Below, in pieces: positions 1 to 56,042 of a DNA stretch of 56,042 nt. Source of the DNA: Arthrobacter sp. SDTb3-6 (GTDB taxonomy: Bacteria > Actinomycetota > Actinomycetes > Actinomycetales > Micrococcaceae); contig NZ_JAAMFN010000031.1 of NCBI RefSeq assembly GCF_013376095.1, positions 1-56,042 of the forward strand, written 5' to 3'. The notes under the pieces were generated by a model. That model was not told the DNA's origin. It worked only from the letters and a program-made list of their open reading frames with translations, and did not search any database. Numbering within the stretch: the first letter of the stretch is position 1; the number at the start of each line of letters is the position of its first letter. The position numbers were made by a program, and so were the translations under genes.

Positions 1-10
1 ACCGGGGATC

Positions 11-30
11 TCATAAGTTTTTGCTTATGA
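11..30. promoter_or_regulatory. inverted repeat TCATAAG-N6-CTTATGA
   Basis: A perfect 7-bp inverted repeat with a 6-base spacer lies about 100 bp upstream of the first RraA-family gene. Its size and position suit a dimeric repressor or activator site for the plus-strand RraA/MFS/RraA operon. The cognate regulator is not visible in the window, and the sequence upstream is cut off. Confidence 0.4.
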
Positions 31-79
31 AAACAGTGAAAACGGATCTTGGACGCGCGCCCGTCACGGAGTTCACGAT

Positions 80-122
80 GTTCCTATGACAAAGCCCGGG
101 ATGGCCCCGGTCACATAGGAAC
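80..122 (+). promoter_or_regulatory. leader hairpin covering the ribosome binding site
   Basis: GTTCCTATG (80-88) pairs perfectly with CATAGGAAC (114-122). Inside it CCGGG (96-100) can pair with CCCGG (106-110) around a 5-base loop. The 3' arm contains the AGGA that would serve as Shine-Dalgarno for the ATG at 130, so the folded leader would hide the ribosome binding site. Whether it acts at RNA level or as a DNA operator is not decidable from sequence. Confidence 0.45.
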
Positions 123-129
123 GGAAATA

Positions 130-816
130 ATGCACGAACTCCAGCAAGAACGCACCGACCAGGAACTTTTCGACGAGTACGGAAAATTAAGCACCGCCGC
201 CGTGTCGGACGCCCTCGATGCCCTGCGTCTTCCCGGCAGCGCGGCGGGCCTCGGTGCTGTCGTCGACTGCCGCCGCCTGATCGGCCGGGCATTTACGGTC
301 CGCTACGTACCCGCAGCACTCGAGCCGGGAAGTGTCGGTGACTACATTGACGAGGTGCCGGCAGGGGCCGTTGTCGTCATCGACAACGCCGCACGCACCG
401 ATTGCACGGTATGGGGAGGCATCCTGACCGAAGTCGCATCCCGCCGGGCCCTGGCCGGAACTGTCATCAACGGCGTGTGCCGTGACGTCGCTACCAGCCG
501 AGAGCTTGACTACCCGCTCTTTACGCGAGGACGGTTTATGCGCACCGGCAAGGACCGGGTGGAAGTGCCGGAAACGGGTGGTCCCGTCTCGCTGGGGGAC
601 GTGCGCGTCCTGCCGGGAGACCTGCTGATCGGCGACGACGACGGCGTGGTGGTGGTCCCGCGTTCCCGAGAAGCCGAGGTTCTCGAGGTCGCCCAGCGTT
701 TGCAGGCCGCCGAGGACCGGATCGTCGACGCCGTGCGTGGCGGCGCATCGCTGGAAGAAGCGCGCCGCGCCAACGGCTACCACCAGCTGCAGCGCGCGGG
801 CTACCTGACCAACTGA
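130..816 (+). CDS. RraA-family protein (HMG-aldolase-like), copy A
   Basis: This 228-residue protein has the RraA/4-hydroxy-4-methyl-2-oxoglutarate aldolase fold, a family of divalent-metal lyases that split or decarboxylate 4-hydroxy-2-oxo dicarboxylates. The N-terminal VSDALDALRLPG, the WGGILTE stretch near residue 95 and the Arg118-Asp119 pair in INGVCRD are recognisable. In canonical members the last motif reads DG(A/G)VRD, so the Asp four residues before the Arg is Asn here. It resembles copy D (7864-8529) much more than copy B, sharing INGVCRD, RTGKDRV and a C-terminal Tyr-His-x-Leu-Gln. The ATG at 130 is preferred over the upstream frame start at 49 because the family N-terminus begins there and AGGA lies 8-9 bases upstream. 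It leads an operon with an importer and a second RraA protein. The substrate is unknown; RNase E inhibition is unlikely in this setting. Confidence 0.85.
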   Translation: MHELQQERTDQELFDEYGKLSTAAVSDALDALRLPGSAAGLGAVVDCRRLIGRAFTVRYVPAALEPGSVGDYIDEVPAGAVVVIDNAARTDCTVWGGILTEVASRRALAGTVINGVCRDVATSRELDYPLFTRGRFMRTGKDRVEVPETGGPVSLGDVRVLPGDLLIGDDDGVVVVPRSREAEVLEVAQRLQAAEDRIVDAVRGGASLEEARRANGYHQLQRAGYLTN

Positions 817-896
817 GCCATTCGACTTCTGTCCCACCGATTCCTGGCAGAGCCGCTCGGGAACGGACGCTGAACTACCGATTCAAGGAGGAATCC

Positions 897-2258
897 GTGC
901 AGCACACAATTCTTGAGAGAACTACGATCAAGCACCTGACCTTGCGCCTGGTCCCCTTTCTCTTTTTGCTCCTATTAGTCAATTACCTCGACCGGGTCAA
1001 CATCGGTTTCGCCGCGTTGCACATGAACGCCGATCTCGGACTGAGCGCAACAGCCTTCGGCTTCGGCGCAAGCGTCTTCTTCATCGGCTACGCCCTGTTT
1101 GAAGTCCCCAGCAACATCATCTTGCAACGTGTCGGCGCACGCATCTGGCTGGCCCGGATCATGATCAGTTGGGGCATTATCTCCGGCGCGATGGCATTTG
1201 TGCAGAGTGAGCAGTGGTTCATCATCCTACGATTCCTGCTCGGCGTGGCCGAGGGCGGATTCATGCCCGGCATCATCTTCTACCTCTCCGCCTGGTTTCC
1301 CCTCGCGCACCGTTCACGGGCCAACTCCGGCGTCGTGGCCGCCACGGCCGTGGCCTCAGTCGTCGGTGCCCCGTTGTCAGGGTTCCTCCTCACCTCGCCG
1401 CCGCAGCTCTTCGGGCTCGTCGGTTGGCAATGGATGTTCCTGCTTGAGGCGGCACCCGCGGTCGTCCTCGGGATTGTGCTCCTTTTCGTTCTCCCGGAAT
1501 CGCCTGCACGGGCCCGATGGCTTGCCTCTGACCAGCGCGAATGGCTGGTCTCGACGCTAAAGGCCGAAGATGACGCCAATCCTGCAGACGACCACCTTTC
1601 GCTCTGGAAGGTCGCCCGCCTGCCGCGGGTGTGGGTGCTCGCGGCACTTTTTACCTGCCTCCTCACGGCCCTCTACGGTGTTTTGCTCTGGCTGCCCCAG
1701 ATCGTTCACTCGCTGGGCAAGCTCACTGACCTTCAAATCGGTTTCCTTTCCGCGATCCCGTTCCTGTGCGGCGCTGCGGCCATGTTGTTGATTGCCCGGC
1801 ACTCCGACCGGACGGGGGAACGCCTCAGGCATCTTGCCGTTCCCCTGGCTGTGGGCGGAGCCAGCCTGCTGGCCAGCGCCTACAGCCCCAACCCGGTCGT
1901 GGCCTTCATTTTCCTGACCATTGCAGCCGGCGGCATTTGGGGCGGGCTCGGCGTCTTCTGGACCCTGGCGGGAGAATTCCTGGCCGGTGCTGCGCGGGCA
2001 AAGGCCATCGCCCTCATCAACACCTTGGCCCAAATGGGCGGGCTCATTGGCCCTTGGATGACCGGGGCTCTCAAGGATGCCACGGGGGGATTCGCCGTCC
2101 CCCTGACATTACTTGCCGTTGCCTCGTTCCTCGCCGCCGCGATCGCACTGCTGATGAACCGACTTCCGAAGACTTCATTGCGCCCCCCCATGGTGCCCGC
2201 GAAGGCATACTCCCCGACCACTAATTCCGCCTCTTCCCAGAAGGAGCCCACGGCATGA
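897..2258 (+). CDS. MFS transporter, anion:cation symporter (ACS) family
   Basis: This 453-residue integral membrane protein has about 12 hydrophobic segments. The opening NYLDRVNIGFAALHMN, the stretch around FEVPSNIILQRVGARIW and the RFLLGVAEGGFMPG motif are typical of the ACS group (tartrate, phthalate, hexuronate and 4-hydroxyphenylacetate importers). The GTG start at 897 has a strong AAGGAGG upstream at 885-891. The stop overlaps the start of the next RraA gene by 4 bases (ATGA), so the two are translationally coupled. Sandwiched between two RraA-family genes, it probably imports the organic acid on which they act, or a precursor. The substrate cannot be named from sequence. Confidence 0.9.
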   Translation: MQHTILERTTIKHLTLRLVPFLFLLLLVNYLDRVNIGFAALHMNADLGLSATAFGFGASVFFIGYALFEVPSNIILQRVGARIWLARIMISWGIISGAMAFVQSEQWFIILRFLLGVAEGGFMPGIIFYLSAWFPLAHRSRANSGVVAATAVASVVGAPLSGFLLTSPPQLFGLVGWQWMFLLEAAPAVVLGIVLLFVLPESPARARWLASDQREWLVSTLKAEDDANPADDHLSLWKVARLPRVWVLAALFTCLLTALYGVLLWLPQIVHSLGKLTDLQIGFLSAIPFLCGAAAMLLIARHSDRTGERLRHLAVPLAVGGASLLASAYSPNPVVAFIFLTIAAGGIWGGLGVFWTLAGEFLAGAARAKAIALINTLAQMGGLIGPWMTGALKDATGGFAVPLTLLAVASFLAAAIALLMNRLPKTSLRPPMVPAKAYSPTTNSASSQKEPTA

Positions 2259-2893
2259 GCATCATCACCACCACCACCACCGGCATCAACATCTTTGACC
2301 GACTCGCCGAGTTTGGCGCCGCCACGGTCTACGAGGCAAACGGCCAGCGCGACGCCGTTGACCCGGCCATCAAGCCGTTGGACCCCCGCTCGCGCATTGC
2401 CGGTCGCGCCGTGACCGTGGAACTGGAGCCTGGCGACAACTGGTTCATTCATCTCGCACTCCTCGAAGCCGGCGAAGGCGACATTCTCGTCGTCGACGCA
2501 AAGGGCTACACGGAGGCCGGGCCTTGGGGCGACGTGCTGACCCTGGCCGCCCAGGAACGCGGACTCGCAGGGCTGGTCATAGACGGCGCCGTCCGTGACA
2601 GCCAGGACATCATCACTGCCGGATTTCCTGTTTTCACCCGGGGCGTCTGCATACGCAAGACCACCAAGGTCCAACAGGGGCGGATCAACATCCCGGTTAC
2701 TGTCGGCGGCGTCCTGATCAACCCCGGCGACGTATTGGTCGGCGACGCCGATGGACTGGTCCGAATCCATGTAGAAGACCTGGCCACTGCCCTTGCCTCT
2801 TCGGAGGCACGGCTGGCCAAGGAGGACGCAATGCGCGATGCCATCCGTGCCGGTGGGACGACCCTGGATCTGTTGGGACTGCCCCGCCCCTGA
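2255..2893 (+). CDS. RraA-family protein (HMG-aldolase-like), copy B
   Basis: This 212-residue RraA-fold protein carries the canonical active-site string IDGAVRDSQDI (Asp110, Arg114, Asp115) and a WGD at 91-93. It is therefore a better candidate for a true 4-hydroxy-4-methyl-2-oxoglutarate or 4-carboxy-4-hydroxy-2-oxoadipate aldolase than copy A. A run of threonines (residues 5-9) precedes the fold and looks like an unstructured tail. Its ATG overlaps the MFS stop. It is closest to copy C (7277-7867). In HMG aldolase, trimer active sites form at subunit interfaces, so copies A and B made from one mRNA could mix; this is inference. Confidence 0.88.
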   Translation: MSIITTTTTGINIFDRLAEFGAATVYEANGQRDAVDPAIKPLDPRSRIAGRAVTVELEPGDNWFIHLALLEAGEGDILVVDAKGYTEAGPWGDVLTLAAQERGLAGLVIDGAVRDSQDIITAGFPVFTRGVCIRKTTKVQQGRINIPVTVGGVLINPGDVLVGDADGLVRIHVEDLATALASSEARLAKEDAMRDAIRAGGTTLDLLGLPRP

Positions 2894-3466
2894 GCCGATA
2901 AGGTTCATTGTCGGGACACGGGTAATCCCAGGATTCCGGCGGTGACATCATCTCGGGAGCCATATGGACAGCACTATGCCGATGCCGGCATGGTGCTGTC
3001 CAGTGGACTGACGTGGATCCCGGCAACATAATGATTGCGTGGTTGAGATGGCGGCTGGCCATTCTATCCGTCGTGATGCGGAGGTGTTGGTGCAAACGGG
3101 ACGACTACTGAACAAGGTCCGGACGACGTCTGAGTGCTGGTGAGTCAACACCCGATCGAAGGAGCGCGGCGCCATGCGGTTGAAATCGCCGCACGAGAGG
3201 CCGGATGTGGTTTCCGGCTCTGGCGAATCAGGACCGCCCGCTCCAGCAACGGCGAGGACCAACACGGGCACCATGTCGGGTGATCGATGGCGACACATCG
3301 GCCGATTTCTCATCGAGTGGCAAGACCTGTCGAGTGGCCAAGATGTGTGCTGCGGCCGATACCTCGGTGGACATTGGCGAATCACGAGGAAGCGGCGGGC
3401 CAGCGTGTGGTTCCTTGGGCCCCAGCACGGTATTCCTGTGGCTTGTCCTGCGATGAGCAGAGGGCA
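2894..3466. other. 573-bp stretch without a recognisable gene
   Basis: The 3' ends of the RraA copy B gene and the minus-strand permease face each other across this stretch. The short open frames in it show no family signature and no good ribosome binding site. I see no clear terminator hairpin with a T-tract. It may be decayed coding sequence, but I cannot assign it. Confidence 0.5.
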
Positions 3467-5089
3467 TCACCGGTGGTTTCGCGGTCCAAGCTCGTGCGGC
3501 TCAGTGGGGTCCCAAGCTATTTCCATTGTTCCGCGATTCGCTTCGGCACTATCGATTCCGGGTCGGCGAGCGATAACGGGAAACGCGCCCGTATGGCCCT
3601 CTCGTTTTAAGGCCGCGGCGTGGATGTTGTCTCGGGCTGCATACCATCCGCCGATCAGCAGGGGAATGAGGATCGTCAGGGAGCCGAGGACCCACCGTCC
3701 GGTTTCGGAGAACCCCATGGAGATGAGGACGAAGACCAGGAAGGCCAAGGTCAGATAGGCGGTAAAGGGGGCCCCGAAAAGCCTGAAAGCGGGACGGGCG
3801 AGCTGGCCTGCTCGCGCCATTCGGTGCAGTTTCATCTGGCACAAGACGATGGTCGCCCAGCACCCGATGATGCCAAGGGCAGAAACTTCAAGGACAATCT
3901 CAAATGCCTGTGAAGGTACGAGCGCGTTCAGCCCAACGCCGAGCAAGGCGATGATGGCGGTGAAAAGAATGCCGCCATAGGGCACGCCGCTGTGGCTCAT
4001 TTTGGCGGCGAACGCGGGCGCCGAGCGGTTTATGGCTAGTGAGCGCAGAATTCTTCCGGTTGAATACAATCCGGCGTTGAGGCTGGAGAGGGCTGCTGTC
4101 AGGACGACGAAGTTCATTATTGAAGCTGCCATGATCCCGGCGTGGGGATTCTCCAGGTGCGAGAAGAACGTCACAAAAGGTGATTCGCCTTCTTTATAGG
4201 CAGTGAATGGCAGCAGCAGCGAGAGCAGTAAGACGGACCCAACGTAGAAAACGGCAATGCGCAATACGACTGTGTTGATGGCTTTAGGCATTATCTTTTC
4301 TGGGTTCTCGGTTTCACCCGCAGCCGTTCCGACCAGCTCAATGCCCGCGTACGCGAAGATGACGCCGCTAATGGCCAACAACGGGGCTATGCCGCCTGAG
4401 GGTAGGAAGCCGCCGTGGTCGGCGAGCACGTTGAACCCAGTCTGGCCCAAATCCGTGCTTGCACGCGTGAGCAGAAATGCGATGCCGATGATGAGGAACG
4501 CGACTAGGGCAAGGATTTTGATCAGCGCAAACCAAAATTCCATCTCACCAAAAAGCTTGACGGAAACTAGATTCAGGGAAAGCACCACGATGAGCGCTGC
4601 AAGGGCAACGGCCCATTGGGGCACTGCTTGAAGGGACGGCCAGTACGGGGCCCAAAACTTGACATAGAGCGCTGCCGCGGTGACGTCCACTATCGAGGTC
4701 ATGGCCCAGTTGAGGAAATATAGCCAACCAGTCGCGTAGGCCATCTTCTCGCCATAAAATTCCCGTGCATAGGAGACGAAGGAGCCGGAGGATGGGCGGT
4801 GGAGTACGAGCTCGCCCAGGGCGCGAAGGATGAGGAATCCGAAGAACCCGCACACTGCGTAGACCAGAACCAGCGCTGGTCCGCTGCTATTCAGGCGGGC
4901 TCCGGCACCCATGAACAATCCGGTGCCTATGGCCCCGCCGATGGCGATCATCTGTATTTGGCGCGGCTTGAGCGTCTTGTGGTATCCCTTGTCCTCGCTG
5001 GCGAAGTCGCGTACTGCCGATGCTGCGTCACCGGTGAGTTCGCGTTCGTTTTCCAATTCGTCGGCGCGGTCACGCTGGGGTCTTTGCAT
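3467..5089 (-). CDS. amino acid permease, APC superfamily (AnsP/CycA-like)
   Basis: This 540-residue permease has about 12 membrane segments. The signature [20 protein letters not shown] directly follows a soluble N-terminus of about 45 residues and is the substrate-site glycine motif of the AAT family (asparagine, D-serine/alanine and GABA permeases). The ATG at 5089 is chosen because the frame upstream has no membrane character and CGGAGA sits just before it. The C-terminal ~50 residues are hydrophilic and longer than in typical AnsP. It is the last gene of the minus-strand operon starting at 9194, after a 52-bp gap from the hydrolase. With an aminotransferase in the same operon, an amino acid (perhaps an acidic or amide type) is the likely cargo. 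Confidence 0.88.
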
Positions 5090-5141
5090 AGAGGTTCTCC
5101 GAAAGGTTGGGCCTGCACTTCTTTGTGGGCTGGTGTGTGGC

Positions 5142-5975
5142 TTATGGTGTGGCTGGCAGCGGTGGCCAAGGTGCGGCTGCCGTGGTTGCTTGGCGGTGGA
5201 ACGCTGCGATTCGGGTCCACATCTCCGGGGCGTTGGAATACATCGGGAAATGGCCGCTGCGTGGAATTTCCGCCAGCTGCACTCCGCGGGCAGCAAGGTG
5301 GGGAAGGTAGGTCAGCGAGCTGTTTTGCTCGCCATACATGAACATGCGGGGGAGTGGCAGCGCCAGAAACTTCGCCATCAGCGCGGCATTGTCAGAGAGT
5401 TCGACCATTGACTCGAAGATGCCCCTGACTGCTGCGGCGCGGACCTTGTACCGGACACTGGTGGCGTACAACGGACTTGAAAAGTGAGGGGAGGCCCAAT
5501 TGCGCGTGATGAAGTCCTCGAGGAATACATCTGGATCTTCGTGGGGGTGGCGGAAGATTTGCCGGCTGAGGAAGCAGTCCTCAGGGGCAAGGTTTCCTTC
5601 GATGTCGGTGAAGCTGGCGACGCGGCCGGGTTCCTGATCGGCGAGAATGAGGGCGGTCAGACCGCCCATGGAGTGGCCTACCAGGTGAAGCCGTTCGATG
5701 CCTTGGTGTGACAGGACAGCCGTGGCGGTTTTGACTAGGAACGGGATAGAAATCTTTGTCAGCTCGCTACACCAGGACTCGCCGCAGCCGGGTGCGTCGT
5801 AGGCGAAGAAGGGCCGGCCAGTGAACTCCGGGTTCTGGGTGATGTCGGCATAGTCTTCCTTGGTCGAGCCGAATCCGTGGAGGAAGACGATGGGAACTCC
5901 CTCCCCATTGCGGCTGATGCAGGACAGGCGTACGTCGGTTCCGTTGACGCTGAGGGGGATCTCGTGCCTGGTCAT
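5142..5975 (-). CDS. alpha/beta hydrolase
   Basis: This protein of about 277 residues has the alpha/beta-hydrolase fold. FLHGFGS near residue 32 is the oxyanion region, VGHSMGG carries the nucleophilic Ser (residue 102 from the ATG), and [11 protein letters not shown] near the C-terminus supplies the catalytic His. The Asp is probably in the stretch before it. A TTG at 5993 with AAAGG upstream is an alternative start that adds six residues. It lies between the aminotransferase (131-bp gap from the ATG) and the permease in a same-strand operon, so it probably hydrolyses an ester, amide or C-C bond in the substrate of that pathway. Specificity is not predictable. Confidence 0.82.
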
Positions 5976-6105
5976 GGTGTCTTCAGGTTGCAATGTGTGC
6001 CTTTCGCCGTACCGTCAGGCCGTGACGGTTGGTGTGGAGGATGACGCCCATCTTGTGGGCGTTCGTTCGGAGGGCCTGTTCTGTTTGGTGCCGGTGTCTG
6101 GCCGT

Positions 6106-7263
6106 TTAGGGAAAGCATCGGACTGTGGCGACGAAGCGGCGGAGTCCTTCTTCGAGGCCCGAGACATCAGTGGCGAAGGATATCCGGATGTGTCCCTCGC
6201 CGGAGGGCCCAAATTCGCTGCCGGACCTCACGAGGACCCCGGCCCGGACAAAACGGGCTGCCATTTCGTCCGAGGAGAGTTGAGAGGTGATGCGCGGGAA
6301 GGCGTAGAACGCGCCTTGCGGGGTAAACATGGAAATTTCGGGCAGGCCACCCAGGCGTTCCACAACGAGGTCGCGCCTTTTCCGGTATGACCGGGCTGCA
6401 GCCTGGAGCTGGGTTTGGGTTGTTTGCAGGGCGGTGAATCCCGCGTCCTGGACGAAGGTATTCAGTGGGCCGTTGATGGTTCGGTGGATGAGATTGATCT
6501 TCTCAGCCAAAGGCCCATCGGCGACCACGTAGCCTAGCCGCCACCCCGTCATCGCGTAGCTTTTGGATAACGTATTACAGTAGATGACCTGCGACGAAAC
6601 ACCGGCCAAATCCAATGCGGAGACGAACTCGAGCCCGTCGAAGATGATGTCCCCATAGGCTTCGTCGGAAAGCAGCAGCAGATCGGGGTTGGCTGCCAGG
6701 ATGGTACCGACTCGGTGGATGTCGGCTGCCGGGTAGACGCGGCCGGTGGGGTTGCCGGGGTTGCAGAGCATGATCATGCGTGCTGATGGCGCTTCTTTGC
6801 GGACGGCGTCAAGGTCCAGAGAGCCGTCCGGATTGTTGGCCATCCACACCACTTCCGCTCCAACCAGGGCGGCCTGGTCCGCGTAGAGCGAATAGGTGGG
6901 TTCGGGGATCAGGACGCGGTCACCCGGCCTAATGAGGGCCAGCATCGAGGCTGCGAGTCCTGCGCTGCCGCCATGGGTCAGGACGACTTCGCATGGCGCG
7001 GTGGGCCGGGCGTGTTCGGTGGAAATCTTACGGGCGATGGCCTCCCGCAGTTCAGGCACGCCGGTCATGGGGGAGTATCGGGTTCGTCCAGCCGTTAGGG
7101 ACTGGATGGCGGCGTCGACTATTGCGCTGGGGGTGCCGGCGTCGGGCTCTCCCATGGCGAGGGAGATGGCGCCCGGAGCCGTGGTGCCCAGGCTCGCGGG
7201 GCGGCGGCTGGACGCCGCGATGCGCTCGGCGGCCCCCGGTAGCCGGGTGGTTGTGTTTTTCAA
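6106..7263 (-). CDS. PLP-dependent aminotransferase, class I/II
   Basis: This 385-residue fold-type I aminotransferase has CNPGNPTG at about 167-174, SDEAY at 199-203 and TLSKSYAMTGWRLGY with the PLP Lys at 234. FTPQGAFYAFP and an Arg near the C-terminus (HIRISFA) that would bind the substrate carboxylate are also visible. The open frame runs further upstream into the RraA gene, but a TTG at 7263 with GGAAGAAG six bases before it gives the family-like N-terminus and a 13-base gap after the RraA stop. It follows three RraA-family genes and precedes a hydrolase and an amino acid permease. The simplest role is conversion of the imported amino acid to a 2-oxo acid that an RraA-type lyase could cleave. 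Confidence 0.87.
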   Translation of the reverse strand: MKNTTTRLPGAAERIAASSRRPASLGTTAPGAISLAMGEPDAGTPSAIVDAAIQSLTAGRTRYSPMTGVPELREAIARKISTEHARPTAPCEVVLTHGGSAGLAASMLALIRPGDRVLIPEPTYSLYADQAALVGAEVVWMANNPDGSLDLDAVRKEAPSARMIMLCNPGNPTGRVYPAADIHRVGTILAANPDLLLLSDEAYGDIIFDGLEFVSALDLAGVSSQVIYCNTLSKSYAMTGWRLGYVVADGPLAEKINLIHRTINGPLNTFVQDAGFTALQTTQTQLQAAARSYRKRRDLVVERLGGLPEISMFTPQGAFYAFPRITSQLSSDEMAARFVRAGVLVRSGSEFGPSGEGHIRISFATDVSGLEEGLRRFVATVRCFP

Positions 7264-7276
7264 GGTCTTCTTCCGG

Positions 7277-7867
7277 TCAGAGTGAGTAGATTTCCAAGGT
7301 GGATTTGCCGTTACTGATTTCGCCCAGGATGCGCTGCTCGTCGGCCACTCGTTGGTCCGCCCTGTCCAGGACTGCTTTGGCGGCGGCATGGGGCAGGACG
7401 ACGACGCCGTCGGAGTCTCCGACCACGAGATCGCCTGTACGGACGGTTACCCCGCCTACGCGTACTGGGGAGGTGAAGTCGCCGGGGTAGTCCTTGGCGG
7501 TTCCGACGACGGAGACGCTGCGGGAGAAGACGGGAAAGTCCATCCGGCTCATTTCGTCGACGTCCCGGACGCCGCCGTCGATGACGAGGCCGGCGATGCC
7601 GTGGTGTTGTGCGGCGGCGGCAAGGATTTCACCCCAGTGGCCGTGTTCGGCACCCTGCATGTCGGCCACGAGCACGCTTCCCACCGGTGCCTGCAGGACC
7701 GCGTGGTGGAGGGCCAGGTTGTCGCCACCGACGCCGCGGACGGTGAAGGCCGGGCCGGCGACCTTGGCCCCGGGCCATGCGGGCCGCAGCCCGGGATCGC
7801 AGGCGCAGGGCAATTTGGATGCTTCATAGAGCGTGGCTGAGGAGTGTCCCCGGGCTGCGTTGTTCAC
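7277..7867 (-). CDS. RraA-family protein (HMG-aldolase-like), copy C
   Basis: This 196-residue RraA-fold protein has the canonical IDGGVRDVDEM motif (Asp97, Arg101, Asp102) and WGEIL at 78-82. It is the copy in this operon most like characterised HMG/CHA aldolases and closest to copy B. Two in-frame GTG codons exist. The second (7867) is preferred because GAGGA lies just upstream and it overlaps the previous stop by 4 bases (GTGA). It ends with a short IYSL tail and lacks the C-terminal helix seen in copies A and D. Confidence 0.86.
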   Translation of the reverse strand: MNNAARGHSSATLYEASKLPCACDPGLRPAWPGAKVAGPAFTVRGVGGDNLALHHAVLQAPVGSVLVADMQGAEHGHWGEILAAAAQHHGIAGLVIDGGVRDVDEMSRMDFPVFSRSVSVVGTAKDYPGDFTSPVRVGGVTVRTGDLVVGDSDGVVVLPHAAAKAVLDRADQRVADEQRILGEISNGKSTLEIYSL

Positions 7868-8529
7868 TTGTTCCTCCACTGAAGGTCGTGGTAGCCGAGG
7901 TCCCGGCGGGCCTGGACGAGGCTGGTGCCAGCCTTGACGGAGGCTACGATCCTGGCTTCGGTGTCTTCGATCCCTTCGGCAATGTCGGCGATCTTCCCTG
8001 CGTAGGCCTGGGGCACGGCCAGGGCGCCGTCGGCGTCAGCGCAGATGATGTCCGAGGGGGCGATGCGCACACCGTTGATGGCCAATTCGGTCTGGACTGC
8101 GATGAGCTGGACGCGGTCCTTGCCGGTGCGCATGAACTGCCCGCGGCTGAAGAGCGGGTAGTTCTGCTCAAGCGAGGTGGAAATGTCGCGGCAGACGCCG
8201 TTGATGACGGTTCCGCCGATGCCGCGCCCGGCAGCAATCTCGGTCATGATGCCGCCCCAGACCGTCACGTCGGTTCGCCCTTCGTTGTCGATGACAATCA
8301 CGGCACCGGCCGGGACGTCGTCGAGGAAATCGCCGACGCTGCCACGTGTTTCGCCGGCCGGTGCGTACTGCACGGTGAAGGCGGGTCCGGTAGTTCGGAA
8401 GCCGTAGGTCAAGGGTGAAAGCCCGTGCAGGGTGCCGTGGAGGCCGAGGGAGTCCATCGCGTCGGAGATGGAAGCCGTGGGCAGGGCTGAAAGGCGTTTG
8501 GCGGGGCTTGTATCGGTGGTGGTGTTCAT
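7864..8529 (-). CDS. RraA-family protein (HMG-aldolase-like), copy D
   Basis: This 221-residue RraA-fold protein shares INGVCRD (Asn110, Arg114, Asp115), the FMRTGKDRV stretch and a C-terminal Tyr-His-Asp-Leu-Gln-Trp with copy A at the other end of the window. The two are clearly related as a subfamily in which the usual DG(A/G)VRD is altered. The open frame extends far upstream over copy E, but the ATG at 8529 is right: it starts the family N-terminus and its A is the last base of the preceding TGA. The stop overlaps the next start by 4 bases. It could be a divergent aldolase, a decarboxylase, or a partner subunit in a mixed trimer. Confidence 0.86.
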   Translation of the reverse strand: MNTTTDTSPAKRLSALPTASISDAMDSLGLHGTLHGLSPLTYGFRTTGPAFTVQYAPAGETRGSVGDFLDDVPAGAVIVIDNEGRTDVTVWGGIMTEIAAGRGIGGTVINGVCRDISTSLEQNYPLFSRGQFMRTGKDRVQLIAVQTELAINGVRIAPSDIICADADGALAVPQAYAGKIADIAEGIEDTEARIVASVKAGTSLVQARRDLGYHDLQWRNK

Positions 8530-9194
8530 CAGTGTTCCTCCGTGGTTCCAGCCAGGCGCGCGTCGCGCATGGCTTCGTGAAGTGCGACGCCGGCCTTCAG
8601 CTCGGCGGCGATGGCCCGTTCCCGACGGGCCACGCCTTGGGCCCGTTCCAAGACGGTGTCTACGTGGTTCCTTGGCACAACCACGACGCCGGTCTCGTCC
8701 GCCAGGACCAGGTCGCCCGGGGTGACGGTCACCGCGCCGAGCTGAACTGGTTCGCCGGTTGAACGCTGCTGCAGCCGGCCGCGGGCCGTGGCGGGGATCT
8801 GCCCCTTGGCGAAGACGGGAAAGTTGATTTCGCGTGCTTCGTGCACGTCCCGGCAGGCGCCGTCGGCCACAACGCCGCGAACGCCGTTCAGCGAGGCACC
8901 AAGACTGAGCAACCCGCCCCAACAGGAGACATCGGTGCGGCCGTCGTTGGCTACGACGATGACGTTTGTGCCATTGGCCGCGTCGACGGCGCTCGCTGCG
9001 ATGTGTGCCCCGGACGGACCGGGGGAGTAAGGCTCGAGTTGGACGGTTACGGCGAATCCGACGATTTTGGGGGTTCCCCAGACCGGGACGAAGCCTGCCT
9101 GTCCCGGGGGGAGCCCGAGCGCGTCGAGGGCGTCTGACACTGCCGCCGAGTCCAGGGTTGCGTAATGCTCCAGGAGTGTTGTTTGCGAAGTCAT
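8529..9194 (-). CDS. RraA-family protein (HMG-aldolase-like), copy E
   Basis: First gene of the minus-strand operon, 221 residues. SAAVSDALDALGLPPGQAGF near the N-terminus, CWGGLLSLGA at about 91-100 and ADGACRDVHEA (Asp111, Arg115, Asp116) mark the RraA fold. The motif is intermediate: it keeps the Asp of the canonical group but has the Cys-Arg-Asp of copies A and D. Its stop TGA shares one base with the copy D ATG. Transcription runs away from the LysR gene at 9274, which probably controls it. Confidence 0.86.
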   Translation of the reverse strand: MTSQTTLLEHYATLDSAAVSDALDALGLPPGQAGFVPVWGTPKIVGFAVTVQLEPYSPGPSGAHIAASAVDAANGTNVIVVANDGRTDVSCWGGLLSLGASLNGVRGVVADGACRDVHEAREINFPVFAKGQIPATARGRLQQRSTGEPVQLGAVTVTPGDLVLADETGVVVVPRNHVDTVLERAQGVARRERAIAAELKAGVALHEAMRDARLAGTTEEH

Positions 9195-9218
9195 ACTTCC
9201 AGTACACAGCCCCTAACC

Positions 9219-9248
9219 GATATAGTGAAGGTCTAGTTCCCTATAGTT
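9219..9248. promoter_or_regulatory. candidate LysR operator between the divergent genes
   Basis: The 79-bp space between the RraA copy E start (9194) and the LysR start (9274) contains two direct copies of TATAGT, at 9221 and 9242, exactly 21 bp (two helical turns) apart. LysR proteins usually bind such repeated half-sites in shared divergent promoters. Confidence 0.4.
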
Positions 9249-9273
9249 GGAAGAGGAAAGGCGACTCAATCGA

Positions 9274-10170
9274 ATGGTCGAAGTGCGGCAAGCACGGTAT
9301 TTCATTTCCGTAGCCGAGGAATTGCATTTTGGGCGGGCGGCGGAACGGCTTAACATGTCCCAGCCTCCGCTGAGCCAGGCAATCCTCCAGCTCGAGAGGC
9401 AACTGGGAACCAGCCTGCTGACGCGTTCGAGCCGGTCCGTGTTGTTGACGGACGCGGGGAAATTGTTCCTTAATGAATGCCGGCTGCTGGTGCAGGCTTC
9501 GGAACGTGCCTCGGAAGTTGCAGCACGCGCCACGTCTGGCATGGCGGGAACGCTGCGGATAGGCTCTGTCACCTCCGCGTTCGACAGGATGCTCCCGGAG
9601 GTTCTGGAACGCTTCCGGGGCGAGTGGCCGGACGTTGAACTCGAGGTCTCGGAAATCGACACACACCACGGCCGAGACCGGCTACTGCGGAGAGAGCTGG
9701 ATGTCGCAATTATTCGCCAGTCCGGATCCGCTAGAGGATTGAAGTCGTTACCTTGGCGCCGGGACCGATTCGTCCTGGCGCTCCCCGCCTCACATGCGTT
9801 GGCGCGCGGGGGAGGGCCTGTTGACCTGGTCAGGTTTAAGGATGAAAGTTGGGTGTGGCTGCCTCGAGCGATTTCTCCCGATTACCACGACGAGATGGTC
9901 GCGGCTTGTCGGCAGGCGGGCTTCAGCCCCCTGGCCCAGCACTTTGCAAACTCAATCCATTCACAATTGGCCATGGTGAGCTGCGGGTTGGGAGTTACCC
10001 TGGCGCCCAACTCGTCCATCGAATCCGCCCATGGCGGCTTCGTTGGACGGGAACTCTCTGCCCGTGTGGACCTCGTGGAGCTGTCCCTCGTCAGCCGGGA
10101 GGGCGGGCCGGAACCCATCGCGGAGCATTTTATCGACTGCGCACAGCAAGCCGCCGGTGCCCGTAAGTGA
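9274..10170 (+). CDS. LysR-family transcriptional regulator
   Basis: This 298-residue protein begins with a winged helix-turn-helix (VEVRQARYFISVAEELHFG to about residue 60; recognition region MSQPPLSQAILQLERQ), followed by the periplasmic-binding-protein-like effector domain. The ATG at 9274 is chosen over a TTG at 9247 because LysR proteins start just before the RQxRYF motif. GAGGAAAGG lies about 13 bases upstream, which is long. It is divergent from the operon of three RraA genes, aminotransferase, hydrolase and permease, and is the obvious candidate activator. The inducer is unknown. Confidence 0.9.
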   Translation: MVEVRQARYFISVAEELHFGRAAERLNMSQPPLSQAILQLERQLGTSLLTRSSRSVLLTDAGKLFLNECRLLVQASERASEVAARATSGMAGTLRIGSVTSAFDRMLPEVLERFRGEWPDVELEVSEIDTHHGRDRLLRRELDVAIIRQSGSARGLKSLPWRRDRFVLALPASHALARGGGPVDLVRFKDESWVWLPRAISPDYHDEMVAACRQAGFSPLAQHFANSIHSQLAMVSCGLGVTLAPNSSIESAHGGFVGRELSARVDLVELSLVSREGGPEPIAEHFIDCAQQAAGARK

Positions 10171-10305
10171 TCCTGGGTCGTCTGCGGCTAAATCGTACGG
10201 GCGCTACCGGTTAGAGAGTTCGAGGCCAAGGCGCCGAAGAATTCCAGCATGAAAGGCCATCGCCACTCCCAACTGCCGGGCCGAGTCCTGTTTGAAAGTC
10301 CTGGC

Positions 10306-10341
10306 GCCGGTCCGGCATGCCGGGGTGGCAGGCGGACCGGC
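10306..10341. terminator. bidirectional hairpin between convergent genes
   Basis: GCCGGTCCG (10306-10314) is perfectly complementary to CGGACCGGC (10333-10341), and the 18-base loop can itself form a short GGCATGCC stem. It lies between the 3' ends of the LysR gene and the nitrilase gene. No strong T-tract follows. Confidence 0.5.
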
Positions 10342-10352
10342 ACCCAATCAAG

Positions 10353-11180
10353 CTAGACGGGCACGACGATGCCAAGCTTTCGCGTGGCCAGGACTGGGAC
10401 GATCTGTCGGGCCTGTTCGACGGTCTCGGTATCGACCGTTACAACGAAGGCGCCGACTTTGTCGTCAAGCTCTTCGATGATTTGCCCTAGGGGATTGATG
10501 GCCATGCTGTGCCCGATGCCGAAACGCGGACCCGCGGGTTCGTCGATTCCGACCGTTGACGCGTCGGCTTGGTCGCAGCTGACAATCCAGGTGGTTGAGT
10601 CCAGCGCGCGGGCGCGGGAAAGCAGAGTCCACGCGTCGAGCTTTCCTTCTCCGGCACCCCAATGGGTCGGTACAAGGACTGCCGTCGCCCCGAGGTCCGC
10701 GTAGGCGCGGAAGAGTTCCGGAAAACGGATGTCGTAACAGGTTGCGACTCCGAATTTCATGCCGTCCACCTCGAAGGTAAAAGGAACATTGCCGGCCTGG
10801 ACAGCGGCGGATTCGGAGAAGCCGTAGGCCTCGTAGAGGTGGATCTTGTTGTAACCACTGTGCAGTCCGGGGCCGGTGACCAGAATGGTGTTCATGACAC
10901 GGCCATTATCGGCAGGCTGGAACATGCCGACCAGGACATAAACATCGAGTTCGTTGGCAAGTTTCCTTATGGCCGTCGCCCAGGGGCCGTCGAGCGATTC
11001 TGCGTGGGGTGTCGAGTCGACGCCAAATCGCACGTGGGTGGCTTCGGGAAGCACGACAATCCTTGCCCCGGTCGCTGCACCGGACCTGATGGCTTCCAAT
11101 GCAATGGTCAGGTTGACCTGTGGATCGCCCGTGCTGGCAATTTGCTGGACGGAGATGCTGACTTTCGTATTGATCGACAT
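10353..11180 (-). CDS. carbon-nitrogen hydrolase (nitrilase superfamily amidase)
   Basis: This 275-residue enzyme carries the full Glu-Lys-Cys triad: Glu46 (VVLPEATH), Lys112 (YNKIHLYEAYG) and Cys148 (VATCYDIRFPEL). YDIRFPEL and the length place it among omega-amidase/deaminated-glutathione amidase-like members rather than aromatic nitrilases. The ATG at 11180 starts the beta strand that opens this fold; the frame upstream runs into the promoter. It is divergent from a GntR/FCD regulator with a 17-bp dyad between them. It probably releases ammonia from an amide imported by the neighbouring MHS transporter. Confidence 0.9.
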   Translation of the reverse strand: MSINTKVSISVQQIASTGDPQVNLTIALEAIRSGAATGARIVVLPEATHVRFGVDSTPHAESLDGPWATAIRKLANELDVYVLVGMFQPADNGRVMNTILVTGPGLHSGYNKIHLYEAYGFSESAAVQAGNVPFTFEVDGMKFGVATCYDIRFPELFRAYADLGATAVLVPTHWGAGEGKLDAWTLLSRARALDSTTWIVSCDQADASTVGIDEPAGPRFGIGHSMAINPLGQIIEELDDKVGAFVVTVDTETVEQARQIVPVLATRKLGIVVPV

Positions 11181-11198
11181 GTGATAGCCAAACTTTCT

Positions 11199-11215
11199 GT
11201 ATGCGTTTCGTATAC
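11199..11215. promoter_or_regulatory. candidate FCD-regulator operator, site 1
   Basis: GTATGCGTTTCGTATAC is a dyad with 7-bp arms, one mismatch and a 3-base spacer. It lies in the 42-bp gap between the divergent nitrilase and GntR genes. The pattern GTATG-N6-GTATAC recurs at 13257-13273. Confidence 0.6.
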
Positions 11216-11222
11216 TTATGGA

Positions 11223-11861
11223 ATGAGGAAGAACCCTAAATCTAATCGGGCGCGTGCCTATGAGTTCATCTGCGAAAATATCCTTCCGGTCCCTTCCTTC
11301 CACGGCCAGTTCCTGGCCGAGGAGGACGTCGCCGAGATGATCGAGGGAATCTCGCGGACTCCGGTTCGGGAAGCCTTCCTGTTGCTAGGTGCTGAGGGAT
11401 TGATCCAACTGGTACCTCGCCATGGTGCTTTTGTCCCTCCCATTACGCGGCAGGAAGTCCATGAAGTCTTGGAGTTTCGCCGGCTAATGGAAATTCAGGC
11501 CATGCATTTCGTCATGTCCGAGGACAGGGCCCCGACAGTGGAGATGCGAAGCATCCTGGATCGCCAGATTGCAAGTGCGTCGGAAGGTCTTGAACGGGAC
11601 TTCATCGAGTTGGACACCGAATTCCATCTGGCCTTGGTCAGCTCCCAAAACAACTCCTTGATTACAAAGGCATATTCCGATCTCAAAGCCCGCAATGTTC
11701 GTATCGGTATGAGTGCCCTCGGGGCAACCCATGTGCGACAGGATGGTGTCCTGTCCGAGCACGAGGCCATCGTTCATGCAATGCAATCGGGTGACGTTGC
11801 CCTCGCAACTCAGGCTCTTATGGATCACTTAACTTCCACGGAGGCGGTGCTTATGAAATAG
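11223..11861 (+). CDS. GntR-family (FCD/FadR subfamily) transcriptional regulator
   Basis: This 212-residue protein has an N-terminal winged helix-turn-helix (about 5-70; GISRTPVREAFLLLGAEGLI is the recognition region) and an FCD effector domain. In the FCD part, EFRRLMEIQAMHF, DTEFHLALVSSQNN and LSEHEAIVHAMQSGDV carry the Asp and His residues that bind a metal in this family. The ATG at 11223 is preferred although the frame is open far upstream, because the DNA-binding domain starts here. Its last 11 bases overlap the 3' end of the convergent MHS gene. It probably represses the nitrilase, MHS and DUF2848 genes. Confidence 0.9.
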   Translation: MRKNPKSNRARAYEFICENILPVPSFHGQFLAEEDVAEMIEGISRTPVREAFLLLGAEGLIQLVPRHGAFVPPITRQEVHEVLEFRRLMEIQAMHFVMSEDRAPTVEMRSILDRQIASASEGLERDFIELDTEFHLALVSSQNNSLITKAYSDLKARNVRIGMSALGATHVRQDGVLSEHEAIVHAMQSGDVALATQALMDHLTSTEAVLMK

Positions 11862-13200
11862 CGGCGGTCGGTCCTGACGCCATTGCGTGTGATCCGAAGT
11901 CATCGGTGATTTGTTCATCGGGGTCAGGGTTGCGGGCCATCCAGACGCCAATGACAGTGATGACCGAGACAATGATGATGTAGATCGCCATGGGGACCCA
12001 GCTGCCGTATGTGCCCAGCAAGAACGTGAACAGCAATGGGGCGATGGCTCCACCGAAGACACCGCCCAGCGTGTAGGCCAGGGAACTGCCCGCATACCGC
12101 AAGCGCGGGCTGAACTGTTCCGTAACAAGGGCCGCCTGCGGCCCATACATCAGCGAGTTGCAAAGCAAGCCTGCGATCACTGCGGCGACCACGCCCGTGA
12201 ATCCGATTCCCATCAAGGGGAAGAAAATGAAGGGCCATGCGATGGAAAGCGCGGCACCGATGCCGACCACGACGCGACGATTCATGCGGTCCGAAAGGTA
12301 TCCGGCGAGCGGGACCATGAACGTCTGCAAGGCGGAACCAATAACGACGGCCAAAAGAGCCTGGCCGGAATTAAGCCCGTGTTCCCGAGTCGCATAGACA
12401 AGCACAAAGACGGTCGAGAGCGCGTACATGACGTCTGGGGCGATGCGAGACATCGTGGCAGCGCATAGGCCTCTGAGTTCTTTCGTAAAAACGTCCTTCA
12501 GTGGGGAGCGGGCGACAAGTCCCTGTGCCTTGATCTCTTCAAAGACCGGCGTTTCCTCAATCTTGACGCGGATGACAAGCCCAACTCCGACCAGAATGGC
12601 CGAGAGCAGAAACGCCAAGCGCCAGCCCCAGGCCAGGAAGCTGTCGTGGCTCATGCTCACGGTGAGAAGTGCTAACACGCCGTTGGCCATCAGGTTACCC
12701 AGTGGTGGACCGATCTGGGCCGCGGATCCGAAGAATCCTTTCCGCTTTGGGTCACCGTGTTCGGCTGAAATAAGAACCGCGCCCGCCCACTCGCCGCCAA
12801 CACCGACGCCCTGGCACAGCCGGAGAAAGACTAAAAGCAGGGGTGCCATTAAGCCGATGGAGGCATAGGGCGGAATGAGCCCGACGCCGAAGGTGGCTAC
12901 ACCAATCAGGATCAGCGTCCAAACTAGGACCTTCTTGCGACCTACAAGGTCGCCGAGCCGGCCAAAAAAGAAGCCGCCGAGTGGCCGGGCAACGTACCCG
13001 ACAGCGTATGTGCCGAACGCCGCCAACGTTCCCGCTAGCGGATCTGCAGAATGAAAAAAGACATGTCCAAACACCAGGGCGGAGGCGGCCGAATAGACCG
13101 CGAAGTCGTACCATTCAAGACTTGTTCCGGTCAAAGCGACGATGAATGCGCGTGCCCCCTGCTTCTTTCGCGGAGGCGCTGCGGTGCGGTCTGTATCCAT
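11851..13200 (-). CDS. MFS transporter, metabolite:H+ symporter (MHS) family
   Basis: This 449-residue, 12-segment membrane protein has a start (TGTSLEWYDFAVYSAAS) and RPLGGFFFGRLGDLVGRKK loop diagnostic of the MHS family (shikimate, citrate, proline/betaine and alpha-ketoglutarate porters). The LRLCQGVGVGGEWAGAV segment near residue 130 is also characteristic. The ATG at 13200 is preceded by AAGGAGTTACTTC. It is divergent from the DUF2848 gene across 137 bp containing the second copy of the 17-bp motif. The cargo is probably an organic acid or zwitterion used by the nitrilase and DUF2848 enzymes. Confidence 0.92.
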   Translation of the reverse strand: MDTDRTAAPPRKKQGARAFIVALTGTSLEWYDFAVYSAASALVFGHVFFHSADPLAGTLAAFGTYAVGYVARPLGGFFFGRLGDLVGRKKVLVWTLILIGVATFGVGLIPPYASIGLMAPLLLVFLRLCQGVGVGGEWAGAVLISAEHGDPKRKGFFGSAAQIGPPLGNLMANGVLALLTVSMSHDSFLAWGWRLAFLLSAILVGVGLVIRVKIEETPVFEEIKAQGLVARSPLKDVFTKELRGLCAATMSRIAPDVMYALSTVFVLVYATREHGLNSGQALLAVVIGSALQTFMVPLAGYLSDRMNRRVVVGIGAALSIAWPFIFFPLMGIGFTGVVAAVIAGLLCNSLMYGPQAALVTEQFSPRLRYAGSSLAYTLGGVFGGAIAPLLFTFLLGTYGSWVPMAIYIIIVSVITVIGVWMARNPDPDEQITDDFGSHAMASGPTAAIS

Positions 13201-13256
13201 GAAGTAACTCCTTTGTCGGCTTCCAATGATTTTACGAACAGCCCATGGATGCTTAT

Positions 13257-13273
13257 GTATGGTCTGTGTATAC
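13257..13273. promoter_or_regulatory. candidate FCD-regulator operator, site 2
   Basis: GTATGGTCTGTGTATAC repeats the GTATG-N6-GTATAC pattern of the nitrilase/GntR promoter inside the divergent MHS/DUF2848 promoter. The outer GTAT/ATAC arms are symmetric; the inner bases are not. Sharing the motif links the four genes in one regulon. Confidence 0.55.
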
Positions 13274-13337
13274 TCAGGCTATGCCGTGATCGTAATCACG
13301 GCAAGACCAACCCAAAAAAATGTCGAAGGAGACAATC

Positions 13338-14021
13338 ATGACGCTGCGTTTTTCACTTCCCGAGGCTGAAGTCGTCGAGGTTGAAGTCAAGAACCTCTTG
13401 AACGGCGGCTATGCCGGCCGCCATCAGGACCATGTCAGGGCCCACATTGAAGAGCTCGCCGCGCTTGGTGTCCCTGGGCCGACTGTCGTGCCCACCATGT
13501 ATCCGGTGGCCAGCTATCTTGCCCAGCAGGCCACAACAGTCCCAGTGCAGCATGGACGAACCAGCGGCGAGGTTGAATGGGCCATCATTGTCGATGACCG
13601 GAACGACCTCCTTTTGACGTTGGCCTGCGACCACACTGACCGGGAGTTGGAGGTTCACGGAATTGCCTGGTCCAAGAACGCGTCGCCCGATGTCCTCGCA
13701 TCCGAGGCGTGGCGACTCTCGGAAGTCGAAGACCACATCGACCAGCTCACCCTGACCGCGTGGGTGACAAACGACGGCCGCGAAGAAGAAATCCAGACGG
13801 CTAGCCTCGCCGACCTGCTCCCGCCATCGCATTGGGTCGTAGTCCTCAAGGAACGGAACCTGCTGCAGCCCGGCACGGTCTTGCTTTCGGGCACTGTCAA
13901 CATGCGGGAGGGCGTCAATCAATTTGCTAACGCCTGGCGTGCCGAACTGCGTGATCCGGTGTTGGAGCGCTCAATTGCGCTGGCCTATGACGTTGTGCCC
14001 ATGGCGGAACCAATCGGCTAA
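13338..14021 (+). CDS. DUF2848 family protein
   Basis: This 227-residue protein matches DUF2848 by its overall pattern: an early GGYAGR(H/D)xxxVxxHIEELAALGV region, VPTMYP, and a C-terminal VVLKERNLLQPGTVLLSGTV. The last string resembles the fumarylacetoacetate-hydrolase superfamily, to which DUF2848 is usually compared; the reaction is not established. The ATG at 13338 is preferred to the one at 13320 because AAGGAG (13326-13331) lies six bases before it. Divergent from an MHS importer and probably co-regulated with a nitrilase, it may act on a 2-oxo or acylpyruvate-like acid released downstream. Confidence 0.8.
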   Translation: MTLRFSLPEAEVVEVEVKNLLNGGYAGRHQDHVRAHIEELAALGVPGPTVVPTMYPVASYLAQQATTVPVQHGRTSGEVEWAIIVDDRNDLLLTLACDHTDRELEVHGIAWSKNASPDVLASEAWRLSEVEDHIDQLTLTAWVTNDGREEEIQTASLADLLPPSHWVVVLKERNLLQPGTVLLSGTVNMREGVNQFANAWRAELRDPVLERSIALAYDVVPMAEPIG

Positions 14022-14280
14022 CACGTGAGCGCGCAGCCACGTGGCGGAAGGAAGACGCTTATTGATCCGGTTGCAGTCCTTCTGCCATGCGGCGCGTATC
14101 TGGATTGTTGGCTTCAACCTTTACCTGTTCACCAGCCAGTTTGGAGGAGATAGTGAGCGCATTTCCGTTCACCGGCTTTGCTGGTTACAGTAATCGGCGG
14201 CAGTTACTCGCCGGGCAGTTGGAATACTGAGACGAAAGCGCCGGTCCTGTTTGCTTGGTGCTGGGGCTCATGCGCCACCC
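14022..14280. other. intergenic sequence without recognisable gene
   Basis: No open frame with a family signature is visible. CACGTG occurs twice near 14023-14044, separated by about 10 bases, just after the DUF2848 stop. It could be a weak hairpin but lacks a T-tract. Confidence 0.4.
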
Positions 14281-14419
14281 CACGTTTACCCCACGGAAAC
14301 GATCGAAAATGACCACATATGAGCATCTGCGGCTGGTGTGAAAGTGCCCCAAAATCCGCGGAATCTCAAGGATTTAACAACCAACCGCGACTGCTCAAAA
14401 CTGTCCTCCTCTGAGAGGA
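14281..14419. repeat. 139-bp imperfect direct repeat, copy 1
   Basis: The stretch from CACGTTTACCCCACGGAAAC to the GAGAGGA at 14413 aligns without net gaps to 16251-16389. The best-kept core is CAAAATCCGCGGAATC. This copy runs directly into a tRNA 3'-end fragment, the usual arrangement at the end of a tRNA-integrating element. Confidence 0.6.
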
Positions 14420-14450
14420 GGTCAGGAGTTCGAATCTCCTTAGCTCCACC
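14420..14450 (+). other. tRNA 3'-end fragment (possible attachment-site core)
   Basis: A T-arm (AGGAG stem, TTCGAAT loop, CTCCT stem; 14424-14440), a 3' acceptor strand TAGCTCC, discriminator A and CC are present. No D-arm, anticodon arm or matching 5' acceptor GGAGCTA precedes them in valid spacing, so this is not a complete tRNA gene. Integrases commonly leave such 3' pieces. The isoacceptor cannot be told from the piece. Confidence 0.6.
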
Positions 14451-14453
14451 CCG

Positions 14454-14494
14454 AAAGCCCTCTGACCTGCGGAAACGTTGGGTCGGAGGGCTTT
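14454..14494 (+). terminator. hairpin terminator after the tRNA fragment
   Basis: AAAGCCCTCTGACC and GGTCGGAGGGCTTT form a 14-bp stem (one T-G pair) with a 13-base loop, followed by GTGTTT. Its loop and 3' arm reappear almost unchanged at 50223-50260. Confidence 0.7.
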
Positions 14495-14659
14495 GTGTTT
14501 GCCCCGAAACTGCGCATTTGAAATCGGTCCCGTTTGCCTGTTCGGCATCTGATCGCGGAGAGCTTCGCGGGGCCGCCGGCCGTGGATTCGCGGCGAGGCG
14601 CCGAGCAATTAGTGGTGTGTCTCCTGAATAGCTTATGAGTGGTGGTTTGAACTGGTCTT

Positions 14660-16222
14660 AAGTCGAGACCGGCTGCTGCGTTGTCCGAGACTGAGCGTGC
14701 TGTGTTGGAGGCCTTGTCCAAGTCCCGGCTTGCCGCCCGTCGGGAGGTGCAGCGGGCGCAGGTGTTGCTGATGGCAGCCGATGGTTTTGCCAACGAGTGG
14801 ATCTCCAGGGTGGTCGGGTGAACCCGGGCACGGTGCGTGTTTGGCGGAATCGGTTTGCCAGTTACCGGTTGAAGAAGCTCGGCGCTGTGGCGGCGGGGCG
14901 GGGCAGGAAGCCGGTGATTTCGGAGTTGAAGATCAACGGGACCGTTGAGTTGACAAGGTTTTCCAAACCGGAGGGTGCCACGCAATGGTCGGTGGGGTCG
15001 AGGGCGGCACGGTCCGGGGTGTCTCCGGCTCAGGTGCAACGGATCTGGGCGGCACGGGGGTTGAAGCCCCACCTGGTGGAGACGTTCAAGCTCTCCGAGG
15101 ACCCGCATTTCGATGAGAAACTCATCAATGTGTGCGGGCTGTATCTGGACCCGCCGGAGAATGCGATCGTGTTGTGCCTGGAAGGGAATACCTCGATCCA
15201 GGCCATGGATCACAACCAGCCGTCGCTGCTGATGCAGAAGGGCCGCGGGGAAACCATGACCCACGACTACAAACGCAACGGCACCACCACTTTGTTCGCT
15301 GCCTTGGAAGTCGCGACGGGGAAAGTGATCGGCTCTTGCATTGCCAAGCACCGCCACGAGGAATTTCCTGGGTTCTTGAAGACCATCGAGAAAGAAGTCC
15401 CCAACCGCCTGGAAATCCACCTGATTCTGGACAATTACGCCACCCACAAACATCCCGAGGTGAAGCCCTGGCTCGACAAACATCCCCGGTTCCACCTGCA
15501 TTTCACCCCAACGTCCTCGTCCTGGCTGAACCTGGTCGAGCGCACGTTCAGGGACCTGACCGACTGGCCCTTGCGCCGGGCGTTTTCCACTCAGTCCCGG
15601 ACTTTATCGAGACAATCGAGGACTACATCCGGCCCAACAACGAACACCCCAAGTGTCAGCGGCCATGAGAATGTGCCCATTGATGGCCAACAGGAGGACC
15701 ACTATTCGGTGGCCGCCAGTGGACACGGGTCTCGTCGTTCCGGCGCTAAGAGTTTCTCTTTTCATTGCCCGCGAGGCAGTACGAAAGACCATCTTCCCCA
15801 TGCAGCCGCGGCATCTCCCCGCAACAGCGTACAGATTCCCGCCGGCAGTCTTCCGTTCCCTGCATTCCCACGCCAATAGCCCTGGCCCGGCGTTCAGCAA
15901 GTGCAGGCAGCCATCACAGTGACGGCTGCCAAGCGACGATGCCACGCTGGCGGCACGGGCGAAATGAACACCCTTCCACCTGTCATTTGACCGTGGATAC
16001 AAGAGCAATGCGTCTGGCCGCCAGCGGGCACAGCTCGTGGCCATACAGTCCGTGTTTGCCGAAATCCTATTGGCCGCCGGTGGGCATCTTCTCGTGGCCG
16101 CTAACACCCAAGCCCCTGGTCTGGACCGCGACCGCGGAATTTGTCCTAGAAAAGTCGCCCGCGGCCGCGTCGCACTCCAAAACATCAAACAATCATCAGC
16201 TAAATCCGAGAAACTGCACTCG
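14660..16222 (+). pseudogene. IS630-family transposase, three frameshifts and an insertion
   Basis: Joined across frames, the sequence gives an IS630 DDE transposase: SETERAVLEALSKSRLAARR, a helix-turn-helix part, then LILDNYATHKHPEVKPW and SSSWLNLVERTFRDL with the catalytic Asp and Glu region, and a C-terminal KPLVWTATAEFVLEK. The frame changes three times (about 14815, 15585 and 16155), and in each case adding one G restores it. A 455-bp element splits the codons of the HPKPLVW stretch. Position 14660, where the first residues would start, reads AAG rather than ATG. The gene cannot make an active protein. Confidence 0.85.
15653..16107. mobile_element. 455-bp non-autonomous element with IS21-like ends
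   Basis: The left end GTGTCAGCGGCCATGAGAAT and the complement of the right end GTGTTAGCGGCCACGAGAAG are imperfect inverted repeats that continue for about 40 bases with spaced GGCC units, as in IS21-family ends. CCAA flanks both sides (15649-15652 and 16108-16111). Removing the element and one CCAA rebuilds the host transposase codons. No istA or istB reading frame is visible inside, so it is a deletion derivative or MITE-like element that would need an outside transposase. Confidence 0.75.
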
Positions 16223-16250
16223 TTGGGCCTGTTCTTGGAATTATTCGCCA

Positions 16251-16389
16251 CGCGTTTACCTCGCCGAAACGATCAACGACAACCGCTAGTAGATTGCTGT
16301 GGATGACTTGCAATATGCTCAAAATCCGCGGAATCCCAATGATTTACCAACCACCCACGACTGCCTGAAAGTACCCTCCCATGAGAGGA
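16251..16389. repeat. 139-bp imperfect direct repeat, copy 2
   Basis: Starts CGCGTTTACCTCGCCGAAAC and ends GAGAGGA at 16383-16389, aligned base for base with 14281-14419. This copy is not followed by the tRNA fragment but by a decayed MFS gene. Confidence 0.6.
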
Positions 16390-16398
16390 AGGGCGGAA

Positions 16399-17133
16399 AC
16401 CGGCTACTGTCGCTGCCTGACGGCTGGCGGTGGATGCTCGTGTCGTCGGCAGTGCCAGCCGTAATGATTCTCATGGTCCGTGCCACCATCCCTGAAGCCA
16501 CGCATTGTCTCGTCGGCAAGGGTCGCCATGATGAGGCCTTGACCGTCCTGAGGAAAACCCTTGGAGAGGGCATAAACGTGGAAGGCATCACCGCCCACGA
16601 TCCCAGCGTCGCTAAACTCTGCACGGTCAAGGCCTTCAAGAATGTACTTACCGGCGGCTACCTGAACCGTGCCATTTTTATCTCCATCGTCTGGACCTGC
16701 ACAATAACGGCGCTTTTTCGATCTAAGCCTTTGGGTCGCAGATGCTGGGCCTGTTCCGTCTCGATTCCGGGGACGTAGCAAATATCGGTTGACAGGCTGA
16801 TCAACCTCTTCTTTCTGGTTGGCAACGTCGTGTCCCTCTTCGTCGTCGACAGGACAGCGCGCCGCCCCGTCCTGGTCTGGGGTTTCGACCTCCCTGGAGT
16901 CGGGCTGCTGTTCCAGGCCTTCCGGTCCGGGCCACCGCAGTCGGGCTGTGCACAGGTACCAGCCGCATCGGTGCAGCCATCGGCACCTTCGCCACAGGTC
17001 TCGCACTGGCGCACCTCGGGCTTTCCGGCACCATGTGGATCGCCGCCGGTATCGCCTTGCTCAGCGGGTGTGTCAGCTTCTTCATGGCTCCGGAGACAAA
17101 CTGCAAAAACCTCGAAGATGCCGCTTCGCTCCT
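16399..17133 (+). pseudogene. MFS transporter remnant (sugar-porter-like)
   Basis: Pieces of one membrane transporter appear in several frames: GWRWMLVSSAVPAVMILMV followed by a GKGRHDEALTVLRKTLG loop, AFKNVLTGGYLNRAIFISIV, FFLVGNVVSLFVVDRTARR, and a final GTMWIAAGIALLSGCVSFF with PETNCKNLEDAASL. The order matches the second half of an SP/NaiP-like MFS protein. Multiple frameshifts and a missing N-terminal half make it non-functional. Confidence 0.75.
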
Positions 17134-17230
17134 TGCCTGGGGCAGCCAGGCGTCCCAACCCATTGGGGAAAGGATCCGTCGTGGTGGTGCCGGACTCCCT
17201 GTACGACTGCCCGACTGGATGGGGACAGGT

Positions 17231-17995
17231 TCACCGTGGACCAGGTGACTCCACGGCGTCAGTTAGCTCGTTCGCGGCTGCTCGCAGTGCAAGCGTGGCC
17301 CGGTGCTTCCATGCATTGGAGCTGCAGCGGGTTTCCGGTCCGGCGACGGTCAGGGAGCAAATAACCTCGCCACCGGCAAACACCGGCTGCGCCATGGCGA
17401 TGGCACCAGGATTCAGTTCCCCGTGCGAAGTGGCCTGCCCGTCCTGACGTATCCGGGCAAGTTGCTGGGCCAGGTCGTGGCGTGAGAGTGTCTTCTCGGT
17501 GTAGCGGGCCATCCGGTCGCCCATCACTTTGGCAATGACCTGTTCTGGTGCGTACGCCAGCAGGACGCGCTGCCCTGCACCCGCGTGGAGCGGGAGCAAC
17601 TGGTTGATCTGGAATGAATATCGCAGCTGGTGTGGCGAAACAACTTGGCGCAGGCAGATGGCGTTCAGACCGGAGCGCACGGTCATGACAGCGGTCTCCG
17701 ACGTGCCTTCCACGATTGATTCCAGGACGGTGACGCCCAGCTCGGCGAGCTTGGTATGGGTCAGGTGCTGGCCGGAGAGTTCCAGCAGCCTCCAGCCAGC
17801 CGTGTAAGAACCGTGATGTTCCTCGATCAGCGATAATTTGCGCAGCGATTTTGCATAGCGATAAACGGTGCTGGCGGGGACACCGACCTCGTCTGCGATT
17901 TCGGCAATGCTTACTTCACCACGGGAGGCGATGCACATCATGATGGCCAGGCCCCGTTCAAAGGACGTCTGTGCCCCGGGCTGGTTACTCGTCAT
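17231..17995 (-). CDS. IclR-family transcriptional regulator
   Basis: This protein of about 254 residues has an N-terminal winged helix (SFERGLAIMMCIASRGEVSI; ADEVGVPASTVYRYAKSLRK) and an IclR effector domain. SGLNAICLRQV, LPLHAGAGQRVLLAY and HGELNPGAIAMAQPVF are the usual landmarks. A GTG six bases upstream (18001) is an alternative start. The gene is divergent from the five-gene ABC/oxidase/aminotransferase operon, and a bulged inverted repeat lies between them at 18070-18097. It is the likely regulator of that operon and perhaps of the convergent hut genes. Confidence 0.9.
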   Translation of the reverse strand: MTSNQPGAQTSFERGLAIMMCIASRGEVSIAEIADEVGVPASTVYRYAKSLRKLSLIEEHHGSYTAGWRLLELSGQHLTHTKLAELGVTVLESIVEGTSETAVMTVRSGLNAICLRQVVSPHQLRYSFQINQLLPLHAGAGQRVLLAYAPEQVIAKVMGDRMARYTEKTLSRHDLAQQLARIRQDGQATSHGELNPGAIAMAQPVFAGGEVICSLTVAGPETRCSSNAWKHRATLALRAAANELTDAVESPGPR

Positions 17996-18069
17996 TCCCA
18001 CAGGTTAGCCGATGTACGCGATGTCGTGGCGAGGAAAGCATTCTCACCCAGTGTCATAGGGATGATTCT

Positions 18070-18097
18070 CACGGAATGAAAAAACGTCATTGCCGTG
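18070..18097. promoter_or_regulatory. candidate IclR operator
   Basis: CACGGAATGA (18070-18079) and TCATTGCCGTG (18087-18097) form an inverted repeat with one extra base in the right arm. It lies between the IclR gene and the ABC operon. Confidence 0.4.
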
Positions 18098-18233
18098 GGG
18101 CATGGCTGTTCATAGGCTCTTGAGGCATTGGAGGTCTGTGATGCGGGGCACATTGTGGTGCTGTCAGCGTCCCAGGGAAGGAACCAAGGCAACGCCCGCC
18201 CGCGTCACACGTGAATTATGAAATGGAGATCTC

Positions 18234-19136
18234 ATGTCACAGATTGCAGCCAAGAAGAAGTTTTTTCGACCCACATTCCTCATGCTGGTGCCCTTGGCCG
18301 TAATGCTTGCCGGTTGTGGGGGAACGTCCAGCGCGGAGAATGCACCTACGTCAAATGGCGCCGCGCCCCTTCACAGCATGCTCCCGAAGAACATCCAGGA
18401 CAGCGGCACCATCAACATCGCCAGCAACGTCGAGTACCCGCCGTTCGAAACTTTCGACACAGACGGCAAGACCGTTATCGGTATCGACCGTGAGATTGCA
18501 GATGCGTTGGAGAAAAAGCTCGGCGTCACCATTAAGTTCAATAACATCTCCTTTGATGCCATCATTCCCGGCCTCAGCTCAGGCCGGTATGACATGGCCA
18601 TGTCCGCCATGTCGGACACCCTTGAACGGGAAAAGCAGGTGGATTTCGTGGACTATTTCATGGCTGGCGCAGGGATCCTGCGAACCATGGACAACCCTCA
18701 CAAGGTCTCCACGCTGGATGACCTGTGTGGCATGAAGGTCGGCATCGTGAAGGGGACGACGGAGACGGAGGACGCCGACGCCCAGTCCAAGAAATGCCAG
18801 GCCACCGGCAAGCCGGCGCTGGATGTGACAATCTTCCCCGGCCAGAACCAGACCATCCTGGCCATCCAAACCGGTCGGGTCGACGTCGTCCTCCTCGACT
18901 CCACCTCAGGGTCCTCCGTGGCCAAGGATTCCGGTGGCAAGCTCGAAATGCTCAAGCCCTACCAGGCGGGGCCGTTTGGCATCGTGTTCCCCAAGGGGGA
19001 CACTCAGTTGGAGAAGGCAATCCAGCAGGGCATGACCGACATTCACAAAGACGGCACCTATAAGGACATTCTTAAGAAATACGGGCAGGAGCAGGGTGCC
19101 GTCGAAGAGTTCACCATCAACAAGGCCACTTCATGA
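18234..19136 (+). CDS. amino acid ABC transporter substrate-binding lipoprotein (family 3)
   Basis: A 300-residue secreted protein. A charged N-terminus and hydrophobic stretch end in the lipobox LAGC (Cys at about residue 28), so it is lipid-anchored outside the membrane. The mature part is a family 3 solute-binding protein: NVEYPPFETFD, IGIDREIADALEKKLGV, FDAIIPGLSSGRYDMAMSAM with the conserved Arg for the alpha-carboxylate, and GRVDVVLLDSTSG. Two cysteines (DDLCGMKVG and KKCQATG) could form the disulfide known in related proteins. The stop overlaps the permease start (ATGA). Cargo is an amino acid or its 2-oxo/2-hydroxy analogue; the context suggests histidine-like compounds. Confidence 0.92.
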   Translation: MSQIAAKKKFFRPTFLMLVPLAVMLAGCGGTSSAENAPTSNGAAPLHSMLPKNIQDSGTINIASNVEYPPFETFDTDGKTVIGIDREIADALEKKLGVTIKFNNISFDAIIPGLSSGRYDMAMSAMSDTLEREKQVDFVDYFMAGAGILRTMDNPHKVSTLDDLCGMKVGIVKGTTETEDADAQSKKCQATGKPALDVTIFPGQNQTILAIQTGRVDVVLLDSTSGSSVAKDSGGKLEMLKPYQAGPFGIVFPKGDTQLEKAIQQGMTDIHKDGTYKDILKKYGQEQGAVEEFTINKATS

Positions 19137-20053
19137 GCGCCGGCGTTACGGACGCCCCCGCCCGCCCGGCAACCGTGGTCCCCACCCGGCACACCGGACG
19201 GACGGTTGCCGCGGTGGCGGTGCTCCTCGTTGTGGCCTGGCTGCTTTACTCAATGGCCACGAACCAACGTTTTGAATGGGGTGTGGTGGCCGAATACCTA
19301 TTCGCCGCCCCGATCCTCATGGGCGTGTTAAACACCATGATCCTGACGGTGCTGGCCATGGCCATCGGCATTCTTTTGGGCATCGTCATTGCCGTGGGAA
19401 GGCTCTCGGACAATGTCATTGTCTCCAAGGCGGCCTGGTTCTACGCCTGGTTTTTCCGGGGCACGCCGCTGCTGGTGCAACTGCTTTTCTGGTTCTTCCT
19501 GTCGGCCCTGGTGCCTCGGATCGCAATGGGAGTGCCGTTTGGCCCGGAGCTGTTCTCACTCAACACCAACGACCTCATCACCCCTTTCATGGCGGCAATG
19601 CTGGGCCTGGGGCTTAACGAGGCGGCCTACATGAGTGAGATTGTCCGGTCCGGCATCTCCTCGGTGACGCCCGGGCAAACCGAGGCGGCGAAGTCGATCG
19701 GCATGACACGGCTGCAGACCATGCGCCGGGTTGTGCTGCCGCAGGCCATGCGCATCATCATCCCGCCGACCGGAAATGAGGTCATCGGCATGCTCAAGCA
19801 GACGTCCCTGGTGCTGGTGATCGGCTACTCGGAACTGCTGACCTCGGCATCCCTGATTTACGCGCGCACCTACCAGACCATTCCTCTCCTGATCGTGGCA
19901 GCCATCTGGTACTTGTTCATCACGGCCATTCTCTCGGTGGCCCAGTACTACCTGGAAAAGCGGTACGGCCGCGGCTTCAGCCCTCTGAGCACCATCCGTA
20001 CGGACAACGTGGAGCCCCTTCCGGCTCCGGAAGGCAAGGAGGTGCGGCAATGA
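19133..20053 (+). CDS. amino acid ABC transporter permease (HisM/GlnP-like)
   Basis: This 306-residue inner-membrane subunit has about five to six segments. The polar amino acid uptake signature is present ([20 protein letters not shown] and [14 protein letters not shown]), and the EAA loop [20 protein letters not shown] docks the ATPase. A single permease gene implies a homodimer. It overlaps both neighbours by 4 bases. Confidence 0.93.
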
Positions 20054-20814
20054 CCGAACCCATGCTCAGGGCAACTTCGGTGGGCAAGTCCTTTGGGGCT
20101 GTCCAGGTGTTGCGGGACGTGAACCTGACCGTGGAAAGCGGCGAGGTGGCCTGCCTGATCGGCCCCTCCGGCTCGGGCAAGAGCACATTCCTGCGTTGTA
20201 TCAACCACTTGGAAAAAATTGACGGCGGCGAAATGTGGGTCGGCGGTGAACGAGTCGGCTACCGGCGCGTGGGCAACAAGCTCCACGAGCTCCGGGAACG
20301 GGAAGTAGCGCGGCGGCGTGCCTCGATAGGCATGGTGTTCCAGCAATTCAATCTGTTCCCGCACCGGACGGCCCTGGAAAACGTGACGGAAGGGCCCATC
20401 ATTGTTCAGGGCGTCAACCGGGCAGAGGCCGCCGACCGGGGCCGACGTCTGCTGGAGCGGGTAGGGCTGGGGACGAAGGTCCACAACTACCCCAGCCAGC
20501 TCAGCGGCGGGCAGCAACAGCGTGTTGCAATTGCACGGGCACTGGCCATGAACCCATCGCTCATGCTCTTTGACGAGCCAACCTCCGCGCTCGATCCGGA
20601 ACTGGTCGGAGAGGTCCTTGATGTCATGAGGGACCTCGCCAAAAGTGGCATGACCATGGTGGTGGTGACGCACGAGATGGGGTTTGCCCGGGAGGTCGCG
20701 GACACCGTGCATTTCATGTCCGACGGCGTCCTGGTCGAGAGCGGACCGCCCGCCCGAGTGCTGTCCAGGCCCGAGCACGCCAGGACCCAGAGCTTCTTGG
20801 CGAAGGTCCTGTGA
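20050..20814 (+). CDS. amino acid ABC transporter ATP-binding protein
   Basis: This 254-residue cytoplasmic ATPase of the polar amino acid class has Walker [10 protein letters not shown] near residue 38, Q-loop FQQFNLFPH, signature [16 protein letters not shown], Walker [15 protein letters not shown] and the switch His in [14 protein letters not shown]. It has the usual family length. The stop overlaps the GTG of the flavin oxidase (GTGA), so transport and metabolism are coupled on one mRNA. Confidence 0.94.
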
Positions 20815-22193
20815 ACGGGGTCGTGGCAGTTGATGCTGCCAAAGCCGTTCGGGAACTTCAGGAGACCCTCGGGGATTCGGTCCTACTTGATGCTGCCACG
20901 CGTTCCTCACGCGGGCACGACCGCTCCCACCACCCTTGGGAGATGCCGGATGCCGTGGTCGCCTGCAACTCCACCCATGACGTCTCCAGGGCGATGGCCA
21001 TTTGTCACCGCAACCGCATTCCGGTGGTGCCTGTTGGTGCAGGGACCGGGCTGGAAGGCGGCGCCAACAGCCGGGCCGGTTCCGTGTGCCTGGACCTTTC
21101 GCCCATGACGGAGATTCTGCACTTGGGCGTTCAAGACCTTAATGCCACGGTCCAGGCCGGAGTCTTGAAAAGTGCCCTGAACAACGCGGCCCTCCCGCAC
21201 GGACTGTGCTTCCCGGCAGGACCGGGTGTGGATGCCAGCATGGGCGGCATGGCCTCGACCCGCGCCAGTGGCACCAACGCCGTCGCCTACGGAACAATGC
21301 GGGAGAATGTGCTGGGCTTGCGCGTTGTGTTGGCCGACGGCACGGTGGCCAACACCGGCGGGCTGGCCCGCAAGTCCGCCGCCGGCTACGACCTCACGGG
21401 CCTGTTCGTTGGTGCCGAGGGCACGCTGGGGATTATCACCGAGGTCTGCGTCCGTCTGTATGGCATCCCCGAAAGTACGGAAATGGCCCTGGTACCCTAT
21501 CCCACGCTGGGCTCCGCCGTACAGTCCGTCTCGGCGGCCATTGCGGCCGGGATCGCGTTCGCCCGAGTCGAGCTGCTGGACGACGTCATGGTTGGCGCCA
21601 TGAACAGCTACTCCGGTGTGGCCTTGACGGTGGCGCCAACGCTGATGGTCGAGTTTGAGGGCGGTCCGGCAGCAGTACAGGAAAGCGTTCGCCGGTTTGG
21701 CAGGATCGCGGCCGTCCACGGTGCCCTTGGCTACGAATTCTCCCCAGACCCAGAGCGCCGGGATACCTTGTGGCGGGCCCGGACCGACGTCCTGCCTGCC
21801 TGTGCTGCCCTGCGCCAAGGTGCCGTGACGTGGTCAACGGATGTGTGCGTGCCCATCTCCCGCCTGGCCGAGTGCATCGAGCAGACCCAGGCGGACATTG
21901 CGGCCAGCAACATTCTGGCACCGATTGCCGGGCACGTGGGCGACGGCAACTTCCACCTCGCATTTGTGCTGGACCCGGACTCCGCTGCCGAACATGCCGA
22001 GGCCGCGGCCGTCAACGAGCGGTTGGTGAATCGTGCCCTACGCATGGGCGGCACTTGCACGGGCGAGCACGGCATCGGTGCGGGTAAGCGCGAGGCCCTT
22101 CGGATCGAGCACGCCGACAGCCTGCCCATCATGAAAAGCATCAAGGCCGCCCTGGATCCCCGGATGCTACTCAACCCCGGGAAGGTGCTGTGA
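20811..22193 (+). CDS. FAD-linked 2-hydroxyacid oxidase/dehydrogenase (GlcD/D-LDH type)
   Basis: This 460-residue protein has an N-terminal FAD_binding_4 domain ([50 protein letters not shown]) and a C-terminal FAD-oxidase domain. [11 protein letters not shown] and [15 protein letters not shown] supply the metal and flavin ligands of the GlcD/D-lactate dehydrogenase family. It should oxidise a D-2-hydroxy acid to a 2-oxo acid. The GTG start overlaps the ATPase stop. Followed by an aminotransferase and facing a histidine-degradation operon, imidazolelactate is an attractive substrate, but glycolate- or lactate-like acids are equally allowed by sequence. Confidence 0.9.
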
Positions 22194-23281
22194 AATTACC
22201 TGCCGGGCCCGCCCCGCGACCCGAAATCGCATCCCTTCCGGCTTACTCCCGCGCTGCCGGTGCCGCCACCGTGAAGTGGCGGGCGTCGTCGAACGAGTCT
22301 GTGCTCCCGCCCCCGCCGCCGGTGCTGGCTGCGATTGCCGCCGCAGGCGCCGACGCGCAGCTGTACCCTACAGTCTTCGGCGACGGCCTCGCGGACGACA
22401 TTGCCGCACGTCTTGGCGTTGACGTCACGCAGGTGGTGGTGGGCGGAGGGTCGCTTGCCTTGCTGCAACAGGCATTGCTGGCTTATACAGGACCGGGCAG
22501 GGAGGTGGTTTTTGCCTGGCGCAGCTACGAAGCCTACCCGATCCTCGTGGGCATGGCGGGCGCCGACGCCGTGCCCGTGCCACTGGGAGCCGGCAGCATA
22601 CACGACCTCGAGGCCATGCTGGGCGCCATCACGGAGAATACGGCTGCCGTGATAGTGTGCAACCCCAATAATCCGACCGGCACGGAAGTGGACGCCCGGA
22701 AGCTGGAACGGTTCCTCTCGCGGGTGCCGCCCACCGTGCTGGTGCTCCTGGACGAGGCCTACAAGGAATTCGCGGTGGGCCACCTCGACTCGCTGCGGCT
22801 GTTGGGCGTTTACCCCAACCTGGCCCTTCTCGGAACCTTTTCCAAGGCATACGGACTGGCGGGGCTGCGGGCGGGATACCTCGTGGCGTCCACGAACATA
22901 GCCGACACGCTGAGAAAGTCCGCCCTGCCGTTTGGTCTCAATGCCGTGGCAGAGGCCGCTGCGCGCGCTGCGTGGGCGGATGCAGGGCATGTGCACCGGC
23001 TGGTGGAACTCGTCACCGAAGGCCGCAAGCGCCTGAGCGCGGGCCTGCACGAACGAGGCTTGGGGACCCTGCCCAGTGGCGCCAATTTCGTCTGGATTCC
23101 ACTCCCGACCGGTGCCCGGGAACTGGCGGAATGCTGTCTTGCCCGCGGTGTCTCCGTCCGGGCCTTCGACGGCGAGGGCGTCCGCGTCACCGTCGGGGAG
23201 CGCGCCGCCGAGGATGCCGTGCTGGCTGCCGTGGATGACTTTCTCAGGCAAGACAACGCGACCAGGCCCGTTGGGCAATGA
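22190..23281 (+). CDS. PLP aminotransferase, HisC-like
   Basis: A 363-residue fold-type I enzyme of the histidinol-phosphate aminotransferase branch. VCNPNNPTGTEVD, VLLDEAYKEF and TFSKAYGLAGLRAGYLV (PLP Lys in FSKAYG) are all present; SGANFVWIPLP follows. The start is a GTG overlapping the oxidase stop. Biosynthetic hisC normally sits in the his operon. Here it is coupled to an amino acid importer and a 2-hydroxyacid oxidase and points at hut genes, so interconversion of imidazolepyruvate and histidine is a reasonable inference. Aromatic amino acid activity is the main alternative. Confidence 0.88.
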   Translation: MKLPAGPAPRPEIASLPAYSRAAGAATVKWRASSNESVLPPPPPVLAAIAAAGADAQLYPTVFGDGLADDIAARLGVDVTQVVVGGGSLALLQQALLAYTGPGREVVFAWRSYEAYPILVGMAGADAVPVPLGAGSIHDLEAMLGAITENTAAVIVCNPNNPTGTEVDARKLERFLSRVPPTVLVLLDEAYKEFAVGHLDSLRLLGVYPNLALLGTFSKAYGLAGLRAGYLVASTNIADTLRKSALPFGLNAVAEAAARAAWADAGHVHRLVELVTEGRKRLSAGLHERGLGTLPSGANFVWIPLPTGARELAECCLARGVSVRAFDGEGVRVTVGERAAEDAVLAAVDDFLRQDNATRPVGQ

Positions 23282-23301
23282 CCCCTCAGTTGTAGGTTCG
23301 G

Positions 23302-24507
23302 TCAGGCGCCGGTCAGGTGTGCCAGCACATCGGCCAGTGCCGCCGCGCCGGCGTCGGCGTCCGCGCCCTCCAGGACTTCCTCCGGCGCGTGCGAGACACC
23401 AGTCGGGTTCCTGACGAACAGCATGGCGGTGGGGATCCGGGCGGCCAGAACGCCGGCGTCGTGCCCGGCGCCGGTTTCCATGACCGGAATGTCCCCCAGC
23501 ACTGATTTCAGCTCGGCGGCCAGGCCGGCGTCGAACTGTACCGTGGGGCTCAAGGACTCCTCCGCCAGTGTGGCGGTGCACCCCTCGGCGGCCGCAATCG
23601 CGGTTGCGGCGTCGTGCAGTTCCTCTACTATGGCGGCCGTGACGGAGTCCTGCCGGTGGCGCACGTCAAGCCAGACGTCGACCTGGGAGGCGATGACATT
23701 GGTGCCGCCGGGGACGGGCACCAGCCGGCCCACCGTCCCGCGGGCGCCGGGGTGGGCGGCAGCGATTTTGCGCAGGGTGACGACAGCGGAGGCGGCGGCC
23801 ACCATGGGGTCGGCACGGTCGGCCATGAGCGTGGTGCCGGCGTGATTGCCTTGGCCGTGGAAGGAGAGCCGCCAGCGGCCGTGGCCCAGGACGGAGCCGC
23901 CAACGGCCACGGGTGCGTCCAGGTCCACCTGGCCACGCCCCTGCTCGATGTGGAGCTCCACAAACTGGCGGATCGCTGCCAGCCGGCCAGGGTCCTCGCC
24001 GAGGTGTTCGGGGTCCGTGCCGTTGGCCCGGTAGACGTCGGCCAGCGTGTTGCCGTCCGCGTCAGTGAGGGTTCGGGCCTTGTCGGGGCTGATGGCGCCG
24101 GCCAGCAGCCTCGACCCCAGGCACGCCACGCCAAAGCGGGATCCTTCCTCCTCGGGGAAAACCGCGACGGCGAGGGGCCGGGCGGGCGCTTGGCCGCGAT
24201 CACCCATGATGTCGATGGCGGCCAGCGCGCTGGCCACGCCGAGCGGGCCGTCAAAGGCGCCGCCGCCGGGCACGGAGTCCAGATGGCTGCCGGTGACGAC
24301 GGCGTCGGGACCGGGCTGGCCCCACCACGCCCACAAGATGCCGTTGCGGTCCTTTTCCACCAGTAGTCCGCGTTGCTCAGCCGCGGCGACGAACCATTCA
24401 CGCAGCTCGTTCTCGGCCGCTGAATGCACGGGCCGGCTGTAGCCGCCGCGCTTGGCATCCCGGCCGACATCGGCAATTGTTCCCAGCAGAGTCATCGGCG
24501 CTTCCAC
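23302..24507 (-). CDS. M20-family amidohydrolase (N-carbamoyl amino acid hydrolase/allantoate amidohydrolase type)
   Basis: This 401-residue dinuclear zinc hydrolase has VVTGSHLDSVPGGGAFDGPL (His and bridging Asp), FPEEEGSRFG (Glu pair), VELHIEQGR and GQGNHAGTT of the dimerisation lid, and a late His in GVSHAPEE. Family enzymes cleave N-carbamoyl, ureido or N-formyl-like groups. It is the last gene of the hut operon, 69 bp after hutF, where an N-formylglutamate deformylase (HutG) would be expected and none is present. A deformylase-like role is therefore inferred, not shown. Start GTG 24507 has GAGGAA upstream; an ATG at 24495 is possible. Confidence 0.85.
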   Translation of the reverse strand: MEAPMTLLGTIADVGRDAKRGGYSRPVHSAAENELREWFVAAAEQRGLLVEKDRNGILWAWWGQPGPDAVVTGSHLDSVPGGGAFDGPLGVASALAAIDIMGDRGQAPARPLAVAVFPEEEGSRFGVACLGSRLLAGAISPDKARTLTDADGNTLADVYRANGTDPEHLGEDPGRLAAIRQFVELHIEQGRGQVDLDAPVAVGGSVLGHGRWRLSFHGQGNHAGTTLMADRADPMVAAASAVVTLRKIAAAHPGARGTVGRLVPVPGGTNVIASQVDVWLDVRHRQDSVTAAIVEELHDAATAIAAAEGCTATLAEESLSPTVQFDAGLAAELKSVLGDIPVMETGAGHDAGVLAARIPTAMLFVRNPTGVSHAPEEVLEGADADAGAAALADVLAHLTGA

Positions 24508-24576
24508 GGTTCCTCGATTCCTTTTCGGCGGCCCCCGGCGTGCGGCGGGCCAGGTGTTTTCTACAATGCATGTTTT

Positions 24577-25920
24577 CTACAGTGCTGCCATGATCGTGTT
24601 TATGGCTGATTCCAGCGCTCGGCCGGTGTCGGGCACGTGCAGGTTGCGGCCGTCCTCGACCACCACGTCGCCGCCGCGGATCACGGTGCGCACATCGGCG
24701 GACGTTGCAGCGAACATGGTGTGTGGCAGCAGTTCGCCACTCGTGGCACCGGCCGTACGGGGTGAGAGCAGGTCGAGGACAGTGAAATCCGCCAGTTTGC
24801 CGGGGGCGATCACGCCGGCGTCCCAACCTAGCGACCGTGCGCCGCCCCAGGTGAGCGCCCCCGCAATGGCGGCGGCACCGAGGTGGCCGCGCCGTCCAGT
24901 GACGAGCCGCAGGTCGGTCTCAATGGCCCGTGCGTCCTCCAGAAGGTCTATCACCATGTGGGCATCACTGCCCACGCACAAGCTGGCACCGGCGTCAAGC
25001 AGTCGCCCGGCCGGGCCCACGCCGTCTGCCAGGTCGCGCTCGGTGGTGGTGCACATGCAGATGTTGGCGGTGCTTGCTCCATAGGCGGCGATGTCGTCGT
25101 CGGTCAGGTGGGTGGCGTGGACGGATGTCATGTCGGGGCCCAGCACCCCGGCCCGGGCGAGCAGCTCGGTGGGGGTGATGCCATACACGTCCAGGCTTTC
25201 CTTGTTTTCCGCCGGCTGTTCCGAAACGTGGGCGTGCAACGGCATGCCATGGGAGCGGGCAAATTCCGCCACCGGCCCGAGGGCATCCCTTGGCACGGCC
25301 CGGACGCTGTGGATCGCTGCGCCGGGCCGGAAGATGTCAGTTCCGCTGAGGAGGGAAACTCGCCCGGCCCACTGCTCCCAACTTATGTCGCTGAAGCGTT
25401 TTTGCACCCCGGTCAGTTCGCGGCCGTCCACGCCGCCCTGAAGGTAGACGGTGTCCAGCAAGGTGATGCGCAGGCCGGCGTCTGCGGCGGCGCGGACCAC
25501 GGCATGGCCCATCTCGTTGGGGTTGGCGTAGGGGCGCCCATCCTTGCCGTGGTGGACGTAAAAGAACTCGCCCACGTTGGTCACCCCGGCCAGGGTCATC
25601 TCCGAATAGGTGGCCAGGGCCAGCTCGTACAGGGACTCGGGTGTCAGTGCACCGGCCACCGAATACATGAGATCCCGCCACGACCAGAAGCTGTCCACGC
25701 CTTCCTGGCCCCGGCCCCGGATGGCGCGGTGGAACACGTGGGAGTGGGCATTGCTGAAACCGGGCATGACCAACCCGGTCAGGCGCCGTGCCCCGGCGGG
25801 GGATTCGGCGCCGGGCATGACAGCGGTGATCCTGCCGCCAGCGACCGTGATGAGGACGTTGGAGGTGACGGCGTCCCCGCCCAGCCATGCATGCTCGCAG
25901 AAGAATGAATTACTCAACAC
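24577..25920 (-). CDS. hutF: formimidoylglutamate deiminase
   Basis: This 447-residue amidohydrolase-superfamily enzyme should convert N-formimidoyl-L-glutamate to N-formyl-L-glutamate and ammonia. The metal site shows as MPGFSNAHSHVFHRAIRGRG (His-x-His), LHAHVSEQPAENKES, VHATHLTDDD and CVGSDAHMV (Asp). The HVSEQ and FHRAIRG signatures are typical of HutF rather than of atrazine or guanine deaminases. It begins at a TTG (25920) with GGAG upstream and overlaps the end of hutI by 11 bases. Its presence means the five-step Hut branch that does not release formamide directly. Confidence 0.92.
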   Translation of the reverse strand: MLSNSFFCEHAWLGGDAVTSNVLITVAGGRITAVMPGAESPAGARRLTGLVMPGFSNAHSHVFHRAIRGRGQEGVDSFWSWRDLMYSVAGALTPESLYELALATYSEMTLAGVTNVGEFFYVHHGKDGRPYANPNEMGHAVVRAAADAGLRITLLDTVYLQGGVDGRELTGVQKRFSDISWEQWAGRVSLLSGTDIFRPGAAIHSVRAVPRDALGPVAEFARSHGMPLHAHVSEQPAENKESLDVYGITPTELLARAGVLGPDMTSVHATHLTDDDIAAYGASTANICMCTTTERDLADGVGPAGRLLDAGASLCVGSDAHMVIDLLEDARAIETDLRLVTGRRGHLGAAAIAGALTWGGARSLGWDAGVIAPGKLADFTVLDLLSPRTAGATSGELLPHTMFAATSADVRTVIRGGDVVVEDGRNLHVPDTGRALESAINTIMAAL

Positions 25921-27160
25921 CGGCTCCTATGGCTGATTTCATGGCGGGGGCTTTGATGACGGCGCCGCCGATCACAACTGTTTGCGTTGAATTGCGTCCG
26001 AGCCGGTAGGCAAGGTGTTTGTGTGACGGAACGTCGAGAACCTGCAGGTCCGCGGCCAGGCCGGGGACCAGCGAACCGGTCTCGGCTTGCAGGTCCAGGG
26101 CGCAGGCCCCTCCATATGTGGCGGCGCGCACGGCCTGGGCGATGCTCATGCCTCCGGTGCGGCAGCCCATGGCGATGGCCAGCTGCATGCTCGTGGTCCA
26201 GGCGCCGGGGCAGACGTCGGTGGCCAGTGCGACGTCCATGCCTGCCTTGTAGAGTCTGTGCGGGTCCAGCGGTGCGGGGTGGTTGACGGCGAATTCCAGG
26301 CACGGCATGTACACGCCCGTGACTCCTGCTGCTGCCAGTTCCCGCAGCTCCGCATCGGTGGTGAAGTTCAGGTGGTCGGCGCTGACGGCGCCCAAGTCGG
26401 CGGCGAGCGAGGCTGCGCCGGTGTGGCTGTAGGCGTCGAGGTGGATCTTGGCCCGCACCCCCTGCCTTGCACCCTCCTCAAGAATGCTCCGTGATTGAGC
26501 CAGGCTGAAGTATCCGTCGTCGCAATAGACGTCGTTGAACACGGCACCTTGGCGTGCGACGCCGGGAAGCTGGTTGAGGATGTCCGCTGTCCAGTCCTTC
26601 GGGTCCCGGCCCGGGGCAGTTGCGTGCGCGCCCAGGTAGGTGGAGATGATGCGGGCCGGCAGCAGCTCTGCCAGCCGGGCGTTGACCTCCAGCAGCCTGG
26701 CCTCCGCTGCGGAGTCAAGGCCGTAGCCGGTCTTGCTTTCCAAAGTGGTGGTTCCCGCATCGATCATTTCGTGAATGCGTGCGGCGGCGTCGTCCACCAG
26801 CTGGTCCACGGTCTTTGAGCGGGTGTCAGCCATGGTGCCGACGATGCCCACCGAGGCGTCCGCCGGGGGCTGCTGCCCGGCGGCATTGGCTACGTATTCG
26901 CTGGCGCGGTCCCCGCCGAAGACAACATGCGTATGGCAGTCGACGAAGCCGGGCATGACCACCATGCCGGTGGCGTCCAGGGTTTGGCGGCCGATGTAAC
27001 CGGTGACGTCCCCGACGGCGACGATCCGTCCGGCGTCGACTGCCACCCCACCGCCGGGGATGCGGCCGATCAGATCGGCCGCATCCCCGGCGCAGGTGAG
27101 CAGCTCAGCGGCGCCGGTGACGAGAAGGTCAACGGTTGGCGTTCCACTAAGGGGCGTCAT
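25910..27160 (-). CDS. hutI: imidazolonepropionase
   Basis: This 416-residue cytoplasmic metal hydrolase opens the imidazolone ring to give formimidoylglutamate. PGFVDCHTHVVFGGDR (metal His pair and substrate Arg), TTLESKTGYGLD, AKIHLDAYSHTG, GAVSADHLN and VALATDVCPGAW (Asp) are HutI signatures. The ATG at 27160 follows the hutU stop by one base, and the gene overlaps hutF, so translation is coupled. Confidence 0.95.
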   Translation of the reverse strand: MTPLSGTPTVDLLVTGAAELLTCAGDAADLIGRIPGGGVAVDAGRIVAVGDVTGYIGRQTLDATGMVVMPGFVDCHTHVVFGGDRASEYVANAAGQQPPADASVGIVGTMADTRSKTVDQLVDDAAARIHEMIDAGTTTLESKTGYGLDSAAEARLLEVNARLAELLPARIISTYLGAHATAPGRDPKDWTADILNQLPGVARQGAVFNDVYCDDGYFSLAQSRSILEEGARQGVRAKIHLDAYSHTGAASLAADLGAVSADHLNFTTDAELRELAAAGVTGVYMPCLEFAVNHPAPLDPHRLYKAGMDVALATDVCPGAWTTSMQLAIAMGCRTGGMSIAQAVRAATYGGACALDLQAETGSLVPGLAADLQVLDVPSHKHLAYRLGRNSTQTVVIGGAVIKAPAMKSAIGAGVE

Positions 27161-27161
27161 C

Positions 27162-28946
27162 TCAGGCCGACTCCGGACCGAATGTTGCAGTGGGCGTCCA
27201 CCACAGCGGGACGGTGACGCCCTCGCCCGGTCCTACCGTATTGGCCACCTGCTTGGCCCGGGCGTAGCCGGACTGTGCATGGCGGACGACGCCGATGCCG
27301 CTGTCCACCGTGAGGCACGCCTTGAGCCGGTACGCGGCCGTATCCGTGCCGTCGGCGATCATGGTGACGCCCGTGTGCACTGAATCGCCCATGGCGTAAT
27401 TGGCCTGGATGGCGATCAGGTCGCACATTCCGGAGGCGTTGAGCAGCCCGTTCAGGTACGGCCAGTCGGAGATCAGGTCTGAGCCGTCGGGCATGTTCTC
27501 CGACTCAAAGGTGGGGTTGATGATGGAGCCGGAATCCAGGTTGTCGCGGGAGAACGCCACTGTGCCCTTGACTTCGCCACGCTTGATCAGCTCGTTCACG
27601 GCCAGGCCGAACTTTTTGCGCTGGCCGAAACCGAGGTAGCAGATGCGGGCTGGCAGGCCCTCGACGGGGATGTGTTGGCGGGCCAGGGTGATCCAGCGGG
27701 TGACGATCTCGTCGTCGGCAAAAAGTTCCAGGGCCAGGTCGTCGAGGCGGGCCAGGTCCTTTGGGTCGCCGGACGTGCAGGTCCAGCGGAATGGGCCGCG
27801 GCCCTCCAGGAACAGCGGTCGGAGGTATGCGGAAACGAAGCCAGGGATCTTCATGGCGTCCTCGAAACCGGCCTTTTGGCATTCGCGGCGAATCTGGTTG
27901 CCATATTCAAAAGTGGGGACGCCGTTGTCGAAGAACCGATTCATGGCAGATAACTGGCGGACCATGGCCTGTTGGGATTCGGCGAAGTACGCGTCCCGGT
28001 CCTTCCTGCGGAATTCCTCGGCTTCGTAGACTGTGTGGCCCACGGGCACATAGGCGAGAGGGTCGTGGGCCGGAGTCATCTCGGTGACCACATCCGGCCG
28101 GAAGTTGTTCTCCAGGGCGTACTCGAACAATTCGGTGGCATTGGCCACGACTGCAATGCCCAACGGCTTCTTGGCCGCGGCCGCCTCCTGCGCCAGCGCA
28201 ATGGCGTGCGGGATCGAATCCGCCAGCACGTCCGCGTAACCCACACGCAGCCGGTTTTTGATGATGCGTTCGTCCACGTCGGCGCAGATGGCCACGCCGC
28301 CCAGCATGGTCATGGCACGGGGCTGGTTTCCGCCCATGCCGCCCATTCCGGCGCAGAGCAGGATCTTGCCCTCCCAACTGCCGTCGAGGTGGATGTCGGC
28401 GACAGAGCGCAGGGTCTCGAAGGTGCCCTGGATGACGCCCTGTGTGCCGATGTACTCCCACGGTGATGCGGTGTACTGGGCGAAGATGGTCAGGTTCTTG
28501 TCCTGAAGATCGTAGAAGGTCTTCCAGTCCGGGCGGACAAAGTTGGTGGTGGCCATGACCACCCGGGGGGCCAGCTCGTGGGTGTCAAACACGGCAACGG
28601 GCATGCCGGATTGCACCACCAGTGTCTGGTCGTCCTCCAGGTTCTTCAAGGACTCCACGATGGCGTAGTAGGACTCCCAATTGCGGGCGGCCTTGCCGAT
28701 CCCGCCGTAAACCACCAGGTTTTCCACGTGCTCGGAGAGTTCCATGTTGTTCTCGAGTTGGCGCAGGATGGTTTCCTGCTTCCAGCCTTTGCACCGCAGG
28801 GTGTCCCCGCGCTGGGCCTTGACCTGGTACAGGATTTCTGGTTTTTCCGCGGGCAGTTCGCCGAACTCAACCCCTGTGGCGTTGCCGCCCGAGTGCACAG
28901 TGGTGATGGTTGCCGCAGCTTCTGTGGTTTCGGTGCTTTGGGACAT
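27162..28946 (-). CDS. hutU: urocanate hydratase
   Basis: This 594-residue enzyme uses tightly bound NAD+ to hydrate urocanate to imidazolonepropionate. ARNWESYYAIV, GTQGVIQGTFET, the glycine-rich LCAGMGGMGGNQP and a conserved stretch ending YLGFGQRKKFG are characteristic, and the length exceeds the common ~555 residues because of a hydrophilic N-terminal extension of about 30 residues. The ATG at 28946 has AAGGAG upstream. It lies 30 bp after hutH. Confidence 0.96.
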   Translation of the reverse strand: MSQSTETTEAAATITTVHSGGNATGVEFGELPAEKPEILYQVKAQRGDTLRCKGWKQETILRQLENNMELSEHVENLVVYGGIGKAARNWESYYAIVESLKNLEDDQTLVVQSGMPVAVFDTHELAPRVVMATTNFVRPDWKTFYDLQDKNLTIFAQYTASPWEYIGTQGVIQGTFETLRSVADIHLDGSWEGKILLCAGMGGMGGNQPRAMTMLGGVAICADVDERIIKNRLRVGYADVLADSIPHAIALAQEAAAAKKPLGIAVVANATELFEYALENNFRPDVVTEMTPAHDPLAYVPVGHTVYEAEEFRRKDRDAYFAESQQAMVRQLSAMNRFFDNGVPTFEYGNQIRRECQKAGFEDAMKIPGFVSAYLRPLFLEGRGPFRWTCTSGDPKDLARLDDLALELFADDEIVTRWITLARQHIPVEGLPARICYLGFGQRKKFGLAVNELIKRGEVKGTVAFSRDNLDSGSIINPTFESENMPDGSDLISDWPYLNGLLNASGMCDLIAIQANYAMGDSVHTGVTMIADGTDTAAYRLKACLTVDSGIGVVRHAQSGYARAKQVANTVGPGEGVTVPLWWTPTATFGPESA

Positions 28947-28976
28947 GGATGGCTCCTTGAAGGTATCGAGGGAGGG

Positions 28977-30617
28977 CTAGTTCGAAATGACGTTGACAGC
29001 CGCGACGACCGCGCCACTGTGGACAAGGTCGACGGCGGCGCGCACACGGGGGTAGAGGACGGTGTCCTGGGTAATGTGGTTGATGGTGCGGCCGTCAGCC
29101 GACTTGTGGCTGCGCACCAGCTCGAGGACCGCCCGGCTGGCGGGGGAGAGGGCAGACTGGTCCTTGCCCGAAGCCTGGAGCCGCAGCTCCAGGGCCTGGG
29201 CGGCCATGAGGAGCTCGATGCCGATGACGTTCTCAATGTTCGCCACTATGGTCCTGGCGTGCCGGCCGGCATTGTTGGCCATTGAGACGTGGTCTTCCTG
29301 GTTTGCACAGGTCGGGATCGAATCCACACTGTCCGGGTGGGCCAGCGTCTTGCAGTCGGAAACCAGTGCGGCGGCAAGATATTGCGGGAGCATGTAGCCG
29401 CAGTCCAGGCCGACCTTCTCGCTCGCGATAAGCATGTCCGGCAGGCCGCGGTTGAGCGTGCCGTCGTCGAGCCTGAAAAGCCGGCGCTCGGCGATGCTGC
29501 CGATCTCGGTGACGGCAATTGAGAGGAAGTCGGAGGCGAAGCCCACGTACTCGGCATGGAAGTTGCCGCCTGAGACGGCCTTCAGGGCACGCGAGTCCGG
29601 CAGGTCCGGGAAGATGAGCGGGTTGTCTGTGGCCGCATTGATTTCGGTCTCGACGATTCCGCGGACAAACTTCAGCGTGTCCTTGACGGGGCCGAGCACC
29701 TGCGGGGTGCACCGCAGCGAATAGGCGTCCTGCGGGGGTTGGCGGACGGGGTCGGTGTCCTCGCTGCCGTCAATGAATTCGCTGCCGGCCAGCAGCCCGC
29801 GGATGCGCGCCGCCACCTCGATCTGGCCGGCATGGCCGCGGGCCTCATGGATTTGCGGGATGAACGCGTCGCCAAAACCCATTAGCGCCTCAATGGACAT
29901 GGCCGCCGTAATCTGGGCCGTTTCAAGCAGGTTTTCCGCATCGGCCAATGCCAGCGCGGCCTGGGCTGCGGAGAAGGAAGTGCCGTTGGCCAGGGCCAGG
30001 CCTTCCTTTGGGCCAAGGACGATGCGCTCGATTCCGGCAGCCTCCATGGCGGTGATGCCGTCCACGAGCTTGCCGTCAACATAGGCCTCGCCGCTGTCAA
30101 GGGGCTCGTCGTGGCCGGCCGGGCGGGTCATGACGATCGCCAAGTGGGCCAGCGGGATCAAGTCTCCGCTGGCGCCGAGGGAGCCGAACTCGGGGACCGC
30201 AGGGAAGACACGCTTGTCAAGCATTTGCAGCAGGGTTTCCGGGACCACGCTGCGCACGGCCGAGTGGCCGCGCGTCAGACTGGCGGCACGCACCAGCATG
30301 GAGCCGCGGACCACTTCCTCGTCCAAGTGCTTGCCCACGCCGCTGGCGTTGGAGATGATGAGCCGGCGGGAGAGTTCAGAGGCATCCTCCACCGAATCGA
30401 ACGCCTGGCGCCCGGCCAGTGAGCCGAACCCGGTGTTGATACTGTAAATCGCGGCGACGTCCTTGCCGTCCCGCATGTCGTCCATGATGGCAGCGACCCA
30501 TTGTTCGCTGGCTTCCATTGCCTCGATTGCCTCCGCGGCGATGCCCACGGATTCCCCGTGGCGCACCACCGCGAGAAAGTCCTCAATCGTCAAGCGTGCT
30601 TTTCCAATTTCAATCAC
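28977..30617 (-). CDS. hutH: histidine ammonia-lyase
   Basis: First gene of the hut operon, 546 residues. Ala149-Ser150-Gly151 in GSLGASGDLIPLAH forms the MIO electrophile. YSINTGFGSLAG (catalytic Tyr loop) and QDAYSLRCTPQVLGP are also conserved. It removes ammonia from histidine to give urocanate. The start is a GTG at 30617 with AGGAGG eight to nine bases upstream. The C-terminal part after about residue 480 is slightly longer than in the Pseudomonas enzyme. Upstream lies a TAACG/CGTTA inverted repeat. Confidence 0.95.
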   Translation of the reverse strand: MIEIGKARLTIEDFLAVVRHGESVGIAAEAIEAMEASEQWVAAIMDDMRDGKDVAAIYSINTGFGSLAGRQAFDSVEDASELSRRLIISNASGVGKHLDEEVVRGSMLVRAASLTRGHSAVRSVVPETLLQMLDKRVFPAVPEFGSLGASGDLIPLAHLAIVMTRPAGHDEPLDSGEAYVDGKLVDGITAMEAAGIERIVLGPKEGLALANGTSFSAAQAALALADAENLLETAQITAAMSIEALMGFGDAFIPQIHEARGHAGQIEVAARIRGLLAGSEFIDGSEDTDPVRQPPQDAYSLRCTPQVLGPVKDTLKFVRGIVETEINAATDNPLIFPDLPDSRALKAVSGGNFHAEYVGFASDFLSIAVTEIGSIAERRLFRLDDGTLNRGLPDMLIASEKVGLDCGYMLPQYLAAALVSDCKTLAHPDSVDSIPTCANQEDHVSMANNAGRHARTIVANIENVIGIELLMAAQALELRLQASGKDQSALSPASRAVLELVRSHKSADGRTINHITQDTVLYPRVRAAVDLVHSGAVVAAVNVISN

Positions 30618-30643
30618 CGTTGCGGCCTCCTAGTTGGTGCATG

Positions 30644-30660
30644 TAACGCTAGTCACGTTA
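30644..30660. promoter_or_regulatory. inverted repeat upstream of hutH
   Basis: TAACG (30644-30648) and CGTTA (30656-30660) are separated by 7 bases, about 30 bp upstream of the hutH start. It is a candidate repressor site for the hut operon. Confidence 0.35.
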
Positions 30661-30733
30661 TTGGGCACTGCAACATCCAGTTATTACTGACTGATAATTA
30701 ATGGGAGGCCATGTTCAACCGACGCAAAAGAGT

Positions 30734-30749
30734 GTGACAAAAATCCACG
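30734..30749. promoter_or_regulatory. motif GTGACA..AATCCACG, copy 1
   Basis: GTGACAAAAATCCACG lies just upstream of the decayed ThDP-enzyme fragment and recurs, one base shorter, upstream of the MFS gene at 32905. This suggests a shared regulator, most simply the ROK protein encoded between them. Confidence 0.4.
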
Positions 30750-30789
30750 TCTGATGGCTCAATACAGCTGGCTGCATTCGCATTGGCTG

Positions 30790-31125
30790 ATAATGCCAAT
30801 TGCGGCGCTGCCGTCGGACCCCAGGAACGCCAGACTGCCGATCTGGACACCCTGCAGGACACCTTGGGAGCGCAGGCCAAGTCCCTGTCGCCCGGGGTAT
30901 TGCGGCCGAACACCATCATGGGAGGGGACTCTTCCCAGATCACATACCTGGACGCGGTGTCCTTCAGAGCACAGGAATCCCTATATTCATTCATGTATAC
31001 CCCTGCCTACGCCGCGCAAGGTTGCGGTCTCCCGGGGTGGAACGGGGCCAAGATTGCTTCCCCGGACCGGCGAGCGCTTTGTATCCTGGGCGACGGCGCG
31101 TTCATGTTCGCCGTAGAGGTGTCGA
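30790..31125 (+). pseudogene. ThDP-dependent decarboxylase C-terminal fragment
   Basis: The fragment resembles the C-terminal third of acetolactate synthase/benzoylformate decarboxylase proteins: TIMGGDSSQITYLDAVSF, YTPAYAAQGCGLPGWNGAK, and ALCILGDGAFMFAVEV holding the GDG of the ThDP/Mg motif. The N-terminal and middle domains are absent, and it ends soon after the GDG motif without the Asn that completes the site. It cannot be active. Confidence 0.65.
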
Positions 31126-31566
31126 AGTTTGGGAAACCGACGACGGACGCTTCGCGTTCTGAGGCCTGACGCTGACTCGGTACCGGATTCCACGTGGCGG
31201 TTGCGTGGGCGAAGTGCCCACCGTCGTGCACTGCCCACCCGGCGGTGCCTCCGTCCTGCATTTCATGGTCAAAGTCCAGCAACACCGCATGCCGGCCATC
31301 AACAACTACGTCGCAGGGGACTCGCAGCTAGAGATCGATGAAACGGACTTTGGCATGACGGATTCCCTGGTAAAGAGTTCCCAACTTCAGGACGTCTGGG
31401 GCACCCATCTGCAAGACGGGACCCATGACTGCCGGACGCACGCAAGGACGGGCTCGATTTCGTCTTGGCCCTGCGCGAAGGCTGACTACTGACGACGGAA
31501 GGCTGCATCCGCCAGTAACCACCCCGTGAGTTGTTTGACGTGGATTCCGCGCCTAAGGTCTGTCTT
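31126..31566. other. decayed sequence, unassigned
   Basis: One frame (31205-31492) is open for about 95 codons, but I recognise no family, and it lacks a convincing ribosome binding site. The stretch is probably further remnant DNA plus the ROK gene promoter. TGACGTGGATTCCGCG at 31535-31550 resembles the CCACG half of the motif seen at 30734 and 32905. Confidence 0.4.
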
Positions 31567-32871
31567 GTGACTTCAGTTTCCATTCCAGCCCTGCGCAAGG
31601 GCGGATCCGTGGCCGATTTGCGTGAAAGCAATTTGTCCCTGGTCCTCCAGGCCCTGTCGTCCGGTGGCGCATTGTCGCGGGCGGAAATAGCCAAGCAATG
31701 TGGACTTGGCGTAACGGCATTGACATCACTCGTCAATGAGTTGCTGTTGCGAAGGCTGGTCGTTGAATCAACCGAGCTGGTACGGCCGACGATCGGCCGC
31801 CCAACAAGCTTGCTGGAAATGGACACGGGCCACTGGGCTGTGCTGGGCATCCTATGTGACCGCCGGACGCTGGCCGTGGCGACCGGCGGGCTCGACGGTG
31901 CCGTCACCGACATTGCCCGATTCCCTGTGGCGCGAGACGGTGAGGGGGGCTTTGAAACCTACCGCCCATTTCTGGCCCAAGCCCTCACCGCAGCACTGCT
32001 CCGATGCCGCGCAAACGGCAGGGTTCTTGCCGCCGTGGAAGTGGCCGTTCCCGGCGCCGTCAACCGTGAGTCCGGTGACGTTGTCCGCTCCGTCCTAAAC
32101 GGCTGGTCCCGCGTCGCGTTGCGCGATGAAATCCAGGGAATTCTTGCGACCGTCCCTCGTGACGTGGCAGCGCATGGCCCGGGCACCGGCCACGTATTGG
32201 TCGGGGTGGATCGGGAAACGAACTATTCGATGCTGACGCACGTTTATCGTGGCGCAACTGCGCGCAATTTGGCTTATATCGGTGGCCGCAACGCGTTGAG
32301 CGGGGGACTTTACAGCCGTTCCTCCATCGAGCATGGCGCATCCGGACTTGCCGGGGAATTCGGCCACCTAGTCGTTGATCCGGAAGGTGCGCGATGCTGG
32401 TGTGGCCGGCAGGGCTGCGTCGAAACCCGTCTCGGCTTGGCCCACCTCTACAGCGTGTGCACGGGACTGCCGGAAGCGGAATCTTTCCATCTGCTGGCAG
32501 ACAGCCACAAAACTATGCTCAACGACATCCTGGCGGGGGTGGCGGGAGGCAACCCGCGGCATCTTCAAACGTTGGCCGACGCGGGCCGATGGCTTGGCAT
32601 CGCCATTGACACGATCGCCGCTGTTGTCAATCCCGATGAAATAGTTGTTGACGGCTACTTGGCCCGGTTGCGGCCCTATTTGGAACCCGGCACGCGCAGC
32701 CAACTTGAGACGTTGGGGCCGCTCCCGTCGTTGTCGAAACTGCGAATTACCTACGGGGTTGGAGCGGAGGACGGCTCCCTGCAGGGCGCCGTGCTCGCAG
32801 CGCGGGACACGGTGATCCGGCGCCCCGCAGTCGCTTCGGCAATTGAGCGGCGGCCCGGCCAGGATCGGTGA
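31567..32871 (+). CDS. ROK-family transcriptional regulator
   Basis: This protein of about 434 residues has an N-terminal helix-turn-helix (ALSRAEIAKQCGLGVTALTS) and a ROK sugar-kinase-like domain. The zinc motif CWCGRQGCVET is intact, and HGASGLAGEFGHLVVDP is the usual ROK signature. The glycine-rich ATP site is poorly kept, so it is a regulator, not a kinase. The start is uncertain: GTG 31567 has AAGG upstream, TTG 31531 is in frame but weaker. It precedes an MFS transporter and an amidohydrolase on the same strand and probably controls them. Confidence 0.85.
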   Translation: MTSVSIPALRKGGSVADLRESNLSLVLQALSSGGALSRAEIAKQCGLGVTALTSLVNELLLRRLVVESTELVRPTIGRPTSLLEMDTGHWAVLGILCDRRTLAVATGGLDGAVTDIARFPVARDGEGGFETYRPFLAQALTAALLRCRANGRVLAAVEVAVPGAVNRESGDVVRSVLNGWSRVALRDEIQGILATVPRDVAAHGPGTGHVLVGVDRETNYSMLTHVYRGATARNLAYIGGRNALSGGLYSRSSIEHGASGLAGEFGHLVVDPEGARCWCGRQGCVETRLGLAHLYSVCTGLPEAESFHLLADSHKTMLNDILAGVAGGNPRHLQTLADAGRWLGIAIDTIAAVVNPDEIVVDGYLARLRPYLEPGTRSQLETLGPLPSLSKLRITYGVGAEDGSLQGAVLAARDTVIRRPAVASAIERRPGQDR

Positions 32872-32904
32872 ATCGTGAATTCAAACATTTGTCGGCAAAA
32901 TCGC

Positions 32905-32926
32905 GTGACATAATCCACGGCGTGGA
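32905..32926. promoter_or_regulatory. ROK-regulator candidate site: motif copy 2 and palindrome
   Basis: GTGACATAATCCACG (32905-32919) overlaps the perfect palindrome TCCACGGCGTGGA (32914-32926). It lies about 100 bp upstream of the MFS start in the only sizeable gap of the ROK/MFS/amidohydrolase unit. Confidence 0.5.
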
Positions 32927-33023
32927 ATAAAGTATGTGAGGTGGCCCACGCGGCTTATCCAGGGTCAGCTCTCATCTTTGTCAGCCGTTTCAAGACGAGA
33001 CGGACAGCCGGAAGGATCAATGT

Positions 33024-34493
33024 ATGGAAACCAAATCAAAGGGGACGCGGACGGGCGTGCCGGGACGCGGCGCCCTTCGCCTTATCGACACGCCGGTGGC
33101 GCAGCAGTGGAGCAGCCGCCAGCTCCGGTCGCGACGGGCGGTGCTTTTGGCCATGATTTGTATCGCGCTCGTGGGGGGCATGCAGGGCGTGGACCCGGCA
33201 CTGCAGGCTGTCGCCATGCCCGCCGTGGCCAAAACGATGCACCTCAGTACGTCGGCGACAGGGTTCCTCAAGAGCCTGGGCACGATCGTCCTGGCGGCCA
33301 GCCTGCTCGGTGCCGGCATCATTGGTGACAGGCATGGCCGGAAGAGGCTGTTGGTGCTCGGCATCTTTTTGATGGCCGTGGCAGCGTTGATGAGCGCCTT
33401 GGCAACCAATCCGATCATTTTTGGTTGCGGACGTGTGCTGATGGGAGCGGGGACGGCCATGACGTTTTCCATGTGCCTGGCAATCACCCCCACGCTTTAC
33501 GAGAAATCTAAGCTACCCAAGGCCTTTGGCCTCTTTTTTGGCGTGGGTGCGGCACTGATTGTCGCGACCACTGCGGTGTCCGGTTCCGTTCAGGGCCATT
33601 TCGGCTGGCGCGCCACCTACATGATCACTGCGGGACTATGCGTTTTGCTCTGCTTTGCCGCAGCCCTCGTGCTGCCGGAAAACCGTTCTGCAACAGTGCG
33701 TAAGTTTGATGCGTTCGGCGTGTTGCTCGCCGGCGCCGGGCTGGTCTCCCTGGTCTACTCCATTGGCCAGGCCGCAGTTCGGGGCTGGGGTGACCCGGTG
33801 GTTCTGGGCGGCATGGTGCTGGCCGCCGTCGTCCTCGCCGCGTTCGTCAGGTGGGAACGGCACTGTTCCGATCCCGGCTTTCCGGTGCAGTTATTCAAGA
33901 TTCCGGCCTTCACCGCGGCATGCCTTGCCGGTGTGTTGTTCAATTGGGCCGACGCCTCCATGCTCGGCCAGTATCCGGCAATGGCCCTTCCGGCTGGCGT
34001 CCCTGCTTCCGTTGTCTCCGTCATCGTGGCCCTCATGTACGTCGGGATGGTTTGCGGTGCCGCCCTCGTCGGAGTTGCCCAGATACGGCTGAGACTCAGC
34101 AATCGATGCATGTTCGTCTCGGGGCTGCTGCTGTGCTCTGCTGGACTGGTCACCCAGCTGTTCCTCCGCGACGCCCACGACATCATGTTGCCGGCCGCGG
34201 GACTGTTCGTCATCGGCTTTGCCGTCATGTGGATGCAAAATCCCGAAACGGCCGTCATCATGGGGTCCGCGCCCGGCGGCAACTACGGCGCTGTCGGGGC
34301 AGTCAAGCCCGCTGTGGGCCAGCTCGGCTTCGGACTGGGATTTGCCCTCGCGGCCCCAATCTCAAGCATCTTCACCGGTGGCGGACCACTTACACCGCAA
34401 GCCTATGGCCAAGGCCTGGGTGTTCAAGCGCTGTTCTTCGTCGCAGCCGCCATCGCCATTGCCGCCATGCTCAAGTCCCGCCGAACTGTATAG
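33024..34493 (+). CDS. MFS transporter (DHA2-like)
   Basis: This 489-residue membrane protein has about 14 hydrophobic segments. GAGIIGDRHGRKRLLVLGIF is motif A of the MFS, and the GGMQGVDPALQAVAMPAVAK opening and the FVRWERH linker loop resemble DHA2/EmrB-type proteins. GRVLMGAGTAMTFSMCLA fits the family region after motif A. The ATG at 33024 has GGAAGG eight bases before it. It sits 9 bases before an amidohydrolase gene. That pairing suggests either uptake of the amidohydrolase substrate or export of a toxic product; sequence does not decide. Confidence 0.85.
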   Translation: METKSKGTRTGVPGRGALRLIDTPVAQQWSSRQLRSRRAVLLAMICIALVGGMQGVDPALQAVAMPAVAKTMHLSTSATGFLKSLGTIVLAASLLGAGIIGDRHGRKRLLVLGIFLMAVAALMSALATNPIIFGCGRVLMGAGTAMTFSMCLAITPTLYEKSKLPKAFGLFFGVGAALIVATTAVSGSVQGHFGWRATYMITAGLCVLLCFAAALVLPENRSATVRKFDAFGVLLAGAGLVSLVYSIGQAAVRGWGDPVVLGGMVLAAVVLAAFVRWERHCSDPGFPVQLFKIPAFTAACLAGVLFNWADASMLGQYPAMALPAGVPASVVSVIVALMYVGMVCGAALVGVAQIRLRLSNRCMFVSGLLLCSAGLVTQLFLRDAHDIMLPAAGLFVIGFAVMWMQNPETAVIMGSAPGGNYGAVGAVKPAVGQLGFGLGFALAAPISSIFTGGGPLTPQAYGQGLGVQALFFVAAAIAIAAMLKSRRTV

Positions 34494-34502
34494 GGAACCA
34501 CC

Positions 34503-36212
34503 ATGTATCCAGACATAATCTTCATCGATGCCACGGTTCTCGCAGTGGACACAGACTTCACCATCGCCGAGGCCTTGTCTGTCACGGGCGGGTGCGTGTC
34601 CGCCGTCGGCAGCGAAGCCGCAGTTCTGGCCACAGCGGGCCCCGAGACACAAATTTGCGGATTGGGGGGCAAAACCATTTTGCCGGGCTTCATTGAGGCC
34701 CACGGACACCCGACGGCAGAGATGAATTTCATCGGCCCCGACATGGTGGATATCCGTGCAAGCGTATGCGGTAGCGCTGCGGCCGTGCTCAAGCGCCTTC
34801 ACGATGCCATCGATGCAGCCGAACGCGCCGGTGGCGATGCGTGGGTGGCTGCCTTTGGCTGGGATCCGCTCCTGCTGCCGGAACTGCCCCAGATTAGCGG
34901 AGACTTCCTCACGCAGATTTCCCCGGTGGTTCCCGTCTCTGTCATGCACTATTCCGCGCATTCTTCCTGGGCCAATGCTGAAGCCATGGATCGTTTGGGT
35001 ATCGACAGGTCCACTCCGGATCCCGGAGCCTCGCAGTACCTGCGCGATGCCCAGGGCCGGCCCACCGGAGAGGGGAAGGAGATACCCGCATGCATGACGC
35101 TCATGGGGCCCAATGCTTCTGCCGGTCCTGCAGACTTTGACGCGTTTCTGGCCCATGAGTTGCAGCGGACCTCAGCCGCGGGCATAACCACCACCGGTGA
35201 TCTGGCTTTTCACCCGGATGACTACGCCCGTGTAGCCGCCTTCATGGCCAGCTGCGCCGCACCCGTGCGGATTCGCAGCTACGAAATGTCCGGGGTCCGG
35301 GAGGAGGTTCCCCCGCCTGGGCAGGATCCCGTCGTGGGCGCCGGAACGGACATGCTACGACCCGTCGGGGTGAAGGTCTGGACCGACGGCTCACCATGGA
35401 TTGGGAACATTGAAACCAGCTTCGGGTACAAGGACAGCAATGCCACGCGCCGAATCGGACTCGAAGGCGGCCACCGCGGATGCTCGAATTACAGCCGCGA
35501 ACAATTGCTGGCAATTTGTCGACGTGACTATGCCAAGGGGTGGCAGATGGCCTGCCACGTCCACGGTGACGTCGCCGTCGACATGGTCCTGGATGTTTTT
35601 GCCCAAGTCCAGGCGGAATTCCCCCGGCCCGACGGACGGCTGCGGATGGAACATTGCGGAACCATCACTCCGGAGCAGGTCCAGCGGGCTGCCAACCTGG
35701 GCGTGTGCATTTCATTCTTCGTCGCCCACATCCACTACTACGGCAACGTCCTGGTGGAGTTGTTCGGGGAGCGCGCCGAAGACTGGACGCCCGCAGGGGC
35801 CGCCGTGGCTGCCGGCATGAAGTTTTCCCTGCACAATGATCCGCCCGTCACCCCCGAGTCGCCCTTGCTAAACATGCAAACGGCCATGACCCGGGCCACC
35901 GCCAGCGGACAAATCCTTGGCGCCCGCCACGCGATCGGCATCGAGGACGCCATTCGGGCCCAGACAATTCATGCAGCCTGGCAGCTCTTCTCCGAGCATG
36001 AAGTCGGCTCGCTGGAGCCGGGCAAGTTCGCGGACCTGGTGATCTTGGACGAGAACCCGCTTGAAGTTGAACCAAGTCGCGTTGGCGATATCCGCATTGC
36101 TCAAACCTGGCTGTCCGGCGTCAAGATGTTCGACGGTGACGCCGGTCCAGCATTGCCACATTTACCTTTGAGCAGTGCCAGACAAAGCCAAATGGCCTTC
36201 AGCAACGGTTGA
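34503..36212 (+). CDS. amidohydrolase family protein (YtcJ-like)
   Basis: This 569-residue metal-dependent hydrolase of the amidohydrolase_3 group has GFIEAHGHPTAEMNFIG (His-x-His), VMHYSAHSSWANAEAMDRLG, HVHGDVAVDMVLD, RMEHCGTI and SLHNDPPVTPESPL (Asp). AHSSWANSxAL-type strings mark the YtcJ/N-substituted formamide deformylase branch. The ATG at 34503 follows the MFS stop by 9 bases. Substrates of this branch include amides, formamides and aryl-alkyl ring amides; no substrate can be named here. Confidence 0.88.
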   Translation: MYPDIIFIDATVLAVDTDFTIAEALSVTGGCVSAVGSEAAVLATAGPETQICGLGGKTILPGFIEAHGHPTAEMNFIGPDMVDIRASVCGSAAAVLKRLHDAIDAAERAGGDAWVAAFGWDPLLLPELPQISGDFLTQISPVVPVSVMHYSAHSSWANAEAMDRLGIDRSTPDPGASQYLRDAQGRPTGEGKEIPACMTLMGPNASAGPADFDAFLAHELQRTSAAGITTTGDLAFHPDDYARVAAFMASCAAPVRIRSYEMSGVREEVPPPGQDPVVGAGTDMLRPVGVKVWTDGSPWIGNIETSFGYKDSNATRRIGLEGGHRGCSNYSREQLLAICRRDYAKGWQMACHVHGDVAVDMVLDVFAQVQAEFPRPDGRLRMEHCGTITPEQVQRAANLGVCISFFVAHIHYYGNVLVELFGERAEDWTPAGAAVAAGMKFSLHNDPPVTPESPLLNMQTAMTRATASGQILGARHAIGIEDAIRAQTIHAAWQLFSEHEVGSLEPGKFADLVILDENPLEVEPSRVGDIRIAQTWLSGVKMFDGDAGPALPHLPLSSARQSQMAFSNG

Positions 36213-36514
36213 TACTGGCGGCCGGTGCCATCCGTACACCTCGATGATCCAAATGGGGCGTTCGGGGTGCACACGGCTGGAGCCGGTTCTTCACTCATGC
36301 CTGAATTGAAATCCAGGCAAGCTGCGAACTTGGGCCTTTTCTTGTAATACCGGCGGCCAGTTGCTGCCGCAACCGAGTGCATCAGCGACCGGATCCAGCC
36401 GCAGGAACGGCGAGGAAACTCCTAACAACCTGTCGCACAACACCATACGGTTCAAAGTGCAACCCTGGCTGGTGGCATGCGCACCGCATTTTGCGACGCC
36501 TCTTTGCCCGGTCA
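36213..36514. other. intergenic sequence without recognisable gene
   Basis: This 302-bp stretch separates the convergent amidohydrolase and Nudix genes. No open frame with a family signature, tRNA or strong hairpin is visible. Confidence 0.45.
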
Positions 36515-37150
36515 CTAATTTGCCGTGAATTCGGGCTCGTGCGTAGCGTTGACGCGGAGCGCCTGGCCTTTCAGCCCGATAGCAGCGAACTGCCACAATA
36601 TGGCGCCTGTAGGGGCATGGACCACCATGTCGTGGCGCAGCGGCATTTGCAGCAACGGGCCGGACGCGGATTGTTTCCATCGGGGTGCGCCGGGGGCCAT
36701 CAGCCTTGCCACGGGGATCGGGTGAAGGGATGCCACTTCGGCAGGGGTTCGACGCGGACTTTGCGGTCCGCCCAGGACGACTACGACAGGGGTGATGACT
36801 ATGCCGCGGGAGGCGGCGAAATCGTCCAAAAGCCCCAGCACATTGCCGGGTGGGGCTTGCAGTCCTGTCTCCTCCCGAAGTTCGCGAAGCGCCGTTTCCA
36901 CCAAGGTTTCTCCGGGATCTGCCTTCCCTCCGGGTAATGCCCACTGTCCGGGGTTTGATCCGCGGGAGGCGCGCTTGATCATCAGGAAGTGCGCCTGCCC
37001 TGCCTTTTCGTAGAGGGTGATCGCCACGGCAGCGCGTCGGATGCCTTGAAAATTCGGTGCGGGCTTCCTGGGCCAGGCTGCCAGCCGTGCGGCGATGCTG
37101 CCGCGTAGTTGTTCCAACGATGCCGGGCGAGAGGGCGGAGATTCGGTCAT
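36515..37150 (-). CDS. Nudix hydrolase
   Basis: This 211-residue protein has a complete Nudix box, GGKADPGETLVETALRELRE followed by ETGL, preceded by PGQWALPGG, so it should split a nucleoside diphosphate linked to a moiety X. The layout (FLMIKRASRGSNPGQWALPG) recalls CoA diphosphatase-like NudL proteins, but the UPF0035 motif is not clear. Its ATG overlaps the TetR stop by 4 bases. A CoA-pool function would fit the neighbouring CoA-dependent catabolic operon; this is inference. Confidence 0.85.
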   Translation of the reverse strand: MTESPPSRPASLEQLRGSIAARLAAWPRKPAPNFQGIRRAAVAITLYEKAGQAHFLMIKRASRGSNPGQWALPGGKADPGETLVETALRELREETGLQAPPGNVLGLLDDFAASRGIVITPVVVVLGGPQSPRRTPAEVASLHPIPVARLMAPGAPRWKQSASGPLLQMPLRHDMVVHAPTGAILWQFAAIGLKGQALRVNATHEPEFTAN

Positions 37151-37788
37151 GCTGCTCCTGAGGCTGCCAGACTCTTGGCGCCAGGCTGCAGGCCGAGGTG
37201 GGCGTCAATAATGTTGATGAGCATCTGTCGCATTGAGTCGACGGTCATGTTCGGGGCTCCGGTCAGGATTTTAATGGCAGCGCCGTCCGTGGCGGATGTG
37301 AGGAGCCGCGCAAACAATGTGGGATCAGTGTCCCGGAAGATGCCCTGCCGTTGGCCGCGCCGCACCGTGCGCTCCACCGCGTCCAGCCATCGGTCGTAGA
37401 AGTCATTGTGTATCGATCTGAGCTCAGGGTTCAGGCATGTCTCGGTCCAAAACTGCAGCCAGATCGACCACTCGTTGCGAACCTGGACACCTGCCGGCAA
37501 CTGCATCTCAATCAAGGCCAGCAGCCGCTTGCGTGCGTTGTCAATCTGCCGGATCGCTTCGCCCTGGCGGATGAATGCCTGATCGACGCAGAACCTTAGG
37601 GCTTCGCGCAGGACGTCGTCCTTGCCCGGGAAGTAGTAGTGGATGGTCCCGGTGCTGGTGCCGCAGATCGCGGCAATGTCCTGCACCCTGACGTGGTGAT
37701 AGCCGCGTTCGGCAATCAGGGGCCAGGCCGCTTCGAGGATCGCATTGCGGCGGTCCGGTTTTCCCCGTGCCTCAGTCGCTTCATTCAT
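37147..37788 (-). CDS. TetR-family transcriptional regulator
   Basis: This 213-residue protein has an N-terminal TetR helix-turn-helix (RRNAILEAAWPLIAERGYHH; CGTSTGTIHYYFPGKDDVL) and a BetI-like ligand domain. It is divergent from the 12-kb ABC/beta-oxidation operon, with two related palindromic sites in the 246-bp space between them. It probably represses that operon and itself and responds to an acyl-CoA or the imported acid. The Nudix gene is coupled downstream. Confidence 0.92.
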   Translation of the reverse strand: MNEATEARGKPDRRNAILEAAWPLIAERGYHHVRVQDIAAICGTSTGTIHYYFPGKDDVLREALRFCVDQAFIRQGEAIRQIDNARKRLLALIEMQLPAGVQVRNEWSIWLQFWTETCLNPELRSIHNDFYDRWLDAVERTVRRGQRQGIFRDTDPTLFARLLTSATDGAAIKILTGAPNMTVDSMRQMLINIIDAHLGLQPGAKSLAASGAA

Positions 37789-37844
37789 GGCTGATCCTTC
37801 CCCGCATCGGATGCTCGTTGTGATGACTTTAGCTTAATCTCAAG

Positions 37845-37858
37845 ACTGACGCATCAGT
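37845..37858. promoter_or_regulatory. TetR operator candidate, site 1
   Basis: ACTGACGCATCAGT is a palindrome with 5-bp arms about 60 bp upstream of the TetR start. A related sequence stands at 37971-37984. Confidence 0.55.
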
Positions 37859-37932
37859 TAATAATTTTTTCGACTTGGGTCCTTCATTTTTAAGAGAAGT
37901 TGACTCGTAGTTCGCCATATTTCAGCGAACCC

Positions 37933-37984
37933 TTGACATCTGTGATGGCAGCCACAATGCTATCTAAATGATCGACGCGTCAGT
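37933..37984 (+). promoter_or_regulatory. promoter and TetR operator site 2 of the ABC/beta-oxidation operon
   Basis: TTGACA (37933-37938) is a consensus -35 hexamer. At a 17-base spacing the -10 would be AATGCT (37956-37961). ATCGACGCGTCAGT (37971-37984), the complement of which matches ACTGACGC(A/G)TC, begins about ten bases downstream, where a bound TetR would block initiation. Confidence 0.5.
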
Positions 37985-38034
37985 CAGGCGTGACGATATC
38001 CAGTTTTCCTTCACTGTTGCAGGAGTCAAATGCT

Positions 38035-39600
38035 ATGAACGCTCCCCGGCGCCCCAAGACTTTACGCACCCTTACAGCCACGCTATTGGCGGCCGCGATG
38101 ATAGGCCTTGCCGGCTGTTCGTCCGCCCCCGGAACTTCCACCGCCGCCGTCAATTCCACGCCGAAGGACGGCGGGACCCTGCGGGTGGGCATCGTGGGGG
38201 GATCAGCCAAGGACAGTCTCGACGCCCACTCGCCCGTGACCCACCCGGACGAGGCCCGCGTCATTCAACTTTACGAAACGCTTGCCACCTATGACGTCAA
38301 CCACAAAGTGGAGATGGCGCTGGCGGACAAGATCACGCCCTCTGCCGACGCCAAGATCTGGACGGTCCACCTGCGCGACGGATTGAAATTTAGCAACGGC
38401 AAGCCGATCACGGCCAACGACGTCATCTTTACGTTCAAGCGCATCACAGACCCGAAGGCTCCCATGGCCGGGGCCAATGCCTTTTCCGCACTGAACCGGG
38501 ACGGCTTGAAGGCGGTGGATGCCCAGACGATCATTTTCCCTTTTAAAACTCCCTTCGCCACGTTCCCGGACACGGTGGCCCAGTACAGCACCGGCATCGT
38601 GCCGGTGGGCTATGACCCCAAGAACCCCGTCGGTTCCGGCCCCTTTATGATGAAGGACTTCACCGCGGGCCAGCAGAGCACGTTTGTGAAGAATCCGTAC
38701 TACTGGCGCAAGGGCGAACCCCATTTGGCTGCCGTGACCATCATCGATTTCCCCGACGACACTGCGCGCGTCAATGCCCTGCTGGGCGGCCAGGTGGACG
38801 CCATCGACCAGCTGCCGCTGGGCCAGATCAATATCGTCAAGGCCAACCCGGCGCTTAAGGTGCTTGAATCAGCCACCGGCTCATGGGTGCCGTTCACCAT
38901 GCGTGTTGACCAGCCACCGTTCAACGACCCCAAGGTCCGCCAGGCGTTCCGGCTGATAGTGGACCGCAAGCAGATGGTGGAACAGGTCCTCGGAGGCCAT
39001 GGCACCATCGGCAACGACCTGTATGCACCCTTTGATGCGTGCTATGCCAAGGGCATCCCACAGCGCAGCCAAAACATCGCCAAGGCAAGGCAATTGCTCG
39101 CGGAGGCAGGCAAGACCAACCTGAGCGTGGACTTGGTGACCTCCTCCGCAGCCGCCGGAATGGTGGAAGCGGCCCAGGTCTTTGCCCAGCAGGCCAAGGC
39201 CGCCGGCGTCACCGTCAACGTCAAGAAGGTGGACCCTGGCGAATTTTACGGCGACAAGTACCTGCAGTGGAACTTCTCCCAAGACTTCTGGTTCACTCGG
39301 GACTTCCTGCCCCAGACGGCCGCCTCAGGCTTCAGCAACTCCCCGTACAACGAGACACACTGGGACAACAAGGCCTGGTCCGATCTGGTCAACAAGGCCA
39401 ATGCCACCGTGGACATGACGGCGCGCTGCGCGCTCATCCAGCAGGCCCAACAGATCGAGTTCAACGACGGCGGCTACATCATCTGGGGTTTCCCCAACAG
39501 CGTTGACGCATATTCCGCCGCAGTGCAGGGTTTCAGCCCGGATAAGAGCGGCATTCCGCTCACGTCATTCGGTTTCCGGAGCGTTTGGATGAACAAATGA
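38035..39600 (+). CDS. ABC transporter substrate-binding lipoprotein (family 5, peptide/nickel type)
   Basis: This 521-residue exported protein has a signal peptide ending in the lipobox LAGC (Cys about residue 30). The mature part has family 5 landmarks: GTLRVGIVGG, EMALADKITPSADAKIWTV, LRDGLKFSNGKPITANDVIF with FKRI, and DPKNPVGSGPF. The ATG at 38035 is preferred because AGGAG lies nine bases upstream and the signal peptide starts there. It leads the operon. Family 5 proteins bind peptides, but also opines, oligosaccharides, metals and other organic acids; with CoA-activation genes downstream the ligand may not be a peptide. Confidence 0.92.
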   Translation: MNAPRRPKTLRTLTATLLAAAMIGLAGCSSAPGTSTAAVNSTPKDGGTLRVGIVGGSAKDSLDAHSPVTHPDEARVIQLYETLATYDVNHKVEMALADKITPSADAKIWTVHLRDGLKFSNGKPITANDVIFTFKRITDPKAPMAGANAFSALNRDGLKAVDAQTIIFPFKTPFATFPDTVAQYSTGIVPVGYDPKNPVGSGPFMMKDFTAGQQSTFVKNPYYWRKGEPHLAAVTIIDFPDDTARVNALLGGQVDAIDQLPLGQINIVKANPALKVLESATGSWVPFTMRVDQPPFNDPKVRQAFRLIVDRKQMVEQVLGGHGTIGNDLYAPFDACYAKGIPQRSQNIAKARQLLAEAGKTNLSVDLVTSSAAAGMVEAAQVFAQQAKAAGVTVNVKKVDPGEFYGDKYLQWNFSQDFWFTRDFLPQTAASGFSNSPYNETHWDNKAWSDLVNKANATVDMTARCALIQQAQQIEFNDGGYIIWGFPNSVDAYSAAVQGFSPDKSGIPLTSFGFRSVWMNK

Positions 39601-40568
39601 CCCGCAGAGGCGGTGGCATGAGCCGGATGCTTTTCAGGCGCTCACTGTTTGGCCTCTTTACCCTGTGGATTGTCTCGATCGTGGTCTTCCTGGCCACGCA
39701 GGCCCTTCCCGGCGATGCGGCCCAGGCCATCCTGGGCCGCGAGGCCACCCCGGAGCGGCTGGCCGCACTCCGTGCGCAACTCCACCTGGGCGGTTCACTG
39801 CCGGAACAATACTTCAGCTGGCTTGGCCATGTGGTCACCTTCAACATGGGATCCTCGCTCGCCAGCGGTAACCCGGTTGTGGACACCATTGGACCGATGG
39901 TCCTCAACTCCACGGTCCTGATGTTCGCCTCCGCCGTGATCGCCATCCCGCTGGCCGTCGTCATCGGCACCTGGAGCGCGTTGAAGAAGGACACCGGGGT
40001 GGACCATGTGACGGGCGTCGTCACCTTGGTGCTGGCCTCCCTGCCCGAGTTTGTCGTCGGCGTGCTGCTGGTCCTGCTGCTCTCCACCGGCCTGCTGCAC
40101 CTGTTTCCGGCCGTCTTTGTGCAGATTCCAGGCGAGCATGTCTGGACCCACCCGGACCAGCTGGTCCTGCCCGTCCTGACCCTGGTCCTGGCAGTGTCCC
40201 CCTACATCATCCGCATAATGCGCGCCACCATGCTGGAGGTGCTGGACAGCCAATATGTCCAGCAGGCCCGGCTGAAGGGCCTGCCCGAGCGGGAGGTGAT
40301 CTGGCGGCATGCCATTCCCAACGCCATCGGTCCGGTGGCCCAAGTCATAGCCTTGCAGCTGGCGTGGCTGATTGGTGGCGTTGTGATTGTGGAGTACCTG
40401 TTCCGCTTCCCCGGAATCGGCTTTGAACTTATCGACTCCGTGACGAACCGCGACCTGCCAGTCATCCAGGCTCTGGTCATCATCATCGCCCTGTTCTACG
40501 TCATCGTGAACCTGTTGGCGGACGTTGTCACCCTGGCGGTAAACCCGAAAGTAAGGACCGCACAATGA
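39597..40568 (+). CDS. ABC transporter permease, DppB type
   Basis: This 323-residue permease has six membrane segments. The N-terminal segment LFGLFTLWIVSIVVFLATQA followed by LPGDAA, and the EAA loop EREVIWRHAIPNAIGPVAQV, are typical of DppB/OppB. The ATG at 39597 overlaps the preceding stop (ATGA); an internal ATG at 39618 is possible. Forms a heterodimer with the next gene product. Confidence 0.92.
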   Translation: MTRRGGGMSRMLFRRSLFGLFTLWIVSIVVFLATQALPGDAAQAILGREATPERLAALRAQLHLGGSLPEQYFSWLGHVVTFNMGSSLASGNPVVDTIGPMVLNSTVLMFASAVIAIPLAVVIGTWSALKKDTGVDHVTGVVTLVLASLPEFVVGVLLVLLLSTGLLHLFPAVFVQIPGEHVWTHPDQLVLPVLTLVLAVSPYIIRIMRATMLEVLDSQYVQQARLKGLPEREVIWRHAIPNAIGPVAQVIALQLAWLIGGVVIVEYLFRFPGIGFELIDSVTNRDLPVIQALVIIIALFYVIVNLLADVVTLAVNPKVRTAQ

Positions 40569-41464
40569 CAGTCATTGCACGCAAGCCCGCCGGACCCGGC
40601 GCGGGCATCACCGTCAAGGCACCGCGCAAGAAGGGCCTGCTGCGCCGGGCCCTCAGGTCCAAGCGGACCATCGTTGGGCTGGTCCTGAGCCTGCTCATCT
40701 TCGCGATAGCCTTCCTGGGTCCGTACATCGCTCCACATTCACCAACCGAGTTCGTCGGGGCGCCCTTTTCACCGGCAGGCGTCGGCGGCGCCTTTGGCAC
40801 CGACAACCTGGGCCGCGATGTCCTTTCCCGGTTCCTGGCCGGCGGCCAAACCCTCATGATCCTTTCGGTGCTGGCCACCGGGATCGGGGTGGGGTTGGGC
40901 GCCCTGGTGGGTGTGTTTGCCGCGTACAGCCGCGGCTGGGTGGACGAGGCCCTCATGCGCACCGGCGACGTCGCACTCGCGTTCCCCCAGATTGTGCTTG
41001 CCCTGCTGTTCCTGTCCATCATCGGTCCCAAGCTGTGGCTGCTGGTGCTCATGGTGGCATTGGGGCACCTGCCCCGCGTGGCCCGCGTAGTCCGCGGCGC
41101 GGCAATGTCCGTCGTCGAACGCGACTTCGTCAAGGCCGCCGAGTCCGTCGGTATCCCGCGCTGGAAAATCATGGTCGGGGAAATCGTCCCCAACTTGAGC
41201 AGTACCCTGGCCGTCGAATTTGGCCTGCGCCTGACGTACTCGATTGGCTTGGTAGCCGGACTGAGCTTCCTGGGCCTGGGCATGCAGCCGCCGAGCCCTG
41301 ACTGGGGCCTGATGATCAACGAAAACCGTGTTGCCCTGACCGTCTCGCCATGGTCGGTGGTACTGCCAGTAGCCGCCATAGCGCTGCTGACGGTCGGCAC
41401 CAACCTGGTCACCGACGGACTGTCCAAGGCAGCCATTGGCAGCAACGAAGGAGTCGAAGCATGA
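40565..41464 (+). CDS. ABC transporter permease, DppC type
   Basis: This 299-residue permease has six membrane segments. PFSPAGVGGAFGTDNLGRDV early on is the DppC GTDxLGRD signature, and VERDFVKAAESVGIPRWKIM is the EAA loop. It overlaps both neighbours by 4 bases. Confidence 0.93.
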   Translation: MTVIARKPAGPGAGITVKAPRKKGLLRRALRSKRTIVGLVLSLLIFAIAFLGPYIAPHSPTEFVGAPFSPAGVGGAFGTDNLGRDVLSRFLAGGQTLMILSVLATGIGVGLGALVGVFAAYSRGWVDEALMRTGDVALAFPQIVLALLFLSIIGPKLWLLVLMVALGHLPRVARVVRGAAMSVVERDFVKAAESVGIPRWKIMVGEIVPNLSSTLAVEFGLRLTYSIGLVAGLSFLGLGMQPPSPDWGLMINENRVALTVSPWSVVLPVAAIALLTVGTNLVTDGLSKAAIGSNEGVEA

Positions 41465-43293
41465 GCAACTCCGCACCCACCCTGGTGGTGGATGACCTGC
41501 GCATCGTCGGGGTCCCGTCAATGGCGAGCATCATTGACGAGCTGACCCTGGAGGTGAACCCCGGAGAGATCCTCGGCGTTGTGGGCGAATCCGGCTCCGG
41601 CAAAACCACACTTGGGCTGTCCCTGCTGAACTACTGCAAGGAAGGCACCAAGGTCGAAGGGGGCACCGTCAGCATCCGGGATAATAACCTTGCCGCCCTG
41701 AACTGGCGCCAGGTCAGATCGCTTCGCGGCCGCACGGTCGCCTACATCCCCCAGTCGCCGGCTTCGGCACTGAATCCGGCGCTGCGTATAAGCACCCAGC
41801 TACGCGAGTGCATCTCCGGCGATTCCTCCACGGTCCTCTCCCGTGTGCGGGAGGTCCTGCGCGAAGTGGCATTGCCGGACGACGACGACTTCCTGGCCCG
41901 CTACCCTCACCAGCTTTCCGGGGGGCAGCAGCAGCGCGTGGCCATCGCCATGGCGTTTATGGCCCGGCCCGCGCTGATTGTCATGGACGAGCCCACCACA
42001 GGCCTGGATGTCAGCACGCAGGAGCATGTCCTGCTCACAGTGCGCGAGATGTGCAAGACCTATGACTGTGCCGCCGTGTACATCAGCCATGACATGGCCG
42101 TCGTCGCTGAACTGGCCGACCGGATCGCCGTCATGTACTCCGGCCGGATCGTGGAGATCGGCAGGACAGCCGATGTCCTGGACCACCCCGCCCACCCCTA
42201 CACCAGCAGGCTGCTGCTGGCCGTCCCCGACCTTGAAGCCATCCGCCCGATGGTCGGCATCCCCGGGAACGCGCCGTCGCCCATGGGCCGCCCGCAGGGC
42301 TGTGCCTTCGCACCCAGATGCCCCTTGGCGGACAGTGGCTGCAGCGTGGAAGCGCCGAAAGCCGTGACCATGGGGGAGCGGCACAGCGTGCGCTGCTTCA
42401 AGGCCGGCCGGGCGCTGCCCCCGACACCGGCGCGGCCGCAGCGGGAGCGCTCCGTGCGCGCCCCGGAGGACCGGCCCGTGATCGACATCAGCGGGCTCAA
42501 GGCCGGCTATGGCAAGTTCACCGTCCTGGAGGACATCAGCCTCTCCGTCTACCCCGGCGACTGCGTGGCGCTGCTCGGGGAGTCCGGCTCCGGCAAAACG
42601 ACGCTGAGCAGGTGCATCGCGGGCCTGCACCACAACTTCACCGGCGGGCTCACCCTTGACGGCGAGCCGCTGGCCACCAGCAGTTTCAAGCGGAGCCCCG
42701 AACAGCGCCGCCGCGTCCAATACATTTTCCAGAACCCGTACGAGTCGTTGAATCCGCGCCGCACAGTGGAGGAACTCATCCTCCAGCCCGTCCAAGCCGT
42801 GCGCGGGCGCGTGCGGAACGCACGGGACCTCGTGGCGACCGCCCTGGAACGCGCCTCGCTGCGCCCCGACCACGCCCGTAGATACCCGGACCAGCTCAGC
42901 GGTGGCGAGCGTCAGCGCGTGGCCATCGCCCGGGCGCTTGCCACTGAACCTGAAGTACTGATCTGCGACGAGATCACCTCGGCGCTGGACGTGTCGGTCC
43001 AATCATCCCTCGTGGACCTGCTGCGCGGACTGCAGGCCGAAATGGGCCTGACACTGCTGTTCATCACCCACAACATCGCCCTGGTGCGCAACATGGCCCA
43101 GCAGGTGGCGGTGCTGGAACGCGGCAGGATCGTAGAGTTCGGTGACGTTGCGGATATCTTCAAGGACCCGCAGCACGCTTACACGCGCTCGCTGATGTCG
43201 GCAACGCCGAACTTCCAGCTGCCACGGCAGGCCTACAGCGACCCCGCCGCCGGCGCTTCGCTGCTCGGTGCACCAGACCCGGTGCAACTGTGA
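41461..43293 (+). CDS. ABC transporter ATP-binding protein, two fused ATPase domains (DppD-DppF)
   Basis: This 610-residue protein carries two complete ABC domains. Domain 1: Walker [10 protein letters not shown], signature [15 protein letters not shown], Walker [15 protein letters not shown], plus the cysteine cluster typical of DppD C-termini ([16 protein letters not shown] with a later Cys) that may hold an Fe-S cluster. Domain 2 starts near residue 340 with a second [24 protein letters not shown] and [14 protein letters not shown]. The fusion supplies both ATPases of the importer. The ATG at 41461 overlaps the preceding stop; upstream frame extension is a shadow. Confidence 0.93.
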
Positions 43294-44108
43294 GCGCGGA
43301 CCTGCAACAGTCCATGCCGAGCCTGCACCCGGAGGCCCTTGCCGGAAAGACCGCACTCATCACCGGCGGCGGCACCGGGATCGGGCGGGCAACGGCCGTG
43401 GCAATGGCGCGGTCCGGGACCAAGGTGGTGCTCGCCGGCCGGCGGGTGGAACTCCTGGAAGGGACGGCCGAGCTGGTCAGGGCGGCAGGTTCCGAGGCAG
43501 CCGTCGTGCCAGGCGACATTCGCGAACCTGGGCAGGTGACGGAACTGGTGGACAAGGCCCTGGAGGCCTACGGGGGCATTGACGTGCTGGTCAACAATGC
43601 AGGCGGCCAGTTCCAGGCGCGCGCGGAGGACATCAGCCTCAACGGCTGGCGCGCCGTGCACCGGCTCTCCGTCGAAGCCGTCTGGAACCTCACACACGAG
43701 GTGGCCGTGCGCAGCATGATCCCCAACCGCTCCGGCCTTCTGGTCTTCATGGTCTTTTCCCCACACCGTGGCATCCCCGGCATGGTCCACGCCACGGCGG
43801 CGCGCGCCGCCATCGAAAACCTGGCCTCGGGGCTGGCCCTGGAATGGAGCCGCTACGGCATCCGATCCGTCGCCGTGGCCCCAGGGAGCATCGTCAGCGA
43901 AGGTCTGGAGCAGTACACGGACCAGGCCCGGCGCGAATGGGAACAAGGCGTCCCGCTGGGCCGCCTGGGCCGCCCGGAGGACGTCTCCGAGGTCATCGCG
44001 TTCCTGGCCACCGACGCGGCCCGCTACATCACCGGAACCACCATTGACATTGACGGCGGAGCCAACGCTTGGGGTTCCGGCCGTCCCGTCCCCACGAAGG
44101 AGCCATGA
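43290..44108 (+). CDS. short-chain dehydrogenase/reductase lacking the catalytic Tyr (dienoyl-CoA-reductase-like)
   Basis: This 272-residue Rossmann protein has TGGGTGIG (about 25-32), VNNAGG at 101-106 and PGSI-SEG after the last strand. The usual Tyr-x3-Lys is replaced: the matching positions are Ala168 and Arg172 in VHATAARAAIENLA. The His-Ala context and the absence of the Tyr recall peroxisomal 2,4-dienoyl-CoA/2-enoyl-CoA reductases, which do without it. With acyl-CoA enzymes downstream, an enoyl- or dienoyl-CoA reductase is a good inference. GTG/ATG overlaps join it to the ATPase and ligase genes. Confidence 0.85.
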   Translation: MSADLQQSMPSLHPEALAGKTALITGGGTGIGRATAVAMARSGTKVVLAGRRVELLEGTAELVRAAGSEAAVVPGDIREPGQVTELVDKALEAYGGIDVLVNNAGGQFQARAEDISLNGWRAVHRLSVEAVWNLTHEVAVRSMIPNRSGLLVFMVFSPHRGIPGMVHATAARAAIENLASGLALEWSRYGIRSVAVAPGSIVSEGLEQYTDQARREWEQGVPLGRLGRPEDVSEVIAFLATDAARYITGTTIDIDGGANAWGSGRPVPTKEP

Positions 44109-46228
44109 TGACAAGCATCATCGAGCACGACCACCCGGCCCACCGCGGCGCAGCCGGCCCGGACTTCGGCAGCCGCGGTCCAGACAGCCTTGAGGCACTG
44201 TTCGCACCCAATGCGGTGGCGATCGTGGGCGCCAGCGACGACACGCGCAAATACGGCAACTGGATCGCCGTGCAGGCGCTCAAGGGCGACCGCCCGGTCC
44301 ACCTGGTCAACCGGACCCGGGACACCGTGTTGGGACTGCCCACCGTGCCCAGCGTGGTAGCCGTCGGCAGCCCTGTGGATCTGGCCGTCATCGCCGTCCC
44401 GGCCGCCGGGTTTGAGGAAGCCGTCGACGACGCCTTGGCCGCCGGTGCCAAGGCCATTGTGGGCATCAGTGCCGGTCTCGGCGAAGCCGGCGAAGAAGGA
44501 CTTGCGCTGGAGCGGCGCATCACGGCAAAAGTCCACGCCGCCGGCGGGCGCATGCTGGGCCCGAACTGCCTGGGCGTGCTTGACCACACCAGCGGACTGA
44601 CGCTGGCCTCCAACGAGTTCCCGGTGGGCAACATCGGCGTCATCTCCCAGAGCGGGAACCTGGCGCTGGAACTGTGCACCCTCCTCGTGGACCACGGACT
44701 CGGCGTCTCGCGCTTCGCCAGCCTCGGCAACCAGGCGGACCTGGACGCGGCCGACCTGATCGAGGCCTATGCCAGGCACGAGGGCACCGCCGCCATAGCC
44801 GTCTATTGCGAGGACTTCAGGGACGGGCGCCGGTTCGCCCGCGCTGCAGCCAAGGCTGCCGCCGCCGGCAAGCCCGTGGTGCTGCTCACGGTGGGCGCCA
44901 CCGAGGCCTCCGTGCGCAACGCCAAGTCCCATACGGGCGCCATGGTGTCCTCCGGGATCGTGGTCCAGGCCGCCTGCCGTGCCGCCGGAATCGAACAGGT
45001 CACCTCCCCGGCCCAAATGGCGCACCTGCTCCAAGCCCTCGTTCGCAGCAAGGTCCCCGCCGGCTCCCGGACCGCAGTGTTTGCCGACGGCGGCGGCCAA
45101 GCCTCCGTCGCCAGCGACAGTGCCGCCGCGCAGGGCCTCGACGTCATCGAATTTCCCACGCAGCTGCAGGCGGCCGTGGCCGCGGAGCTGCCGCCCACCG
45201 CCGCTGTCAGCAACCCGGTGGACGTGGCCGGCGGCGGCGAGCAGGACATCATGTGCTTCGCCCGGGTTCTTGACCACCTCACCGCCTCCACCGCCGTCGA
45301 CGCCACACTGATGAGCGGCTACTTCGGTGGTTACGGTGCCTACGGACCCGAACTGGCGGCGAAGGAAATCGCCGCTGCACGCGAGATGGCTGCGTCCACG
45401 GCAGCACGGGGTGGCACCGTGGTGGTGCAGACCATGAACTGGGAATCCGCTGCGGCGACGGTGCTGCGCGAAGGAGGGGTGCCGGTCTATCGCGGCATCG
45501 AGGAGGCCGCATGGGCGCTGGGCCGCCTGGCCAGGCGCCACTCCGAGCCGGCCACCGGGGTCCCTGATCTCCCCGATCCGGCCGTCGCGGTCGTCGACAC
45601 CGGCTATTATCCTTCCCGCAGGCTGCTCGCGGAAGCCGGCATCCCGTTCGTCCCGGCAGCCGAAGTCACCACCAAGGACGAGCTGCTGTCCGCGGCGCGC
45701 GGCCTGGCCTACCCCCTTGTGCTGAAGGCGCTCGGGGATGAGCATAAAAGTGACCGCGGCGGCGTCGTACTCGGCATTCCCGACGCGGCTGCCCTGGCCG
45801 ATGCATGGGACGACGTGCAGGCACGCCTGTCGCCGCCGTCGTGCTCGCTGGAGGAGATGGCGGAGCTTTCCGGCGCCGTCGAACTGCTGGTCGGTGTCCG
45901 TCGCGACCCCCGGTTCGGCCCCATCATCCTGGTCGGCCTGGGCGGCGTGTTCGCCGAGGTCCTGAACGACGTGCGCTGTGCGCTGGGCCCGGTGACCTGC
46001 GAGCAGGCACGCGGGCTGTTGCTCTCGCTACGAGGCGCAGCGTTGCTGACAGGGGCCCGCGGCCGGGCGCCGGTGGACCTGGACGCGGCGGCCGACGTCG
46101 TCGCGAAGTTGTCAGAGCTGGCGGCGGCGCACCCGGAGATCAGCGAAATTGAATGTAACCCCGTTGCCGCACTGCCAGACCGGGCGATCGCCCTGGACGC
46201 GCGGATCGTCCTCAACCAGCACATTTGA
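44105..46228 (+). CDS. NDP-forming acyl-CoA synthetase (fused alpha and beta parts)
   Basis: This 707-residue enzyme of the acetate-CoA ligase (ADP-forming) superfamily activates a carboxylate to its CoA thioester. The N-terminal CoA-binding domain (FAPNAVAIVGASDDTRKYGN) is followed by succinyl-CoA-ligase-like domains with GVISQSGNLALEL and the phospho-His motif KSHTGAM, then a C-terminal ATP-grasp domain (PLVLKALGDEHKSDRGGVVL; ILVGLGGVFAEVLND; IECNPVAAL). The ATG at 44105 overlaps the SDR stop; a second ATG follows immediately. It makes ligation reversible and ATP-sparing, and feeds the dehydrogenase that follows. Confidence 0.9.
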   Translation: MMTSIIEHDHPAHRGAAGPDFGSRGPDSLEALFAPNAVAIVGASDDTRKYGNWIAVQALKGDRPVHLVNRTRDTVLGLPTVPSVVAVGSPVDLAVIAVPAAGFEEAVDDALAAGAKAIVGISAGLGEAGEEGLALERRITAKVHAAGGRMLGPNCLGVLDHTSGLTLASNEFPVGNIGVISQSGNLALELCTLLVDHGLGVSRFASLGNQADLDAADLIEAYARHEGTAAIAVYCEDFRDGRRFARAAAKAAAAGKPVVLLTVGATEASVRNAKSHTGAMVSSGIVVQAACRAAGIEQVTSPAQMAHLLQALVRSKVPAGSRTAVFADGGGQASVASDSAAAQGLDVIEFPTQLQAAVAAELPPTAAVSNPVDVAGGGEQDIMCFARVLDHLTASTAVDATLMSGYFGGYGAYGPELAAKEIAAAREMAASTAARGGTVVVQTMNWESAAATVLREGGVPVYRGIEEAAWALGRLARRHSEPATGVPDLPDPAVAVVDTGYYPSRRLLAEAGIPFVPAAEVTTKDELLSAARGLAYPLVLKALGDEHKSDRGGVVLGIPDAAALADAWDDVQARLSPPSCSLEEMAELSGAVELLVGVRRDPRFGPIILVGLGGVFAEVLNDVRCALGPVTCEQARGLLLSLRGAALLTGARGRAPVDLDAAADVVAKLSELAAAHPEISEIECNPVAALPDRAIALDARIVLNQHI

Positions 46229-46267
46229 ATTATTTTTACCCACCCTTAACGAAGAAAGCAGACCATC

Positions 46268-47440
46268 ATGGACTTCCAGATGACCCCGCGGCAGATCGAC
46301 CTCAAGCAGCGCGCCATAGCTTGGACCGAGGAAATGAAGCAGTACGAGCTCGACTGCGAAATGAATAACGGGCTCACCTCCGAACAACACGACAAGGTCC
46401 GCCAGCTCGTCAAGAACTACGGCCTGGCTGCCATCAACATGCCCGCCGAATGGGGCGGCGCCGGACTAAACGTGCTGGAGCACGCGATCGTCTCGGAAGA
46501 GGTCGGCAAGCTCACCGGTGCCTTGTGGGACACCCTATGGCGCCCGGCCAATGCCCTGAAGGCCTGCACGCCGGCCCAGCGCGAGGAGTACCTGATCCCG
46601 GAAATCAACGGTGAACGCCGCGACGCCGTTGCCATTACTGAGCCCGAGGCCGGTTCCGACCCCCAAAACATCCAAACGACGGCGGTCAAGGACGGCGACT
46701 CCTACTTGATCAACGGCAAGAAGCTTTTCGTCACGGTCGGCGACGCTGCCGACTTCATCCTGGTGCTCGCCAGTGTGGACGGCGCACCCACCATGTTCAT
46801 CGTCGACAAGGACCTGCCCGGCATTTCCGTCGAGCGCACCCCGCGCTACACGCACACCTTTGTTTATGAACACCCCGAATTCCTGTTTGAGGACGTCCGT
46901 GTCGGGGCCGACAAGATCCTCGGAGCAATCGGCCAGGGGTACGAGCTCACCCGCGACTGGTTCGTGGAGGAGCGTCTCATGATTGCCGCCAGGACCATCG
47001 GGGCCGCGGAGCGGGCAACCCTGCTTGCCGCGGACTACGCCAAGGAGCGCGTGCAGTTCGGCAAGCCGATCCTGGACTTTCAGCTCATCCAGCGTATGTT
47101 GGCGCAAAACACCGTGGACATCATGACCAACCGCGTCCTGACCTACCAGGTGGCGTGGGAGGCGGACCAGGGCATGGACCGCAAGCTGCTCAATGCCAAG
47201 GCCGCCGTCATTAAACTCGGCGCCTCCGAAGCGTCCAACCGCTGCGTCGACAACGCCCTCCAGATCTTTGGCGGCAAGGGCTACATGCGCGAAAACCCCG
47301 TGGAGCGCCTCTGGCGCGAGCTTCGTGTTGACCGGATCTGGGAAGGCACCTCGGAGATCCAGACCATCATCATCGGCAACGAAATCAACAAGCGCGGTGC
47401 AGACGGCCTGCTCGGGTACGCCGGGGCCGTGCCGCAGTGA
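46268..47440 (+). CDS. acyl-CoA dehydrogenase
   Basis: This 390-residue flavoprotein of the acyl-CoA dehydrogenase family introduces a 2,3-double bond. AITEPEAGSDPQNIQT lies at the flavin site, ERVQFGKPILDFQLIQRMLA and FGGKGYMRENPVERLWRELR are conserved, and RIWEGTSEIQ supplies the catalytic Glu. Electrons would go to ETF. It starts 39 bases after the ligase with an ordinary GAAGAAAGCAG leader. Confidence 0.93.
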   Translation: MDFQMTPRQIDLKQRAIAWTEEMKQYELDCEMNNGLTSEQHDKVRQLVKNYGLAAINMPAEWGGAGLNVLEHAIVSEEVGKLTGALWDTLWRPANALKACTPAQREEYLIPEINGERRDAVAITEPEAGSDPQNIQTTAVKDGDSYLINGKKLFVTVGDAADFILVLASVDGAPTMFIVDKDLPGISVERTPRYTHTFVYEHPEFLFEDVRVGADKILGAIGQGYELTRDWFVEERLMIAARTIGAAERATLLAADYAKERVQFGKPILDFQLIQRMLAQNTVDIMTNRVLTYQVAWEADQGMDRKLLNAKAAVIKLGASEASNRCVDNALQIFGGKGYMRENPVERLWRELRVDRIWEGTSEIQTIIIGNEINKRGADGLLGYAGAVPQ

Positions 47441-48174
47441 CATCCTCCGACACGGAGCCGCTGGTTGAGCTGCAGGAGCACGGCCGCATCGTGGTCCTGC
47501 AGCTCAACCGCCCGGCCAAGATGAACGCGCTCTCCACGGGGCTTGAACAGGCCCTGCTGGACACACTCCACACGCCTCCGGTCCGGGCAGCGCGCGCCAT
47601 CGTGTTCGCCGGCTCCGAACGGGCGTTCTCCGCCGGCGCAGACACCTCCGAACTGCCCGCGATGACCCCCGACCGGATCGCGGCCTATTATCGCGGCAGC
47701 GGTTCCGTGTACGACGTCGTCTCCCGCCTGCCGCAGCCGACCCTCGCCGCCATCTCGGGCTACTGCCTCGGGGCCGGGTTTGAGCTCGCACTCGCCTGTG
47801 ATGTGCGGGTCGCAGCAGACACGGCCCGGTTCGGGCTGCCCGAGGTGGGGTTGGGCATCCTGCCCAGCTCCGGGGGACTGACCAGACTGGTCCGCGCCGT
47901 TGGTCCGGCCTTGGCCAGGGAGATCATCCTGTTCGGCGAGCGGTTTCCGGCCACCGAGGCTTACCGGCTCGGTCTGGTGCGCGAGGTTGTGCCGGCAGCC
48001 GACGTGCTGGCCGTCGCCTTGGAAAGGGCCGCTTTCCTGTCCTCCCAGCCTCCATTGGCGGTGGCCTGGACGAAGGCGGCCATTGACGCTGCGGCAGAAT
48101 CGTCGACTGCCTCGTCGCTGCTCATGGAACAACTGGCCTACGCGGCATTGAACAAGTCGACGGTGGAGGCATAA
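47437..48174 (+). CDS. enoyl-CoA hydratase/isomerase family protein
   Basis: This 245-residue crotonase-fold protein has both active-site acids: Glu in GAGFELALACDVRVA and Glu in FGLPEVGLGILPSSGG. The oxyanion residues lie in SAGADTSE and GYCLGAGF. It should hydrate the 2-enoyl-CoA from the previous step. The GTG start overlaps the dehydrogenase stop (GTGA), and the gene abuts the 3-hydroxyacyl-CoA dehydrogenase. Confidence 0.92.
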   Translation: MTSSDTEPLVELQEHGRIVVLQLNRPAKMNALSTGLEQALLDTLHTPPVRAARAIVFAGSERAFSAGADTSELPAMTPDRIAAYYRGSGSVYDVVSRLPQPTLAAISGYCLGAGFELALACDVRVAADTARFGLPEVGLGILPSSGGLTRLVRAVGPALAREIILFGERFPATEAYRLGLVREVVPAADVLAVALERAAFLSSQPPLAVAWTKAAIDAAAESSTASSLLMEQLAYAALNKSTVEA

Positions 48175-49035
48175 ATGGGCGCTATCCAAAGGGTTGGGGT
48201 CCTCGGCTGCGGCCTGATGGGTGCCGGCATCGCGGAGGTCTGCGCACGTGCCGGCAGCGACGTCGTCGTGGTCGAAACCGACGAACGAAGTGCTGCCGCC
48301 GGGCAGGCACGTCTCATGAAATCCCTGGACCGTGCCGTGGTTGCCGGAAAGCTCGGTCCGGCAGAGCGCGACGCCGCCGCGGCCAGATTGCGGTTCGGGA
48401 CGGGCTTCGACGCGTTTGCCGACCGCCAGCTGGTGATCGAGGCGATTCCGGAACTTCCCGAACTCAAGCTGGACGCCTTTCGCCGCCTCGATGCGGCGGT
48501 GGCCGATCTTGAGGCCATCCTGGCCTCAAACACTTCGTCGATACCCATCAGCAGGATCGCGGCCGTGACGACGCGGCCCGGGCAAGTGGTCGGCATGCAT
48601 TTCTTCAACCCCGTCCCCATGCTGAACCTGGTTGAGCTGGTGCCGTCCCTTCGCACAACATCGGAAACCATGGCCCGCACCCGCGACTATGCTTCCTTCG
48701 TGCTGGGGAAAAAGGTCATCGCGGCACCGGACCGGGCGGGCTTCGTGGTCAACGCCCTCTTGATTCCGTACATGCTCAGCGCCATCCGGATGCTTGAAGC
48801 GGGCTTCGCCACGGCCGAGGACATCGACACCGGAATGGAACATGGCTGTGCGCACCCCATTGGGCCGCTTCGGCTGACCGACCTGGTGGGCTTGGACACC
48901 ACCTTGCACGTTGCGACATCGCTCTACGAAGAATTCAAGGAGGCGCAGCTGGCGCCGCCGGCCCTGCTGATGCGCATGGTCGAAAGCGGGCGGCTGGGGC
49001 GAAAGAGCGGTTGCGGCTTCTACGACTACAGCTGA
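48175..49035 (+). CDS. 3-hydroxyacyl-CoA dehydrogenase
   Basis: This 286-residue NAD-dependent enzyme has the Rossmann start VGVLGCGLMGAGIAEVCARA, ASNTSSIPIS, the catalytic His in GMHFFNPVPMLNLVE and the C-terminal GFVVNALLIPYMLSAIRMLE domain with HPIGPLRLTDLVGLDT. It belongs to the short 3-hydroxybutyryl-CoA dehydrogenase type, without a fused hydratase. The start follows the previous stop with no gap. Confidence 0.93.
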   Translation: MGAIQRVGVLGCGLMGAGIAEVCARAGSDVVVVETDERSAAAGQARLMKSLDRAVVAGKLGPAERDAAAARLRFGTGFDAFADRQLVIEAIPELPELKLDAFRRLDAAVADLEAILASNTSSIPISRIAAVTTRPGQVVGMHFFNPVPMLNLVELVPSLRTTSETMARTRDYASFVLGKKVIAAPDRAGFVVNALLIPYMLSAIRMLEAGFATAEDIDTGMEHGCAHPIGPLRLTDLVGLDTTLHVATSLYEEFKEAQLAPPALLMRMVESGRLGRKSGCGFYDYS

Positions 49036-49056
49036 CTTCAAACAGGGAGACCAACA

Positions 49057-50022
49057 ATGGAATCGACTGACTGCACGACCTTGTCACAAACAAGCTTTGA
49101 TGCCCTGGGCCCGGAGGTGCGAACGCTGCAAACAGCTTCCGGCCGCACCGTCAACTACATCGACGAGGGAGAGCCGGAATGGCAACCACTGGTATTCCTG
49201 GGCGGTGCCGGAACCACGGTGCGGGCCTTCAGACTGCTTGAATTCGCCCGCACACTGCGTGAGGAACTCGGGGTGCGGATCATCTCGGTGGAACGTAACG
49301 GACTGGGTGGGACGGCCTTTGACCCTGCCGTCGGCCATGAGGAATACGCAGACGACGTGTGGAGTGTCCTGGACTCCTTGGCTGTGGAAAACGTCTCCGT
49401 CGTGGCGATCTCCGGCGGTGGCCCCTACGCTGCCTGGCTGGCCGCGGCGCGCCCTGACCGGGTCCGCTCCCTGCACTTGGCCTGCGCCTATTCAGACAAG
49501 CTGGCCGGGGCCCAGGTGACGTTCAATGTGGGGCAGATCGCGGCGAACCCTGTCACGTGGTGGACGTTTCCGCCCGAGAGCTCCGTCCACCGGATTCCCG
49601 GGTTTGCAGACTCCGTGATCGAGGAGGCGGTGCGGGGCATGTTTGCGCGCGGTCGGGACACACCGCCCGACGGGCTGCAGCACGCCTTCGACCTGTACCA
49701 GGAAGTGGTCCTGCCCGACCTCTCGACCATGCCGACGCCGTCGTTCCTCTACTGGGGCGCGGACGACGCGCTCGTTCCGCAAGCACACATGGACCGGTGG
49801 CGCTCGTGGTTGCCAAACGTGGCGTGCGAACGTGTTTATGAAGGCGAGGGGCACGATGTTCAGTACCGGCACTGGGACCAAATACTCGTGGACGTGTCGT
49901 TTTTGGGCGAACGCGAAATTGTCTCCGCACATGGGGAAACCCTGTTGGCCACACCGCAGCGTGCTGCGGAATTGCGGGCAGCCGGTGCCATGGCAGGCAT
50001 GGCCGCCTGGTCCACCGACTGA
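49057..50022 (+). CDS. alpha/beta hydrolase
   Basis: Last gene of the operon, 321 residues. The nucleophile is in VVAISGGGPYAAW (Ser), the acid in YWGADDALVP and the His in GEGHDVQYRHWDQ. FLGGAGTT is the oxyanion region. A hydrophilic N-terminus of about 35 residues precedes the fold. It may hydrolyse an ester or lactone before activation, or cleave the final 3-oxoacyl product, which would explain why no thiolase follows; neither is shown. Confidence 0.85.
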   Translation: MESTDCTTLSQTSFDALGPEVRTLQTASGRTVNYIDEGEPEWQPLVFLGGAGTTVRAFRLLEFARTLREELGVRIISVERNGLGGTAFDPAVGHEEYADDVWSVLDSLAVENVSVVAISGGGPYAAWLAAARPDRVRSLHLACAYSDKLAGAQVTFNVGQIAANPVTWWTFPPESSVHRIPGFADSVIEEAVRGMFARGRDTPPDGLQHAFDLYQEVVLPDLSTMPTPSFLYWGADDALVPQAHMDRWRSWLPNVACERVYEGEGHDVQYRHWDQILVDVSFLGEREIVSAHGETLLATPQRAAELRAAGAMAGMAAWSTD

Positions 50023-50215
50023 CGGCATGAACAGTACGCTGCCAAGGAGCGATGGCGCCGGGAAGGCAGGGGGCCATGGCTATTCTCCGCGGTAAAGTAA
50101 AGTGCAGGATACGGGGCAGGATGTAATTGCTGCCGTGGGGAGAGGGTCTTCAATCACGTGCGGGGCTACGCCATTGGCTCGCTGCAGTGGCCTCCGCGGT
50201 GGTGGAAACTCATCC
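50023..50215. other. intergenic sequence after the operon
   Basis: No gene is visible. GC-rich sequence around 50050-50080 might form weak hairpins, but no clear terminator with a T-tract can be defended. Confidence 0.35.
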
Positions 50216-50260
50216 CGCGTTTACCTTGCGGAGACGCCGGGTCTGAGGGCTTTGTGTTTG
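50216..50260. repeat. near copy of the 14.3/14.5-kb att-associated sequences
   Basis: CGCGTTTACCTTGCGGAGAC (50216-50235) matches the start of both 139-bp repeats at 14281 and 16251. From 50223 to 50260 the sequence also follows the loop and 3' arm of the hairpin at 14465-14501, ending in GAGGGCTTTGTGTTTG. The copy joins two sequences that are separate at the left side. Confidence 0.55.
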
Positions 50261-50449
50261 TCGCCAAGGCTGGCGCTCACCACACGGAAACCACGCGCTT
50301 TGGCGTAAAACTTGAGCCGGCGCCGTCGATCCCTTTTTACATGCTTTAACCTACTTTCCGTGGGCAAAGCGGGTAATGAGGCGTCTGTGGGGATGGAGAT
50401 GACCAGCCATATGTACTTCTCGATTTGCTGCACTTTAGGCTGGGGCAGG

Positions 50450-50842
50450 CTACTCCCCAAATTGCTCGAGGGCATCGGTGACGTCGGGCGGCTCTGCTGC
50501 TTTGGCGATGTAGTGCTTTTCGGTAATGGCCAAGTTGGGCGGCGGCTTGCTTGGAGCTGTACTCGTGGTCAATCAGTGTTGCGACGGATTTTCTGAAGAC
50601 GTGCGGCGTTACCCATTCAAAGCCTGAACCTGCGCGGGCGTCCCGCCACTGCCTGCGAAAGTTGTGGGGCTGCGTACGGTTCCACTCGAGGAAGGGAACA
50701 ACATGTCCTCCGGTTTAGGATGCTCGGTGGCTTGCCTCCTGGCAAGTCTTTTGAACGCGAATGATGGCAGCTTGACCGTCCTGAAGCCGGCCTTGGTTTT
50801 GGGGTGCCCCTGACGGTAGGTGCCGCGCCCCTTCTCCAAAAC
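50450..50842 (-). pseudogene. tyrosine recombinase (integrase) C-terminal remnant
   Basis: Across frames the minus strand reads QGHPKTKAGFRTVKLPSFAF, PEDMLFPSSSGTVR, then GFEWVTPHVFRKSVATLIDH with the Arg of the catalytic set, SSKQAAAQLGH, TEKHYIAKAAEPPDVTDALE and a stop at 50450. A deletion after the LGH motif removes a few residues, and the N-terminal two thirds are gone. It is a phage/ICE-type integrase end. Confidence 0.75.
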
Positions 50843-51455
50843 TACGGCCCGGCTGACATGGGCCGGGTCGGTGAAAATCTGGTGCCGCGCCCACCGGGGT
50901 TCGTGCAGTGCCCAGCACCGTGGCCCCGAGTGACCGTATCCAGGTCCGAGGTGACCTGCACCAGCCGCCCGATCGCGGACGGATCCACGCGGGTAGTCGT
51001 TCGAATACACCCGCACGTAGTAATCCCTCGACAGGCGCACCTCCTTGCGGAACTCGGCGTCCGGGGCGATCGGGCCTAGCGGGCGCATCGTTGCCCGGTC
51101 CCCAACGACCAAATTTTCCGGGGTGCCGTGGCGGGAACGGGTGTATGTTAGCGGGCGGTGGCCGTGGCAGCCAGGCGTAGAGCTGGCCGTTGAGGCCATG
51201 CGGGTCTCTGAAGTTCCCCCCGGGCATGAACCCGCGCCGGAAGAACCCGTTCATCCGCTCCACCATTCCCTTGGATTCAGGATCCCTCGGTGGCAGGAGC
51301 TTGATCTCGGTGCCCAGCACCCCAGCGAATGCGCTGGCGGGTTCGGTGAGCTTCCCTCGCCCGATCCCGGTCTCGTTGTCCCAGAGCAGGCGGGCCGGGA
51401 CGGCATCGGCTTCCTGGACCAGTTCCCACATGCCCCCGGGCAGGTTGGTAGTCAT
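50843..51455 (-). pseudogene. IS21-family transposase IstA fragment
   Basis: In shifting frames the minus strand reads GGMWELVQEADAVPARLLWD, LLPPRDPESKGMVERMNGFF, then APDAEFRKEVRLSRDYYVRV and WARHQIFTDPAHV, the order of the rve domain and C-terminus of IS21 IstA. Both ends are missing and at least two frameshifts are needed. It runs straight into the integrase remnant near 50840. No istB is nearby. Confidence 0.7.
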
Positions 51456-51669
51456 GTATGTTGTCGCCTTGCATGCGGGTGAGCCGGTCGGGCACGCGGG
51501 GTTTGAGCTTGTGCCAGAGCTTTGAGCTTTGTGGCTACTGGGCGCTGTCCTGTGGTCGATATGTGTCGAGCGCATACCCGTCGTTAGCGCGTAGCGACGT
51601 TTACCAACCAAAAAAGGGCCGCCAGATAGCGGCAAACTTCACATTGGCGGATAAATAATTGTTCTTGGT

Positions 51670-52117
51670 CAGCCAGACCTGCATGGCCAACAATCTCAAC
51701 AAGGGTCTCACCTTAGGTCTGTTCCCGCAGCTTTTGCCGCTGGCGAGCTCACGATCGAAAAAATCAGGAAACTTCCCGCAGTGTCCTCAATCGTCTGGGG
51801 AGCCGTGCAGCTCGTCACCGGCGCTACGTCCGACAAATGGGTCCGTAAACGGAAGGTCGTCAACTGCTCGCTGTCCGGACGGTAGTCTAGGGAAGCGTCG
51901 CATCAGCGTACGGGTTCGGGTCGTGGGTCGACACCGCCAAAGGCGACGTGGCCCGCGATGCCGGCGGGCGCGATCCTTGGGGTTTATCGGGTGTCGCCCG
52001 ACGGCGGATTCGCCGTCGGCGCGCTCCTCACCGGGGTCCCCGCAGCTGTCGCAGCGCTCACCGCAGGATCCGGCATCGTTGTAGCCATCAGCATGCGCGG
52101 CAACTATTACGCATAGG
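51670..52117 (+). pseudogene. MFS transporter remnant
   Basis: ANNLNKGLTLGLFPQ, then in another frame VSSIVWGAVQLVTGATSDKW followed by VRKRKVV, and finally GVYRVSPDGGFAVGALLTGV ending near GNYYA. These are the middle and last third of one MFS protein reduced to scraps, with internal stops. Confidence 0.6.
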
Positions 52118-52282
52118 ACATCAAGCGATCACAGAACAACGCAATTAGCGATCAAATCCTAACTTTCGTAGCGGCGCAGGATCTCCTTCTCACGTGTATG
52201 GATGTCGAGACTCGGCGTTTAACGGCCGATGGCCTTCGTGCATGGTTCGGGTTTAGACTTCCGGCAGGACGCCTGCTAATCG

Positions 52283-52735
52283 CTATTCACTTCGAACGGT
52301 TGCAACCAGAGAAATTTCAACTGGTGCACCGCCGGGCAGGCTGGAGACACCGATGGCGGCGCGTACGGGATGGCCCCGCTCGCCAAAATAGGAAGCCAGG
52401 ACCTCCGACGCACCGTCCATAACCAGCGGGTGGTCCGCGAAGTCGCTTCCGGCGCAAACATAACCTGTCATTGACACAATCTCACGGATCCGGTCCAATC
52501 CTCCGACGTGAGCACTAAGGGACGCAAGGCAGTTCAGGACTGCGGTGGCCGCCGCCGAGCGCCCCTCCTCCACAGTCAGGTCTTCGCCCACCCGGCCGCG
52601 ATGTACGAGGACTCCCTGCACGGCCGACGTGTGCCCGGAGGTGAGGAGCAGTCCATGTGTCTCCTGGACTGGTACATAATTGCCGGCCGGGACCGGGATG
52701 GGCGGAAGGGGCCATTGCTCATTCTTGTTGTCCAT
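52283..52735 (-). CDS. RidA/YjgF-family protein
   Basis: This 150-residue trimeric-fold protein has the RidA Arg in HPVRAAIGVSSLPGGAPVEI and the following Glu in the same motif, which hold the carboxylate in enamine/imine deaminases. It is slightly longer than E. coli RidA. It hydrolyses reactive enamines or imines left by PLP or dehydrogenase enzymes, or a related small substrate. It is divergent from an Asp/Glu-racemase superfamily gene across 44 bp that contain a perfect palindrome. Confidence 0.88.
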   Translation of the reverse strand: MDNKNEQWPLPPIPVPAGNYVPVQETHGLLLTSGHTSAVQGVLVHRGRVGEDLTVEEGRSAAATAVLNCLASLSAHVGGLDRIREIVSMTGYVCAGSDFADHPLVMDGASEVLASYFGERGHPVRAAIGVSSLPGGAPVEISLVATVRSE

Positions 52736-52743
52736 GGAACCCT

Positions 52744-52766
52744 ATTGTAGACATTTGAACAAATGT
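52744..52766. promoter_or_regulatory. palindrome in the RidA/racemase-like divergent promoter
   Basis: ACATTTGAACAAATGT (52751-52766) is a perfect 16-bp palindrome. ATTGTAGAC (52744-52752) next to it is the complement of GTCTACAAT found in the palindrome at 54428-54441. Both fit the GntR/FCD protein encoded at 55043. Confidence 0.5.
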
Positions 52767-52779
52767 GAGAAAGTAGCGT

Positions 52780-53547
52780 ATGACATCTGAATCAAACCTC
52801 GCTGCCAACACGCTCGCCGACCCGCCAGGGCCACAGGTATGGCAAGACATCGGCGTCGTCTGCCCCTTTGACATGGCTCTTGATCACGAACTCTGGCGAT
52901 GGATGCCGGAGGGAGTGAACCTCATCTTCACGCGAACACCTTACTATGACCAGGCTGTGGGTCTGGGCATGGCTGAGGAGATCAGTGATCATGGAGAAAT
53001 CCAGGATGCGGTCCGGAGCATGGCGTCGATTCGTCCGGCTGTGGTGACATATGCCTGCACCTCGGGCAGCTTTGTCCATGGGGTGGCGGGCGCGCGGAAT
53101 CTTTCGACGGCCATGCTCGCGGCTGGGGCACCAATCGCCGTGACGACTTCGGAGGGTCTGCTGCTGGCACTCGACGCCCTCGGCGTGACCAGGGTGGCCG
53201 TGGCCACTCCGTACCTCGCCGAGTTGACTGACCGGCTGACCTTGTTTCTGGGGCAGGGCGGGAAGTCCGTGGTTTCGCATGAGGGCCTGGGACTGGACCG
53301 GGATATCTGGAAGGTCCCCTACTCTGTGACCTGTGACCTGATCCGACAGGCGGACCGGACCGACGCCGAGGCCGTCTTTGTCAGCTGTACTAACCTGCCC
53401 ACCTACGACCTGATCGTCCACATGGAACGGGAGCTGGGAAAGCCTGTGATCACGGCGAACCAGGTCACTGCCTGGAGCGCCTTACGCCTTATTGGCCGCG
53501 GTGCTGTGGGGTCGGAACAGGCTCTGCTCCAAACCGTTAGGAGTTAG
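52780..53547 (+). CDS. Asp/Glu racemase superfamily protein (maleate isomerase-like)
   Basis: This 255-residue protein of the maleate cis-trans isomerase/arylmalonate decarboxylase branch keeps both cysteines of the two-cysteine enzymes: Cys93 in YACTSGSFVHG and Cys203 in VSCTNLPTYD. ITANQVTAWSALRLIG closes the fold. Such enzymes isomerise, racemise or decarboxylate small dicarboxylates. It ends at a strong bidirectional terminator shared with its convergent homologue. Confidence 0.87.
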   Translation: MTSESNLAANTLADPPGPQVWQDIGVVCPFDMALDHELWRWMPEGVNLIFTRTPYYDQAVGLGMAEEISDHGEIQDAVRSMASIRPAVVTYACTSGSFVHGVAGARNLSTAMLAAGAPIAVTTSEGLLLALDALGVTRVAVATPYLAELTDRLTLFLGQGGKSVVSHEGLGLDRDIWKVPYSVTCDLIRQADRTDAEAVFVSCTNLPTYDLIVHMERELGKPVITANQVTAWSALRLIGRGAVGSEQALLQTVRS

Positions 53548-53553
53548 CAATCG

Positions 53554-53598
53554 TAACCTCCTGGCCGATGAGCGCATGCGGCCTCGGCCAGGAGGTTA
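53554..53598. terminator. 15-bp perfect hairpin between convergent racemase-like genes
   Basis: TAACCTCCTGGCCGA (53554-53568) and TCGGCCAGGAGGTTA (53584-53598) pair without mismatch around a 15-base loop. Placed between two convergent stops, it should terminate both strands. Confidence 0.85.
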
Positions 53599-53615
53599 TC
53601 TGACGGGCGCCAAGG

Positions 53616-54356
53616 CTAGGCTTTGGGTGGGGACCGGAAAAGTGAGCCCAGCTGATCCGAATATACAGTTCGGCCGGCGAGCTGGAGACCATACCATGCG
53701 GTGACCTGATTCGCGGTCAGGACAGTCTTCCCGAGTACTGATTCGAGCTCATTGATCCAGCGGACCGTGTGTAGCGCTGTGTCAGGAATCAGGACAGCCT
53801 GGGCATTCGGGGCGTCCGCGCTGCGTGCCAGGTTGATCACGCTGTCGTGGTCCAGCTCGCCGGCATCTTCACCGGAGGCGATGTCATGGGATGCGAGGTC
53901 GAGGACCTCAACGCCTTGGTGGCCTAGCAGTTCCACAAAGTGGCGGGACACTTCGTCGGGGTAGGTCGCTGAGACGGATACCTTCGAGATCCCGAGGTGC
54001 TTCAAGGCGGCTGCGAAGGCCAGTGACGTGGATGACGCCGGGACGTGGATGGCTTCCTGGATTTCACGAGCCTGCTGTTGAGCGCCGTCCCAGCCGAACA
54101 CGAAGCTGCCTGAGGTGCAGGCCCACATGACGGCGTCGGGATTGTGCTTAACGGCAATTTCAGTGGCTCCGCTGAGGAGACGCTCTGTTTTGCCGAGGTC
54201 CAGCAGCGCCTGGACCTCGTGCGTGGTGATTTCATCGGGCCCGCCGACTGAGGTGTGGACGACTGGAAGGTAGACGTCCTCACTGAGGATCGACTCCAGG
54301 TAAGGGTATTCATCTTCGGCGCTGTGTCCGGGGTAAAGCATTCCAATGGTTGTCAT
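53616..54356 (-). CDS. Asp/Glu racemase superfamily protein lacking the second cysteine
   Basis: This 246-residue homologue of the 52780-53547 product has WACTSGSFVFG (Cys80) and TANQVTAWYGLQLAG, but the second active-site string reads IPDTALHTV, with Asp192 where the partner has Cys203. A two-base (two-Cys) racemase or isomerase mechanism is therefore not possible. A decarboxylase- or lyase-like reaction with one thiol, or a non-catalytic role, must be considered. It is divergent from a DUF3830 gene. Confidence 0.86.
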   Translation of the reverse strand: MTTIGMLYPGHSAEDEYPYLESILSEDVYLPVVHTSVGGPDEITTHEVQALLDLGKTERLLSGATEIAVKHNPDAVMWACTSGSFVFGWDGAQQQAREIQEAIHVPASSTSLAFAAALKHLGISKVSVSATYPDEVSRHFVELLGHQGVEVLDLASHDIASGEDAGELDHDSVINLARSADAPNAQAVLIPDTALHTVRWINELESVLGKTVLTANQVTAWYGLQLAGRTVYSDQLGSLFRSPPKA

Positions 54357-54427
54357 AGTGCTCCTGAGACATGAGCCGCAATGTGGGCGGCACGGGTTTT
54401 CACTTCTGCAAAAATAGCTTACAGTTT

Positions 54428-54441
54428 GATTGTCTACAATC
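54428..54441. promoter_or_regulatory. palindrome in the racemase-like/DUF3830 divergent promoter
   Basis: GATTGTCTACAATC has perfect 6-bp arms and a 2-base spacer, 36 bp before the DUF3830 start. The half GTCTACAAT recurs inverted at 52744-52752. Confidence 0.55.
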
Positions 54442-54476
54442 GAAGACTGTTGGAGAAACTTTTGTGAGAGGAAAAA

Positions 54477-54980
54477 ATGCCCCGTTACATCAACATCACC
54501 CTTGAGAGCCGCGGAGTCACCTGCCGGGCACGTCTACTCGACGACGAGGCGCCCCGAACGGCTGCGGCAGTCTGGGACTCCCTCCCGCTGAGTGGCCAGG
54601 TTTTCCACGGCAAATACGCCCGCAATGAGATTTACAACCTGGTCCCGGCCTTTGCTCCGCAGGAGCCAGGCGCCGAGAACACTACGGTCACTCCCATTCC
54701 GGGTGATGTCTGTTACTTCACCTTCAGCGCCAATGATCTGCAGACGCCCTCCCATGGTTACGGACGAGGCGAAGAGGGGCCGAACGATCTCAAAATTATC
54801 GTTGACCTTGCTGTGTTTTACGGGCGCAACAATATCCTGCTCAACGGTGACGCCGGCTGGGTGCCTGGCAATGTGTTCGCGACCATCGAAGAGGGCCTCG
54901 AAGAACTTGCAGCTGCGTGTCACGATATCTGGATGGGGGGCGCCCGAGGTGAGACTCTAACCTACTCCAGAGTAGAATGA
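54477..54980 (+). CDS. DUF3830 family protein
   Basis: This 167-residue protein matches the DUF3830 pattern, which is expected to adopt a cyclophilin-like barrel: ARLLDDEAPRTAAAVWDSLP, FHGKYARNEIY, TPIPGDVCYF, and NGDAGWVPGNVFATI. No reaction is established for the family; such genes are often seen beside racemase-superfamily and amidohydrolase genes, as here. AGAGGAAAAA precedes the ATG. A GntR gene follows 62 bp later. Confidence 0.82.
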   Translation: MPRYINITLESRGVTCRARLLDDEAPRTAAAVWDSLPLSGQVFHGKYARNEIYNLVPAFAPQEPGAENTTVTPIPGDVCYFTFSANDLQTPSHGYGRGEEGPNDLKIIVDLAVFYGRNNILLNGDAGWVPGNVFATIEEGLEELAAACHDIWMGGARGETLTYSRVE

Positions 54981-55042
54981 GTAGTCTATTATTGAATTGT
55001 CAACCATGAGACGATACTCCATCTGGGGTGAGGACGGAAGGC

Positions 55043-55696
55043 ATGAAAAAGGGAATTCTGGACCCTGTTGTGCAGGAGTCCACTCCGGCCATCATTGCGC
55101 GGAAGATCCGTGACGCGATCGCCCAGGGGGACTTTGTCCCCGGTGCGCAGCTTGCTGAGGCCGAGCTGGCCCAGGAGTTAGGTGTCAGTCGCGGCCCTTT
55201 GCGGGAAGCGATGCAGCGCCTTACGCAGGAGGGCCTATTGGTGAGCCACCGCAATCGTGGCCTCTTCGTGGTGTCGATGGATCAGGATGATTTCAGGGAT
55301 ATATATCTGGCCAGATCCGCTGTGGAATCGGCCGCCATCACGCTGATCACTCGAGCGGATCCGGAGGGGAATGCCGCCAAGCTGATGGAGGCCGTCCGAG
55401 AGATGGAGCATGCCGCAGCCACTCCTGGTGGCGCGGCCATCACGGAGGCGGACATGCGTTTTCATGCCCTCCTGGTCCAGTTGTCCGGCAGCCCGCGTCT
55501 CAAAAAGATGCACGACACGCTTCTGACTGAAACGCAGATGTGCCTCAACGCGCTCAAAAGCACCTACGTAACTGCTGACAATCGCATTGCCGAGCACCGA
55601 GGCATAGCCGAAGCGATCTCCCAGGGGGACGCGGATCTCGCCGAGAAACTCATGTCTGAGCATATGGACGACGCTCTGATGCGTCTGATTCCCTAG
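55043..55696 (+). CDS. GntR-family (FCD/FadR subfamily) transcriptional regulator
   Basis: This protein of about 217 residues has a winged helix-turn-helix (AEAELAQELGVSRGPLREAM) and an FCD domain with ARSAVESAAITLI, EADMRFHALLVQLSG and EHRGIAEAISQGD. A GTG at 55028 could add five residues. It is the obvious regulator for the RidA/racemase/DUF3830 group, whose two divergent promoters carry related palindromes. Confidence 0.9.
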   Translation: MKKGILDPVVQESTPAIIARKIRDAIAQGDFVPGAQLAEAELAQELGVSRGPLREAMQRLTQEGLLVSHRNRGLFVVSMDQDDFRDIYLARSAVESAAITLITRADPEGNAAKLMEAVREMEHAAATPGGAAITEADMRFHALLVQLSGSPRLKKMHDTLLTETQMCLNALKSTYVTADNRIAEHRGIAEAISQGDADLAEKLMSEHMDDALMRLIP

Positions 55697-55711
55697 TCCC
55701 GGCTCCGCGTG

Positions 55712-55749
55712 GGACCGTCGGCCTTGGTGGCTGGCGGTCCTTTGTGTTT
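55712..55749 (+). terminator. hairpin terminator after the GntR gene
   Basis: GGACCGTCGGCC and GGCTGGCGGTCC form a 12-bp stem with two weak positions and a 5-base loop, followed by TTTGTGTTT. Confidence 0.7.
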
Positions 55750-55814
55750 CTGTCGGCATGGGCTCCTTGTTCGAATGACTCGAGTGTTCGAATGCAACTT
55801 GCCTACGTGGTGCC

Positions 55815-56042
55815 TCATGTCAAGATGCTCGCGAAATGCTTCCCGCGTGCCTCAGCTAAAGTGCTCGTCAAATCATCATGCTGCGTGGGGGGGTGGGAGT
55901 AGGTCTTGGCCGCGGCCATCCGGATGAGTTGCTGTTGGATCTCGTTGATCCGGCGGGTCAGCCCGGCCAGGTCCAGGTTGGTGTAGAGGCGGTCCATGTA
56001 CCGGCGTTGGGGTGCGAGCATGATCCCGGCGTCCTTGATCCC
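55815..56042 (-). CDS. C-terminal end of an unrecognised protein (runs off the window)
   Basis: The minus-strand frame is open from the window edge to a stop at 55815 and reads as the last 75 or so residues of a longer protein, with an amphipathic helical stretch (LAGLTRRINEIQQQLIRMAA) that could be a coiled coil. I do not recognise the family. The stop overlaps nothing, and the terminator of the convergent GntR gene lies just beyond. Confidence 0.35.
   Translation of the reverse strand, partial: GIKDAGIMLAPQRRYMDRLYTNLDLAGLTRRINEIQQQLIRMAAAKTYSHPPTQHDDLTSTLAEARGKHFASILT

Follow-up and report, generated by a model that had tools for sequence, protein, structure and literature searches.

Five genes of the RraA fold (A to E, Table 1) lie within 9 kb of one another in the soil bacterium Arthrobacter sp. 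SDTb3-6, and the question raised by this locus is whether they are one gene multiplied in place or distinct families kept together, and what they might do. The window is the whole stretch of DNA that was analysed (56,042 nucleotides); gene A begins 130 bases from the contig end. All five reading frames named in the initial annotation are full-length and RraA-like (PF03737 E-values 2.7e-33 to 4.3e-46; 115.8 to 157.3 bits, above the Pfam cut-off of 24.5). The head-to-tail overlaps are likewise real: E and D share 1 base (TGATG, 8529), and D and C share 4 bases if C starts at GTG 7867 (GTGA) or 16 if it starts at 7879. The genome carries nine PF03737 genes, the highest number among the 98 genomes compared, and 22 other genomes of the genus carry 1 to 7 each. 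No description of three RraA paralogues as a unit was found in the open-access literature.

Table 1. Features of the RraA-fold locus, in positions of the window.
Feature	Position	Strand	Remarks
A: RraA-fold, type T2	130..816	+	PF03737 8.7e-35; T2 clade; G-X20-RD-X2-T, motif class "neither"
MFS transporter (organic-acid type), between A and B	897..2258	+	PF07690 6e-54
B: RraA-fold, type T3, HMG/CHA-aldolase-like	2255..2893	+	D-X20-R-D; NF006731 180.5 bits; 3noj 6.4e-39; T3 clade
Amino-acid permease (asparagine-permease-like)	3467..5089	-	start inferred; PF00324 4e-105; NF011623 592.9 bits, under cut-off 773
Alpha/beta hydrolase	5142..5975	-	start inferred; PF12697 8.3e-18; marker ABH; recurs in aminotransferase-type cassettes
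PLP aminotransferase class I/II	6106..7263	-	start inferred; PF00155 4.3e-63; begins 13 bases after C
C: RraA-fold, type T3	7277..7879	-	start 7879 or 7867; PF03737 1.5e-43; Glu at Asp-102 position; T3 clade with 3noj
D: RraA-fold, type T2	7864..8529	-	PF03737 2.7e-33; T2 clade with 3k4i; without either metal motif
E: RraA-fold, type T1	8529..9194	-	PF03737 3.9e-35; T1 clade; G-X20-R-D-X2-E
Divergent LysR regulator	9274..10170	+	start inferred; PF03466 5.2e-43; LysR marker adjoins T1 in many loci
Nitrilase-superfamily amidase, Nit2-like	10353..11183	-	start inferred; PF00795 1e-34

A tree of 251 proteins (one locus is present twice, as L085 and L122) resolves three clades, T1, T2 and T3, of which T1 and T2 are sisters (joint support 1.0). 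The T2 clade contains the solved protein 3k4i, and T3 contains the characterised HMG/CHA aldolase 3noj, with which C and B cluster; a tree of this kind had been called for in the initial annotation. E, D and C supply one member of each clade, adjoining and on the same strand, and so form a cassette, beside which A and B make a second T2+T3 pair. By this typing the copies do sort into types and each operon does combine them. The strings by which they had first been sorted (NGVCRD in A and D, DGACRD in E, DGAVRD in B, DGGVRD in C) are correct as sequences, but other differences among the copies tell more than the string preceding R-D.

The three subfamilies are widespread. Loci were scanned in one genome per species, the best 80 were taken by similarity to E only, and neighbouring genes were classed by gene picking and marker HMMs. 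These 80 loci span nine phyla (by record title). Tree typing places a T2 gene close to T1 in 78 and marker HMM in 77, because the T1 frame of L049 was counted under another marker; all three types occur in 60 (marker HMM) or 52 (stricter tree typing). T1 lacks a nearby T2 in only two of the 80, the T1-T2 spacing is -60 to +120 bases in 59 of 76 same-strand loci, and joint retention of the types recurs across records from other phyla. Among ten Burkholderiales genomes with T2, five have it without an adjoining T1. Since the types are ancient clades spread over nine phyla, recent local amplification is ruled out, and the dense amplification first read into the locus is not borne out; A and B belong to T2 and T3 as additional members. 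E-D-C is a conserved set of three old paralogues, kept together in many bacteria.

The members of the set also share a history. Mirror trees from the 62 loci in which every type is present and T3 scores above 240 (lower-scoring T3 of the anaerobe kind was dropped) give correlations of 0.87 (T1, T2), 0.88 (T1, T3) and 0.83 (T2, T3), values that include shared species history; the largest among 999 permutations is 0.18. Purifying selection acts on E, D and C, with dN/dS of 0.07-0.16 (Nei-Gojobori, first 10 codons excluded). The possibility that the altered copies are dead, allowed for at the outset, ran against these ratios and is ruled out for E and D.

The cassette occurs in two alternative contexts. 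Among the best 80 E-matching loci, a LigY-type hydrolase marker is present in 27, an aminotransferase, as in the window, in 26, and both in none (marker HMM). The LigY-type call is made because of a match to solved LigY at 6.9e-120. An "amino acid aminotransferase" is annotated near the LigY locus of Aminobacter SR38; it does not match the aminotransferase marker. AcnX and/or PreA-like genes, which indicate no clear substrate, occur in 10 of the 80 loci, mostly anaerobe records, and 10 further loci have no marker.

LigY and LigJ are homologous, and one LigY-like query matches both, yet their neighbourhoods differ. Of the plasmid rows of LigY type, all 23 (about eight lineages) have T1 (E<=1e-35) within about 5 kb of LigY; of the weaker, LigJ-like rows, none of the 37 listed has T1 within 20 kb, and 58 more records lie beyond those listed. 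In 12 alphaproteobacterial loci of LigJ type (HMM score 287-330, vs 464-499 for LigY-type), T3 is present in six and T1 or T2 in none within the stretches fetched. One of the 12, compared with solved structures, is nearest to 4-oxalomesaconate hydratase (8e-193), and the LigJ-type locus L191 contains internal stop codons. The locus L178, one of three of LigY type in alphaproteobacteria, lacks T1 and T2 nearby, and its genome (G1112) has no T1 match; pNL1 carries a LigY-like gene, T1 and T2, with no LigZ-type marker.

We tentatively propose that the E-D-C (T1-T2-T3) cassette converts 4-methylene-2-oxoglutarate, or its enol 4-carboxy-2-hydroxypenta-2,4-dienoate (CHPD), to two molecules of pyruvate; the reactions, the substrates and the division of work between T1 and T2 are what we infer. 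T1 and T2 together would hydrate the substrate to 4-hydroxy-4-methyl-2-oxoglutarate (HMG), and T3, as an HMG aldolase, would cleave HMG to the two pyruvates. LigY yields CHPD, and transamination of 4-methyleneglutamate would yield the same 4-methylene-2-oxoglutarate. In the window, the substrate would arrive as an amino acid, a 4-substituted glutamate or its amide (e.g., 4-methyleneglutamate or 4-methyleneglutamine), which the permease would bring into the cell and the operon's own aminotransferase would transaminate. At other loci the module would draw its substrate from lignin biaryls, through extradiol cleavage and hydrolysis of LigY type. A more ambitious form of this proposal, which we consider unlikely, would make T1, T2 and T3 one mixed RraA-fold tautomerase-hydratase-aldolase, in which metal-free D performs vinylogous keto-enol or hydratase chemistry through its conserved Cys-Arg-Asp, as a common end of lignin biaryl cleavage and of the catabolism of 4-methyleneglutamate-type plant amino acids.

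The closest solved relatives of the aminotransferase are aspartate and aspartate-prephenate aminotransferases, and the LysR regulator is the usual companion of aminotransferase-type cassettes. The best solved relatives of the Nit2-like amidase are 2w1v (nitrilase homolog 2, 9.4e-28) and yeast YLR351C (6.1e-23); Nit2 is an omega-amidase, and the gene is a possible accessory of the cassette. In Arthrobacter sp. cf158 and on one plasmid of Pseudomonas, the cassette has 5-oxoprolinase-type genes beside it. Between A and B, the MFS gene, which overlaps B by 4 bases (2255-2258), matches D-galactonate and 4-hydroxyphenylacetate transporters, both below cut-off. Among the matches listed for positions 1-14000 of the window there is no LigY or LigZ marker, and the locus does not class as a LigY/LigZ lignin-dimer cluster.

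We know of no hydratase built on the RraA fold, and a search of open-access papers found no bacterial breakdown of 4-methyleneglutamate. In the literature, CHPD is named as the product of the LigY step and its use by Sphingobium SYK-6 is suggested. A 2025 paper lists CHPD hydration in SYK-6 as "NI", unidentified, and puts forward UxuA rather than an RraA protein as the hydrating enzyme of Paenibacillus (PMC12673573). Neither RraA nor CHPD is mentioned in the available part of PMC12997858, a review from 2026 on how lignin dimers are catabolised. The UxuA proposal counts against the hydratase model, as do the T2 proteins without metal motifs, L178, the Burkholderiales T2 genes without T1, pNL1 without LigZ, and the AcnX/PreA-like and marker-less loci. 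Counting in its favour are the clades, the 78/80 pairing, the mirror trees, the dN/dS ratios, the mutual exclusion of LigY and aminotransferase, the LigJ contrast, and the 5-oxoprolinase and Nit2-like neighbours. If correct, the model would provide specific and widespread gene candidates for CHPD hydration, a step of SYK-6 lignin-dimer catabolism listed as unidentified in PMC12673573. The RraA fold would then gain a further activity, bacteria would be predicted to have a route for 4-methyleneglutamate-type amino acids, and the annotation of these genes as demethylmenaquinone methyltransferase, diguanylate cyclase or RraA would need correcting. The trio may supply the missing link through which lignin fragments, as well as unusual plant amino acids, reach central metabolism.

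Active-site residues bear on the competing explanations. As reportedly defined by Mazurkewich in 2014, the metal motif of class II HMG/CHA aldolases is D-X20-R-D or G-X20-R-D-X2-E/D. By this definition B has the first form and E the second, C has Glu for Asp, and A and D have neither, while R-D is kept in all five. Ten other T2 proteins of Actinomycetota also have neither motif, and a thirteenth listed, L120, has a gap at the position; standard metal chemistry is therefore closed to T2 there. In T3, R123, D124, N71, R195 and T145 are found in 64 of 64 proteins, K147 in 63 and H75 in 62; R195 is absent from T1 and T2, as are N71 and H75 among the matches listed. On the HMG/CHA aldolase profile NF006731 (cut-off 179), B scores 180.5, C 163.4, and A, D and E 68-91 bits; all five fall below the cut-off of a second such profile (TIGR02798, 304.5). 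AlphaFold2 models of D (pLDDT 92.9) and E (pLDDT 93.7) both match 3k4i best (TM over query 0.84-0.88 and 0.83-0.87, respectively).

The initial annotation raised the idea of mixed oligomers. Taken further, so that all of E, D and C, or T1 with T2 alone, form mixed rings whose active sites are shared between subunits at the interfaces, with motif-poor D as a structural or specificity subunit of an aldolase or decarboxylase, it is somewhat unlikely. The close T1-T2 spacing, the overlapping frames in the window, the co-inheritance of the types with T1 so seldom alone, and the purifying selection on D despite its loss of both metal motifs all agree with it. However, the T2 protein 3k4i was crystallised as one protein, in three identical chains, and T2 occurs without T1 in half of the Burkholderiales genomes with T2; so for T2, at least, hetero-oligomers are not a requirement. 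A pure aldolase role also leaves the absence of T1 and T2 from the 12 LigJ-type loci unexplained, and enzymes acting one after another on a single substrate would also account for the types of copy.

It is unlikely that the three act as separate homomers, each a class II pyruvate aldolase or oxaloacetate decarboxylase for a substrate of its own, gathered in one operon to widen its range. Conservation of R-D in all five copies and of the metal motif in E and B is in keeping with such enzymes, as is the view in PMC5065237 that the homologues of RraA and HMG aldolase belong for the most part to the class II pyruvate aldolases. But A and D lack either motif, and range-widening predicts neither the LigJ/LigY contrast nor a set that always has the three types and whose trees mirror one another. 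Very improbable is the explanation that the LigY-like protein of aromatic clusters is itself the hydratase, leaving T1 and T2 to decarboxylate or isomerise an early intermediate, for example. LigY and LigJ are indeed homologous, a comparison made by sequence only, but both LigY-like copies compared score higher against the meta-cleavage hydrolase than against the hydratase (403 vs 229 and 286 vs 212 bits), and the LigY-type marker is missing from all 26 aminotransferase-type loci. A role in regulating RNase E (RraA proper), or an origin by recent, degenerate amplification, is hardly credible: public annotation names many members RraA family proteins, but all five score under the RraA cut-offs (NF006875, 38.5-81 against 136; TIGR01935, 35.5-77 against 123.8), which rules out RNase E regulation, and under the NOT-MenG cut-offs, while dN/dS is about 0.1 and the subfamilies are old.

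The cassette resembles several known systems in part. RraA itself has the fold of the five copies, which differ from it in length (200-228 vs about 160 residues) and in their catabolic-looking operons. The closest solved relative of D and E in both sequence and fold, the uncharacterised 3k4i (PSPTO_3204, Pseudomonas syringae), keeps the D-X20-R-D lost in A and D. C and B share fold and clade with HMG/CHA aldolase (LigK/GalC/ProA; 3noj is from Pseudomonas putida F1); in contrast, C has Glu at 102, T1 and T2 lack R195, and in LigJ-type loci T3 occurs without T1 or T2. Protocatechuate 4,5-cleavage ends with the LigU tautomerase, the LigJ hydratase and the LigK aldolase, as named in PMC12997858. 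The order of steps proposed for the trio would be the same. The tautomerase and hydratase of the LigU-LigJ-LigK route have unrelated folds, whereas in the trio all three steps would fall to RraA-fold paralogues. The DDVA pathway of SYK-6 (LigX, LigZ, LigY, then CHPD) has a parallel in the LigY-type genes beside the trio in 27 of the 80 loci; in the window, an aminotransferase stands in their place.

The five RraA-fold genes described in the initial annotation are present as claimed, and all are full-length members of Pfam PF03737. The overlap attributed to three of them, the E-D-C cassette, is borne out: on the minus strand, E and D share 1 base, and D and C share 4 or 16 bases depending on the choice of C start. 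A PLP aminotransferase gene begins 13 bases after C and is followed by an alpha/beta hydrolase and then an amino-acid permease, while a divergent LysR gene lies upstream of the cassette. The transposase-like gene represents mobile-element traces to the right of the cassette. On the plus strand, A, an MFS transporter, and B make up another operon, which was probably duplicated, the duplication breaking the assembly. The source genome has nine PF03737 genes, the maximum among 98 genomes surveyed; other genomes of the genus (n=22) have 1 to 7 each. Among the matches listed, E is closest to proteins of Arthrobacter sp. cf158 (90% identity) and A. cavernae (87%), which points to an Arthrobacter-like source for the window.

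Coordinates of the RraA-fold genes and other features
Feature	Sequence	Positions	Strand	Description
A	window	130..816	+	RraA-fold, subfamily T2
B	window	2255..2893	+	RraA-fold, subfamily T3
C	window	7277..7879	-	RraA-fold, subfamily T3
D	window	7864..8529	-	RraA-fold, subfamily T2
E	window	8529..9194	-	RraA-fold, subfamily T1
DUF2848 protein	window	13320-14021		adjoins MFS transporter and Nit2-like amidase
DDE_3	window	14797-15879		transposase-like gene
hut	window	24577-30617		putative histidine-utilisation operon, by sequence look; M20 peptidase-family hydrolase adjoins
PF17645	window	52780-54356	opposite	two arylmalonate decarboxylase-type genes
L141	contig C74, same genome	2-1057		MFS end and B in second copy (92% identity across 1065 bases); at very start of contig
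L202	pNL1, Novosphingobium aromaticivorans (degradative plasmid)	8995-11830		LigY-like, RidA, T1, T2 (T2 annotated as diguanylate cyclase)

A profile scan with the A-E alignment, using one genome per species, found at least 595 stretches, and the 80 best matches to E were retained; these 80, further loci, and three solved structures supplied a tree of 251 RraA-fold proteins. In this family tree, which the initial annotation had proposed and which includes the HMG/CHA aldolase (HMG, 4-hydroxy-4-methyl-2-oxoglutarate), the five proteins split into three types of old origin: T1 (85 members including E; support 0.97), T2 (89 members including D, A, and the solved structure 3k4i; support 0.84), and T3 (64 members including C, B, and the HMG/CHA aldolase 3noj; support 0.97). 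T1 and T2 are sister clades (support 1.0). Within the best 80 of at least 595 stretches, T1 occurs with T2 inside the retrieved flanks (up to 8 kb) at 78 loci; the two exceptions are L054 and L098, of which L098 sits on a contig of only 6.8 kb. All three types are present at 60 of the 80 by marker HMM and at 52 by tree, at least six T3-like proteins from anaerobes falling outside the T3 clade. The T1-T2 spacing, calculated from inferred starts, is -60 to +120 bases in 59 of the 76 loci having both on the plus strand. By record title, the 80 loci (many of them metagenome bins) span Actinomycetota, alpha-, beta-, and gammaproteobacteria, Bacillota, Acidobacteria, Chloroflexi, Nitrospiraceae, "Deltaproteobacteria"/Desulfobacteraceae, Synergistaceae, and Neomarinimicrobiota.

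In 3noj numbering, R123 and D124 are found in all 238 typed members. T3 has N71, G98, and R195 in 64/64 and H75 in 62/64. Among typed members of the tree, R195 is absent from both T1 and T2; in T2, positions 71 and 75 are Gly in 85/89, and neither N71 nor H75 is among the six commonest residues at its position in T1. Position K147 is Arg in T1 (85/85) and Lys in T2 (88/89), and position 122 is Cys in 86/89 T2 proteins. Two metal motifs, D-X20-R-D and G-X20-R-D-X2-E/D, reportedly come from Mazurkewich et al. 2014. With the motifs defined in this way, T1 has G-X20-R-D-X2-E/D in 56/85 and D-X20-R-D in 21/85, and T2 has D-X20-R-D in 74 of 88 classed; T3 has E-X20-R-D in 53 of 63 classed. An excerpt of PMC5065237 agrees as to the number of motifs, two, and to that extent only. 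Twelve T2 proteins have neither motif: A and D, joined by ten further Actinomycetota proteins (L040-L046, L125-L127); the T2 of L120, thirteenth in the same listing, has a gap at the metal-motif position. These twelve indicate that the "altered" copies are a change common to a lineage and no quirk of the source genome. Their loss of metal ligands suggests that T2 in these cases either works without metal (Cys-Arg-Asp) or assists T1 without being catalytic itself. AlphaFold2 models of D and E (pLDDT 92.9 and 93.7) have the RraA fold, with 3k4i the nearest structure for both.

Two less biased samples were scanned for T2. Among 395 other Actinomycetota genomes, 5 have T2 matches (E<=1e-30), with T1 adjoining in 4/5 and T3 in 5/5; the remaining genome (G382) has a T1-like match ~69 kb from T2. 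Among 200 Burkholderiales genomes, 10 have T2 and T1 adjoins in 5/10; in the remaining five the T1 search hits the T2 gene itself best, and one stretch (L196) stops at a contig end. By these counts, T1 is nearly always accompanied by T2, whereas T2 can stand alone. Mirror trees of T1, T2, and T3 from 62 loci give r values of 0.87, 0.88, and 0.83 that include shared species history (maximum of 999 permutations, 0.18). The dN/dS ratios among three Arthrobacter loci (E 0.07-0.12, D 0.11-0.16, C 0.09-0.11) rule out dead copies among these three genes.

Among the same best 80 of at least 595 stretches, a LigY-type hydrolase marker is found at 27 loci, an aminotransferase marker at 26, a LigZ-type dioxygenase without LigY at 5, AcnX and/or PreA-like genes at 10, Rieske only at 2, and no marker at 10; LigY-type and aminotransferase markers occur together at 0/80. 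Representative neighbours are a LigB-family extradiol dioxygenase, a Rieske protein with a LigXa-like C-terminus, RidA, ALDH, and an FAD monooxygenase. The representative hydrolase is nearest to the SYK-6 meta-cleavage hydrolase LigY (6.9e-120, 403 bits; 4-oxalomesaconate hydratase LigJ, 229 bits), and the peanut-Bradyrhizobium copy scores 286 bits against LigY versus 212 against LigJ. The LigZ-type marker was not found near the pNL1 locus, so LigY-like substrates vary. The aminotransferase-type cassette (LysR, T1, T2, T3, aminotransferase, hydrolase, sometimes permease) is also found in Streptomyces, Burkholderiales, Pseudomonas, and Rhizobium records. Loci with both aconitase X subunits beside T1/T2 (L051, L052, L053, L069, L071, L077; mostly anaerobe records) are a third kind of context. 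A Diaphorobacter plasmid has two aspartate/glutamate-racemase-family genes near T1-T2. Peanut Bradyrhizobium plasmids (e.g., L148, Bradyrhizobium guangxiense) have the dioxygenase, LigY-like, RidA, T1, and T2 genes, with seven RraA-like places each; peanut is rich in 4-methyleneglutamine.

According to an excerpt of PMC6874591, the LigY step of the DDVA pathway produces 4-carboxy-2-hydroxypenta-2,4-dienoate. Its keto form is 4-methylene-2-oxoglutarate, and its conversion to pyruvate would need a vinylogous keto-enol shift, water addition to give HMG, and aldol cleavage. In SYK-6 the hydration step is unidentified according to an excerpt of PMC12673573, which puts forward UxuA for this step in Paenibacillus. 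All three reactions would be chemistry on a 2-oxo-acid enol; the HMG/CHA aldolase mechanism passes through pyruvate enolate (PMC5065237, excerpt). The tautomerase and hydratase roles may be divided between T1 and T2, either way round, possibly in a complex. Transamination of 4-methyleneglutamate, a plant amino acid, would also yield 4-methylene-2-oxoglutarate, and this would account for the occurrence of an aminotransferase in the place of LigY. A glutamine/glutamate-like substrate and its lactam would fit the asparagine-type permease, the Nit2-like amidase (its gene just past the LysR gene in the window), and the 5-oxoprolinase-type genes found next to two further copies of the cassette, one in Arthrobacter sp. 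cf158 and one on a Pseudomonas plasmid. We infer this substrate and these reactions for the window cassette.

The protocatechuate 4,5-cleavage pathway ends with the tautomerase LigU, the hydratase LigJ, and the RraA-fold aldolase LigK, and its loci serve as a natural control. In 385 alphaproteobacterial genomes, 15 LigY/LigJ-family loci comprise 12 LigJ-type (set by HMM score) and 3 LigY-type. Within the stretches retrieved, T3 is present at 6/12 LigJ-type loci and T1/T2 at 0/12; T1 and T2 are both present at 2/3 LigY-type loci, the third (L178, genome G1112) having neither nearby and no T1 match genome-wide. On plasmids, T1 lies within ~5 kb of LigY-type genes in 23/23 rows, representing roughly 8 lineages (near-duplicates include 7 peanut Bradyrhizobium and 6 Aminobacter). 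Among the matches listed, T1 is within 20 kb in 0/37 LigJ-like plasmid rows, two of these records having T1 far away. By these counts, T3 accompanies both LigJ and LigY, and T1/T2 accompany the pathway without a known hydratase.
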